A DNA stretch of 64,000 nucleotides from NCBI GenBank assembly GCA_963924555.1, contig OZ004588.1, forward strand, positions 2,480,001 to 2,544,000, in the 5' to 3' direction. The notes under the pieces were generated by a model that had not been told where the DNA came from, did no database searches, and saw nothing but the letters and a program-made list of their open reading frames with translations. Positions 1 through 64,000 of this stretch are shown here, in pieces. This DNA comes from Crambe crambe. Lineage: Eukaryota; Porifera; Demospongiae; Poecilosclerida; Crambeidae. Within the stretch, counting starts at the first letter, position 1. Each line of letters begins with the position of its first letter. A program made the translations under genes and the position numbers.

Positions 1-388
1 TATACAACAGTCATTCAACCACTTGAGTATGCTATTTTAGGAACTTGAGAGCTGTTGCTGTTATGGTGACTGAGGGCAAAGCTTGAGGTCATTACAACAA
101 CAGCTAGAAGGTCCTAAAATAGTGGAACTCCGAGGATGAGGGTATTAACCGACTTAGTGAAAAATCCTATAATTAATATTATTATTCATGAACACTAATT
201 ACATTCTTATAAATCCCACTTAAAACCACCAGAAACCCAACAAGACTGCTGAATGTTTGACAGTATAAAAGGGACTCATTGAGTCTACATTATACTGTGA
301 GTGATACTATAACATTTAGCCTGCCATAGTTTTGATATCACTATTAAAGTTAATGCAAAATAATTGCATTCTTTTAAAACCACAAGAA

Positions 389-594
389 ACCCAATGACAC
401 TATAAAATGAGTCGCAAGCATTACTATGGTGCTTATGGAGCCCAGACTGGCATTGGTCATTTATTCCTGATGGCTGTTCTAAAGACCTCATTAAGGTTGA
501 ACCTTCATAGCATATTATGGATGGTCTAATAGTAATTAGTACATAATGTGTCAGGGTTCTGGTCAATATCGCAGAGTCCTTTTATCTGACCAAA
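389..594. repeat. Dispersed repeat, copy 1 of 2
   Basis: This stretch aligns with 28901-29095 in the same orientation. Both copies start at 'acccaatgacact', share 'ggtgcttatggagccca' in the middle and end at 'gtccttttatctgacc', with scattered substitutions and short indels. No coding potential is visible. The rest of 1-672 shows no gene, only AT-rich DNA with short fragments of the same family. Confidence 0.75.
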
Positions 595-672
595 TCTCAA
601 TAGAGTACATGCATGGGTACTTAATGAATGATTGAATGTTGCATTGGTTGTACACCTCTACACCAATACCTC

Positions 673-738
673 GGCTACTCCTGGATGTAAGACTCACGAC
701 GCATGAATATCATTATCTTGTCTGGCTGTTGCTCACTG
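673..738 (+). repeat. Unique part of left terminal inverted repeat
   Basis: These 66 bp match the reverse complement of 18001-18066 without a mismatch. They include 'ggatgtaagactcacgac' and 'gataatgatattcatgcg' (the latter as read on the right end). The 20-bp array starts directly inside. Confidence 0.85.
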
Positions 739-3660
739 TCTCTCTGAGTTGCTCACTGTCTCTGGCATGTTGCTCACTGTCTCTCTTAGTTGCTCACTGT
801 CTCTCTGAGTTGCTCACTGTCTCTGGCAGTTGCTCACTGTCTCTGGCAGTTGCTCACTGTCTCTCTGAATTGCTCACTGTCTCTGTCTCTCTGAGTTGCT
901 CACTGTCTCTCTGAGTTGCTCACTGTCTCTGGCAGTTGCTCACTGTCTCTGGCAGTTGCTCACTGTCTCTCACTGTGTCTGGCAGTTGCTCACTGTCTCT
1001 CTGAGTTGCTCACTGTCTCTCTGAGTTGCTCACTATCTCTGGCAGTTCCTCACTGTCTCTCTTAGTTCCTCACTGCCTCTCTGAGTTGCTCACTGTCTCT
1101 CTGAGTTGCTCACTGTCTCTCTGAGTTGCTCACTGTCTCTGGCAGTTGCTCACTGTCTCTGGCAGTTGCTCACTGTCTCTCTGAGTTGCTCACTGTCTCT
1201 CTGAGTTGCTCACTGTCTCTCTGAGTTGCTCACTGTCTCTGGCAGTTGCTTACTCTCTCTCGCTGTCTCTGGCAGTTGCTCACTGTCTCTCTGAGTTGCT
1301 CACTGTCTCTCTGAGTTGCTCACTGTCTCTCTGAGTTGCTCACAGTCTCTCTGAGTTGCTCACTGTCTCTGGCACTGTCTCTGGCAGTTGCTCACTGTCT
1401 CTGGCAGTTGCTCACTGTCTCTCTAAGTTGCTCACTGTCTCTGGCAGTTGCTCCTGTCTCTGGCAGTTGCTCACTGTCTCTCTTAGTTGCTCACTGCCTC
1501 TCTGAGTTGCTCACTGTCTCTCTGAGTTGCTCACTGTCTCTGGTAGTTGCTCACTGTCTCTGGTAGTTGCTCACTGTCTCTGGCAGTTGCTCACTGTCTC
1601 TCTGAGTTGCTCACTGTCTCTGGCAGTTGCTCACTGTCTCTCTTAGTTGCTCACTGTCTCTGGCAGTTGCTCACTGTCTCTGGCAGTTGCTCACTGTCTC
1701 TCTGAGTTGCTCACTGTGTCTGGCAGTTGCTCACTGTTTCTCTGAGTTGCTCACTGTCTCTCTGAGTTGCTCACTGTCTCTCTGAGTTGCTCACTGTCTC
1801 TCTGAGTTGCTCACTGTCTCTGGTAGTTGCTCACTGTCTCTGGTAGTTGCTCACTGTCTCTGGTAGTTGCTCACTGTCTCTGGTAGTTGCTCACTGTCTC
1901 TGGCAGTTGCTCACTGTCTCTCTGAGTTGCTCACTGTCTCTGGCAGTTGCTCACTGTCTCTCTTAGTTGCTCAGTCACTGTCTCTGGCAGTTGCTCACTG
2001 TCTCTGGCAGTTGTTCACTGTCTCTCACTGTGTCTGGCAGTTGCTCACTGTCTCTCTGAGTTGCTCACTGTCTCTCTGAGTTGCTCACTATCTCTGGCAG
2101 TTGCTCACTGTCTCTCTTAGTTGCTCACTGTCTCTCTGAGTTGCTCACTGTCTCTGGCAGTTGTTCACTGTCTCTCACTGTGTCTGGCAGTTGCTCACTG
2201 TCTCTCTGAGTTGCTCACTGTCTCTCTGAGTTGCTCACTATCTCTGGCAGTTGCTCACTGTCTCTCTTAGTTGCTCACTGTCTCTCTGAGTTGCTCACTG
2301 TCTCTGGTAGTTGCTCACTGTCTCTGGCAGTTGCTCACTGTCTCTCTGAGTTGCTCACTGTCTCTGGCAGTTGCTCACTGTCTCTCTTAGTTGCTCACTG
2401 TCTCTGGCAGTTGCTCACTGTCTCTGGCAGTTGCTCACTGTCTCTCTGAGTTGCTCACTGTGTCTGGCAGTTGCTCACTGTTTCTCTGAGTTGCTCACTG
2501 TCTCTCTGAGTTGCTCACTATCTCTGGCAGTTGCTCACTGTCTCTCTGAGTTGCTCACTGTCTCTCTGAGTTGCTCACTGTCTCTCTGAGTTGCTCACTG
2601 TCTCTCTTAGTTGCTCACTGTCTCTGGCAGTTGCTCACTGTCTCTGGCAGTTGCTCACTGTCTCTCAGACTCTGAGTTGCTCACTGTCTCTGGCAGTCTC
2701 TCTTAGTTGCTCACTGTCTCTGGCAGTTGCTCACTGTCTCTGGCAGTTGCTCATGCACTGTCTCTGGCAGTTGCTCACTGTCTCTGGCAGTTCTCTCTTA
2801 GTTGCTCACTGTCTCTCTGAGTTGCTCACTGTCTCTCTGAATTGCTCACTGTCTCTCTGAGTTGCTCACTGTCTCTCACTGTCTCTCTGAGTTGCTCACT
2901 GTCTCTGGCAGTTGCTCACTGTCTCTCTGACTTGCTCACTGTCTCTCTGAGTTGCTCACTGTCTCTCTGAGTTGCTCCCTGTCCCTGGCAGTTACTCATG
3001 CACTGTCTTCTGAGTTGCTCACTGTCTCTACCAGTTGCTCACTGTCTCTGCACTGTCTCTGGCACTGTTTCATTGTCTCTGGCAGTTGGTCACTGTCTCC
3101 TGAGTTGCTCACTGTCTCTCTGAGTTGCTCACTGTCTCCGTCAGTTTTGCTCAATGTCTCTCTTAGTTGCTCACTGTCTCTGGCAGTTGCTAACTCTGTC
3201 TGAGTTGCTGGCAGTTGCTAACTGTCTCTGGTTGTGCTCACTGTCTCTTTTAGATGCTCACTGTCTCTCCGAGTTGCTAACCGTCTCTGGCAGTTGCTCA
3301 CTGTCTCTGGCAGTTGCTACTGTAACTGTCTCTCTGAGTTGCTCACTGTCTCTGGCAGTTGCTACTGTAACTGTTTCTCTGAGTAGCTCACTGTCTCTGG
3401 CCGTTGCTAACTGTCTTTCTGAGTTGCTCACTGTCTCTCTACTGTCTCTGGTAGCTAGTTGCTCACTGTAAATACAGTCTTTTATGTACATACTATCTCT
3501 GATAGTTGCTATCTCTCACTATTCCTCTGAGTTGCTCACTATTTCTCACTGTTTCTTGTCTTATCTCTCTTATTTAAGTTGTTCACTGTCTTTGGCAGTT
3601 TCTCTATGTTGCTGAATTTGTTCACTCTCTCTGAATTGCTTACTGTCTTTCTAACATTTA
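722..3660 (+). repeat. Left 20-bp tandem array (subterminal repeat of the transposon)
   Basis: About 140 head-to-tail units of gttgctcactgtctct followed by a 4-base variable part, mainly ctga or ggca and less often ctta or ggta. The outer part (to about 2950) is very uniform; the inner edge (3000-3660) decays by substitutions and short indels into unique sequence. Because 20 is not a multiple of three and the unit has no stop, long Leu/Ser/Val-rich frames run through it; I regard these as non-coding. Likely roles are transposase binding or structure formation (inference). Confidence 0.9.
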
Positions 3661-3809
3661 TTCTTGCATCAATCTGTGTGCATCTCAATTAATATGTACC
3701 TGAAGTGCAAAATTTTTCTGTTGGGAAAGTTAAATGTGTTGATATGAAGCATGTGGTCATGTAGTTCCACATGTGATCCTTATCAACTTCACTTCTGCTT
3801 TCTTTCATT

Positions 3810-6800
3810 ATGGATAGTAGCATTAATGAGCCTAATGATATACCTGGAGATCAAGTAAGTTGATGGTTCATAAATAGCTGTGATGATAGATCTAATTGGA
3901 ACAATAAGCAGAATTTTAAAAAGGAGGGGGGTGGGGTCAAGCATAGCAGCTAATGTAAGTTAGTCCCTTTAAGCTAGTCTTCATGAAAATTGGCATCTGA
4001 CCCACTCTTCCTACTCCGCTGTTTAATTCATGTTTCGTTATAGAGCCATGAACGATTTCATGTCACTTCTAACTCTATTGGAGTGATGAAATTTGGAGAA
4101 TTTCATTCTCGCAGTGATTTCAGTCTTAGGCTGAAATATTTTGTTGAGGCAGGCACAGAAACTGGCTTTGTGGCAGAAATAAATTCAACTCATCTTTCTA
4201 ATAAAACTAAGTAAGTATTTTATATCAACCATGTATCCCGAAAATAGTATAGCTATATACCATGATGTTTTCAAAATTGCACCTTCTGATTGTATGTATT
4301 TTTGTGGGTTGTGTGTTATCTAATTAATGTATGAAGTGCTTGATGTGAGTTTGAGTGAAGTGTGTGATTTTTAGGTAGTGGTCTACTGTACGGCGGATGA
4401 AGGTTTGGAAATCTTGGATGTTTGTAATTGGTATGGCTATTAGGTGTGTCAACAGGGGTGCATTTAGGGGGGCCCTGTACAGGCCCCCTCCCTTGAGTTG
4501 ATCCCCCTTTAAACTTGGAAATTTTAAAAAAATATAAAAATGAACAGCTAATAGTTATGTCAAACTGATACTCTTCTTGACTTTCATACATCCACAATTT
4601 CCTCCATGCACTCTCAGCAGAGAGTACTCAAGTACAATTCTTTAACTCAATACACAAAACTGGCATTTACTTATGAAAATGGTAGGAGAATTAGCCAACA
4701 ATGAGTCCTCCAAAAATAAGTAAAATTTTCTTTTGCACTCTGCGCGGGAGGGGGCACATGCACCCTACAGCCACATGGTCATCTATACCATTTCTATACC
4801 CCTCCCCCCCCCCCCCCCCCCCCCCCCCCAAGCAAAATTTCTGTATAGTTACAGCCCTGGTCAACCATATGGTACTATGTATGGCATACATGCAAGTGTC
4901 CTTCTAGCTTTAATGGCACCAAGTAGCCTACCAGACCACTGTCTTTTAGCCACATTCCACTATTGAAGCGGTAAATATACTGCTACAGCATGATGCACCC
5001 ATCCAGTTACTTTCACCTGTATTGTGTTTCACTGCTTATGAAATATTTAATATCCTACTTACATATACTATTAGCTTTCTATATTAAATGATGTAGGGAT
5101 TGCTATTTCACTACAAATTCTGTCCACAAAAAATCTGACTTCATCGAACAAATCAATCGGAGTTCAGGTGGTGGACTGACATTGTCTCTCAGAGATCACG
5201 AAATAACAGAATTTTATCATTTCTTGAAGAAACGGTTTGATTTTGATGATGCCAAGAATAGAAAGCGTGGTTCATCGCATATCGGTTTACAAGATGACGG
5301 GAAAGTTTGGATCTTGTCATCTAGTCTACACCTTAATGAAGATGGCTTGGTAATCAGCAAAGAAGATTCCAACTATGTCTGGCTACCACATCTTGCACTA
5401 GAAAATGTTGGGACTTCAAATTCGGGAGCCATAAATTCGACATCCTTAATACCAAGAATTCATACACCATTGACAACGAAAAATCTTGGATCATTATTTG
5501 TGTCTATGAAGGGGTGCTTTAAGCATAATTATATTCCATCAGTGATGACTGTAGCTGCTGCTCTACTAGCACTGAACTATGAGACTGTGCTGAAAGCATA
5601 CGAAGGTTGTCCTGTGCCATTTATATATGGACCAAGTCAAACTGGAAAAACCCAGTCATGCAAAACTGCCTTAGCATTATTGGGGATGCTTCAGAGGGGC
5701 TTCTTTAAGAAGACAACATCTCAGAAATGGTTTTTGGAGAGGTGTACATTATCATCAATGCCTTTTGTAATCGATGATCCCCGTGATATTAAAGATAGAA
5801 AGGGAAATCTTACTGTGCCCAGTGATCTGTTGGACTTGGTGAATGATATTTTTGATGGGGGCATTGTGGCAAATTTACGCACAGGAGCTGTAAGACCCAG
5901 AAGCATGTGCATTGTATCTGCAAATGCGCTGCCTACTGCTGATAAGTAAGTTAAATATCTTATGTGCATGGCTACCCTTCTAAATCCAGGAGTAGTGCAG
6001 TAGATTATAAACTTACACATTAGGTAACTCAGTTACTATAGTTCAAGGGAGTGCGCACTTTTTCAGTGGTAAACTAGCCAGCGTTCCCAGATTCTTAGTA
6101 CCTACCGTTTCAATACTTGCTTGGGTTTGGCTTACTACTTAGGTAGCTATGACTGGTTCTCATCTTACATTGCTCATGTACATTGATTGTGCATGTCATT
6201 TAACCAGTTTGTAGTAGTTAATTAGAGTTAGAGACTAATTTCCTTTGCCCATTGGTACTAAGGCAAGAGAGTGGCATCTAGCTCGACCTGGTAGGAGTTT
6301 GGGTAGTGTGTGTATATATGTCTGCCCAGACATCCCATAAGTGGTAATGGTTCACACCATATGAGTGGGGTGGCTGTTGCATGGGCACAATTGGCTGATT
6401 ATCCGGTTGGTTGCTGCTCTGTAGATTTAGTTCTTAGCCTTGAGCTTCATATAGCATAATCATGAATCAGTGGCATAGCTAACCCAGGGCCTGCCAAGGC
6501 ACATGCCCTGGCAATACACGAATCGTTATTATCATACCAGAATGGCTCAAAAATAGGGGAGAAGTGACCCTTTCTCTTAGTACGTATTTATGTACGAGTG
6601 TAGCTACAGACTCATGCTCATGCATGTAGTTAAAATCATTCCTTTGTAATAGGGATATGTCAAGAACAGTTATTATTCCATTTAATTTACCAAAAATTGG
6701 TGTTGAAACTGAACAAGACTGCAAAAATCACCAAGAGCTTGGAAATATCAGGAAAAATCTCTCAAGTTGTATTGGCTGGGCTATCTCACTAAGAAAGCAA

Positions 6801-9800
6801 ATGGAACTCTCAGGAATTTCAATGATCAATAGCAAGTATTTGCCTGCAATATTCGACAAAATAAAAGGTGTAGAACCACGTACGATCACTGGGTACTCCA
6901 TTCTTCTATATTTTGTTGATGAGGTATGTGAACAAGAATAATCTATAGCTATGTTTGATTAAAGCATTTTCTTTTCAAACTTGCAGCTGATTAAGAAAGC
7001 TAAAAGTGAAGATTCCACCATAACTTTAGATCTGAATGATGTAATAGAGTACATTGGAGATACTATCCCTCCTCTATTCCAATCTTCTATTCCATCTCAA
7101 AGCATAGGTACAACAAATAAAGAAATTTCTGAGTTCCCATTGGCTGTCAGGAATATGTTTGAAAAGATATTGCTATGGATGACTGGAAAGAGAAAATTTG
7201 AGGTTTGTAAACATAGATGTATGTATACTTGATATCACAATATCACATAAAATGTAGATACTTCGCTGTCTACGGATTGATGGGATCAAGTTCAAAAACG
7301 AAGCTTGCATTGGTATTAGATTATCGTTAATGACACTTGATATCGATCAACAGCTTGTCATCAATCAAGTGACTTCCGCGAAGATTGGTGCCAATAATGT
7401 CAACAAAGACTTTTTATCAAATTCTTCAGAAGATAATTTCGTAAAGAGAGGAGTGAATTCCACCAGTCAGCGATGTTTGGTGATATGGACAGCATTTATT
7501 CCTCAACAAATTCTAGCTGACATTTATAGAGGTATGACTGTGAAATCAATGTGGGGTTTCTCTTTATTAGGAGCCAAGGGTTAATTTTAATCTGGCAAGA
7601 ATTAATGAAGCTCTTGTTAGTTTTTCAGTGAGCACTTAAAGGCTTTTTGACTACTTAACTGGCTACATGGCTTGATGTGTGCTGATCAATATAATAGTTT
7701 TAGATCCCGTTGCTATGTGGTTGCTATGTGGATTAAATCAGCAAGTGTGCACTATTTCTGTAGGAGTGCACTAATTCTGTAGGAGTGCACTAATTTTTTG
7801 CATCCCCAGGCTATGATTGTTTATGCTGAATGCTGTAAGACAGCTTGACCAAGCTGTTGAAGTTCTGCCTTTTATGCTGGCTACTATACTCTCTGAAAAG
7901 CTTGTTGGGTTTGAAACGTTATGAATATCATGTCATTATAAACGTGCAACGTGGTCAATGAATAATATTAAAATTCCACGTTTCAAACCCAACAAGCTTT
8001 TCTGAGAGTAGCTAGTATAACATTCTAGCTGGTCTACAGCAAGCTGGTGTTTCGCACGCCGCCTTCTTTGATCTTCAGACTGGGCAGGCACAAAATACTT
8101 GTATCCTTCGTGCTTGGGAGTATCCCGATTTATACTATAACAGGAGCATCAGCAGGTACGTGGACTATTCTTGCTGCCATTTCACAACTCAAGAAAGAAG
8201 TGGAGACAACAATTAGCTAGCTAATAGCAAACCAAACAGTACTGATGTTTGTAACTATGGACTACAGTAGCTACGCGCATGCACAATGGGATCTAAAATA
8301 GATAAAGCATGCACACTCGGTTCGCACATGCTTTATCTATTACATAGAGTGTAGTAAGCATAGCCTCGTCCCCAGGCCCTCCTTTTTAATTATGATTGTG
8401 GAGGGCCTGGTACGCGAAAATATCGCAAAACCATAGAAACCCCATAGCGTGGGTGTGTCCAAGGAAACGCATTCCCATTGCAAACGTCACCATGACAAAT
8501 CGGTGCTACGACCACGCACTAGCACATGGCCCAGCCAGGCCTTAGAAAGAAGAGGCGTTGAGCCATTGAGCTGCCACTGAATTCGAGCTTTGCTAGCCTA
8601 GCAGCAGATAGTATCGGAGCTGCCTATCATCTAGTTATCGAGTAGTCTAGATTTTAGGCTCAGCTGGATTATAAATAGATCGGCCTCAGAATTCTTCAAG
8701 AGTTTTAGTAAGTCCTTGGTTGTATAGCCATAGCGAATTAGTCTTTTTGTTGTAGCGAAGCAGCAGAAGTTCTTCTGAACACCTGGTGCCTTTAGGTCGA
8801 TCCTATCCTGTGTAGTTGCTCCAGTTCGTAGCCCAAATGCGTGGGCATGGTCATAATGCTCTCGTGCACTGCCCATGCCCAATTAAGACGGTTCTACCCC
8901 AGTTCTATGACTTCAATTTTTGTTCTGTATTAAGGCCATTATTTATAGAATCCTAGTTTCCTGTCCAAGAAGACATCCACAAGTGCTGAGGTCAGGAAGT
9001 TATTATAATTATTCTATTATTGCTTCGTCGTTCGTCTCAAAGGTCCTGTCTTCGTCATTCACCATGGGCTTTCCCAAAAAGAGCTGTATGTGAAGCCAAA
9101 TGTGCGTGCTCTACTGTGCGCATGAGCAATGGCAGTAATAATATTTTTTGATGCGGTGACATTTTCAATACACGGGTAGTGGACAGGAAGCAATCATTCT
9201 ATTAATAGTGGCCTAACATATGTCATAATCACTGCACCATATCTGAAGCTACCATAATAGCTTACAGCTTGAGTATGATGTATATGTATGCTGGCTCCCA
9301 GAACACGCATGCATAGTATTTTACATTATTCACTATGCAGGCAATATCGAGCGTTAATTAAGCACATGTGCATGCAATTGATAACAGGCCGGCCCTTTCG
9401 CTTTTCCTCTACCCCATAAAAAATGGGCCTGGGTACGAGGCTAAATCAAGATTCAAATCCTGGCACCCTGTTCAGATTAAATCTTGGGATACTATGACCC
9501 ATTTTAGAGCCATCAAAAAAAAATTGCTGGTTTATAGCACTTATAGCAGGTGACACTGACACCTGCTATAAGCGCTAACAATGACCTTAATTACTTTATA
9601 ATTAAGAGATGGGGTAGTGTTCTGGTAGGTTACATAAGTAATTATCATGAATTACAGTTTCTGGTGAGCTGGAAGATGATGGAGGTGGTAATGAAGCTAC
9701 AGATGAAGGTGACAAAGATAGCAATCCAGCAGTTGGTGGTGAGGGTCTGGGTGGAGATGGCAATCCAGCAGATGTTACTGGAGGTATGGATGTAGTTGGG

Positions 9801-10442
9801 GTTGGTGGTGAGAGCAAATCTGGTGATAATTCAGCAGAATCTAACAGGTAATTTTCTTGTTTTTTGTGTTTCATTTTTTTTTGAGCTAGCTGTGTGCATG
9901 CGTAGCACAAATCTGTTTTGCTTTGGTAATGATAAGCTGTTTATCCATGGCTAATTAAGCAGGTTCTTAAATAATATCGTGAATAAGACTTTCTGCTAGC
10001 AACTAAAAGTATACATGATTGTAGCTAGACAATTATTATCCGATGCACAGTCCAAATGAAGTAGAGTTAGATCCATGCATGGGTTATTCCACAATATGGG
10101 GGCTGTATGATTTATATTGCTATAGAGCCTAAGTGTGAGAGCAGTATCTACCATACTGTCCAAGGTGCTGTGGTTATAATAAAATTATACAGGTCTGATA
10201 TTGGTATTGCCTCTGTCCTGACCACTTCACCCAACATAGTGATCTTAAACCACAAGTATAGGCATTACATAAATGATTTTTCTTTTTTTAAATACCAACC
10301 ATACAAGCAAATACATAGCTAATTATGATGAAAACATTTGCATTTGATTTTATGCAGCTCAAAACGAGGGAAACCTAAGAGAAAATCCGCTAATATTATC
10401 AGAGATTCAAAAAGGCAGAGGGTTGCCCCAGACAGACAGTGA
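3810..10442 (+). CDS. Transposon-borne P-loop ATPase, eight exons
   Basis: My exon model joins 3810-3854, 4044-4210, 5097-5945, 6653-6923, 6987-7202, 7258-7531, 9658-9847 and 10358-10442. Every junction has GT/AG and keeps frame, giving about 698 aa. Walker A is GPSQTGKT at residues 249-256, Walker B is MPFVIDDP with Asp297-Asp298, and a sensor-like VSAN has Asn347. This looks like a DUF927/D5-type helicase ATPase, a family known mostly from phages and plasmids; the assignment comes from the motifs only. Exon 7 is acidic and Gly-rich; exon 8 ends with a basic KRGKPKRKS tract resembling a nuclear localisation signal. If the seventh donor were skipped, the protein would stop at 7584 (about 624 aa). 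The gene converges on the transposase and probably serves transposition, in an unknown role. Exon 1 (MDSSINEPNDIPGDQ) is the least certain part. Confidence 0.72.
4700..4862. repeat. Dispersed repeat fragment with a C tract, in intron 2 of the ATPase gene
   Basis: The stretch with 'gagggggcacatgcaccc', 'catctataccat' and a run of about 27 C at 4803-4829 resembles 31855-31985 (gagggggcacacacccc, cacctataccac, then C-rich DNA). It probably belongs to an old short element. The Pro-rich frames across the C tract are artefacts. Confidence 0.5.
7880..8022. mobile_element. MITE-like hairpin, about 140 bp
   Basis: An arm containing 'gaaaagcttgttgggtttg' at 7893-7915 is matched by its complement at 7980-8008 across a loop of roughly 65 bp. 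Both arms extend to 'tactctct' and 'agagagta'-like ends. The element lies in intron 7 of the ATPase gene. No coding content. Confidence 0.6.
8024..8156 (+). other. Possible extra exon inside ATPase intron 7
   Basis: After an acceptor-like 'aacattctag', an open stretch reads AGLQQAGVSHAAFFDLQT and continues through ILRAWEYPDLYYNRSIS to a donor-like 'cag/gtacgtgg'. The entry phase fits exon 6 of the ATPase gene (phase 1), but the exit phase (2) does not fit the exon at 9658, so a further exon would be needed. It could be an alternative exon, a decayed exon or chance. I do not recognise the sequence. Confidence 0.3.
8361..9443. mobile_element. Nonautonomous element with MULE-like ends
   Basis: The left end TAGCCTCGTCCCCAGGCCC is nearly the complement of the right end GGGCCTGGGTACGAGGCTA. 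The same ends occur in the intact element at 44971-45661. The left half (8361-8790) is shared with 51567-51990, including 'gattgtggagggcctggtac' and 'ggattataaatagatcggcc'. I see no target duplication here. An open frame of 83 codons on the minus strand at 8631-8882 lies in the repeat and is not supported as a gene. Confidence 0.6.
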
Positions 10443-10559
10443 TATCAATACAAAGTATGTCTCAATCACATATGAGTTTGAACTTATGCTATTATATTGT
10501 CTTCATTATTATTTGATTACTTCATTATTAAAATTAATAATAACCACAATAGCCAAAAT

Positions 10560-13472
10560 TCAATAAATGAGTTTAAACTGATGAATTTCTTTTAAAAAGT
10601 GATCTATCTTAGACACGAATTGATTTTTACTCTTCTTTCTCAATACTGACTTGCTTGGTAATATAACAGAAGATTGTTGTAACTGTGCATAATCTACTAA
10701 CTGATTATAAAATGATAAACAAACTTGTTTGGTTGAAGTGTCTGCTTCATTGCATTCAAGATGGTCAATAACATGAACAAAAATAATAGACTCTAGCATT
10801 GACCAGCCACCATCTGCTAATGCTTGTCTTCTATCAATACTTGAAGATAAATCTAACTTCTGCCAGTCATGACATTGCCTTTTTCGCTTACCAAGTGATA
10901 TCCGCACTCCATAGGGATTTTGACACCCTTTACAACCACATGTACTTGAACAAGATTGCTTTGCTGAAAGGCACTTGCACTTGGAATGCTTCTCTTCACT
11001 GTTCTTACAAGATGAATAACCATGATCTTTAATATTAACACCACACCTACATTTTATTTCACGATGGTCCAATGATAAACTAATATCCAATGGTTCTTTG
11101 AAAATAACACTGTCATAATGTCCAGGACCACAGTCAGTGTATGCAATAAAAATGACATTAGTCGATGGTTCATGTGGTGTGACATAAGTAATAGGCATAC
11201 CTTCTGTCGATCGAAAAATAACAATGCAACAATTCAATGCATTTGCTATTGCTAAAGGCATTGCATCACCAAGGCTACTTGCAAAGTGGCCATCATTTAA
11301 GAATTTTTCAGCTTCTGACTCATAACTTTCTTCACCTAGCACATTATATTGCTCTTTGTTTGATCCTAGCAATTCGTTAACTAACATACATCTTAGCTTA
11401 TGTATATAGTCATGAACAGAGTGGTTCAAATCTTGAAAGCCCAAAGTGTTTTCAATAATATTTTTGTGACTATGAATTAGGTTAAGCATAACTGAAGTAA
11501 AGAAACAGTTTCCATCAGCAATCACTGGTTCCAAAATAAAATTCCATGATTGAAGTACTGCCCGAAGTCTTGATTCATGTCTTTCTCTGTCACTAGATGT
11601 GTTTACAGAGATTCCATGCAAATTTTTCAAAGATTGCATGTAAGGTAAATACATGAATGGAATGTTGGCACTTTTTGTTTGCTTTTGAATTGCGTCAGCA
11701 AGCAAGTACTGTGAAATTGAAATATAAAGTATCCTTTGAATGGATTCAAGATTAGCAGGTTCTTCCAATTCTTCATCTTCATGAAGTTTATGATCATCAG
11801 GAAGAATACCCATAACTTCTGTTGTTGCTAATGGTGTTACCATTGATCTTAAATCCATGGGTGGACTTTTATCTCTGTTATTGAAGCGGTATATTAGTAA
11901 CATCAGTAAAGCATATGCATATAGAGTACCAATTCTACTCTTATGAAAAAATGTGTTGATGTGCCTATGGAAGGCTTCATTGCAATTTGTCCCCCCACCA
12001 ACTTCTATTTCAGTAAGGCAGCCCTTCTCAGCATGATTCTTCAGTTTCTCTATTTCATGTATTGCTTCTACATTCAAAATGTATTGTTCATTGTCGTCTT
12101 TTAAAGATCTCCACTTTAGCAAGAAGTTGTTCAAGTTAAGTAATAATTCATCAATCTTTGGTGTCTCCTTCACTCTATCACTACCTTGGTCATCTTGTCT
12201 TCTAAAAATTAACTTTAGGTCAAGCATGCATTGAGAATACAGTACATGCTTTTTGGACAATTTTTTGGCGACACGCTGAATTGCATGAAAGATATCTAAT
12301 TTTATCCGAATGTCATCACCAAAAATGCTGCATAGTGCTCCCTTCCATTGGCAACAATTGTCTATGTAAATTGTTTCTATTTTATTCCCCTGGTTTGCTG
12401 CTCTCTGGTTTACTGCTCTTAAAAGATTTTCAACCTGTTTGAATGAAGTTCCTCTTGTAAATTGCCATGACACTATCTTATTTTGTGAGTTCATGATAAA
12501 AAAAACACTGTCATATTGAGTAACCCACTTGTTGTCATTGCGGAGATGACCAATATTAGCTGCTACCTTAAAGGTGTGATCAAAACTCAATGAATTTCCA
12601 GTGTTAATAGCTTGCAAGCTATGTATATAGAAGCTTTCATCTTCTAGAAACTTAGCTAAGAAACAATTTTTGATTGAATCATCAGTGGGAAGTAAACCCA
12701 TTCTTGTGTGTTTAAAGTCAAAAAATTCTTTGTATTCTTGCTCTATGGTATTTGACTTCCTATAGTGTTCTACTAAACTTTCATACATGCATTTTCTTCT
12801 GAAATAGTTTTTCAACCTAATATCTTTAATAGCTGCTTCAATTGAATAGAAATTCATGCCTCTGTGACAAAATGACATGATTAAATCAATCATATCTTGA
12901 GAAAAGCCAGATCGGTGCAGCATAATGAAAGGGATCATAGTTTTAGGTAACATTTTCAATATTCTGGGATCATTTGCTAGAGTCTTATGCCTGTCTTCAC
13001 ACATATACACTGCACTAACCAACAAGATAACATCTTTCACATCATGAATCACACGAGGCTGCCGATATTGCATACTTCCATCATTCCAATACTTTGTAGT
13101 TGCAAGTTTGCAACAGCTACTATGGGGACATTTGATACTTCCTCCAGGGAACAAATGCTTGAATGTCATTATGGGATTCCACAACAATAGCGTAGGAAGC
13201 AAACAATTCTCTGGATCAGGTGATGAGCTCAAGGCATTAGAGTGCATAAAATACACAATATCAGATGGGTACTGACCTAAAAATTATATGGAGCAGTAAG
13301 ATTATATGGCCCACCATTCCAGCTATTTTCTATTCTTATTCTTATATATACCTTCACTAATGATGAATTTTTTAATGAGATCTCTGATGAATTCCACATG
13401 AGTCCTTGAAAGTGGAACGGCTCCATTACAATAAAAGATAGCACTCAGAAGTAATAGACATTTAGCATCCAT
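10560..13472 (-). CDS. DDE transposase with OTU-like and CXC domains, two exons
   Basis: Exon 1 (13472-13352) starts at an ATG and encodes MDAKCLLLLSAIFYC; a 75-bp GT-AG intron joins it in frame to exon 2 (13276-10560), giving about 945 aa. An N-terminal CPHSSC...MCEDRH pattern may bind zinc. The core shows FDHTF (Asp273), YIDNCCQW (Asp346), a KLDIFH motif of the (C/D)xxH type, and GGTNCNEAFHRH (Glu474), the layout expected of an RNase H-fold transposase of the MULE/hAT/Kolobok-like cluster. After it comes ADGNCFF (Asp628, Cys631) with GPGHYDS (His760), which fits an OTU-type cysteine protease triad. A Cys-rich stretch from KCKC at 806 to GCKGCQNPYG near 833 resembles a tesmin/TSO1 CXC domain. 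The long exon is uninterrupted. Superfamily is uncertain: MULE-related or KDZ-like are both possible. Confidence 0.8.
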
Positions 13473-13802
13473 GATAGGCTACTATAATATGAATCTATAA
13501 TGTAGCATAGATCATATACTTTAATAGAAGCATCTAGATATCTAGGTGTTAAATTTTTTCCCATGTGAATTTTTTAAAACACATAAACGGTTTCACCACG
13601 TTATAATATGAATGGATCAGGGACCTTATTTTACAGACCACTGTGAATGCACATAACTTACTAATTGCTGGACAATCTGATTCAACAGAAGAACACACAC
13701 TAGCTACTGCATGTATGTGTATCTCATTATGAATTCCATGTCTGCCAGACTCACTGTACAGTGATAAGACAGTGTAGAGACTCACTCATGCAGAAAAATT
13801 AG
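13473..13802. other. Spacer between transposase start and right array
   Basis: This 330-bp AT-rich stretch should contain the transposase promoter. I see no convincing TATA box or other motif. The array begins to be recognisable from about 13803. Confidence 0.4.
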
Positions 13803-16800
13803 CAACTCATGAACAAGTGCCAGAGATATTGAGCTACTCAGAGAGATAGTGAGAGACAGTGAGCAACTGCCAGAGACAGTGAGTTACTCAGAGAGACAGA
13901 GAGTAACTCACAGAGACAGTGAGCAACTCAGAGAGACAACGAGTAACTCAGAGAGACAGTGAGCAACTAAAAGAGGCAGTGAGCAATTGCCAGACAGTGA
14001 GTGACTCAGAGAGACAGTGAGCAACTGCCAGAGACAGTAGAAACTGCCAGAGACAGTGAGCAACTCAGAGAGACAGTGAGCAACTCAGAGAGATAGTGAG
14101 CAACTGCCAGAGACAGTGAGCAACTCAGAGAGACAGTGAGCAACTCAGTGAGACAGTGAGCAACTCAGAGAGACAGTGAGCAACTGCCAGAGACAGTGAG
14201 CAACTGCCAGAGACAGTGAGCAACTGCCAGAGACAGTGAGCAACTCAGAGAGACAGTGAGCAACTCAGAGAGACAGTGAGCAACTCAGAGAGACAGTGAG
14301 CAACTCAGAGAGACAGTGAGCAACTCAGAGAGACAGTGAGCAACTCAGAGAGACAGTGAGCAACTGCCAGAGACAATGAGCAACTGCCAGAGACAATGAG
14401 CAACTCAGAGAGACAGTGAGAGACGGTGAGCAACTGCCAGAGACAGTGAGCAACTGCCAGAGACAGTGAGCAATTTCCAGAGACAGTGAGTGAGCAACTG
14501 CCAGAGACAATGAGCAACTCAGAGAGACAGTGAGCAACTGCCAGCGACAGTGAGAGACAGTAAGCAACTGCCAGAGACAGTGAGCAACTGCCAGATACAG
14601 TGAGCAACTCAGAGAGACAGTGGGCAACTGCCAAAGACAGTGAGCAACTCAGAGAGAAGTGAGCAACTCAGAGAGACAGTGAGCAACTGCCAGAGACAGT
14701 GAGCAACTAACAGAGACAGTGAGCAACTTTCAGAGACAGTGAGCAACTGCCAGAGACAGTGAGCAACTCAGAGAGACAGTAAGCAACTGCCAGAGACAGT
14801 GAGCAACTCAGAGAGACAGTAAGCAACTGCCAGAGACAGTGAGCAACTACCAGAGACAGTGAGCAATTCAGAGAGACAGTGAGCAACTGCCAGAGACAGT
14901 GAGCAACTTCCAGAGACAGTAAGCAACTTAGAGAGACAGTGAGCAACTGCCAGAGACAGGAGCAACTGCCAGAGACAGTGAGCAACCTAGAGAGACAGTG
15001 AGCAACTGCCAGAGACAGTGAGCAACTCAGAGAGACAGTGAGCAACTCAGAGAGACAATGCAACTCAGAGAGACAGTGAGCAACTGCCAGAGACAGCGAG
15101 AGAGAGTAAGCAACTGCCAGAGACAGTGAGCAACTGCCAGAGACAGCGAGAGAGAGTAAGCAACTGCCAGAGACAGGAGCAACTGCCAGAGACAGTGAGC
15201 AACTTAGAGAGACAGTGAGCAACTGCCAGAGACAGTGAGCAACTCAGAGAGACATGCAGTGAGCAACTAAGAGAGACAGTGAGCAACTGCCAGAGACAGT
15301 GAGCAACTGCCAGAGACAGCGAGAGAGAGTAAGCAACTGCCAGAGACAGTGAGCAACTGCCAGAGACAGCGAGAGAGAGTAAGCAACTGCCAGAGACAGG
15401 AGCAACTGCCAGAGACAGTGAGCAACTTAGAGAGACAGTGAGCAACTGCCAGAGACAGTGAGCAACTCAGAGAGACATGCAGTGAGCAACTAAGAGAGAC
15501 AGTGAGCAACTGCCAGAGACAGTGAGCAACTGCCAGAGACAATGAGCAACTCAGAGAGACTGTGAGCAACTCAGAGACAGGAGCAACTGCCAGAGACAGT
15601 GAGCAACTTAGAGAGACAGTGAGCAACTGCCAGAGACAGTGAGCAACTCAGAGAGACAGTGAGCAACTCAGAGAGACAGTGAGCAACTAAGAGAGACAGT
15701 GAGCAACTGCCAGAGATAGTGAGCAACTCAGAGAGACAGTGAGCAACTCAGAGAGACAGTGCAACTCAGAGAGACAGTGAGCAACTCAGAGAGACAGTGA
15801 GCAACTGCCAGAGACAGTGAGCAACTAACAGAGACAGTGAGCAACTTCCAGAGACAGTGAGCAACTGCCAGAGACAGTGAGCAACTCAGAGAGACAGTGA
15901 GCAACTGCCAGAGACAGTGAGCAACTAACAGAGACAGTGAGCAACTTCCAGAGACAGTGAGCAACTCAGAGAGACAGTGAGCAACTCAGAGAGACAGTGA
16001 GCAACTGCCAGAGACAGTGAGCAACTAACAGAGACAGTGAGCAACTTCCAGAGACAGTGAGCAACTAACAGAGACAGTGAGCAACTTCCAGAGACAGTGA
16101 GCAACTGCCAGAGACAGTGAGCAACTCAGAGAGACAGTGAGCAACTGCCAGAGACAGTGAGCAACTGCCAGAGACAGTGAGCAACTGCCAGAGACAGTGA
16201 GCAACTAACAGAGACAGTGAGCAACTTCCAGAGACAGTGAGCAACTGCCAGAGACAGTGAGCAACTCAGAGAGACAGTGAGCAACTGCCAGAGACAGTGA
16301 GCAACTCAGAGAGACAGTGAGCAACTGCCAGAGACAGTGAGCAACTGCCAGAGACAATGAGCAACTCAGAGAGACTGTGAGCAACTCAGAGACAGGAGCA
16401 ACTGCCAGAGACAGTGAGCAACTTAGAGAGACAGTGAGCAACTGCCAGAGACAGTGAGCAACTCAGAGAGACAGTGAGCAACTCAGAGAGACAGTGAGCA
16501 ACTGCCAGAGATAGTGAGCAACTCAGAGAGACAGTGAGCAACTCAGAGAGACAGTGCAACTCAGAGAGACAGTGAGCAACTCAGAGAGACAGTGAGCAAC
16601 TGCCAGAGACAGTGAGCAACTAACAGAGACAGTGAGCAACTTCCAGAGACAGTGAGCAACTGCCAGAGACAGTGAGCAACTCAGAGAGACAGTGAGCAAC
16701 TGCCAGAGACAGTGAGCAACTAACAGAGACAGTGAGCAACTTCCAGAGACAGTGAGCAACTCAGAGAGACAGTGAGCAACTCAGAGAGACAGTGAGCAAC

Positions 16801-18016
16801 TGCCAGAGACAGTGAGCAACTAACAGAGACAGTGAGCAACTTCCAGAGACAGTGAGCAACTAACAGAGACAGTGAGCAACTTCCAGAGACAGTGAGCAAC
16901 TGCCAGAGACAGTGAGCAACTCAGAGAGACAGTGAGCAACTGCCAGAGACAGTGAGCAACTGCCAGAGACAGTGAGCAACTGCCAGAGACAGTGAGCAAC
17001 TAACAGAGACAGTGAGCAACTTCCAGAGACAGTGAGCAACTGCCAGAGACAGTGAGCAACTCAGAGAGACAGTGAGCAACTGCCAGAGACAGTGAGCAAC
17101 TCAGAGAGACAGTGAGCAACTCAGAGAGACAGTAAGCAACTTCCAGAGACAGTGAGTAACTGCCAGAGACAGTGAGCAACTCAGAGAGACAGTGAGCAAC
17201 TCAGAGAGACAGTGAGCAACTGCCAGAGATAGTGAGCAACTCAGAGAGACAGTAAGCAACTGCCAGAGACAGTGAGCAACTACCAGAGACAGTGACCAAT
17301 TCAGAGAGACAGTGAGCAACTGCCAGAGACAGTAAGCAACTGCCAGAGACAGTAAGCAACTTCCAGAGACAGTAAGCAACTGCCAGAGACAGTGAGCAAC
17401 TGCCAGAGACAGTGCCAGAGACAGTGAGCAACTCAGAGAGACTGTGAGCAACTCAGAGAGACAGTGAGCAACTCAGAGAGACAGTGAGCAACTCAGAGAG
17501 ACAGTGAGCAACTGCCAGAGACAGTGAGCAACTGCCAGAGACAGTGAGCAACTAAGAGAGACAGTGAGCAACTGCCAGAGATAGTGAGCAACTCAGAGAA
17601 ACAGTGAGCAACTCAGAGAGACAGTGAGCAACTGCCAGAGACAGTGAGCAACTAAGAGAGACAGTGAGCAACTGCCAGAGACAGTGAGCAACTCAGAGAG
17701 ACAGAGACAGTGAGCAATTCAGTGAGCAACTGCCAGAGACAGTGAGCAACTGCCAGAGACAGTGAGCAACTGCCAGAGACAGTGAGCAACTGCCAGAGAC
17801 AGTGAGCAACTGCCAGAGACAGTGAGCAACTCAGAGAGACAGTGAGCAATTCAGAGAGACAGTGAGCAACTGCCAGAGACAGTGAGCAACTGCCAGAGAC
17901 AGTGAGCAACTGCCAGAGACAGTGAGCAACTCAGAGAGACAGTGAGCAACTAAGAGAGACAGTGAGCAACATGCCAGAGACAGTGAGCAACTCAGAGAGA
18001 CAGTGAGCAACAGCCA
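13803..18016 (-). repeat. Right 20-bp tandem array (inverted copy of the left array)
   Basis: About 205 units of agagacagtgagcaact with variable tetrads, the reverse complement of the left array. The inner edge (13803-14050) is degenerate and the outer part uniform, as on the left. Higher-order duplication is visible: the block at 15728-15964 recurs at 16523-16759 in the same order of unit types, so roughly 795 bp was duplicated. Another repeat has cagcgagagagagtaagc at 15095, 15145, 15320 and 15370. Long frames on the minus strand are artefacts of a stop-free unit. Confidence 0.9.
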
Positions 18017-18066
18017 GACAAGATAATGATATTCATGCGTCGTGAGTCTTACATCCAGGAGTAGCC
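18001..18066 (-). repeat. Unique part of right terminal inverted repeat
   Basis: Exact reverse complement of 673-738. Host DNA is assumed to begin at 18067. Confidence 0.85.
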
Positions 18067-18976
18067 AACGAAATGTATAGCGGGAATTTTTTAAATGGTC
18101 TAAATTTTTGTATAATTTGTATGCTAGACAGAAAATTCGAAACCATGCCCTTTATTAAGAATGCTTGCATAGTAACAGCTGCACTATAGATCACTCAAGC
18201 CAACTTTGTCTCTCCCTGACTGGAAGGGGCACCACCAAACCAAGGCTGCTAATAAAGCCGTAACAGAAGTAGGCCAACAGTGAATTTCCTCAAAGTAAAC
18301 GAGCTATGGCAAGTTCACCTGAACGAGAGCATGCCTCTTCTCACTATGTTACATCCTATGGCTCAGTAGTCCATTGCTGATGCAGGCAACTACTAGCAGA
18401 ACAGGGCTGGAAGGGGCACCAGGGCTGCTAATAGAGTCGTAACATATTCATTCCCAAGACTCATGTACCTACTGGGCATGCTCTGATAGAAATTGTAATG
18501 AAAGTCTTCCAGATCTATTTGCATTATCAGAGAGTGCGGTAGTACTCTCTATGTAGGGTTAGTCCGGAATGGGCGTGGCTTCTCTCATTAGAACAATACA
18601 AACTAGACTCTCTGTATGTCTTCTACAAGCTCAACTAAACTGCAATGCAGATATGTCCGCTCAAACCCCTCTAGAACAGCATCAACAATTGGCACCAGTA
18701 CAGCTGCCATCTAAATCTTTGATTCGTTAGCCAGATTCATCTTCTTTGATGGCTGCAACTTCATGATCCTTTCACATATGACAATGTAACTTGTTGCAGT
18801 TATAACCACACAATGTGCTTTTACCATCATTATCCAATTTTCCTCCAAACTTTTCATTATAAACGATACAATGTAAGCCATTTGCACGCGTCTGTCACGA
18901 TCACGTGCGCACGGTGAAATTATCACTAAACATGAGTTGATACAGTAAGTAAAGGTCATATGAAAAGTAAACAAAC
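18067..18976. other. Gene-free stretch with a short direct repeat
   Basis: No supported gene. The segment 'ctggaaggggcacca' followed by 'ggctgctaata' occurs at about 18220-18265 and again at 18408-18445, each followed by a 'gtaaca' motif, so a small duplication of about 190 bp period is likely. Confidence 0.4.
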
Positions 18977-19264
18977 AAGTGAAGGGGGAAAAAATTAAAA
19001 AGGCCATGTAAGGTTAGTCTGTACTTTTACATGTAGCAGTTTCTGTGAATAAACATCCATGCTGTCAATAATAATCTCTACATCTCTGCCAAAACCAAGC
19101 AGAACACTTTTACACTGACATAAATTGAAGCAGCTTGGTGGGAGGCAGTGATGTAGGGATTATTTTTGAAGGCAGCATAGTTTTGATGTTGCTCACAGAA
19201 ACTGCTACAGGTAAAAGTACAGACTAACTCTACATGGCCTTTTTAAAAATTTTCCCCTTCACTT
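18977..19264. mobile_element. Long hairpin MITE, about 290 bp
   Basis: The left arm (18977-19050) has 'aaaggccatgtaaggttagt' and 'tacatgtagcagtttctgtg'. The right arm (19194-19264) is its complement with a few mismatches. The inner part also pairs: 'taataatctctacatctctg' against 'cagtgatgtagggatta'. The whole unit could fold into one long stem. Confidence 0.7.
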
Positions 19265-19370
19265 AGGATTATAAGTAGCAGCTAGCCAGGGGTGTGGAAA
19301 TGGATGCTCATCTAAGGACAAGATTTAATACAAGTCTCGCCCTCACTGAGTACTGAGGTAATTCACATAC

Positions 19371-19401
19371 CTAAAATGGTAGTATCATCAGCATCAATAC
19401 C

Positions 19402-19457
<56 letters not shown>

Positions 19458-19922
19458 TCATGAACCATTGCTTTTTTTTGTTCTGGTGTGTAGGGGCTTC
19501 AACCTCAAAATAGCTAATTGAAGACCATACATCACACACACACACACACACACAAAACAACAATAAACAAACAGCTAATATTCTTAAAGAAAATACTGTA
19601 ACAGTGCAAAATGGAACTCTATTACACATGCTTAAGAAAGTTATAACAGAATAATTCTAATACTCACCAGGACCAGGGTTAGTTTCAACATCACCAGCCA
19701 ATATCAATAACAAGGAAGTCACCACTTTATGATCAGAATAGTGAACAGTATGAAGAACTCTTCTTCTTCGATAACACTTCCAGTTGTCTCTAAGAGGTAA
19801 AATCACCATGGAAACATTTCCCCTTGTGATAGTGCAGCCATTTCGATGATTAGTACACATGGTACATGAGCAGTGTGGGCCATTACGAAAGCGAGTCTTG
19901 GTCGTCCCTTCAGATTCAGTCA
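19371..19922 (-). CDS. Exons of a gene carrying a 2A ribosome-skipping motif (partial)
   Basis: The exon 19922-19668 lies between an acceptor (gcttgcag) and a donor (CTG/GTGAGT). It is 255 bp, phase 1 at both sides, and encodes about 85 residues: a Cys-containing part (GPHCSCTMCTN, RRRRVLHTVHYSD) and then LLLILAGDVETNPGPG. The consensus 2A motif D(V/I)ExNPGP is complete, so the ribosome is expected to skip the final Gly-Pro bond. A possible 30-bp micro-exon follows at 19400-19371 (IDADDTTIL), also phase 1-1, beyond a GA microsatellite. Upstream and downstream exons are not identified. 2A motifs are known in animal non-LTR retrotransposons and in some invertebrate NLR proteins; the splice signals favour a host gene, but a captured retrotransposon piece remains possible. 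Confidence 0.55.
19403..19453. repeat. GA microsatellite
   Basis: About 25 uninterrupted AG dinucleotides. A CA run follows at 19533-19553. Confidence 0.95.
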
Positions 19923-20139
19923 CTGCAAGCTTCCACCACAATATAGTCAGCAAGAAGTTCAAATAAAGCTCGTATCTCAGGATTTCCCCTACACACACAA
20001 CAGAAATAACGATTATTGTATGCAAAAAAATGTTGACGTAAATGCACAGTACTTTGCAAGTTGGTTGTGCACACATGAACTCTGCCAACCTGATAAGACA
20101 CTGTGGGGAGATAACCTTCAACCATCCTGGTGTGCTAGA

Positions 20140-21375
20140 TACCGTATGGGTAGATATTTTCGAGAAATTAAAATTTCGTGATTATCAGTACCAAGCTAGA
20201 TTATAAAAATTTCGTTTCGCTCCGCATACGTTGCAATATATCGCTCGCACGTAGTGTAACAAGTTAGTCTTTAAAAAGACTAGGAATGCCTCGGCACGTA
20301 CTTAAGTGCAACCTTTAACTTTCTAAATTTTATTTTAAATGCTTTACAGTGAATACGACAGTGATAAGAGACGATAAAGATACACTTAAAGCCAGAGTCC
20401 TATAAGGATGATTATATTTGGAATTGCTGAACACTTGCTGCATGATGAAAAGCGCAGGGGTTTGCGAGGTCAAATGTTGCCAAAATATTTCTCTCAGCTT
20501 CTTTTTAATTCTGGCAGTGGAGAGTTCCAAATAATGCACACTGAGCAACATGGTTTATTGTAGTAAGATTAGTATTTACACAGCTAGTATTCTTGCTGTT
20601 CAACGTTTTCGAACTGCCGTTTTGAATGGTTATAGCTTGATTGAAGTATGTGTACTGGATTCTCACATTGTTTGGAAGCCTCAAAGTCTTAGTTCTAAGA
20701 TTCTCCTTCACCATGGCTCTCTCTTTGGCACTTCAAAAGATCACTAGTTCGTGTACACTGCAATCTCTGTTGTTTTTGTTCACTGCTGTCTTTTAGTCAG
20801 TTCTCTGCATGTGATAATGGGCTTGATTTGTTGGCAAAGACAGCCAAGAAGCATCAGCACTTTCTTCACAGTGTAGAATTACCATGTAGTGACTGTGAGC
20901 CCCGGCCTAGCTGTTTGTCCTTAGTACTGTATGCCTAGCTAGCTAGCTATACTGTACTAGCTAGAGCTAAATTAATGCACGTGCTCGATACGCATCATGC
21001 ATCGTGCATCATCGCATGTGCACGTGAAACGTACCATCGCCCATAGTCGCTTCCAGCCGGCACTTTAGTGCCGAGGCAAAAAATTGTACATGTGGTTATT
21101 GGAAGGATGACCAGTTTTAGTTACCCTTCAATGGTTAGGGAATTTCACGTCTACAGGAAGCTTCAGATGGTGAAGTTCTGCTGTTCTGAAAGCGAAGTGA
21201 AGTTCTGAAATACTTGTAGAGAGCCATCTGGAAAGATCGAGGTCAAAGTACTCCGTAATGACTAATGCGCATGCGCTAAAAGTAATAGGCTACTATACTA
21301 TTGATTTTTTCGAGTGTTAAAAATTCAAAGTGACCGAGAAACCATGATCCCTCGAAAATATTTATCCATACGGTA
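20140..21375. mobile_element. TACCGTA-ended element, 1.24 kb
   Basis: The left end 'taccgtatgggtagatattt' is the complement of the right end 'aaatatttatccatacggta' with two mismatches, extending to cgag at the inner side. The ends start with TA, as in Tc1/mariner-like MITEs. It contains another repeat (20261-21084), so it is a composite. The same type of end is seen at 55916-56431. Confidence 0.65.
20261..21084. repeat. Dispersed 0.8-kb repeat, copy 1
   Basis: It shares with 21571-22280 the start 'aaaaagactaggaatgcctc', the middle (ttacacagctagtattcttg) and the end 'tgccgaggcaaaaaa'. The ends contain an inverted repeat, tgcctcggcac against gtgccgaggca, so this is probably a nonautonomous transposon. 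Open frames on the minus strand are short and differ between copies. Confidence 0.7.
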
Positions 21376-21460
21376 AGTACTCTGGGTGGTAATGATTAGA
21401 TTTCTAATTGTTGTGCTAGGCCATGTATAGTGGTTGATTCCATTAAATTTGCAATGAACT

Positions 21461-21535
21461 TTGTACCCAGTCCCTGCTTTTTTCATGGGGCGGTGGAAAA
21501 AGATCTGGTATCAATTGCATGGGCATGTGCTTAAG
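21461..21535 (+). repeat. Solo end of the MULE-like family
   Basis: The stretch 'tgtacccagtccctgc' through 'ggtatcaattgcatg' matches the reverse complement of the right end of the element at 8361-9443 and the left end at 44971. No partner end is seen nearby. Confidence 0.55.
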
Positions 21536-21570
21536 GTGATGGTTGACCCTTTAGCTACATGTTTAAACAA

Positions 21571-22280
21571 GTTAATCTTTTAAAAAGACTAGGAATGCCT
21601 CGGCATGACTTCAGTGCAACCTTTATTATTATTAAACTTTCTAAATAATGTGCACTGAGCAACATGGCTTATTGTAGTAAGGTTGGTATTTACACAGCTA
21701 GTATTCTTGCTGTTCAATGCTTTCAAACTGCCGTTTTGAATGATTCTCATCCATATAGCTTGATTGAAGTATGTCTGGGATTCTTTCATTAGATTCTCCT
21801 TCATAATGGCTCTAAGTCTTTGGCACTTCAAATGATCACCTAGTTCATGTACATTGCAATCTCTGTTGTTTTTGTTCATTGCTGTCTTCTCTGCATGGGC
21901 TTGATTTGTTGGCAAAGACGGCCAAGAAGCATCACTCTCTTCACGGTGTAGCATTACTGCGTAGTGACTGTGAGCCTGAGCCCGTCTGTTTGTCTTAGTA
22001 ACATGGGTCTGTTGTTTTTGTTCATGGGCTTGATTTGTTGGCAAAGACGGCCAAGAAGCATCAGCACTCTCTTCACTCACGGTGTAGCATTACTGCGTAG
22101 TGACTGCGAGCCTGAGCTTGAGCCTGTTTATCTTTTTGTGTTGGCTTAGCTAGCTACGCTAGCTAGAGAGCTAGTGCTAATAATGCACGTGCTCGATACG
22201 CATCACCGCGCATCATTGCGCGCGCTATTAATACGTACCATCATAGTTATCTTCGGCACTCCGGTGCCGAGGCAAAAAAA
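21571..22280. repeat. Dispersed 0.7-kb repeat, copy 2, with internal duplication
   Basis: Homologous to 20261-21084. A segment with 'gatttgttggcaaagacggc' and 'tagcattactgcgtagtgac' occurs twice, at about 21894-21980 and 22021-22115, so an internal duplication of about 125 bp happened in this copy only. Confidence 0.7.
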
Positions 22281-22319
22281 TCCCAAAATCCATAAAAAAT
22301 ATTTGCAGTGATTTTGTTT

Positions 22320-22403
22320 CCCAAAATTTACATAGCCTCTTATCGAAGGACTAACTGTGGCTTTGGAGTTGTGCTACTTGAAAGGAGGCTATGTAAATTT
22401 TGG
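22320..22403. repeat. Short inverted repeat
   Basis: Arms 'ccaaaatttacatagcctc' and its exact complement are separated by about 45 bp. Probably a small MITE or its remnant. Confidence 0.6.
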
Positions 22404-22409
22404 TTTTAG

Positions 22410-23295
22410 TATTTTGATGTTGCAAGACCACTGCAATCTGCTATAGCTACTGTCCATTGCAGGTTGGTTGTCAGGAAGGTTTGGGGTATGGTTTACACAA
22501 CTGCATGGATTGAATAGGACATGGTTTCTTAGGTCCTTGTAAGCCACTACCTATTTCTCATTCCTTGTGGACAACCATCCTGAAATGCAGGCTATGGATG
22601 CATTAGAGTATAGCTGCAGCAGTGGTCTAGGTTCAGCTTCCCATATCTTGAAAAATCGTTTCTAAAACCCTGAGGTAGATCTCTTTGGTGTAGTGAGCAC
22701 TGGCTATGTGAGACAAGTGAGTGCACAGCCCACTTGTTCAGTGTGGAGGCAATAGATCAGTTTATTTCACTAGGCGGTTGTTTGTTGACAATCAAACGAT
22801 TGAATGACAACAAAAATTGATGCTTATAAGATGAAGTCAAGCAGAGAGTAGCTGATGATAACCTAGTTTCTCTGTAGCTAGCTAGCACTTACTATGGCGT
22901 AGCCTCTGACATTGAAATAGCACGCCAAATTTACAGAGAAGAATTTCATGTGATAATTTATAATGATCATGTGACTTATTTATAGCAAGGGATCTGATTG
23001 GTTATGCCTACATTCCTGCAGGGATCCAGAAAACCTACACCAGACTCCTTTTCCCCTCTTTTTTCTTTCTTCCTCCCTTCGTTTTGCATGTGCATGCAAG
23101 TATGTGTGCATGTGCAAAGTATAGTGAGGGGAAAAGGAGTCTGGCTAGTGAGATTAGTGTAAATCCTGGATGATGTTATGAGGTCAAGGTACAAATTAAG
23201 AGATACACCGCTAAAGGTCACAACAGAACTTCACATCACCATGTGAGTCATGTTAAAACAACACATGTCAAAGGCTGTGTAAAAAGCATAGAGGG
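22410..23295. other. Gene-free stretch
   Basis: I see no gene. 'ccagactccttttcccct' at 23039 has its complement at 23126-23143, forming a weak hairpin. Confidence 0.35.
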
Positions 23296-23297
23296 AC

Positions 23298-23305
23298 TTA
23301 AACTC

Positions 23306-23374
<69 letters not shown>

Positions 23375-24330
23375 TGCAAGCTGTTAGTCTGTAGTGTACT
23401 CTCTCTACCAGTTAGTAAGAGACATTATTTTTAGTGACAGAAGTACAATTAAAACTACAACTGACACTTCCACCCACTTTTAAGGTTACCATGGCAAATA
23501 TCAAGTCATCATCATAAACAGGATGGCACACTTCTCTACTTGTGTACAATGTCAAGGGTTTAGCAGGGCTTTTTTCATGGGGGGGGGGGGGGGGGGGGGG
23601 GGTCATGCTAATTGGTATGACTCTTTACCAGTTTGAGACCTCTTTCATTGCTTTTGATGGTGTTATTACCATTCAACGTAACTGGGTGCAGTGGTTGATG
23701 TGCAACATATTTCAGTTCTCTTGATACGCACTTCTTACTAAAGCAGCATGAGGAAGATAAGGGATCACAACTGCATTGGTTACCAATGAGATGCCGATAG
23801 CAATGTTTCCTAACATGAATACTCTTAGCTAATATCTGTCTTTTCATTCCTGTTAGAACTGCATCTGCTGAGTACACAATATTGATGGAGATGTTACTTG
23901 TGGAATCAAAATAGGAGACTTAATGACACTGGAAACTTAATTTGTAGAAGACTAGTTAATTATTGTGTGCTTCTAAGTTATTTCCAAGGGGGAGGGAGTG
24001 CTTCTAAACCCACATGTCTGGACTATAAACACAAGGACACTAGTGGTTCACAACATGACAGGTGTGTCCTAGTGATGTGGCTTGCCACACCCCTTTTTCT
24101 GGAGATTAAATACAGGCTAACTGCCATCTCCATGAAACATTACAGCTGCACTGAGCATGATTGGAATAATAAAGTGATCTGGCTAGCTGTTATTACACAA
24201 GAGGATCTTGTACTGATTACCTAAAGACTCATAGCCTGAGCATAGAAATGCAAATAATAGAGACCAACAACTCTTATGAGAGAGAGCTTGCAAGGATTGT
24301 AAGGCTCTCAGTCTGTAGTGTACCAAATGT
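23298..24330. repeat. Direct repeats around a GA tract and possible Cys-rich exon remnants
   Basis: 'aactcttatgagagagag' followed by 'gcaag' and 'agtctgtagtgtac' occurs at 23298-23400 and at 24268-24322. A GA microsatellite lies at 23309-23372 and a G tract at 23580-23602. Minus-strand frames at 23412-23606 (REVCHPVYDDDLIFAMV) and 23608-23877 (GNQCSCDPLSSSCCF) show weak resemblance to the 2A exon at 19.7-19.9 kb, which also lies next to a GA tract. This may be a decayed duplicate. Confidence is low. Confidence 0.3.
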
Positions 24331-24847
24331 ATGTTAGATGAAGAGACAGGCACAACAAAAATTGTGATACCATTACTGACAGATCAGTGGGGACATGTAA
24401 ATTATGCCGGCATAGTTTTGGGCATAATAATGGGTTGAACCTTAATGCCAGCACAATGCTGGCATAATAGGGGATTTTTACTTCCAGGGGTTGGCAGATA
24501 TGGAGGTATTGGTATTGACTCTTGAGTTCCTTTGTATAAACTGCTGAATTAGAGTAGCCACCTACGTAATTAGTGGTGGTGACAACCCTGTTGCCAAGGA
24601 AGCCAATCTCTCCACAAAACTTAAAATGTACAATTTTTACCCAAGATATGGCAAGACTATTTCTTATCAATCACTCGAATTCAGTAGCTGATTTTTGGTC
24701 AACTATTTTTTATCCCCATTCTCCACAAGCATTAATTTTGTTGATCCCTAGTTACTTTTTTTCTTCACAATCATAACATTCACAACACAGCTTGCTATTA
24801 GGACCCCATGTAATTTTGTTCAGGGAAAATTTTTGGCTTGTGTAAAT

Positions 24848-24934
24848 AATAGTTATAGCATGCCTTCGAGGGCTGTATGTGATTTATCACATACTACCCG
24901 AGGTAAAGGCTTGCTATAACTATTTTACAGCCGT
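24848..24934. repeat. Compact near-perfect hairpin
   Basis: 'aatagttatagca' then 'gcctt.cgagggctgtatgtgat' pairs with 'atcacatactacccgaggtaaaggc' and 'tgctataactatt', leaving a loop of only a few bases and a few mismatches. The stem is about 38 bp. It could be a tiny MITE or a small-RNA precursor (inference). Confidence 0.55.
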
Positions 24935-26149
24935 CTGGTAAATGTTTACATAGCTACAGCTACGTGTCTACAGCTGCATGTCTAGAAAGTACTAGGTAGC
25001 TATGTGACTAGCTGTATCTAGGCAACTCAATGACCTCTGTAAAGATTTTGGTTACTAGCTAGCTAGTAATTCATGCTCGGGGCTGCGCCGCCAGACTACT
25101 AGCTAGCTGGCTAAATGGACAGTATCATCGATATTGATGTTGAGAAGCTGCCGGTGATATCACCTTCTTTATTAAATATAGTAGTAGCTGAGACTGTTCT
25201 GCATTGGACTGAAAGTTTTCTGTGTAAATTGCGTTTTTTGATAGGCCTATAGCTTCAATTTTAATGTTTCTCTTGTTAAAAAAAATTTTTTTTTCAATAT
25301 TTCTCAACACTTAGGCACCATCAATAAATTTCCAGGGCTGATATAGAAGTGTCTAGACAGGCAGGCCTAATACATTCCAGGAAACTGTCCTTGTATAGAG
25401 ATGTACTATCACAAACCATAAAATTCAATTGGACATGGCCTTTGAAGTAGCCACAATGTACTAGAATTACAACTGGTGGCTTCCCTTTGATGTAGCACTC
25501 AAATAATTTTTAATCCCATGCACTGAAGAACTTACAATTATCTTGGTAGCTATAATAATAATAATATTAAATTCTGAAGTTTTGATCATGTCAAATGTGA
25601 CAGAATAACAAGTGCTCCTCCAAAACAAGGTATAATATGCTAATCATTCTACCCAAGTGAACTAGCTACCTGCAACAGAAAAAAATTTGCTTTGGTGCTT
25701 GAAATTATTCCACTTTAGGTACTTTACAGTTAGCTAGCTGATTATAGCTAAAACTAGCTTGTAATTCACACCTGTGCTCAATAAATGCTCCATCTTGAGA
25801 GTGTATAAAAAGATGACAGCTATCAACAACCACCATAAGGTCAATATCAGAGGAATGAACCAGACATGGCTGGAAATGGCCGGGGAGCTTCTCTGCTTTG
25901 GCTTGTGTCCATGGAAACAGTAATACTGTCTCAGGTGCTGGACCCGAGACTTCCACAGGTCTACCAGTTGAGATCTCAGCATTCTCCTTAAGCGATGAAA
26001 ATCGATCAAAACCAGAAGAACTTTTAATACGTAAGCTTACGCTTATCCGCGAAAAAGGTTTGTTTTTTTGTTTTTTTTCTCTTTCTTTAATATTGGACTG
26101 GTTGCTTCGGATTAGGGACAAACAAACTCTGCTCGGATCCGCCCACGGC
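24935..26149. other. No supported gene
   Basis: A 149-codon minus-strand frame at 25705-26154 exists, but its composition changes along its length and I see neither family motifs nor a clear exon structure. Otherwise AT-rich DNA with (ta)ctagctagc clusters. Confidence 0.3.
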
Positions 26150-26156
26150 CACAAAT

Positions 26157-27174
26157 CATAGATAGTATATTACCGCCCCGGGATTGGAAACGGCAGCATA
26201 GGCTAATTGAAAATTCCGCGGGCACTCCGTGTTATGGTTTGCGACCAAGAAACTTACCTAGTTACGTGGGTAGCAACGGGCTGCAGCGGTCCGCTAGGAG
26301 GCGTGTGGCTGCTCTTTCACAGGGAAACTGCAAGCGGCGGTTAGTATTTATAATTTGCATCCACAATTTCAATTATTCCTACTAGTATAATGGCTAAATT
26401 CCACACTTTAGCGATATAGAAAACTAGAAGAAAATTTGTCGGGGGAATGGTAGTCTTCATAACTTAGGTTTGTGCTTATTATCTAGTTTTGTGAGTAGAG
26501 TCATCCTTCTTTTATAGAATGAGTGGCATTAGATGCATGTTACTGCATTAATGGTGAAAATATAAACCAATTACTTAGAGCACTCATGGGAGGAAGGAAG
26601 CATCGGCTATGTACAAGAAAGTAATGGTCATGTAACCTCCACTGCTGCACTCCATTCCAGATATCCTGGTCACTCCACAGTTCATGCCAGTATTAAATGA
26701 TCAATAGTGTCAATATCATTTATAGATTGCAACATGACCCTAAAAATTGTTCCGGCATTACAGCTCCTGTGTCTCTCTAGTAACTGTGCCGGATTGATTC
26801 CAGCAAAATTGTGTTGGTAACTCTGATGACTGCATCTTGGCATTGAAGTTCATTGACAATTTTGATGGTATAATATTATATTATTAGCAACTCTGCATCA
26901 ATTTTTGTGATCACTTACTTGTGCATGCAAATCAGAAAGTAATTATTATATTGTGTAGTATAATTATTGTGTAGTAGCCTCCTTGACTGATGAATAAGGA
27001 GAGGAAGAAGAGTCCATCACATCACTAGTAGCATGCACTGTATGTATTGCACATTATCACTGTATGTTCTGTAATAATTATTAGATTTAAGCGCGCGCGC
27101 GTTGACTTCATAACACGGATTGCCCGTGGAATTGGTTCCGTTTCCAATCCCGGGGCGGTAATATACTATCTATG
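26157..27174. mobile_element. 1.0-kb nonautonomous transposon with 37-bp TIRs and 7-bp target duplication
   Basis: The left end CATAGATAGTATATTACCGC, continuing to ggaaacgg, is a perfect 37-bp inverted repeat of the right end. The direct repeat CACAAAT flanks it at 26150-26156 and 27175-27181. The interior has no long frame. A duplication of 7-8 bp fits hAT- or P-like families, but the ends do not identify one. The perfect TIRs suggest a young insertion. Confidence 0.8.
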
Positions 27175-27181
27175 CACAAAT

Positions 27182-28900
27182 CACAAAATGGAGAACAACA
27201 ACCTTTATGCGCATGCGTATCTAAACAGCGCGCTATGCATGTTTTGCTGACTTATCACTTCTTTAAAACACAGAGATCATTATGCAGTATTATCTCAGTG
27301 AATAGAATATTGATAAATCAGTTAAGTAAATTTGAAGTTAGTTTATTAAGTTTTTCTTGCGGTCTTGTAAAATCAGCAGAGTGTTTAGGGCTGCTTATTA
27401 CCAACAGAGTAACCAAAGCACTCTAGACTGGCTTCAGAGAGAGACAAAGCATAAATGTTTATGTGTGCAAAATAAGATCTTGAAACTCTCGAAGCAAGAT
27501 TGAAATATAACTTCAGTGTCCCAAGTTATCCCGTGTCCCAAATCATCCCACTTTACCTTACGCCAGCGGAACCGGAAGTCAAGGGCCCCATACAATTTCT
27601 TTTGCACCGGAAGTTCTCCATTTGGAATATTTTTTCCTATTTAGTTAACTTATAATTCCTGCTATAACTCTTACATTGTATACGTACACACAAACAGATC
27701 ACACATAGACCTATCTAACTATGCGAAAAAGTTGTTACTTCCAGATACACGAGGTCACGATCACTTGGAAAAGAGTGCCTTGACGGTAGAGGTGCAACTG
27801 GATTTTCTGTAAGTGGCCACGACTTAAATACTGCACCATCTTTGAGATACCTCGCTCGGCCTCAGGCACATACATGTGTACTGCACATCTATACAAGTTC
27901 TATGTAGTCTCAAGACTCCCCACTTGCATGTATCACACTGTAGAGCCATGGCAAGCCCCAACATCTGATGAATCTATATACCTCATTCATCATGTATTGC
28001 ACTGGACCTGTTTAGACCAACCATTCAAGAGTTTAGTTTACTCTGGCCGACCCAAGATCTTGAACATTTTGAAGGTGATGGAGAAAGAAGAGCCAAATAC
28101 ACGAGTGGAGGATGTTATCAGGAATGACACAACTGGTCACATGACCAACAATGATACTGAACTCTGAACTATCAACCCATTAATAATAATATGTACACAT
28201 AATAAAATTAAAGATGATACACTTTAAAAAGACACAAGACGAGACATAAGTGGGTGTGGTCTGCAGTCACCACTGTACGGACTGGTACAAGTGGAACCTC
28301 CATCACTTTCTAAAGTGTCATCTTGTGATAATACATCGACAACCTTCACATTCGTCTTTTCTGTTCACTCTCCTATACACATTGGAAAGGTCAAAAGGTC
28401 ATTCATGGACTAATTACCAGGACACCTATTCATACCCCATAGGTTTAGGTCATAGTGCATGGGAGTGTTATGTAGGGATCATCTCATCCATCAAAGGGTA
28501 ATTAACATTCCATTAACCACATCAAAGTCAAATATTCAAAACCAAGATAACTAAAATAGTGAATACCTTCAGTGAGTGCAAGTGCTCTTTAATAAGGACT
28601 AGCTTCATTGGGGAAGCAGTCTCTGTGGATATTGCATCAGAGGGAGGGAAGAGGAGGTGGAGTCAACAAAACAAACAGCACCCAGTTCTACGAGTTTGCA
28701 GATCACCACAGAATGTGTGCTCCATTGTCTTTACATTCCTTAAGCTGAAGCATCTACATGGAAAATAGAGGGAAACATTTCATATGTACGTATGTACATT
28801 ATACAACACTTTATTATGGTGACCGAGGGCATAACACTCACAGTATAATGTAGACTCTGTCAGCAGTCTTGATGGGTTTCTGGTGGTTTTAAAGAACGCA
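27182..28900. repeat. Diverged duplicate of the 30.6-31.4 kb region
   Basis: Blocks shared in the same order: 'tcacactgtagagc' (27930; cf. 30630), 'caactggtcacat' with 'aatgatactgaactct' (28130; cf. 30850), 'aagtgggtgtggt' with 'cagtcaccact' (28250; cf. 30940), and 'tgcaagtgctctt' with 'aggaggtggagtcaaca' (28575; cf. 31320). Short exon-like pieces occur on the minus strand in both, but this copy carries breaks. I see no intact gene in 27182-27900. Confidence 0.5.
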
Positions 28901-29095
28901 ACCCAATGACACTAAAATGAGTTGCAAACATTACTATGGTGCTTATGGAGCCCAGGTTGGTATTGCCCAGATGGCTCTGTTAAAAGAGACCTCAATAAGG
29001 TTGAAACTTCAAAGCATTTTTATGGATGCCATAGTCTAATAGTAATTAGTACATAGCTGGTTAATATCTGAGTCTGAGTCCTTTTATCTGACCAC
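28901..29095. repeat. Dispersed repeat, copy 2 of 2
   Basis: Aligns with 389-594. It is followed by a short 'caactgctataactg'-type tandem repeat at 29094-29170. Confidence 0.75.
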
Positions 29096-29962
29096 AACTG
29101 CTATAACTGCAACTACAACTGCTACAACTACAACTACAACTGCTATAACTGCAACTACAACTGCAACGGTAGTGTTCTCCAGTGTCTGGTTTGCCCTCAG
29201 TTGTAGAGTAGGAAGTGCTAGTCAGTATGAAACTGTAGTTTTAAACCATAGCATCTCATAGTCGGTGCAACTACTCGCCTCATTAACTCATGAATTATTC
29301 ATGAGCAAATGCATACCCGCCGCCTTAAGGTTAGTTGAAACTTGCACACACTATTAGAGCACACCCTCCTGAAATAAAGTTATTTCCAGCTTAAAAAAAT
29401 ATTGGCTTGATACAGGACAATAGAGAGGGAGCCATTACGAAACAGAAAGTAAACAATTATATGTTACAACCTCTCTGGAGAGACACCTCAACATTCAAAG
29501 TCAAGTTCCTGTACTGCCGCTCTATACACATTAGTTGGGTCCACATTAGAAAGTCATAAGTACAGAATAGTGGTGGGTGTGACATCTATCAGCACTTCCA
29601 TGCTAGGGACACACGGAATATGTAGGGGAGGGAGGCAATTAGAAGATGTACCAATTAGACCAATCAGAAGTTATAATTATGATACACAGATTTACATGTG
29701 GCTCTTCAACTACCTAAGTTCATTATGCTGAATAATGGAATAATTGGTAAAGATTGACAAAGTCACAAACAACTACAAGAGAATATGAATCCACACACAT
29801 GCTAGTACATACAATCACAAAGAGGCTTGGGGGGAGGGGAAGTGCAATAGAAATGCTCAAAACCACATCGAAAGGAAATCACATGTGAAAGGAAAGTAAC
29901 CGAGTAAGATCAAACAGACAAATATGAAAAGGATTGATGGTTACCTATAAGAGTTTGGTATT

Positions 29963-30016
29963 TTAGAGGGACGATAACGACTGTTCCTCTTCCTTGAGGA
30001 CTTCCATCATCTCATT
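29963..30016 (-). CDS. Possible terminal exon, unit 1
   Basis: After an acceptor-like 'tgcaattacag', the frame reads NEMMEVLKEEEQSLSSL and stops. Homologous pieces at 33161-33230, 36660-36735 and 40476-40546 share the acceptor but have a one-base difference that changes the frame (unit 4 reads NEMMKSSRKRSSRNRPSKRP to a donor-like site). Which frame is ancestral is unknown. No family recognised. Confidence 0.3.
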   Translation of the reverse strand, partial: NEMMEVLKEEEQSLSSL

Positions 30017-31326
30017 CTGTAATTGCATACACAACATACAGTGATTAGTTAGAACAATGAAAAAGAAAAAAAGAAGAGTGGAGGGGGTGAGAGGTATTTT
30101 CGTCAAAAACAGCTCTATCTGCAATCCATACGAACATCAGTGCTTCAGTGATCTCAAAAATGCAACAAATTATGTGTATTGTGTTGAGAGGGGATGGGGA
30201 GGTGAATCTCCTACATCATAGATTATCTATGGCTCTATGATGGGTGGATCTACTATCACTGAAGCGAGAGTTTTCATTGCTTACCGATCCAAAGGCGGGT
30301 ACACAAAGACTCAAGACTAGTTTTCTTATTCACAGCACTGCCCTACGCGATCGTTCAATTGGGTTGGTTGACGACAGCAGTCTACTACGCTAAATAATGC
30401 CCGCCACTTTGCAACCGGTTGCAAAAAATGCGCATGCGCAAACTGCTCGTATATTGAATTGTACAGTCATAAATAACATACTTCCTGCATAATAAATGGA
30501 AGATCCACACGAAAGGCATAGAATCAAGGAATACCTGTTGCTGTACAGTATTATCATTCTGGCTCGTTCATTCAAAAGTGCTATCAGATCATCATCTCCA
30601 GACAATAAAAGTGTTACTTTGCATGAATCACACTATAGAGCTTCTACATGACCTGATATCCAATTCGACTGAGGGTGATGACCTTTTACATTCAGCCTAA
30701 TCAATCTGTTCTGCCACACCATCTGATGAATTCATACCACATTGAAATTGAACTGCATTAGACTTGCTGGAGTGCTATTCTTGACTTTATTGTAACTTTT
30801 TGTGTAAGTATTAGATATTGTGTAGTATTAATTTGACAATGAAGTATCAACTGGTCACATCAAATAATGATACTGAACTCTCATACAAAATAATGGATAT
30901 ATTTTATAAAAAGATGAAAGACAACACCCACTACAATATAAGTGGGTGTTGCCACATGGGTGTAGCTAATCAGTCACCACTGGTTCTTGGTAGAGTTACA
31001 ATCTCCATAAGTGAGAGACTTTGTCATTTTCAGATTCTTGTGACGATACACCAACCCCTCATCTCTCCTAGAAAGGGCAAAGGTCAAAGGGTCATTATTG
31101 ACTAATCAATTCACAGCCTAGTGATTGGGAGGTGTGAGGGAGGACACTGGAATTGAAACAGGCTGAGGTATATAAGCGAGTGGGGATTATCTCACACATC
31201 AAAGGCTCATTAACCACAACATTGATATAGAAGGGTCCAAATTACGTAAAACCTTTCTGCACATGAATAACTCTAAATAGTCCCCATGTACGTACCTTTA
31301 GTTGATCCAGAATCCATGGGTGCAAG

Positions 31327-31400
31327 TGCTCTTCAGTAAGGACCAGCTGGACCCTTTTATTGAGGAGGCAATCTCTGAGGGAGGAGGGGAGAGGAGGTAG
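31327..31400 (-). CDS. Possible exon of a small Death-fold-like gene
   Basis: Between a strong polypyrimidine acceptor (cccctcctccctcag) and the donor AAAG/GTACGT, a frame reads DCLLNKRVQLVLTEEHLH and then PWILDQLK. The helical pattern recalls the start of a CARD, but it is too short to assign. The homologous piece at 28565-28625 is broken. Placement is approximate. Confidence 0.3.
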
Positions 31401-32099
31401 AGTCAACAAAATCAGCAGCAACCAAGTTTGAAATGTTTCAGTTTTCCTTTAGCTGAAGCATCTGTAAAGAAAACAGAGGGGAATACCACACATGTACATT
31501 ATACCACTACAGAGTGTCAGGTACTATCATGGGAGTCATTTATTTCTAGACATGTTTGTCCTGTAACCACTTCAAAGGCATTTTCTGTGCAATGAAACTG
31601 TTGTATAGGACATTGGATTTAGGTGACTGCATCAGTAATGAATAAAGAATCAAACAATACATACCCAGTAAGTGCAGGACAAAATAGTTTCCACCAGCGT
31701 AGGGTGCTACTTTTATATAAGATGTTGTATTAATGTGTACAAATGTGATAGTTATGGGACCACATGGTTGACATACCCATAGGGACCCTTTACTTCAGTC
31801 TAAAGTCCAATACTAGACATAGTACAACCACCAAAAATAAATTTTTTTTTATGGTCTGCACAGGAGGGGGCACACACCCCTCGTAGCCACTCGGTCACCT
31901 ATACCACATGCAGATCCACTTTTCGTTTGCCCCCACCCCCTTCTTTTTTCTATACCCCAGGCTTGCCCTCCCTTATACACCCCTGATTATGCCAGAGGAA
32001 CAGAGCCAGGACAGTACTTCGGATTTTGGGTCTGCACAAACACACCTTAAGGTTCTGACAACCCTCCGCCCACACATGGTTGCTAGGGGAGTATAACTC

Positions 32100-33150
32100 C
32101 AGAGCTGTTTAGAGCAGCAATAAGCAAAATATCCTAGTTATAGAGTACCATGTCACTACCACACACACCAAAAATTTTTAATATTGCCTAATTTTCGTGG
32201 GTGCTATGAACAACTTTGCTAATGCCTGTAATTCTCAGGAACTGTTGGACTTACTTGGATAATTTTTTCTCTCAGATACCTTCTATCTATATTCTACAAC
32301 ATAACATTGAGTTTTTCTGAATTTCAATATTAATTTTTTGTTTATTCTTATTTTTTCATGCCGGACCTTGTGATTTGAAAAGTCTAAGCTAGATATAGAA
32401 AAAAACTAACTGTTACATTGGTCACCTTGGCTTATGAAAGCTGCATGCAAAAAATTAGCTGATTCCAACCAGTGGTTCCTGAGATGTAAGAGGTAATCAA
32501 AATTTTATGGTTTAAGGTATTTTAGCCACACCATGCCCCACCCCCTCTTAATAACTAATACATAGTGTGTAGATTGATCCTATCTGAAGATAAGACTATA
32601 AAATTATCTGACTAGCTGCAGTATAAGTGCAGGACAACCTTTTCAAACTCTAGAAATAGAAGCACGGGCGTTGCTATTGCAAACACCCTTAAGGCTACAA
32701 TTTAGCCAAACTGATATTGTGACATTTGGACAACTAAACAATGCAGTAGAATACACACATAGTGCATTCTCCTGTTAACTTAATGTTATGTGACAACGAG
32801 ATGGTGGATGATGTTGGTGGATATGAAAGAGTTACTAGAAAATGTATTGAACCTTAATATAGGACAGCATGGATAGAGCCATACAAAAGGCACTTTCTAA
32901 AAGGGAAGCAGGATAAGAGCAATGCATGATTCCACATGCTAGTACATACAAGCACAAAGAGGCTTGAGGAGGAGAAGGTAATAGAAATACAATAACAATG
33001 CTCTAAAAAATCACATCAAAAAGGAAATCACATGTGAAAGGAAAGTAATTAAGTAAGGGCTGCTTTTACACATCATTTTTGCCACAAGATGCAATGGGAT
33101 CCAATTGACTTTAAAGAAACTATTACACAGTACAAGTATAAGGTGAAAAG
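32100..33150. other. No supported gene
   Basis: AT-rich sequence between repeat units. I see no exon structure or inverted ends. Confidence 0.3.
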
Positions 33151-35449
33151 GATTGATGGTTTGGTCTCTTAGAGGGATGATTACAACTGCTCCTCTTCCT
33201 TTATCTCATTCTGTGATTGCAATGCAAAAGATAAAAAAATGTGGGAGGTGAGGGTGTGTTTGGCCAAAAACATATATACTACAAGTGATAGCATCAACAC
33301 ATTATGTGTACATATTGTGTTAGGGGAGGGGGATCTCAGACATTATCTCTGACCCCCAGATGCTTTGAAATTTTTTGACATAGAGATTCTAACCACTTCC
33401 ACTTCACTAACACACATCAATTGAGGAAGGTTCTATACAATTTTACTGCTGATTGTGAATGGAAAACTGCAGAGCATAAAAAAGTTACTTATAAGATATC
33501 ATTCAGTTATTTCAGCTCTATGGAATAACAGGATCTGTCTGGAATGAAACTTTCACACATGCATAAAGAGCTGAATAGATCTATAATCAATTATCAATTT
33601 AAATGGGAGCCGAAACAGACTGATTTTGTGATTCATGACTGACAGTTGATATTAACAGGTAAGTTATAGGTATGCATCCTAGTTAAATGTACTATCATCA
33701 TAATTATCATCATACACACTTCAACTACAAGAAAACACATCCAAGATGGGTGGATCAATGGATGACCTTTACCAATTGAAAGCTATCACTGATTCAATGG
33801 CAGGTACTTATTTTAAACATGCTCAGACTACGCACACCCTCCTAGGCTAAGCTCAATTAATATGGTTTGATACAGGAGAATAGAAAGGGATTCATATTGA
33901 AACAGAAAGTGAATGCTCATATCGACTGAAAGTGCTATGACAACCTCTCTGGATATGGGTAAAGGGTCTCAACATTAGAAAGTCACGAGTGTATATATGA
34001 GAAGAGAAGGTAGTTAAAATTCCTTTTCAATATTATAAAACATAATTATGTGAAAGAAAATCGACAGTAATTTGCACCATAACATAAACACACACACACA
34101 CATACAGTATAGGGACATACACTTCTTCTCCTGGGGCATTATTATGTAACAACAGGATGGTGCCTGGACTTCAGTCTAAAGTCCAATACTAGACATAGTA
34201 CAACCCAACCAAAAAATCAGTCCCTGGATCATAAGAAATTAGTTTATAATGCACATGGTATGTTATTGCAAGCCAGTGGATGTGCATGCATGTACATATG
34301 TGGTATCCAGAGGAAATTAACATGTGATAGTGTGCATAATGAAACACATAACAGGATCAGTTAGTACACACAACACTAATTTAGGGGTCTCCCCCTTCAT
34401 TATGATGTGGTTGGAGCAATCAGCTGTGGAAAAGTAATTTCACCAGTTCAGAATAGACCAATTACATTATGCCACAGAAAGAGAGCCAAAAGTACTTCTA
34501 ACTGAAGGCCTTTAAGTGCTACCAGGCCTTATGGAACACTCGAGGGCTTGAGGAGTCCACAGCTTGTACAATGGTACCACTTGTCCATACATAGAGCTGG
34601 TGGCTCAACTGCTCTAGTCCTACAAAATGCTGACCAACTTAAATTGTTGACAAATTAAACACTGGCAAACTTGGCAGCAACTAAGCTCTCCACAGGCAAC
34701 CGGTATTAGATAGACTCAGTCAGAACAACAATTGAGCACTGAGTAAAAGTCATTATCCAAGTCTATTTCTATAGTGGGTAAAGAGTCTCAATATTACAAG
34801 TATAGGTTGGACATGAGGCGCTTCACAAATAATGCCCACCATTGTATGTAGCCTGTGTGAGCAACTGGCACTTATTTGGACATATCAATCAGACACCTAC
34901 AGGTGATTTGATGTGCTATAATCAGGCACCTACAGATGATGTGGGTCTGCAAGCACACACCTTAAGGAAACTATTATCAACAGGTACTAAATTTAGCCAA
35001 ACTGATATTGTTCCTACTTGAGATACGATTGTAACCTTAAATGATGAAGAAGGTAGATCAAATTCGCAATTAATTATTTTGGCCTAACATTTACTCTTCT
35101 AGGTAATGGTTGTGTGAAAATATAAGTTTTGGGAAGATAAAGTGGCAGGGACCAGGCCCATTGAGAGTTAAATCAGTTAATTGTTTGGCTGAATAATTAG
35201 TGAAAGGAAAATACATGTATTACTTTATGTTGTATAGAACATAAGTACTCTGAGTACTTGCACAGAATTACTGTCTATACACAATTGGATTTACCCACAG
35301 GATCAACCCCTTATCTGGTGTTGTACCATAAGACACTCCTTTTTTAAAGGTCGCTGGTTCTAGGCACAACTGCACGTTCTGTGAAAAACTTTTACTACTT
35401 AGTTCTGTATAGACTAATTACATCATGCAGCCTATTGGGTAGACTATAC

Positions 35450-36058
35450 CATAAAAAATAAAAATTTTTAAATGTCCATATCTTTTCATTATGCTACCCC
35501 CTATAAGCTTGATTTAGGTCTCAAAAGAGAGCTCTCCTTGAGAGCTTTCCAATGGTGTACTTAGATACAACTTTACACCCCCCACATCTGGAAAACCTGA
35601 TATGACCTCAGTGGTTATAAAATACTTGCATACTTAGGAGGCCTTCGATACTCCTATCATAGCTTCTATGGGCCTAGCTGCTTTGAAGGATTTCAAGGGG
35701 GGGGGGGGGGGGGGGGGGGGGGGAGCATAGTTCCAAACATATGAAGGTAGATGTAAAGAAATGACACTTTTTTCACATTTACAATCCCTTCGTTCATTCA
35801 AAGCAGCTAGGCCCATAGAAGCTATGATAGGAGTATCAAAGGCCTCCTAAGTATGTGGTAATTTGAAAAAAATTTAAATACTGAGGTCATGTCAGGTATT
35901 CCATATTTGGGGGGGGGGGGGGGGGGGGGGGGGGGGAGGGGGTAAAGTTGTAACTAAGTACACCATTCAAAGAGAGCTCTCTTTTGAGACCTAAATCAAG
36001 CTTATAAAGGGGGTAGTATAATGAAGATATGGACGTTTTAAAAATTTTATTTTTTATG
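35450..36058. mobile_element. 0.6-kb palindromic element with two G tracts
   Basis: The left arm begins near 'accataaaaaataaaaattt' and the right arm ends with its complement. Long inner matches include 'cctataagcttgatttaggtc', here read as 20-base segments, and 'gctaggcccatagaagctat' against its complement. Arms are about 250 bp, with a spacer of roughly 100 bp. G runs of about 26 bases lie at 35698-35723 and 35910-35936, one in the spacer and one in the right arm. It is probably a long-hairpin MITE, not coding. Confidence 0.75.
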
Positions 36059-37099
36059 TGATAATCCTCCCTTTCAGCTGAGTGCTGAGGTGAAGTAGTG
36101 GGCTGGACTTGTCAAGTGTCTTTGGTTCAATATGCCGTGCTAAACAAAGTGTCAAATCCTTCTATCCTGCAAAACCTGCTTTGATGGTTCCATAAATCCT
36201 CTTATACAAGTTACACAATAATTATAAATACGAGTTTTCTTATCACCACACTAAATAATCACAGTACATTCCTGTGACTTCAGCACTTTTTAAACTACCC
36301 TGGGTTTAAGGCTGCCTGGATGATGCATGGATTCATATTAGAGCACACTCTCCGAAAATACAGTTAAAAATACAGGATTAATACCGGATATTAGAAAGGA
36401 AGCCATTGTTAAACAGAAGATATCGATTGAAAATGCTAAAACCTCTCTGGAGCCTCAACATATAAAAGTCAAGTTCACTCAATACACATTAGCTGGGTAA
36501 AGGGTCTCAACATTAGAAAGTCATAAGTACAGAATAGGGCCATAAATTCAATATCAATTCAAAATCACACCAAAAGGAAATCACATTTGAAAGGAAAGTG
36601 ACCAAGTGGGGGCTGCTTGAATCAAACAGACAAATATGAAAGGGATTGATGGTTACCTGTAAGAGTTTGGGGACGATTAAGACTGTTCCTCTTTCTTGAG
36701 GACTTCATCATCTCATTCTGTAATTGCACACACAACATACAGTGATTAGTTAGAACAATGAAAAAGAAAAAAAAAGAAGTGTGGAGGAGAAGTGTTCATA
36801 AAAAACAGCTCTATCTGCAATGCATACAAACATCAGTGCTTCAGTGATCTCATGGAAATGCAACACATTATGTATATTGTGTTGAGAGGGGAGGGGGAGG
36901 GGAATATCCCACAACTCCAGATCTTTGAAACTTGGCCGGAATTTTTAACTGATGGAGTAGTGTATGTAAACGAGTGATAATTTACAGGAATAACTTGTAG
37001 GGGTGGAGGGGGAGAGGATGTACACTGTAAGGTCCATGGACACATTGCTAAATATAAACATAATTGTTACCTGGCAACTCTGATGAAACTGTTGCACAT

Positions 37100-39140
37100 A
37101 CTTGACAAGTCCAACCCACTACTTAAAACCCCACAATCACCAAGCTAAGTTGCTAGGGTAAGCTAGCAACCAATCAAACACTTAGTCATCACTCTTGATC
37201 CACATGTACTAAACATTGGTTTGTCAGTTAATACATGTATACATTTTGAGACTCAATCCAGAGGAAGGACCTTTGATGGTTCCATAAATCTGCAAGGTAT
37301 GTAGACTTTGACAAGCAAGGAGTTATGTGTACTCATCCACATTGTCTGCCCATACCCAACCCAGCTGTCAGGCTAACAATGCTCTGCAGTATGTGATAGT
37401 CCAAGGTAGCATTTTTCGAATGTGCAGTGGTAGCTACTTCTCTCTGCATACCACAGTAAAGCTAACTTGAGTATAGTGTGCATGTGACAAACATGTGACA
37501 CCCTCCATATGCATATGTATGTACGTACATAATCTGTGTGAGCAACAGATGTCCTCTTTTCTGAATGGACTATGGCACCTACACAAAAGTGCGTGTGGAT
37601 CATTTCTATATAAAGCACATCACATTACGTATGTTCTTAGGCAACATTTGAGTGAGCTAACAGGTACAGCATGACAAAACTTTGGGAGATTAAGTAGTTT
37701 CTGTTCCATGTGTACTATAATGCTCCCCATGCAGACAGATATCATAATTAACAGCCACATTCACTTGAGTTGGTTGGCTTAGAGATATTGATGTAGAGGT
37801 AGTCCATGCTCTTCACATATTCCTCAGTTTGGATTGTCTAAAGCATCATTATCATGTCAGATCAGCACAGATGGTATGGCTAGCTTTAGTGTAACTGGTA
37901 AAATGCTGGCAAATGACAAGCTTAAAATGCCGGCAAATGACAAGCTTAAAATGCTGTGCCTGATCTTTAAATGGAAGATGGCTCTACATTAGAGCACATT
38001 GTTTTAGTGTATGTTAAAACTATAACTACAATAGAGTCTCAGAGCTGGAAAGATAAGAATCAGATGTCATATGGTATAAGGCTATTATATTATGTTCACA
38101 CTATAAATATTATAGCTACACCTGCCTCAAACCTCTAATCAAAGCTACCCAGCCTAAACTTAAATTTGCCATATGACTTGATACTAGAAAACAAAATGGG
38201 GACCATACCTCTCTGGATAGACACCTCATCAACAAGCCAGCTGAAGTGGTTACAGTCTATACGCCAGCTAGCGTACATTTACAATACTTTTTATATTACA
38301 TGATGACATCATAATTTTTGAGAAAATGGCCGCTGAGGTACATCTCTTGAGCTCGGCTTTTCATCAGACTAGATACCTTATAGGTGGTAGGTTTGTTCTC
38401 AACAGATGGTGATAGGCTTATTCTACCTTACCATCCGCTATGTAAGTAAACAGTAACTCTTTTTAGCATAGAATAACCATGGTGGTCGAGAGTCATGGAA
38501 GTTTAGATGGCTTTTATGGGCCCTTCAGAGAGATGAACAGAAGTTATCTTACTACAAACATAGTCAGTATGTATTCTAACATGTATGTCCATATTGATAC
38601 CAATAAATGACCCATGTTTGTATATATAAGTGTATGTTTAATATAATCATAGCAGTGTTAGAATCATTCTCAAGTTAGAATTTTTCATCTGTCTCAAATA
38701 ATTTTCATGTCTACTTTGATAGGGTAGACTGTTCATTACTGATCTGGCTCAAATAAGGGTTGATATGTCGGGTGATGGGCAATATTTAGAGTACTGTTCT
38801 CTGTGTTGGATCTGATACACATTCACTCCTTATGAGCTTGCAAGTTGCAATGTACTGTAAACCTGAATGTAGTGTTCCTTGAAATGTAGCCTTTAAATAG
38901 AGTTGGTCTCTTAATGGCTTTCCTACTAATTATTTTGAAGGGAGAGGGGCTTCAAGTGGTTCCCCCCTTTTTGGAAGATTCGTATGAAACCCTATAGAGT
39001 GTGTGTGTGTGTGTTAAACATGTGATAGCCCCAGAGTAAAACCTGATCTGGGGGGAACACAGAGCATCTAATACTCAAGGTTCTACATTCCCGTGACTTC
39101 AGCACTTTCTGGGTTTAATTAAGGTCAGTTGAAACATGCT
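37100..39140. other. No supported gene
   Basis: AT-rich DNA within the run of tandem units. 'tggcaaatgacaagcttaaaatgc' is locally doubled around 37905-37950. No exon with good splice signals was found. Confidence 0.3.
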
Positions 39141-40038
39141 CGGACTATGCATGGATTCATATTAGAGCACACCCTCCTAAAATAAATTCATTCTCAGCCT
39201 AAAAACATACTGGCTTGATAAAGGGAGCCATTATGAAACAGAAAGGAACAAGTCAAGTTCCTATACTGCCACTCCATGCACATCAGCTGGGTAAAGGGTC
39301 TCAACATTAGAGTGTCATACGTACAGAATAGAATGAGAGTGGTGGACCATGAGGTGTTCACATCTACTAACTCCATCAGCATCTTCCATGCTAGGGACAA
39401 ACTGAATATATAGGGGAGGGAGGAGCAATTAGAAGATGTATCAATTATACCAAACAGAGAGACCTTCCTTCATGCAAGCAACTCGTATTCACCTCACAAC
39501 TGATAAATAGAGATGATAGGGGAGGGGCAATTAGAAGATGTACCTGACTCCTTCCTTCATGCATGCAACTCGTATTTAAGGGGTGAAGGGAGTTGAATTT
39601 GCATGTGGGTAGGTTCCCAGACATTCAGATGGTACAAGATCCCTATCAAGGGAAAGAGGAATTAATCAATATGAAACTGATGTCAGTACAGAGGTGGAAG
39701 TTTTTTTAATGGAGAAGCTAAAGTCATAATTATGATGCACAGATTTCCATGTGGATGGATAATTTGGTGGTTTACAATTATGCTTAATTATATAATGTCA
39801 CAAACGACTACATGAATTTAAGCAAGAGAAGGTTCAAAGAGATCGAAAATGGGTAAAGGGTCTCAACACCAGAAAGTCGAAAACAGAATAGTCAATCTCA
39901 AAACTTACCATAGATTGACAGTGGTGGGCCATGAGGTGTTCAGGTCTACGAACTCTCTCTCAGCACTATCCATGCTAGGGACTAAGTGCGATGGGACAAG
40001 ATATAGAGAGAGGGAGGTGCAATCAGAAGACATATGTA

Positions 40039-40172
40039 CAGTGTTGCCAGGTTCATGGATTTATCCAAAATCTGTGGATTTTTGGATAAGAAAAATGTCT
40101 ATGAATATCTATGGATGTCTATGGATGTCTATCTGTCTGTGGATTTTTTAAGAGAGCAACCTGGCAACACTG
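40039..40172. mobile_element. hAT-like MITE, 134 bp
   Basis: Ends CAGTGTTGCCAGGTT and AACCTGGCAACACTG are perfect inverted repeats. TATGTA flanks both sides (40033-40038, 40173-40178). The CAGTGTTGCCA start is typical of hAT ends; an 8-bp duplication would be expected, and 6 bp are preserved. The interior holds three 'tctatggatg'-like units. Confidence 0.7.
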
Positions 40173-42041
40173 TATGTACCTAAGAAAATGTGATGCACTG
40201 CACATAGGTGGCATATCAACACCTTATTGTTAAGCAATAGGAATATTTATACCTTCTGAGGCAATTCCACATAAAGCACCGGCAGCTTATAAAGGGGAGG
40301 CATAGAGGACATGAATCCACACATATGCTAGTACATACAATCACGATCACAAAGAGGCTTGAGCAGAGGGTGGGGGTGGTTGAAATAATAATGTTTTGAA
40401 ACCACATCAAAAGGAAATCACATGTGAAAGCAGGTAAGGGCTGTTTGGATCCAACAGAGAAGGATTGATGGTTACCTGTAAGGGTTTGGTCTCTTAGAGG
40501 GACGATTACGACTGCTCCTCTTCCTTGAGGACTTCATCATCTCATTCTGTAATTGCATACACAACATACAGTGATTATCTAGAACAAAAAGAAGTATGGA
40601 GGGGGTGGGGGGTGTGTTTGCTCTATCTGTATATACAAACATCAGTGCTTTACTACTACCAGTGATTGCATGGAAATGCAACATGTTAGTTTATTGTATT
40701 GGGGGTGAAGGGGGAGGGGGCTCATTATATCCCAACCTACCAAATGGTCAGAAACTATTTTCTGAAAGTAAATGATCTAGTGACCAGCTGTGTGGGAAGC
40801 ACAACTCCACTCTGTAAAACAAAATGAAAAGCATGCAGCAGTTGAAACAAAGGTGTGGAAGTATAAACAAGTGAGGAATAACTTATAGAGGTGGAGGGGG
40901 AGAGGAAGGGTGTACACTAATATTATACACAAAAGGATGTCCGGCATATTTGTATAAAGATGACTTTGATGCTATCCAAGCCAGCCTTCAATGCTTCCAT
41001 AAATCCCTAATTATCATGAACGCACATCATTTAAACAACTTGATTAAGGTCACATCATATTCAGTAAGGCAACAGTAACGTATGAGTAGACATTGGTAAG
41101 CAAGGGGTTTGTGTGTACTGCCAATATGCTACTGTCACATGACATCATAACACTCAGGCTAATGATGACCTGGTGATGTGTAATGGTGTGGTGCTCTAAA
41201 TAACATCCAGTCACCTGTTAATTTCCAGTTAAATACCAAACACTGACAGTACAACATTTTAATGTCACATGTACAATCAGATGAATGACTCAATATTGAT
41301 TCAAGTATCTGTGGGCATTTTGCCATTTTGTCTGCCATAATAAAATGGTGGAAGGTCAAGATATATTGTCAAGACATGACTGTGAATGGTCCGAGCCTGA
41401 GGGTGCACCACAGTTACTGACACTAGGCAGAAGGATCACAGAAAGGGAGGGGGGGGGGGGAGGAGGAGGCATAGTGAACGAAAAATGAATGATCATATCT
41501 ACTGTAACAACTGCTCAATCTGAATAGACACCTCAACATTTGAATTCAAATTTCTGCAGTGTCACTCTATAAAGGGTCTCTGGCCATATGGTCTATAAAC
41601 TCTCTCATAGTAGGGGTGAAGTGATATACATAATAGGGGGAGGGAGGGGTTAATAATAGATGTACTGCACATACCTGTTATGTGGGGAGTCCTGACCAGT
41701 AATCTCACAGAGAAACCTCTAAAGCCTCCAGCAACTACTACTGACTAAAGACTTGTTCTTCAGGGATGAAGGGGTAGAGGGAGTTATGGCATATAGGAGG
41801 TCCCCAGGCATACAGATGGTGCAGGAACCCTGCAAGGGAGAGAGGCTCAGTTAGAGTGAGTACTAGCATAGGGGTTGTCACTCCCATAGTCTTTACATAC
41901 TTTAATAACACCCTGGGAGAGCATCATCATCACAAATGTTAAACCCAAATACACACCGACTTAAAGAAACATGTCTTTGGCTTTATGATAGGCATGGGTG
42001 GATCACTAAATGATCTGTCATCACTGATACAAGTTGCTTAC

Positions 42042-42074
42042 CGGTCCAAAGGCAGACTTAAGACTGGCCTTCAT
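42042..42074 (-). CDS. Possible first exon of the unit-4 gene
   Basis: An ATG opens MKASLKSAFGP followed by the donor GGACCG/GTAAGC. The upstream block (ttatttagtgtagtag, gggcagtact) recurs near 30340-30395, suggesting a duplicated 5' end. Phase 0 at the donor fits the phase-0 start of the exon-like piece at 40476-40546. A product of only a few dozen residues would result unless other exons exist. Confidence 0.25.
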
Positions 42075-42380
42075 GATCAGAGTACTGCCCAACGCAATTG
42101 GAGACACATTGCTCTACTACACTAAATAATGCCCACCACTTGCAATCTGCATAAATGCGCATGCGCAAAGGAATACTCTCGACAATATCCATTCTTTTGG
42201 TTTGGAGGGTCATGATACTCGTGAAACTGATGCCAGTTGCGCAAACATGTGCAAAATCTTATTTCAAATCCAATTGCAACACAAAAAATTCAAGAAAGTG
42301 ATACATAAATTGAAATTTCAGAATTGTGAGATAGAATTGCAATGTTAAAATGCAAACAGGGAATAAGAATGAACTAATGT

Positions 42381-44924
42381 TCAAATGTACTTGCTTTCAA
42401 TCTTAGAGGCTACTTGAGGAAAGTCCACAGCAGGAGACCTCAGGGCTTTAACCAGTGCCTTCCACGAGGGACAAGGTGTTGCCACCTCAAGCCATTTAGA
42501 AAGAATCTCTCGAAAACAGTCCTCCACTTGTTTACAGTGAGTAGTGTTGATCGAGTCAAGAGTTGCTGTGTCCAAGTCGAGTTCCACTCCAATGTCATAC
42601 CACTTGCACCTGGCATCCCACAAAGCAGTACGAACAGTCTTCAAGTCCAATGGAGCTGCATGCGCATGCAAAACAATCAAATTCAAGGAAGATAGAATTA
42701 ATGTAGCTATGTATGTATGTATGTATGTATGTATATATGAATGTATGTATATGTGTTTATGTATGTATGGACATACCATTTGTAGAGGAATAATGTTCTT
42801 GTTCACACCATAGTGATTGTCTAGAAGTAAGCACTCCAAACACATTGCAGTCTCGACTGCAGGTCCAAACTCTGTCTCTAAAAGTGGCAATATGAGGGTC
42901 ACTAACATCACACGGACAAAGAAGTGCTTTTGAAGGGATGGAGTTGTTGTAGCCAAGAACAACAGTTGCTTTCTTCAGGCCCGCAAAAATGGCTTGAGAG
43001 ACAAAGGAACACATCTTGCAGCACACTTCTTCAGCGGTATGCATATGGATTTCAAAATGTGTAAATGTGTCAATCAGAGTGACAGAGCCAGGAAAGCCTG
43101 GCACCTTGAATTTGATGCAGTTTCGATTCAGGCAAGCTGGAGTGTTGGAATGAGGAAGCAACACTATTTTCCAAGGACAAGGAAACTGGTTGTCATTGGA
43201 GACAAGAAAGCAAGTGAGACTGCAGTAAGTACCAAGACGAGGACCTCCAAGTGGGAAGTCCAGAGCAAGAGGAGCTACAAGTGAATCTTTGGAGACACGA
43301 TACTCATGAACCTTCTCAGTTTCAAGAACAGGAAGGAGGGCAGGCATGATGTACTCTGAAGCACTAAAGTCAGCTATGATGAGCAACTTTCTAAAGAGCT
43401 TGACCAGATCAACAGGAGTAAAGATATCAGGCACATAATGCTTATTAAACTCTTTCTCTTGCAGAAGCTCTAAGCTAACAATGCCATGATCTTTAAACTT
43501 CTGCCAGCCTCCAGAAAGTGCACCAAGTGTTTTACAACCAACATTTTCCCTCAAACAATAGGTAATCTCCACCAACTCAGTTACCTTATCCAAGAGGACT
43601 TGAGGGTTAGTGAATACAACACCATCCAGAACCTCGGGAAAATAAAAAACCGATGAAATTTCATCTAGGAACTGGAGAGCTGCATCCAGTGTATGCTCAT
43701 CAAAGAAAAGCTTATCTGCTGCTCGAAGGCATTCTTCTTTGCTCAATACCCCTCTATCTAAAGAAAGGCTGACTTCTTCAAGGATAATTTCCAAAGAGAA
43801 ATACTGAAGGGGCACATCAATGGGATCAGGCATACACTTTGTTAGGACTACACTTTGGATATCTTTAGCTGTATCCCTATCGAGCTCTTCAGGATTTTTG
43901 GCATTGACTGGAAAGATTAACTTATTTTCTGCCAGTTTGTAGTAGATGACTTCCTCTCGGAACATCGGAAGCAACAGCTTTTCTAACTTCTTATTCTTCT
44001 GCTCTCGTGTTTCGGTCGTGCACAGGTGTTCTTCGTCCCTGTGGGTCCCTACGATCATGATTTTGGAGCACTCACCTTTAGTATCGGGAGATGATCTGTG
44101 GGTGTGCAAAGTGCGAAGGCAGTGCTTCAATAGCTGCTCGTTGGACTGAGCTGATCGGTAAGGTGTCCCCACACGCTTCCCATCCTCCCCAAAATACTCT
44201 ACCATGGGCTTGGTGGCGAGTTCTTCTGACAGCTTGAAGACGAATATGTAGAGGGACATGCGACGAAGAAATACAGGTAACACCTCATGAAATTGTGGTT
44301 GTCCACCAGAGTCGATCAATTTGACCTTCCGGAAGACAGGTAAGGCTTCATTTGATTTGGAGATCTCGTCCAATAGTTCCATTAGTTCCTCATGTGTGCT
44401 AATGGATGGCAGTGAAATCTTTTCCTTTGATTGAGAACCTTTCTTTGGTTTTCTAGCAAGTGTTGGACTGGAATGAGTTGCTGGGTGTACTTGTGGATGT
44501 ATGTCACGTGTCGACTTATCTTCTTTACTATGAGCTTCTTTGTGCTCAAGAGTCGTATCAGAACTTAAATTTTCGCCAGATTCAGAATCCTCACCAGATC
44601 CCTCATCAGAGACAGAATCCTCGCCAGAATCTTTGTCATTGGCATGAAGCTGAGCATATATGGCCCTCGCTAGAATTTTTTTCTGTTCTTTTGAGGAAAG
44701 CTTTTTCCACTCCTTCTTGGTTACACCCATATGTATCATTGTAATTGGACGAGCAGCTAGAGGAGTGCTTATTCTGGCTTGCCTTGGAGGGTTACCAACG
44801 AAAAGGTCGATTGAACTCGATTTTCCGGTTCCTGGAGCCCCATAAAGGAGGGCTTTGTTGATCTGGGACTTTACATGTCCCTGCTTCATTGCCTTGTTAT
44901 ACAGTCGACGTGACTCAGCGGAAC
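42381..44924 (-). CDS. Roc-like GTPase with C-terminal Death domain (two 3' exons)
   Basis: Exon 44924-42777 (716 codons, phase 1-1) begins after acceptor 'ctacctgtag' with SAESRRLYNKAMKQG. It holds a P-loop LLYGAPGTGKSSS, a switch-I-like ISTPLAARPI, switch II DSGGQPQFHEVLP near 44300, and a G4-like VGTHRDEE near 44045. A COR-like region follows. An acidic Ser/Glu-rich insert lies between switch I and II. A 121-bp intron with a TATG microsatellite leads to exon 42655-42381 (90 aa plus stop), a Death domain with ARCKWYDIGVELDL and PCPSWKALVKAL. Similar Roc/COR-like plus Death proteins are expanded in sponges, cnidarians and bivalves and are thought to act in innate immunity or cell death. The exon start requires upstream exons; see the Death-fold exons at 53, 57 and 62 kb. 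Confidence 0.85.
42713..42756. repeat. TATG microsatellite in the last intron
   Basis: Repeated tatg units with minor interruptions, between the GTPase and Death-domain exons. Confidence 0.9.
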
Positions 44925-44970
44925 CTACAGGTAGTCAATGAAAAAACCGGATGAATGTTATTATGCATGT

Positions 44971-45661
44971 TAGCCTTGTACCCAGGCCCGCTTTTTTCGC
45001 AGAGCAGTGGAAAAGCAAAGGGCCTGGTATAACTTGCATGTGCATGCGATCCATCCCCCCAATTAGGGGGGGATTCGCTATACTTTCGGGCACATCTGTT
45101 ACACCAACTGGTTAGACGAGAAGAGTTGCTGCTATCAAAGTATCATGTCTTACCTTTTTTGACCATATTGGGTTGAGAGGGATGGTGTTGTTCTTGTCTT
45201 GTCTTAGTTTATTTCACTGATGTGGATAAGGTCTGGAGTCAGATCTAGCTAGCTAACTTGCTAGCTTTAAGCATAGATAAAGTAAAGCGGGGCTATTTCG
45301 AATGGCGGGGCTATTCCGTAGGTTCAAATATTTCTGAAACCACTGAGCTCAATGTTGGAGGATATAATCTACTATAATGGTAGAATATATCTTTCAAAAT
45401 AGAGCTCGTAAGCTCATGAAATTTTGAAAATATTTGACCCTACGGAATAGCCCCGCCATTCGAAATAGCCCCGCTTTACCTTAGCTGCATGCACTGATTG
45501 AATGCGCACATGCTACATACGTTTTTATGATTACATCATTCATCATGGACTAAATTTTACATATTATCTCGTGTTTAATTAAGTGCATGCGCATGCAACT
45601 TATACTAGGCCCTTCACTTTTCCACTGCCCCGCGAAAAAAGCGGGCCTGGGTACGAGGCTA
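44971..45661. mobile_element. MULE-like nonautonomous element with a perfect 10-bp target duplication
   Basis: The left end TAGCCTTGTACCCAGGCCCG is matched by the right end GCGGGCCTGGGTACGAGGCT plus A. TTATGCATGT occurs directly outside at 44961-44970 and 45662-45671. A duplication of 9-11 bp with long TIRs is typical of Mutator-like elements. It lies just upstream of the GTPase exon, inside an intron of that gene. It has no coding content and hosts a second palindromic element at 45281-45480. Confidence 0.85.
45281..45480. mobile_element. Palindromic MITE nested in the MULE-like element
   Basis: The left arm 'taaagcggggctatttcgaa' then 'tggcggggctattccgtagg' is the near-perfect complement of the right arm ending 'ccgctttacc'. 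Arms are about 55 bp, total about 200 bp. Confidence 0.75.
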
Positions 45662-45671
45662 TTATGCATGT

Positions 45672-46679
45672 ATAAACATCAAATTATATTAATATACCCA
45701 CTCAAATTAATTTTTTTCTACTTGGTATGTGTCATGCACACAACTGACATAGAACATCATTGCATACACCATGAATAATTTGTACCATGGGATTGAAAAT
45801 TTAATAGCTATATGAATACTTTTTTGCATGCACATGTAAGAACATTCTACTATATTAGTGGAATGATAAGTAAACAATTTATTTTCTTCTTTCTTTATGC
45901 TCACTAGTTGCCAAGTGCATTGGACCTAGGAAAGTAAGTGCTACTCACGTTAGTAGTAGTCAGCTGAATTACGGAAGGTCAAGAATGGCTATGTATTCAA
46001 TCAGCAATCAATAGTTTGCTAGCCATTCACAGGCTAGCTACCTAGTACCACTTCAGCTGGAGCTGCTGACTTCAGTGTCAGCCAATGGTTAATTACCAAA
46101 ACAGAAAACCAGATAATGCTATTCAACTCCTGAAGTGCCTTCCTATAAAACTAACACCATACAAACATTTACTTATCACATTCCTGAAAATTGTAATAAC
46201 ATTGAAAGTTCAACCACTTACACACAATGTTATGTACACTGATTCCACAAAGAGCTAATTGGTTCCATGAGATTTTGATATTTCAATAGCTAGTGCTTTA
46301 TCATACAAACCTCATGAATTATTGTTAAACTAAATGCTCAAATTCATTAATGCAAGGAACAGGTGATTCTTTTTTAGAAAGCTCATTACAGATGGTAAAC
46401 TTTCAATTATGTGTCCAGTTGAATATCTAAATCTTCTTTGTTTTCTATTTATTGTAAGTCCTGGAGCTGCTATAGCCAATATAACTGAAGTATTATCAAT
46501 GATCTGAACTAGAAGTAGTTCTTGGGTTTGGATGATGGTCTTGCCAACATAACTTATTAGGTTCTTCATATTCAACCTTTAAATGACTTCCTGTAATCGC
46601 ATTAAAATTTGTATGTAATGTGCTTGAGGTATGTTGTTATGTGATGCTGTTAACTAGCTCAAGATAAGTGATTCAAGAC
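45672..46679. other. No supported gene
   Basis: AT-rich, presumably intron of the GTPase gene. Short open frames lack splice signals or recognisable motifs. Confidence 0.35.
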
Positions 46680-46795
46680 AAAAAGCAAGTGAGACTGCAG
46701 TAAGTACCAAGACGAGGACCTCCAAATGAGAAGTAAGAACAAGAGGAGCTACAAGTAAATTATTGGAGACACGATACTCATGAAATTTCTCAATT
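46680..46795 (-). pseudogene. Fragment duplicated from the GTPase exon
   Basis: Shares 'aaagcaagtgagactgcagt' and 'ggagacacgatactcatgaa' with 43204-43315 in the same order, with small deletions that break the frame. The sequence that follows (46800-46980) is repeated after a second fragment at 48445-48490. Confidence 0.75.
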
Positions 46796-47039
46796 TGTTC
46801 AAATAATTCAAGTTTGAAATCATTCCAGGATCAATAGGCAAAAGTTTTATAGATTTATATATGCACATGATGATAGTACCACTAGCACAAAGTTGGTACT
46901 TAGGTTGTTGCTGGACAGAAAGTTGATGATTTTGGAGTGATTCATACAGGGTAGTTGGTTGAAACATATAGATAGAAATACTATGACCACAATCTTAGCT
47001 CAGTTGGATTAAACCTATACACATGCATGTTACCATAGA

Positions 47040-47960
47040 GATAAGTGTTTAAACTTTGGGTGAGACATGCTGGGTGGATACCCATGATGTTTGAATCATG
47101 AGAAACTGGACATCTCACAGAAATGTGAGGGTGCTAGTTTTCTCCTTGTTTACCTTAAGTGCTGACTGAGCATGTCCATGTGAATTCAACATGTATTAAC
47201 ATTTATATTGTGCTGGAGTATATTGACTGGAACTTGTCGTTGGATTTGAAGAGAATCAGTACACAAAACGTAATAATTATGGTTCACATTCCAATTTTTT
47301 TTTAACAGTGAAAATTTCAGACTATAATAATGCTACTAACCACTATTTAGGGCTCATTGTAACTCAACTGAGTATATAATTCCAAAGAAGTACTTCTTGC
47401 ATCTGCTTCATATGATTTCCTGTAATCTCATTGCAAATAGCTTGTAAATTTGCAAAATTGTCATGTATATGCTTGTAATGTGTTTGTAGATATTGAGGTA
47501 TGTGGTTATGTAATGCTGTTAACATGTCCATGAGTAAATCTTCCTTTCTAAATAGGCATGTTTGGATGATTTCAGTAGCACATGGAAGTAACTTTTGAGT
47601 TCTTTATTCAGTCATCCTAAGAAAGTGAAGATGTGAGGCTTATACCTTAGACGTATACGTTACTGAGGCCACTTTACTTAATATCAAGTTACATACTTGG
47701 CAAGTATTACCTAATAATGACAACATTAAATTGGTGAGTATTAAATTTAGTGGTTTAGTGGGAGTAATGGAAAGAAGACATGAAGTATGAAAATACCGTT
47801 AGACATACTGAGTGATTGGCTACTCGGGCGAGTGAAGTGAGCTCATACATAGTAAGTAATGTATACCCAGTTAAAAATGGGTATGTGGTCAATCAATCCA
47901 TTCATTCAAGGTCAGTGTCACACTCTATCTCTTGAAGGCAGAGCAGGCCATTCAAAAAGA
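47040..47960. repeat. Duplicated 0.8-kb segment, copy A
   Basis: The part 47190-47960 is homologous in the same orientation to 49670-50560, and the part 47040-47185 is homologous in inverted orientation to 49485-49625. So copy B has a local inversion at its left edge. On the minus strand the shared segment has an open reading stretch ending in HNHIPQYLQTHYKHIHDNF and LQAICNEITGNHMKQ. Confidence 0.75.
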
Positions 47961-48439
47961 AAACTTGTTGGGTTAAAATTGAACTCAGGTGGGCATGACT
48001 TAAGCAAAACATGAATGTTATGTGTTATTGTGTGCTAGCACATGCAGAACTGTTGTATAAACAAGCCTGAAAGTTAACTATTTAGCCGTTTGTGAAGGTA
48101 ACTATGCCTAAAGGCAGTAGTCACTCCATCTAACTAATCAGGTGTAGTTACTTGGAAATTATGACTGTGAATAGCCTTGTCCTCGGCCTGAATACTCAAT
48201 CATCAATATTAATGAGGTCTTTACCATATGCAGGGTAACTTACCATGACAATAGCAATAAATTTGAAGGCTCTCAATATACTATACGATAATGGCCAAAC
48301 TGCGAAATAAAATTCTCCACCAACATTTACAGCCATACGGTATTACCGTATAGCGCTCTATTTTTGAGGCACTAATATTTCGAGGATAGTTATTTCTAAA
48401 TATTTCGCGGAATTATTTTCAAGGATCCCACCTACAATA

Positions 48440-48780
48440 AGAGCAAGAAAAGCTACCAGCAAATTATTGGAGACACGATACTCATGAACTTTCTCCAAAT
48501 GATTACAAATAGTTTGAGTTTGAAATCATTCAAGTGAGAAGTACAGAGCAAGGGTAAATCATTGTAGACACGAACTTTCTCCATTTTTGCTTTAAATGAC
48601 TGTATTTCAAGTTTGAAATTATTCAAGAATCGACGAAGATCAGCAGGGAAAGTTTCATGGTATGCACATGATAGTACCACTAGTGGTTGCTAGGTAGAAA
48701 GTGGATCACTTTAGAGTGATTCATATAGGGGTAACCTGCAGTAGTTGTATAAATAGAAATACTATGACAAAAATCTCAGC
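48440..48780 (-). pseudogene. Second fragment related to the GTPase exon
   Basis: 'agctaccagcaaattattgg' with 'agacacgatactcatgaac' matches the same place in the GTPase exon and the fragment at 46750. It then continues with a block like 46800-46990 (atgcacatgatagtaccact, tagaaatactatgac). Confidence 0.6.
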
Positions 48781-49282
48781 TGCAGTCTTTACAGGAATAT
48801 GGCTGTGTAATGCATTATTGTATTTTGCGTGGGTGGATCAAAGGAGCAGTACTGTGCTATATCCTTCATACAGCACCGTTTTTGAATAGGCTGTGCTGTA
48901 TGAAACTCATATAGTTCAGCCCATACAGCACAGTGCTGCATGCATGCAATGCGCAATGAATTGAACGAAGCACAACTGATCCAGCTATGCACCAATTGGA
49001 ACACACTAGGAACAGTTACAAAACAAGCAAAAAGACTCTTACTTTCATAGTATCCACAGTTTTACAGGATGTGTGGTTTCCAAACAATGTGATTATTGAC
49101 CAAAAATCTAATCAAGACTCAATGAATATTATTAAAATTGTAAAAATTGAAGACGAAGTCTAAATTGATGAGGAGAAAGTTACACCTCCTATAATGCACC
49201 TATATTCTTGGATTCTCAGGAAATTAGTCCAACTGTACCATGAACATTAACTTGATTGACACTATACCATTTACAGTATTTA

Positions 49283-49342
49283 TTTTTATTATTATTATTA
49301 TTATTATTATTAATTTTTTTTTTTTTTTGGGGGGGGGGGGGG
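49283..49342. repeat. TTA microsatellite followed by T and G tracts
   Basis: Runs of tta, then about 14 T, then about 13 G. Simple-sequence DNA. Confidence 0.9.
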
Positions 49343-49484
49343 GCCAATCAACATTATCAATTATAGTCATCAAGATTGATTTGTCCTCATAGATATAGTG
49401 TGGTACAGCTCCTTTGTAAATCCACCCATGCAAACTACACTAAATTACTTAGAGCACTGAAGGGAGTGCTATAACTATTACGTA

Positions 49485-50560
49485 AAGGCCAAGCTCAGTC
49501 AGCACTTAGGTAAACAAGGAGAAAACTAGCACCCTCACATTTCTGTAAGATGTCCAGTTTCTCATTATGCAGATATCATGGGTATTCACCCAGCATGTCT
49601 CACCCAAAGTTTAAACACTTATCTCTAAGGTAACATACATGTGTAGTGTTATCCTAGCCTGTGCATATGAATTCTAACATTTGGTAAATTTATATTGTAC
49701 TGAAGTATACTGACAAGAACTTCTTGTTGGATTTGAAGAGAATCAGTACACAAAACATAATTATGGTTCACATTCCAATTTTTGTTAAACAGTGAAAATT
49801 TCAGACTATAATAATGCTACTAACCACTATTTAGGGCTCATTGTAACTCAACTGAGTATATAGTCCAAAACCATTGAAGAACTCATACTTTTTTCAGCTG
49901 CTTCATATGATTTCCTGTAACCTCATTGCAAATAGCTTGTAAATTTGCAAAATTGTCATGTATATGCTTGTAATAATATGCTTGTAGATATTGAGGTATG
50001 TGGTTATGTAATGTTGTTAACATGCAATGAGTAAATCTTCCTAATAGGTACACTGTAAAAATGAAAGTGTGCTGTGGACACCATTGGTGTCCGTATTGGG
50101 ACATTTTGTCCCAATATGGACACATTTCACACACCAAAATGTCCATAGCACACTTATTTTACAATGTATGTTTGGACGATTTCAGCAGCACATGCATGGG
50201 TCCGGAGCAACTTTTGAGCTCTTTATTCAGTCATTCTGAGAAAGTGAAGATGCAAGTTACTGTATCCTGATTCCTGAGGTCACTTTACTTAATATCAAGT
50301 TACATACTTGGCAAGTATTACCTAATAATGACAACATTAAATTTGTGAGTATTAAATTTAGTGGTTTAGTGGGAGAAGATAATAGTTAGACATACTAGAG
50401 TGATTGGCCACTCAGGTGAGTGAAACAAGTTCATACATCACTTACACCCAGTTAAAAATCAGTATGTGGTCGATCAAGCAAACTGAAATGAGGTCAGTGT
50501 TGCTTGAAGGCAGAGGTTATTCACTTGAGAAGAAAACTTGCTGGAAGTCTGGTGGGTATG
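49485..50560. repeat. Duplicated segment, copy B, with inverted left edge
   Basis: Homologous to copy A (47040-47960). It contains a 116-bp MITE absent from copy A. The minus-strand stretch reads LHNHIPQYLQAYYYKHIHDN, nearly the same as copy A. Further partial copies of this module are at 50890-51000 and 52200-52330. Confidence 0.75.
50051..50166. mobile_element. Tc1/mariner-like MITE, 116 bp, TA target
   Basis: Ends CACTGTAAAA and TTTTACAATG form an imperfect inverted repeat; inner arms 'gtccgtattgggacattttg' and 'tcccaatatggacac' also pair. TA flanks both sides. The paralogous segment at about 47545 lacks it (aatagg then catgtttgg), which dates it after the duplication. Confidence 0.75.
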
Positions 50561-50889
50561 ATTAATGCAAATCATATCTATGTGATATGTGAAGGTAACT
50601 TTGCTTAAAGGTAGTAGTCACACTATCCAGCCGATCAGGTAGAACATATAAAAAGTTATTCGGTTTACACAGAAAAAGTGCCCTTCTTGGCTTCCATATT
50701 AAGTGACTCTGTTCTGATTCTTATAGCAAATTCTGCTGTAGTGCTAATAAATTATAATTATTGTGCTGAAGTTCCATTATCGTATAGTGCGAAATTTTGT
50801 GGGGCATGGAATTCATGTAATTAGTGCAGAAAACTTTTTTTCACTAATTCTACCTCACTAAAATTTGGGCCTGGTTGATGCCACTAATC

Positions 50890-52860
50890 CACAAACTGAC
50901 ATCTTGGGGTCCTTGTAAAATAGCTTAAAAGTGTCATGCATAAGCTTGTAATGTGCTTGTAGTTGAGGTATGTGGTTATGTAATGTTGTTAAGAGAGTGA
51001 ACTTCAGTCAAGTAAGACCTACTTCACTCCCTTTATATTTTATCATATCCTATGAAGTTCTCTCTCTTGTTGCTGAACTTTTTGAACCACACACGGCCAT
51101 CCCTAACTTCTCTTTACTTGTAAATGAATCTAGCTCAGTTATAGCATCCTACAAGCACTGCTCATCCAACCTTGAAGCTGAAGTAGTCAAACATAACCAC
51201 AATGTTTGTTAACTGGCTGAAGCAATTAGGCACAGAAGACTGTGGAATCAGCTAACAAAGTTTGGACTTGTCTTATTTCAGTTGATGTGGATATAAAAAC
51301 ATGAATTAGATATGATCTTTAACAGTCAGTGGAGTAGTACAGCTATGCTAAAACATTGCTCTCTTGTTGAAGGCTCATTCTTGAATGTAAGTAGCTACCA
51401 TAAATTGGGAAATTTTAGTTAAATAATAATTCATGCTTTTAATTTTCATGTTTATTTTCTTTGTTACAGCTTAAGCTTTTACTCCATTTTGTACAAGGTA
51501 ATTAAATGTCATGTCATTAATTTTAATGACCATGAAAATAAATCAAAATCAAAAATTTATCATGATTAGCCTTGTCCCCCGGCCCTCTTTTTCAATTATG
51601 ATTGTGGAGGGCCTGGTACTCGAAAATATCGCAAGACCATAGAAACCCGTGAGTCCAAGGAAATACATACATCACCATGATGAATTGGTGCTACAACCAT
51701 GCACGAGCACATGACCAACCAGGCCTAACAAAGAGAAGAGGCATTGAGCTGCCACTGAATTCGAGTGTTACTACGCTTTGCTAGCTAGCAGCAGATAGTA
51801 TCGGAGCTGCCTATCGTTAGATAGTAAAGCTATCAAGATTTTAGGCTTAGCTGGATTATAAATAGATCGGCCTCAGAATTCTTCATGAATTTATGAATTT
51901 AGCAAACCATTCATGAATTTAGCAAATCCTTGGTTTATGGCCATAGGAAATTGGTCATTAATTTTTGTTGTAGCAAAACAGCAAATGTTCTTCAACTTCC
52001 TGCCAGTATTCTAGCCATAGCAGATGTCAAATATATATGATATTCATACAACTTACTCCATGAATCAAAACAAATATTAACAACAATCACAATAACAATA
52101 ATAACAACAACAATAATAACGACAATCGATTATTAGAGAACCAATTTAAACTTTCTTTAATAACACTTCCTTGGGGAGGCTCACATGCAAATCAACAATT
52201 CCAGTAATTATCACAGACTGACATCTTGTATCTTCATTTCAAATAGCTTGTAAAAGTGTCATCCATGCTTGTAATGTGTTTGTAGATATTGAGGTATGTG
52301 GTTATGTAATGCTGTTAATGAGTTAATATGCATAGTTTGATAAGAAGGTATTCAGAGGCCCAATAACTGTTTTCTGCCAATTTGCAAGGCTTTCAGAGCA
52401 GTCTATTGAGAGCCTTCAAATTTATCGCTACTGTCATGGTAAGTTACCCTGCATATGGAAAGACCTCATATAGATTTGTTAATCCATTCTTGTTGGGACA
52501 ACATACAAAAAATATGGCCCTCGGAAAATGACCGATCGTCTCACATTAAGCACTTAGTATGTAAAGATGTTTAATGTAGCTCAGTTAGAGCCCGTGATGA
52601 CCCTCTGCTATGTAGAAGCACTGCTTATCCAACCTTGAAGCTGAAGTATACACTATAACCTCAATGTCTGCTAACTGGTTGAAGCAATTAGGCACAGGTT
52701 GAATCAGCTGACAAATTTTGGCAACCAGCTTCATGTCCAAGCTGTACTTGTTACAGCTCTGCCTATAAAACTGAGATAGGTACACAGAGAAAGAATTTTA
52801 TCAACTGTCACTGGAGTATGCTAGAACACTGTTTTCTTGTTGAAGGCTCATTCTTGAATG
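50890..52860. repeat. Further partial module copies and a repeat fragment
   Basis: Partial HNHIPQYLQ-type modules lie at 50890-51000 and 52200-52330 (minus strand). A second shared block with 'cttgaagctgaagta' and 'gaagcaattaggcacag' lies at 51150-51245 and 52625-52700; in the latter the minus strand reads LDMKLVAKICQLIQPV. The copy of the 8361-8790 repeat is at 51567-51990. All look decayed. Confidence 0.5.
51567..51990 (+). repeat. Second copy of the MULE-like family left half
   Basis: Starts TAGCCTTGTCCCCCGGCCCT and is colinear with 8361-8790, with deletions of a few tens of bases. No matching right end is seen. Confidence 0.7.
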
Positions 52861-53247
52861 TAAGTAGCTATATCAGCAAGACTGCATCTCTTCATAAGGA
52901 CTACCATTTTCTACTACAAATGGTTTCTTTCCTAAGAACAGAGTGGCTTAAATACCAGCAGAAAATACACTGAATTAATAATATTTCTGGCAAAAGAGTA
53001 TTGCATTTTATATGTAACTTCCTGCGATGACTAATACACGATATTCATATCATCTACCCAATTAATTAAAACAAACAAAAATAACAACAATCACAACAAC
53101 AACAACAACAATAACAACAACAATCGATTATGAGAGAAGAAATTTAATTAATAACAGTGGCATATAGGATGATGTTTTTTACATAGTTGGGGACAGGACA
53201 CATGCAAATCAACCATTCCAGTAATCATCACAGAGAACCAGACTCAC

Positions 53248-53511
53248 CTTTAAGGTAGCGACTCTTCAACACTTCTAGCACTCCATGCTCCTCTCTAATA
53301 TACAGAGCATTAGCAATGTGACGCCATGAAGGGCATGGGTGGTTGTTCAGGTACCACTCACAACAAGCCTTCCTACGTTCAGACACACTGGACTGTTGTG
53401 CTTTTATTCTATTATACACTAAGCGGGGGATGTCTAGATCAATAGTCACAAAATACAAATCCATCACATCCTTCAGCAGCTGAGTGAGATTAGTGAGGGT
53501 GAGGGAGGGGT
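53248..53511 (-). CDS. Death-domain exon (upstream exon of the GTPase gene, likely)
   Basis: 264 bp, phase 1-1, between acceptor 'ttctctcccacag' and donor AAAG/GTGAGT. Reads DPSLTLTNLTQLLKDVMDLY, then IDLDIPRL, KACCEWYLNNHPCPSWRHIA and EVLKSRYLK: six-helix Death-fold pattern with the typical W and PSW positions. Same strand and phase as the GTPase exon 8.3 kb downstream, so they may be spliced together. It could instead be a separate gene. Confidence 0.75.
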
Positions 53512-53773
53512 CTGTGGGAGAGAACATAGAGAATAAAACATGAGCTGAGAAACTAGTCCATTCAACAAGTAACAGGAACAAATGGAAATAGTATGAGCAT
53601 GTATTACTTCAGTCAACTATAGTTTATGCTCTAAAGACAATATGAGGTGTATGCATGCAATTAGTGTTAATATCAAGAGATGAATGACAGGTACTTTATA
53701 TAGTGGGAATTGCTTTGACATAAAAGACTTATGTTGCACATTTCATTAATGATAATAATGAAATAATGCCTTC

Positions 53774-53775
<2 letters not shown>

Positions 53776-53830
<55 letters not shown>
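53776..53830. repeat. CA microsatellite
   Basis: About 27 uninterrupted CA dinucleotides. Confidence 0.95.
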
Positions 53831-53832
<2 letters not shown>

Positions 53833-54890
53833 ATGCACAACCTTACCTATCCTGGTTCACACCCTCTAGCCATATGTACATTCAACAAAGAGTGCATAAT
53901 TGGACTTAAGTGTAAAATAGAAAAACCACAAAAAACCCTCCGAACAAAATCAGTTGTACTAAGAACTGTATCTGTTGGCAAAAGAATCAATGGAGTGATA
54001 GATATGACCCCTTTAATAATATTCTTACACAAATACACAAAAAGAAAAGAAAAAGGAAGAAAAACTGAACTCCTATAGTTTGAAGATTGCCACCAACATT
54101 AGATATCCGACCTTTGACCCCTGTTGTAGTATGCATGCTCTGACCTTGATGTAGGTATGTATCATTTCCATATACAGTATCTCATAGCCATGACTATAGA
54201 GAAGCTTATTGCTTCAACTAAAAATGCCACTTTAATGAAACAGATAGGAACAATCTTACCACCCCCTTTAATAATTGCTATTTGGATGCACAAAAATATC
54301 ACGATTCCTATACAGTGCTACAAACTTAGAGAGTAGATTTTTTTAATTTTTTGTCCTTTTTTGTATTTTTGCTTATTTTTCTTGAACTACAGGTTCTGGA
54401 AGACCGAAACTTGGTACAGATGTACAGACACCCTTCTACATCATATATATGGAATAAAATGTCATTGAAAGTGAAAAAGGCCTTTTTTTTTTCATTGTAT
54501 TGTGTGCATACTTTTAGGTCTGTAGTACAAAAAGTGTTTAGAACAGGATTTCCACATTTGTTATAGTTAAGGTCTATTATCCACTGAGAACCTTCCATTT
54601 GGACCAAAGTTTAAGGTCAACCACTATCCAGAACCATGGTACCAGGTAAGTTCCCACAAACTGCCACAAAGGTAAGAATTTTGCCCTTTTTTCAGAAAAA
54701 CTGAACTGTTTAGGCCATAACTCCCATAAATATTGTAGTTAAGGTCTCTTATTGAGATATGCTATGCATCTACAACCCAGCTTACTTGGTACCAGGTTTG
54801 GACTCTTAATCATCACTACTTCTTGAGATCGTCTAAGTTTTATACCGGGCGGTCTAGCCAAAACAGCACTTGCGGTTAAATTTTTCTACG
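53831..54890. other. No supported gene
   Basis: AT-rich intron-like sequence. Open frames of 60-90 codons on both strands overlap each other and show no motif. Confidence 0.35.
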
Positions 54891-54896
54891 TCATCA

Positions 54897-55913
54897 GTGT
54901 GGTGGACACACTGGGACCTCCACATAGTGGTGGACACACTGGGACCTCCACATAGTGGTGGACACACTGGGACCTCCACATAGTGGTGGACACACTGGGA
55001 CCTCCACATAGTGGTGGACACACTGGGACCTCCACATAGTGGTGGACACACTGGGACCTCCACATAGTGGTGGACACACTGGGCACATAGTGGTGGACAC
55101 ACTGGGACCTCCACATAGTGGTGGACACACTGGGACCTCCACATAGTGGTGGACACACTGGGACCTCCACATAGTGGTGGACACACTGGGACCTCCACAT
55201 AGTGGTGGACACACTGGGACCTCCACATAGTGGTGGACACACTGGGACCTCCACATAGTGGTGGACACACTGGGCACATAGTGGTGGACACACTGGGACC
55301 TCCACATAGTGGTGGACACACTGGGCACATAGTGGTGGACACACTGGGACCTCCACATAGTGGTGGACACACTGGGACCTCCACATAGTGGTGGACGCAC
55401 TGGGACCTCCACATAGTGGTGGACGCACTGGGACCTCCACATAGTGGTGGACGCACTGGGACCTCCACATAGTGGTGGACGCACTGGGACCTCCACATAG
55501 TGGTGGACGCACTGGGACCTCCACATAGTGGTGGACGCACTGGGACCTCCACATAGTGGTGGACGCACTGGGACCTCCACATAGTGGTGGACGCACTGGG
55601 ACCTCCACATAGTGGTGGACGCACTGGGACCTCCACATAGTGGTGGACGCACTGGGACCTCCACATAGTGGTGGACGCACTGGGACCTCCACATACTGGT
55701 GGACACACTGGAACCTCCACATAGTGGAGGACACACTGGAACCTCCACATAGTGGTGGACACACTGGGACCACCACATAGTGGTGGACACACTGGAACCT
55801 CCACATAGTGGTGGACACACTGGGACCTCCACATAGTGGTGGACACACTGGGACCTCCACATAGTGGTGGACACACTGGGACCTCCACATAGTGGTGGAC
55901 ACATTGGGATCTC
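54897..55913. repeat. 28-bp minisatellite, about 36 copies
   Basis: Unit: cacatagtggtgg then acacactgggacctc. About eleven consecutive units (55388-55690) carry acgcactg in place of acacactg, a sub-block spread by unequal exchange. Three units (near 55080, 55271 and 55322) lack 6 bases (gacctc). The unit has no stop in any minus-strand frame, so three overlapping frames of 338-394 codons exist; I treat them as artefacts. Confidence 0.93.
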
Positions 55914-55915
55914 CA

Positions 55916-56431
55916 TACCGTAATCGTATAAATTTTCGATGGGGTTTTATTTTCGTTTTTTTCGTAGTCGATCAGAATCCTCGAAAATAATAAACGAAGT
56001 CTCAGTACTATGACGTCATATATGACGACGATGCGCATGCGTGTGCGATGCGATATCGATAGCAGCTGGAAAAAAACCTGGAGCAGATAGTCCGTGAGAC
56101 GAAAGTATCATGCTTCTTATACCAGGATCATGGCCGTTACCTGTCTCTGTCTCTCTTCTACAACGAAGCGTCTCGCCTTCCGTAGCAGTCTAGATTTTAG
56201 TCTGGCGTCTCCAGCCCAGCTTTTCCTCTTTTTGGGGGACTATCTAGATTTCTCTGTAGTAGCCACGAGAAGGTAGCCATCATGCATGTCACTCGGCCCC
56301 AGCAGCAGGTAATGATGCATTATTTTCCATGTGCTTGCTACGAAAATTCGACCTGCGGAAATTTTTTGTTATAGGAACAGCTCCGGAAATCACGAAATTT
56401 TAAACCTCCGAAAATTTATATGATTACGGTA
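55916..56431. mobile_element. TACCGTA-ended MITE inserted at the edge of the minisatellite
   Basis: Left TACCGTAATCGTATAAATTT and right aaatttatatgattacggta form a 23-bp inverted repeat with one or two mismatches. To its right, 'gtggtagacacactgggca' resumes the minisatellite unit, so the element interrupts the array at a TA. It contains a CRE-like TGACGTCA near 56009 and 'gatgcgcatgcg', an NRF-1-like site. A 60-codon plus-strand frame at 56094-56276 inside is not supported. Confidence 0.7.
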
Positions 56432-57445
56432 CTGTGGTAGACACACTGGGCAGGTTTCATACAGGAATTGGGATACAGGGTGGACTATGCATATTGGCAT
56501 GCCTGTGTGAGAAAAATGTAACCACACCCACTTTAATTACTTTCTACGACTGTCATGTGCACTTAAAATTCAAAGCAAAGTTGTGACTGCATTATTGATC
56601 TACTTCATATACAATTAGCTGTGGAAGGGAAGATAGTTTCTTTTTCAGGATTACTACTTTTAAGGGTGGTCAGACATAGTAAACATGTGGTCACAAAAGA
56701 ATGTAATTACTAACCATAAATTTCCAGTGTGATACATAGAGTTTCAATGGGACTATATGAAATGCATTGTTTCTCTTGAATGAAGTATAGCACTGGGCCT
56801 AAAATTTGCATACAGCTATTATCTGAATAGGTGAACAAATTTATATTTGGATTTATCGATACCTATTCTAGAACTTCATTTAGCAAGCCATGTAGTCACC
56901 ACTAATGTTGCCATAGGAATAAATTAAAAGATATCAACAAAAGCTCATGTAAATTTGTAAAGGATAGTAATAAGAAATAGCTGACCAAAATTCGGCCACT
57001 GAACTCAAGTATTTGGTGAGAAATAGTTTTTTATACTTTGAGAGTGATGAAGCTTCATATCTTGGGTAAGAATTGTCCTTTCTCCTTCATATTTGGTATG
57101 TGTGGTAGTGTTATAGTGTGTCTTAGTCATGTGGAGTTTCAAGTCCTTAGCATTAGTAGCTTTGGAGATTGGCTTCCTTAGCAACCATGTGTGGGTGGTA
57201 TGTCTGACCACCCTTAAGACACATTAAGTAATTATTTGTTTAGGGGGAATTTTAATCAGAGGGGGGTTTCTCCCCTTTCCCTCTCTGCTGTATGAAACCC
57301 CGGGACTACCACATATTGGCAGATACTGGGAAAACTTTACTTTATAAGGAGCGTGTTCTTAACTTGGAAAAGTGTATTCTTAAGTGTGGACACTCTGGTA
57401 GTGGTGGATACATGGTGGAATGTGTTCTAGTGTGTACACACCTAC
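56432..57445. other. No supported gene
   Basis: Presumed intron. I see only short open frames without motifs. Confidence 0.35.
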
Positions 57446-57685
57446 CTTTATCAGCTGTAACATTCCCCTTCACTTTCTTAAGAGCTGTCTGTTGTTCCTG
57501 GTAGAGAAGTGTCCCAGCCAAGTGATTCCATCCAGCGTTTGGATGAAAATCTCTATATAACTTTATCGTCTCATCATGTGACTTCATCTCCCTCCTCTTT
57601 CCAAGTGGTGTCTGAAGTATATAACGCAAGTTCATGTCCACAGTGTCCAGAGCAGCCAGCAAACTGTGAGAGGTGAAGCTGGGGT
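57446..57685 (-). CDS. Death-fold-like exon
   Basis: 240 bp, phase 1-1, between acceptor 'tcctccccag' and donor AAAG/GTAGGT. Reads DPSFTSHSLLAALDTVDMNL, then IKLYRDFHPNAGWNHLAGTL and QQTALKKVKG. The start DPS(F/L)T and the W near the end parallel the exon at 53.2 kb, so it is probably a diverged Death domain. Likely part of the same multi-Death gene. Confidence 0.65.
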
Positions 57686-57689
57686 CTGG

Positions 57690-58914
57690 GGAGGACACAA
57701 ATACCTCAGATAAGACACACTCACAGAATTTACAGTACTAGTCAAGCACCATGGAGGGTTCCATATAGAGAGTGAGGCACTGGGATGTTTGTGTGTGGGT
57801 GTGTACATGTTTGAGGATAATACAATTAGTAATCAATGTGGGAGGGGAGGGCTAAGGGGAAATTTCATCCCCTAGATGTTGTCCAAAATAATACTAAACT
57901 TTCCCCCAGAATATAGAATACAGCAAGTCTCTTACTACTATACGTAGTTTGTTCACATTTCTTTCAATAGGACTGACTGACCTTATTATTAAAATTTAAC
58001 ATTTTGCATGACTATTGCAAAAAGAAAGAAATTGCAAGAGTCTAATTCGCTTAATCACACCCCTTCTGGTCCTATGGACAAAACCTCTACGATAGCCTTT
58101 CCTAACATATGCTAGTGATCTCAGTGTTGCAATCAAGAGGCTGGCTATGTGAGACAACTCATTTCCATACATTACAGAATAACTTCAGTTAAATAGAACC
58201 TCTTTGTTGTCCTTTCAGTGACTGTTGCATTTCTATAATGCTCTTTGCTCTCTTTCTGTATGTGCAGTGCATTCACCTACTAACCCCAAGATCTAGATAG
58301 CTCTCAAAAAATCTACTTAGCACTTAGAGTATTGATACTAGTTACCATAGTTCCAGAAGAATTCAAAACTAAAATATTTTTGGTATTCTGAAATTAAATT
58401 GTCTGAATAAAATTACTTACCAGAAATTATATTTGTATGAAAATTTAAATTATGGAAATATAGATAACGCGTGGCTCTGACATACTCAAGACATGTCTTT
58501 ACGGAAGTATTTCAAGGCTAAGGATAGACTTTCAAGCCCCAGTGGATCTTTATCCAACATTATGCAGTAGCGCTCGCTAATAAGGAAGTGGACAAAGTGA
58601 TGGGTGAAACTAAGAAACAGAAAAAACGTGGTTCATATAATGAAGTATATACTTACGTAGGTAGCTAAGCTAGCTTAGGAAAAAGATGACAATTCTATTA
58701 ATTAAGATATAGTCCTAAGGATTGTGCTGATATGGGCAGATATGCAGTCAGCATGGAGTTTCAGCAGCTGCTGTACATTTCTCTTGAAAGTTGAGGGTGA
58801 AAATCAACAGTAGATCAAGGACTACCTTGAAAGTGTGAGAGAGAAATGGAAAACAGATAATGAGTTCCTGAAAGAAAGCGTGGTAGGCCACTTTGCTGGG
58901 GGACTATTTAGATA
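57690..58914. other. No supported gene
   Basis: Presumed intron. No inverted ends, repeats or exon signals that I can support. Confidence 0.35.
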
Positions 58915-60061
58915 CGGTGTCGGAGGGTATAGTGACCCCTGGTCATTCTACCCTAGGGTATAGTGACCCGGAGGTCAGTCCAATCTAGGGTTAAATGACC
59001 CCCCTCAGGGTCAAGTGACCCCCACATAAGTAAAGTGTACATGTGAGTTGCGCATGCTCTAATAAGTATTCGGCACTTCATGATCACAGAACGATATTTC
59101 TTTACAGTTTTTTTAGCAGCCCTTGGCTAATTTAATATCAACAGTTTCCGTTGATATCAGCGTGGTGGGAGGTGTATTTTGGTAAAGGATTGGCCCGCGA
59201 GACTATATTTATGATATCAGACAGTGGAGTAGGAATGGGGGGAGAGGGGGGGGGGCAGGGGGGCCACTGCCCCCCAATATTATAGATGGAGAGGCACTGC
59301 CCCCCCCCCCAAAAAAAATATGAACAGTATATTGAAAGTAAGACCAAGCACCAAGCAATTACATGTCATTGCAGTGTGATGTCAGCAATTTCACTGCTGC
59401 TTGCTGACTGTTATCTAATGCATATGTTCAATTTAATGACAGAAGGATTGAATTTAGTTGCTATTACTGTGATTAACTTATTATTGTCCTTGCCCCCCCC
59501 CTCCCCCCGATAAATTTCCTATTCCTACTCCACTGGATATATGTTTTGTCAATGTGCAAAAATTCAGGGTAATGGTAGTGATTGTTTGCAGCGTCATATA
59601 TTACACAAGTTTCGGAAGCATCTTTTCAACTGTTAGAAAATCGGCGCTGACATCATTTCCACGGCAGAAAAACCAGAAAAAAGCTCAAGTTTGGCAGCAA
59701 TTACCTTTGTAACTGAATATGGAAAATGATCAGTTGCAGCTCATGCCAAGACTCAGAAGCAATGTATCACAGCACCAGCAGCAGCATGGAAGAAAAAAGT
59801 ATCAAGTGGTTTTGATGTTCACCAAAGTAATTGATTTGATTGTCTAATTCCACATCCTATGTAGAGACGGGGAGTGAGGGGTCATTATACCAAAGGGCAA
59901 AGTGACCCAGGGGGTCACTACATCCTAGAGGGGTCAATATACCCTAGGGCTGAGTGACCCAGGGGGGTCATTCCAGCCTAGGTTAGAGTGACCCCAGGTC
60001 ACTTCACCCTAGGGTAAAATGACCCCTGGGTCATTCTAAGAGGGGGACATTCCACCCTATG
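58915..60061. mobile_element. Nonautonomous element with iterated GGGT...GACCC ends
   Basis: Left block 58918-59020 and right block 59876-60058 consist of units like gggtatagtgacccc and ggtcattctaccctaggg. The right block is the inverted counterpart of the left. The structure resembles a small foldback element with iterated ends. Another element (59222-59535) has inserted inside. No target duplication seen. Confidence 0.5.
59222..59535. mobile_element. hAT-like MITE with G/C-rich arms
   Basis: CAGTGGAGTAGGAAT at the left is the perfect complement of ATTCCTACTCCACTG at the right, followed inward by G-rich and C-rich runs. Total 314 bp. CAG ends suggest hAT, but no 8-bp duplication is visible. 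Confidence 0.65.
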
Positions 60062-60882
60062 ACAATGGTTGTGCAAGCATATTTGCTGAAACTGAGAGAA
60101 ACTGGACGTGTTGTATCTGTATGTATTGTTGTTGCTGCTGCTCGAGGTATTGTGATGGCATATGGCAAGTTCAAGTTAGAAGAGTTTGGTGGCTACAGAC
60201 CATGGGCAAATTCACTTCTTGTGTGGATGAAATTTGTCCTGAAAAGCCACCACAACAAAGAACAAATTTAGTGTTGCCAATTTTTCACATTTGAATTTCT
60301 AAATGATGTCACTTCCACTGTCAAGACAAACCGTTGTCACCCCCATTCAACACCCCCATTTCAAATTTCCGAGTGACTGGGATATTACACATTCACCCAA
60401 ACATTGGTCAAATGAAGAAACGATGTTTCAATACATCAAAGCCATAATCATTCCATATGTTTAAAAGTAAAGAGACAATTTGGGGGAAGACAAGTCTGCC
60501 CTTGTGATTATGGATAATTTTAAAGGTCAAATCACTCCATGTGTTAATGCTATTCTTGAAGAGAATTCTATTCGTGTTTGTTTGTTGCCTGCTAATACCA
60601 CAGATTTAAGCCTGTGAAGGATTTTCTTTGGCGAAAATTTCAAGACTGGTATTCAAGTCATATAGCAGAGCAGTTGGATCAAGATTGGAACCTGCTGACC
60701 TATGTTTACCAGCTATGAAAGAACTTGGTGCCAAATGGCTTGTCAAGAGTGTTCAGCACATTGCTGATAATCCGTCATTCATAGTGAACGAAGCTGGAAT
60801 ATGTCAGGCACTTGATGTTGACAATAAAGCACTTGGTGTGGAAGATTCAGAGATAGAAGAAGTGGATGTGAACAGTGATTGA
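60059..60882 (+). pseudogene. Decayed pogo/Tigger (DDE_1) transposase
   Basis: The first frame (60059-60271) reads VQAYLLKLRETGRVV, AAARGIVMAYG and WANSLLVWMKFV, the family's N-terminal DNA-binding region. The later part reads DWDITHSPKHWSNEETMF, VIMDNFKGQITP and LPANTTD, then NPSFIVNEAGICQAL near 60770. The segment between the two, with the first catalytic Asp, is missing and several frame breaks and stops follow. No TIRs found. Not functional. Confidence 0.85.
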
Positions 60883-61286
60883 TTGATGTACTTAATGTGT
60901 ACCTTACAGCGGGATAATCTTGGTGGGAATAAAAATTCGGTAATTTCAGTAATCAGTCTATCGAAAAATTTTCTAGACGTTCATACATTCAACTACAGCA
61001 TGCAATATATGTAACTTACATAACCTTCTGGTCCACTTCGCCACGATTGCGAAGAGGGCTATACCTGAAGAAATGAAGGCAAAGAATAGTATGCAAGCCA
61101 GTGAAAAAGCAGCTGTGAAGCGAAGTCCATAGATATTGTTGTACATGCGCTAAAAAAATCGTACCATATCGAATAAAAGACTACCGTAATTCTTTACGTA
61201 ATTCTTTACGTCACGAAATATTTTTTTAAAAACCGCTGTACGGTATAATATAATTTTAGCAGATGAAATAATGATTTAAGTACTGA

Positions 61287-61670
61287 TTATGAATTGAGAT
61301 TGGGCATGCATTTTTTTAAGCGTCTTCTCAAAGAATTGATCCCTTCAAAATGCAAAGTACAGGGGATCTCTAATCCACCTTGAGGGAGGTCTGCGGAATA
61401 TCTCCTGGTGTTAGTGACTATACAATATTTATTATGGCACCTCCTCTCCTCAAAAAAAGTGAGCAAACTCTTGAAATCTTCTTAGGCAAATGTCCAACAA
61501 CTAGTCCACTTCTAATTACAGCAACAGCATATTGATCTATTGTATTAGTAGGCTCCCCTAATACAACAAAGAGACTCTCCAATAGCTGCTGTCCATATTG
61601 CTCTGTATTCATGATAGCCTCTGATGCAGGAATCCACCTCACATTGTGACTCAGCCACGGACTCTGCCAT
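61287..61670 (-). pseudogene. HIRAN-like protein gene, frameshifted
   Basis: Starts MAESVAESQCEVDSC, RGYHEYRAIW, then in a shifted frame FVVLGEPTNTIDQYAVAVIR, VVGHLPKKISRVCSLFLRRG, then in a third frame RRYSADLPQGGLEIPC and a stop after KKCMPNLNS. The three parts follow the order of a family of small HIRAN-like proteins common in invertebrate genomes. At least two frameshifts make this copy inactive unless sequencing errors are involved. No introns, so a retrocopy or an intronless family member. Confidence 0.7.
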
Positions 61671-62286
61671 TACATACATACATGCAGTAACTAGTCGAAC
61701 TCTAATTCACGCACATCTGATGCAATAACAATTCATTGTTGAAAATTTTTGGATGTTGTATATAATGTTTCCAAAATTAAAATAAAAATGTGAAATATTT
61801 CAACTTGGAAATTTCTGGAACTACAGTATAACTTTGTTGATTCCAGACTGATTTCAGACATCAGCAGAGAGCTGATTACATGTTGGTTCTAATGGTGGCT
61901 ACTATAAGACTCTACTTTATACCAGTAAAAAGTTATATACATAACTCATTAACTTCAAGGTGTCAGAGTGAATATAAATAGACTATAATAGGGTTTGTTG
62001 GAATAGTGCAATGAAATTAACAAGCAAAAAACTAAACTTTGTTACATATACTACAGGCTTTGAGTCTCTACTCTTAACAACTGGGCATGGGTCTCAGCAT
62101 GTGCAGCAGTCAAGTAGTTACAATGATATAGCTGACTCAGCAGATATAATTATGTAATTATGTAAAACGTCACGGAGATTGGAGATAATACAACTGAATC
62201 CTGTGGAACAGAACAGTAGCAATGTTTTAACTGCACATGCAACCTATTCATGTACATATGTCAATATGTTTGAAGCTCTCACTAAC

Positions 62287-62553
62287 CTGTTAGTTTCTCT
62301 GCATACTTCCGTATCCTGTCTGCTATATCTGAATGGTCTTTCCAGTCAAGGTGATATATAAGTTCCCTCCATGACGCATACGGATGATTTAGTAACCAAT
62401 ACCTAACAATGGCTACAAGTCTTACCTCATCCGTATCACACTCCGTATTGATAGCATCTAACTTAGTCAGGGGGATTATCAGTATTTCACCAACACGGCT
62501 CCACGAAAGTTTGTTTAGGACTGCAACAACATTGCTTAAGCTGAGTGGAGGAG
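62287..62553 (-). CDS. Death-domain exon, most 5' one in the window
   Basis: 267 bp, phase 1-1, between acceptor 'ttgtttgtag' and donor ACAG/GTTAGT. Reads PPLSLSNVVAVLNKLSWSRV, GEILIIPLTKLDAINTE, VRYWLLNHPYASWRELIYHL and IADRIRKYAEKLTG. The Death-fold pattern (W in helix 2, SW in helix 5) is clear. Probably belongs with the exons at 57.4, 53.2 and 42.4-44.9 kb. Its own 5' exons are not seen and may lie beyond the window. Confidence 0.8.
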
Positions 62554-64000
62554 CTACAAACAAAATATCAATGACACACTAATTAATAGATATCAGCAGG
62601 GATGTACCCATATTAACCACAACTTAGTGAAAATATATCAATACATATTGCTCAGCAGGTGAAAATCCATGAGTTTTGGACTCCCCAAACTGACTCAGCA
62701 GCTCCTATGGAAAGGGACCCACAGCTGTTTAATTTGGCACACCCCAACACACCCCACAGTCGAGATTATGGGTGAATAAGATGGTGACATCCATAAAGTT
62801 CAAAAGTTGGACTTTCCCTAACATATTCGGGGGGGGGGGGGGGGGGGGGGGGGTTGGTTGGCCCCCACTCCCCTAAAACGGTGCACAGTGATTTTGACCA
62901 TACCTACTTGCTTGGTCATATGCATTTCTACTTTGACAATAATAATACTTTATAATAATTATATATACTTCATACTTCATCAAAGTGGTAAGAAACAGTG
63001 ACTTGCACTTTCAAGGACACACATTTTATAACTTAGTACATAAAAACTGATTTCCATACATATGTCACTTCAAAAATGTCATAATTTTGGTGTGGTGCAC
63101 CCCTTACCTACACAAATCCTAGCATATGACTGACCACACATGCCATTTAGAGGTGGTGGAATAGGGCAAGAAGCTGAACAAGATTGAAGAAGAAGCTTGA
63201 AGAAGCCAGCAAAAATAACTGCTACATTATTAGGTATAGGCATGCAGCTCAATGTTATTATCACACATGTATTGAGGTTACAACAATTAGTTTATAACAA
63301 CCCACAGGAATGTAACACCATACACAAATGTATCTATGGTATAGGGGATTATTCAATTTTATGCACAAACTTTAAAAGCTCAAAATGTGGCAAACTATCA
63401 GTGAAGCCAACATACATGGTCCTCCAAATAATTCCCATGCCATATGCCCTTTCCCACACCCTCCCCCATGGTCCAGTGTGTGCCCCTAGTCATACAACTG
63501 CATCTATTTAATAATCTGAATCCAGCCCTGTTGCCATATAGCTATGTATAAGAGAATCTTTGGGAATAATTGAGGGGCTAGAGTGAGGATCTGAGAATAG
63601 AATCTTGTGTACAAATTTGAGCATAATCTGCAGGAGCCTATTAATTCCAGGCAATATATACAGTATGATATTTCTGTCCCCTCAGTTCCTATAGAGAGGT
63701 TGTGCAATAGGTGTGGCTTTCTATAACGTTGGACTTGTCCATATTGGTGTACATGGTATAGGGGAAATGTACTAGTTTGCCTTTAGGAGTCCTGTTGTTG
63801 GTGTGTTAGATTATGTTTTAACTCTAAAAAGAAGTCAGAGTTGACTTGCACTTGCATGAGGTTTATGAAATAGCAGACACTTCATACTCATAGACACACC
63901 CTTCACCTATATACCAACATGGCGGCATCTTGTAACAAGCACATGGATCAGGGGTGAAGTTGACCCCATCCACACCTCATTCCCAAGCCAGTGCACTGTA
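62554..64000. other. No supported gene
   Basis: Contains a G tract at 62829-62853 and AT-rich DNA. If the multi-Death gene starts outside the window, this is its intron or 5' region. Confidence 0.35.

Follow-up and report, generated by a model that had tools for sequence, protein, structure and literature searches.

In this work, we describe a two-gene unit of Crambe crambe, located at positions 673-18066 of the analyzed window (64,000 nt; assembly GCA_963924555.1, contig OZ004588.1, 2,480,001 to 2,544,000 of the forward strand), in which mirrored tips and inward 20-bp arrays enclose a transposase ORF and an ATPase gene. The unit is probably a DNA transposon that moves by cut and paste and belongs to a divergent DDE lineage with the C/DxxH signature; it has Foldback-type ends and encodes a putative ATP-driven helper ATPase. 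The initial annotation, which had proposed a two-gene transposon with iterated inverted ends, an OTU/CXC transposase and a spliced P-loop ATPase, is borne out, and the combination recurs in other elements of the genome.

The window unit and its relatives

The tip, starting with GGCTACTCC, begins at 673 and its mirror copy finishes at 18066; the left and right ends are identical over 192 bp. Its unique part, initially given as 66 bp, has to be shortened to about 55 bp before the arrays. The unit contains the following features:

673..727, + strand: left terminal tip, unique part of the inverted repeat, starting with GGCTACTCC (192-bp identity with the right end; flank-paralogue breakpoint 672/673)
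728..3440, + strand: left array, about 134 copies of GTTGCTCACTGTCTCTCTGA-type 20-mers (TRF score 2762)
3810..3854, + strand: ATPase exon 1 (splice-signal and open-frame prediction only)
4044..4210, + strand: ATPase exon 2 (splice-signal and open-frame prediction only)
5097..5945, + strand: ATPase exon 3, N-terminal part, Walker A GPSQTGKT, Walker B FVIDDP, motif IVSAN (splice model; homologous stretches in other elements)
6653..6923, + strand: ATPase exon 4, SRTVIIPF stretch at its start (splice model and homology)
6987..7202, + strand: ATPase exon 5 (splice-signal and open-frame prediction only)
7258..7531, + strand: ATPase exon 6 (splice model and homology)
9658..9847, + strand: ATPase exon 7, tail rich in acidic residues and Gly (splice-signal and open-frame prediction only)
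10358..10442, + strand: ATPase exon 8, basic tail and stop (splice-signal and open-frame prediction only)
10560..13283, - strand: transposase ORF, intact, 907 codons stop to stop (ORF list, Pfam)
13852..18018, - strand: right array, about 212 copies, inverted with respect to the left array (TRF score 5114)
18012..18066, - strand: right terminal tip (192-bp identity with the left end; flank-paralogue breakpoint 18066/18067)

By eye, degenerate copies run on from the left array to about 3640; on the right, a shorter TRF row starts at 13822. Copies of the word TTGCTCACTGTCTCT number 96 in 673-3700 and, in inverted orientation, 152 in 13501-18066; none lies on either strand of 3701-13500 or 18067-64000. 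Genome-wide, the exact two-unit array pattern, which fits one unit variant only and may miss diverged arrays elsewhere, has 61 matches, all at C11:2480728-2498011, within the window unit; the reversed control pattern has none. Since all 61 matches lie inside the unit, the arrays are no satellite, and the plain satellite named at the outset as the finding that would overturn the proposal was not encountered. The satellite reading is rejected on these grounds. Hairpin folding of the tip and of three array units was no better than that of shuffled sequences, 198/200 and 176/200 of which fold at least as well.

A 64-bp tip matches the genome twice (E<=0.001), both times in the window unit. The search for the same ends thus retrieved tip and exact arrays at the window copy only. 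Transposase matches fall, after merging, into 26 genomic loci, the window locus included, and five further copies, from three families, could be delimited. In two of the three sister families, the inverted arrays are built from other units and the ATPase is homologous to that of the window unit. The first, el2 (C11:2464086-2473151), has inverted 27-bp arrays and shares with the window element (el1) 34% identity in the transposase and 23% in an ATPase exon. The second, comprising el3 (C11:5109496-5122876) and a copy on C20, has inverted arrays of a 20-bp unit which differs from that of the window, with 31-43% identity in the ATPase pieces. Long inverted ends of the Foldback type, made of a tip and internal tandem repeats, were found in el1, el2, el3 and the C20 copy. 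In family 4, the arrays at the two ends are made of unlike units, and the second gene encodes a DUF3987 ATPase (PF13148, E=1.4e-14): one exon piece scores 54.5 bits against a cut-off of 27 and another 20.3 bits, below it, while the C6 copy has no DUF3987 match. Four copies of this family are 98.5-99.9% identical over the compared parts, indicating recent movement.

Across families, the array unit ranges from 20 to 53 bp. A GTCTCT/CTGTCT word was seen by eye to recur, in varying orientation, in the arrays of several families. Arrays were detected at 12/16 related loci and in 8/23 control pieces (p=0.015), a modest difference, the amount of DNA per locus being unequal. Two loci, C10:239111 and C10:433898, have matches to both genes and no visible array in the 1.5 kb of flank covered; they are possible cases of the two genes without arrays, the other finding named at the outset as one that would overturn the proposal.

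The transposase and ATPase genes

Residues of the transposase are numbered on the 906-aa translation of 10560-13280. Its DDE core is formed by D234, D307, D329xxH332 and E435, following the D, D, C/DxxH, E order, and these D, D, DxxH and E positions are kept in related transposases wherever the alignment covers them. The order is common to hAT, P, Kolobok and Dada, according to the accessible part of PMC10045372, and is therefore not specific to Mutator-like elements. The DDE core is recognised by no profile: no MULE match was found at E<=1 in Pfam scans of four transposases, and none of the 54 genome matches to Pfam MULE (PF10551) is located at these transposase loci, as read by eye from the table. 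The scans revealed no PHD finger either.

The OTU domain (PF02338) scores above the cut-off in the window transposase (E=3.4e-6), and the profile match is accompanied by the expected Asp-Gly-Asn-Cys and His residues, in the motifs DGNC from 589 and GHYD from 720. OTU is also above the cut-off in family 4 (E=1.1e-7), is below it in el2 (0.0028), and has no match at E<=1 in the el3 transposase. A CXC cysteine cluster lies at 741-791, where the Pfam MSL2-CXC score (E=3.2e-4) falls below the cut-off. Searches of solved structures in the PDB gave no significant match, the MSL2 CXC domain appearing at E=0.28, and a single-sequence fold of the transposase, with mean pLDDT 35, was worthless.

The ATPase gene (3810-10442, + strand) is predicted to consist of eight exons joined into one 698-aa frame, the seven introns having GT/AG ends. 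The initial description of its product as DUF927/D5-like can be kept in a weak form. The best DUF927 match has E=0.0015, and the motifs of the SF3/D5 set, namely Walker A, Walker B hhhDD/DE, motif C hhhxxN and then Arg, can be seen by eye in the alignment. On the other hand, only 2/8 ATPase members match DUF927 (PF06048) at E<=1, with 14.9 and 18.3 bits against a curated cut-off of 22.6; the profile has no match in the genome at E<=1e-3, and the whole 698-aa protein has none in Pfam at E<=1. Comparison of both proteins with profile databases, as had been suggested, thus sustained OTU, but neither MULE nor DUF927. Weak matches to PPV_E1_C (0.056) and RNA_helicase (0.033) were each obtained with 1/8 members. 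AAA+ profiles gave no significant match (AAA_22 best E=0.042; AAA best 0.0036, below cut-off), nor did those of TnsC/IstB/MuB-type transposition ATPases. Homology between the window-type and DUF3987 ATPases is unsupported, with an hhalign probability of 2%.

Outside the genome, a profile search of viral contigs with the transposase alignment found no relative, and tblastn of plasmids with the transposase found no match. In phages, the tblastn matches were weak: 1 for the DUF3987 piece (E=8e-3) and, for an exon of the el1 ATPase, 2 records at E=0.9. Among the weak phage matches are proteins labelled or described as DNA primase/helicase, as primase and as toprim protein, and others such as clamp loader. 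These annotations, along with the SF3-like motifs read by eye and the long inverted arms, which could fold back, would suit a replicative helicase, the element being copied after excision, or as a hairpin (fold-back) intermediate, rather than by simple cut and paste. We consider this fairly unlikely, as neither the unit's ORFs nor the Pfam scans revealed a polymerase or primase, a motif reading is not a profile match, and the exact 8-bp target duplications of sister copies, reported below, suit ordinary strand transfer.

Gene pairing and insertion sites

Of the 26 transposase loci, nine have a homologous ATPase match at a distance of up to 10 kb, and 3 more have a DUF3987 match at such a distance, where about 0.08 and 0.04 pairs, respectively, are expected by chance; shuffling of the ATPase loci gave a mean of 0.2 pairs and a maximum of 4 in 5000 shuffles. 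The 12 paired loci are not all independent of one another: el3 and the C20 copy represent a single family, the two C10 ATPases are almost the same in sequence, and all three DUF3987 cases come from copies of family 4. Neither kind of ATPase was found within 10 kb of 14/26 transposase loci, intact loci and fragments being counted together. The pair stays together across families, though positions and strands reveal different gene orders.

The ATPase might instead be a passenger, a gene that an ancestral element acquired and that has since been retained by chance or for some other purpose, such as replication or escape from host defence, with no role in cutting or joining. Consistent with this, no transposase was detected within 10 kb of 14/23 ATPase loci, and most Mutator-like groups have one ORF in a review table (PMC6446971, in the portion available). 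We regard a passenger as unlikely: the ATPases of el1, el2 and el3 remain paired with the transposase despite 23-43% identity in their matched pieces and several gene orders, and one family bears a different P-loop ATPase, the DUF3987 protein, as its second gene.

Examination of termini and target duplications gave a divided answer for the window copy. Both junctions are exact: uninterrupted paralogues of the left flank diverge at 672/673, and a paralogue of the right flank at 18066/18067. However, no target duplication was found there by the flank-search script, which requires either 5-8 identical bases or at least 9 bases with one mismatch; it likewise found none for el2. The left and right flanks of the window copy match different target sequences. 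With exact junctions and different targets, this copy looks like a recombinant of two insertions, or an assembly join of two. In three of the five delimited sister copies, the duplications are perfect and 8 bp long: CCCCAATC (C20), CACTCTGT (C1) and GGGGTCCC (C3). Seven of 8 duplication bases match by eye in the el2 flanks, and el3 has a duplication of six bases, or of eight if two bases were lost. The three perfect duplications fall within the 8-11 bp range of Mutator-like elements; hAT and P elements likewise give 8-bp duplications.

Lack of a duplication and flanks of different origin would also be left if two mirrored satellite arrays had come to lie around unrelated genes by chance or through misassembly. 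Such an origin is highly improbable: the tips are identical over 192 bp, the exact array pattern is confined to this unit genome-wide, and el2, el3 and the C20 copy are built alike.

Known systems and possible mechanism

Element-encoded ATPase partners are well known in bacteria and unusual for eukaryotic cut-and-paste elements; they are the control hub of the bacterial Tn7, Mu and IS21, whose transposases belong to the DDE class. The pairs IS21 IstA/IstB, Tn7 TnsB/TnsC and Mu MuA/MuB, as given in the available section of PMC11208146, resemble the present one in joining a transposase to an element-encoded ATPase; they differ in being bacterial, and the ATPase found here has no significant AAA+ match.

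As to the ends, the Drosophila virilis Foldback (FB) element Tetris also has long inverted ends, in which a flanking tip is combined with tandem repeats on the inside, and 8-10 bp duplications; unlike the window element, which carries both genes and belongs to families with units of 20-53 bp, it has units of about 220 bp and no coding capacity (PMC4079207, partial text). For its extra repeats, that paper discusses a function as additional sites for transposase binding, like those of Galileo. Rehavkus is likewise a DDE transposon with a minisatellite near one end; it has 9-bp duplications, a PHD finger and one ORF (PMC6446971, as far as accessible), whereas here we find 8 bp, OTU plus CXC with no PHD finger in Pfam scans, two genes, arrays at both ends and no MULE match. 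Ginger1 shares the OTU domain, also reported in some Helitron proteins, and differs in its Gypsy-type integrase and 4-bp duplications (PMC2836005, excerpt, where neither array ends nor an ATPase is mentioned). AcademH, a eukaryotic DNA transposon lineage, is comparable in encoding a helicase and is set apart by duplications of 9-10 bp, from its description in the accessible part of PMC10045372. In view of these iterated Foldback ends, the Rehavkus minisatellite, the OTU domains of Ginger1 and Helitrons and the Academ helicase, all taken from partial texts, the initial statement that no described element was known with this combination was too strong as a claim about the kind of element. No account of the combination of such ends with an OTU transposase and an ATPase was found in the titles, abstract openings and passages covered by a literature search that did not include Repbase and most subscription papers, which is no proof of novelty.

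If the unit is a transposon with a helper ATPase, the transposase might bind the repeated array units many times over via its zinc-binding parts, pair both ends, cut at the GG tips and insert with an 8-bp stagger. The P-loop ATPase, with AAA+/SF3-like motifs by eye, would be an ATP-driven helper that remodels DNA or the transposase-DNA complex, at end pairing, strand transfer or gap repair. The OTU domain may remove ubiquitin or process proteins.

More tentatively, these families could constitute an undescribed eukaryotic cut-and-paste lineage that, like Tn7, Mu and IS21, requires an element-encoded P-loop ATPase for transposition, SF3-like and DUF3987 kinds having been swapped as partner of the same transposase, and in which long arrays of binding sites serve as ends, changing from family to family along with the transposase. 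If this is true, target choice and ATP-driven transposase activation could become open to study, and possibly to use, in complex cells. The genome offers a natural series of homologous transposases with different end arrays and two kinds of ATPase, in which protein/end co-evolution is testable, and the element bears on the old question of what mobilises Foldback elements.

Ends and boundaries of the window unit

In the Crambe crambe genome assembly (143 Mb, 119 contigs), where the window corresponds to C11:2480001-2544000, C11 being its contig, the two-gene transposon is delimited by mirror-image ends, identical over 192 bp from the tips inward. A unique tip of about 55 bp, starting GGCTACTCC, is followed on each side by an inward array of a 20-bp unit.

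Features of the window unit
673-18066: whole unit, with mirror-image ends
728-3440: left array, 134 copies of the 20-bp unit
3810-10442 (+): ATPase gene, eight exons by predicted splicing, GT/AG introns, one 698-aa frame
10560-13283 (-): transposase ORF, 907 codons
13852-18018: right array, 212 copies of the 20-bp unit

Searched against the genome at E<=0.001, a 64-bp tip sequence matches twice, both times in the unit itself. An exact two-unit array pattern matches 61 times genome-wide, always within the unit (61/61; none for the reversed control), but covers one unit variant only, so that diverged arrays may escape it and are still possible elsewhere. Confinement of the exact pattern to the unit led us to reject the array as a general satellite.

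No 8-bp duplication surrounds the unit, the left flank being AATACCTC and the right one AACGAAAT. Copies of the left flank at C11:3223265 and C11:3623544 continue without the element, departing exactly from base 672, and a right-flank copy at C11:3752080 does so exactly from 18067: both boundaries are therefore exact to the base, and the left and right flanks derive from two different targets. We read the unit as a recombinant of two insertions; misassembly is a possible alternative origin of the mismatched flanks.

The left flank (520-672) is repetitive: its family gave 25 matches, 21 on C11 and 4 on C15. Elsewhere in the window, a small fold-back-like unit (58924-60026) carries 31-52 bp GGGTCA-type repeats, arranged as two mutually inverted clusters with about 0.95 kb between them, and a 28-bp minisatellite (54899-55915; 37 copies, 95% matches, several frames open) has no inverted partner within 50001-60000.

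Transposase and ATPase genes

The transposase ORF matches Pfam OTU over the cut-off (E=3.4e-6) and MSL2-CXC under it (E=3.2e-4), with OTU residues DGNC from 589 and GHYD from 720. A Mutator-like assignment would lack profile support; of the 54 genome matches to the Pfam MULE model, none is at a locus of the transposase lineage.

Exons 3, 4 and 6 of the ATPase gene are supported by homology to element 3, a sister element, and exons 1, 2, 5, 7 and 8 are predicted from splice signals and the open frame. Motifs recognized by eye (Walker A GPSQTGKT, Walker B FVIDDP, IVSAN and SRTVIIPF) form a series that we take to be an SF3-like set. The whole 698-aa protein has no Pfam match at E<=1. DUF927, named in the initial annotation, is matched by two of eight ATPase family pieces (best E=0.0015, under the curated cut-off), and its model has no match at E<=1e-3 in the whole genome. 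Weak phage matches of the ATPases include primase/helicase proteins, along with clamp loaders and others.

Among other ORFs of the window, the one at 19657-20181(+) features, close to its end, GDVETNPGP, a 2A-like ribosome-skipping motif, and may mark the beginning of a non-LTR retrotransposon. A 725-aa ORF at 42757-44934(-), with a P-loop, GAPGTGKSSS, close to its start, has by eye what we take to be a Roc/COR-like look.

Sister elements and transposase-ATPase pairing

Searching with the transposase gave at least 52 genome matches, merged into 26 loci, the window's included.

Sister elements
C11:2464086-2473151: element 2, 7.5 kb upstream of the window unit
C11:5109496-5122876: element 3, with both genes (transposase and ATPase); its inverted arrays have a 20-bp unit unlike the window unit's
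C20:4281959-4291830: copy of element 3 on contig C20, with inverted arrays of the element 3 kind

Element 2 is 34% identical to the window unit in the transposase and 23% in the ATPase, over the best exon, and its ends are inverted arrays of a 27-bp unit. Family 4, with copies on contigs C1, C3, C17 and C6 (98.5-99.9% identical across the compared parts), has different array units at its two ends, one of about 44 bp and the other of about 53 bp. The product of the family's second gene is a P-loop protein assigned to DUF3987 (E=1.4e-14 for one exon piece); a DUF3987 match is absent from the C6 copy. A 1015-aa ORF, reverse transcriptase-like by eye, lies between two parts of the left array of element 3.

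Perfect 8-bp duplications flank the C20 copy (CCCCAATC) and the C1 (CACTCTGT) and C3 (GGGGTCCC) copies of family 4. Those of element 2 (7/8 bases alike, by eye) and element 3 (six bases agreeing, or eight assuming loss of two) are imperfect, and the duplication is thus perfect in three of the five delimited sister copies.

With exon 3 as ATPase query and a 10-kb limit, an ATPase match was found near 9 of the 26 transposase loci, and a DUF3987 match near 3 further ones. Uniform placement would yield about 0.08 and 0.04 pairs, respectively, and in 5000 shuffles of the ATPase loci along their own contigs the mean was 0.2 and the highest value 4, contigs of unknown length being taken as 7 Mb in these statistics. 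Within 20 kb, the loci become 10 and 5. The element 2 ATPase exon, used as query, recovers the window gene, element 3 and further loci of the ATPase set. The 12 paired loci are partly copies (element 3 and C20; two C10 loci with near-identical ATPase pieces; three family 4 loci), so that about eight families underlie them. Judged from positions, the two genes converge in the window unit and family 4 and diverge in elements 2 and 3, C20 and C3:2437012; they share a strand at the two C10 loci, C8:3771073 and C3:2589776. Counting against the pairing, no partner lies within 10 kb at 14/26 transposase and 14/23 ATPase loci, intact loci and fragments being pooled.

Arrays (TRF score >=150, unit >=8 bp) occur in the DNA covered at 12 of 16 related loci, out of 25 besides the window's own, versus 8 of 23 controls (p=0.015); the control set is non-random, a single repeat accounts for some of its pieces, and the loci differ in how much DNA they supply, which makes the delimited elements the better evidence.

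DUF3987 matches at C5:2271636-2334877, C13:1199815 and C15:4184523, with no transposase match of the lineage within 20 kb, are perhaps partners of other elements. Those at C3:3148012 and C3:3988100, 10-20 kb from transposase matches C3:3166146 and C3:3969355, may be what is left of additional two-gene elements.

Known systems and proposed mechanism

An Academ lineage, cited in another paper, reportedly has a helicase gene. Foldback elements share their end anatomy with the window unit (PMC4079207). In Rehavkus (PMC6446971), a minisatellite is combined with 9-bp duplications and a PHD finger. The OTU domain is also found in Ginger1 and some Helitrons (PMC2836005). In the literature searched, Repbase being outside the search, no paper on array ends, transposase and ATPase together was among the matches listed.

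Ends, arrays, genes, duplications and transposase-ATPase pairing form the established part of our model. The arrays would offer multiple binding sites to the transposase, which would pair the element ends, insertion occurring with an 8-bp stagger. The ATPase would be an ATP-driven helper, which may act in the manner of the matchmakers IstB, TnsC and MuB (PMC11208146) or may instead be a helicase.
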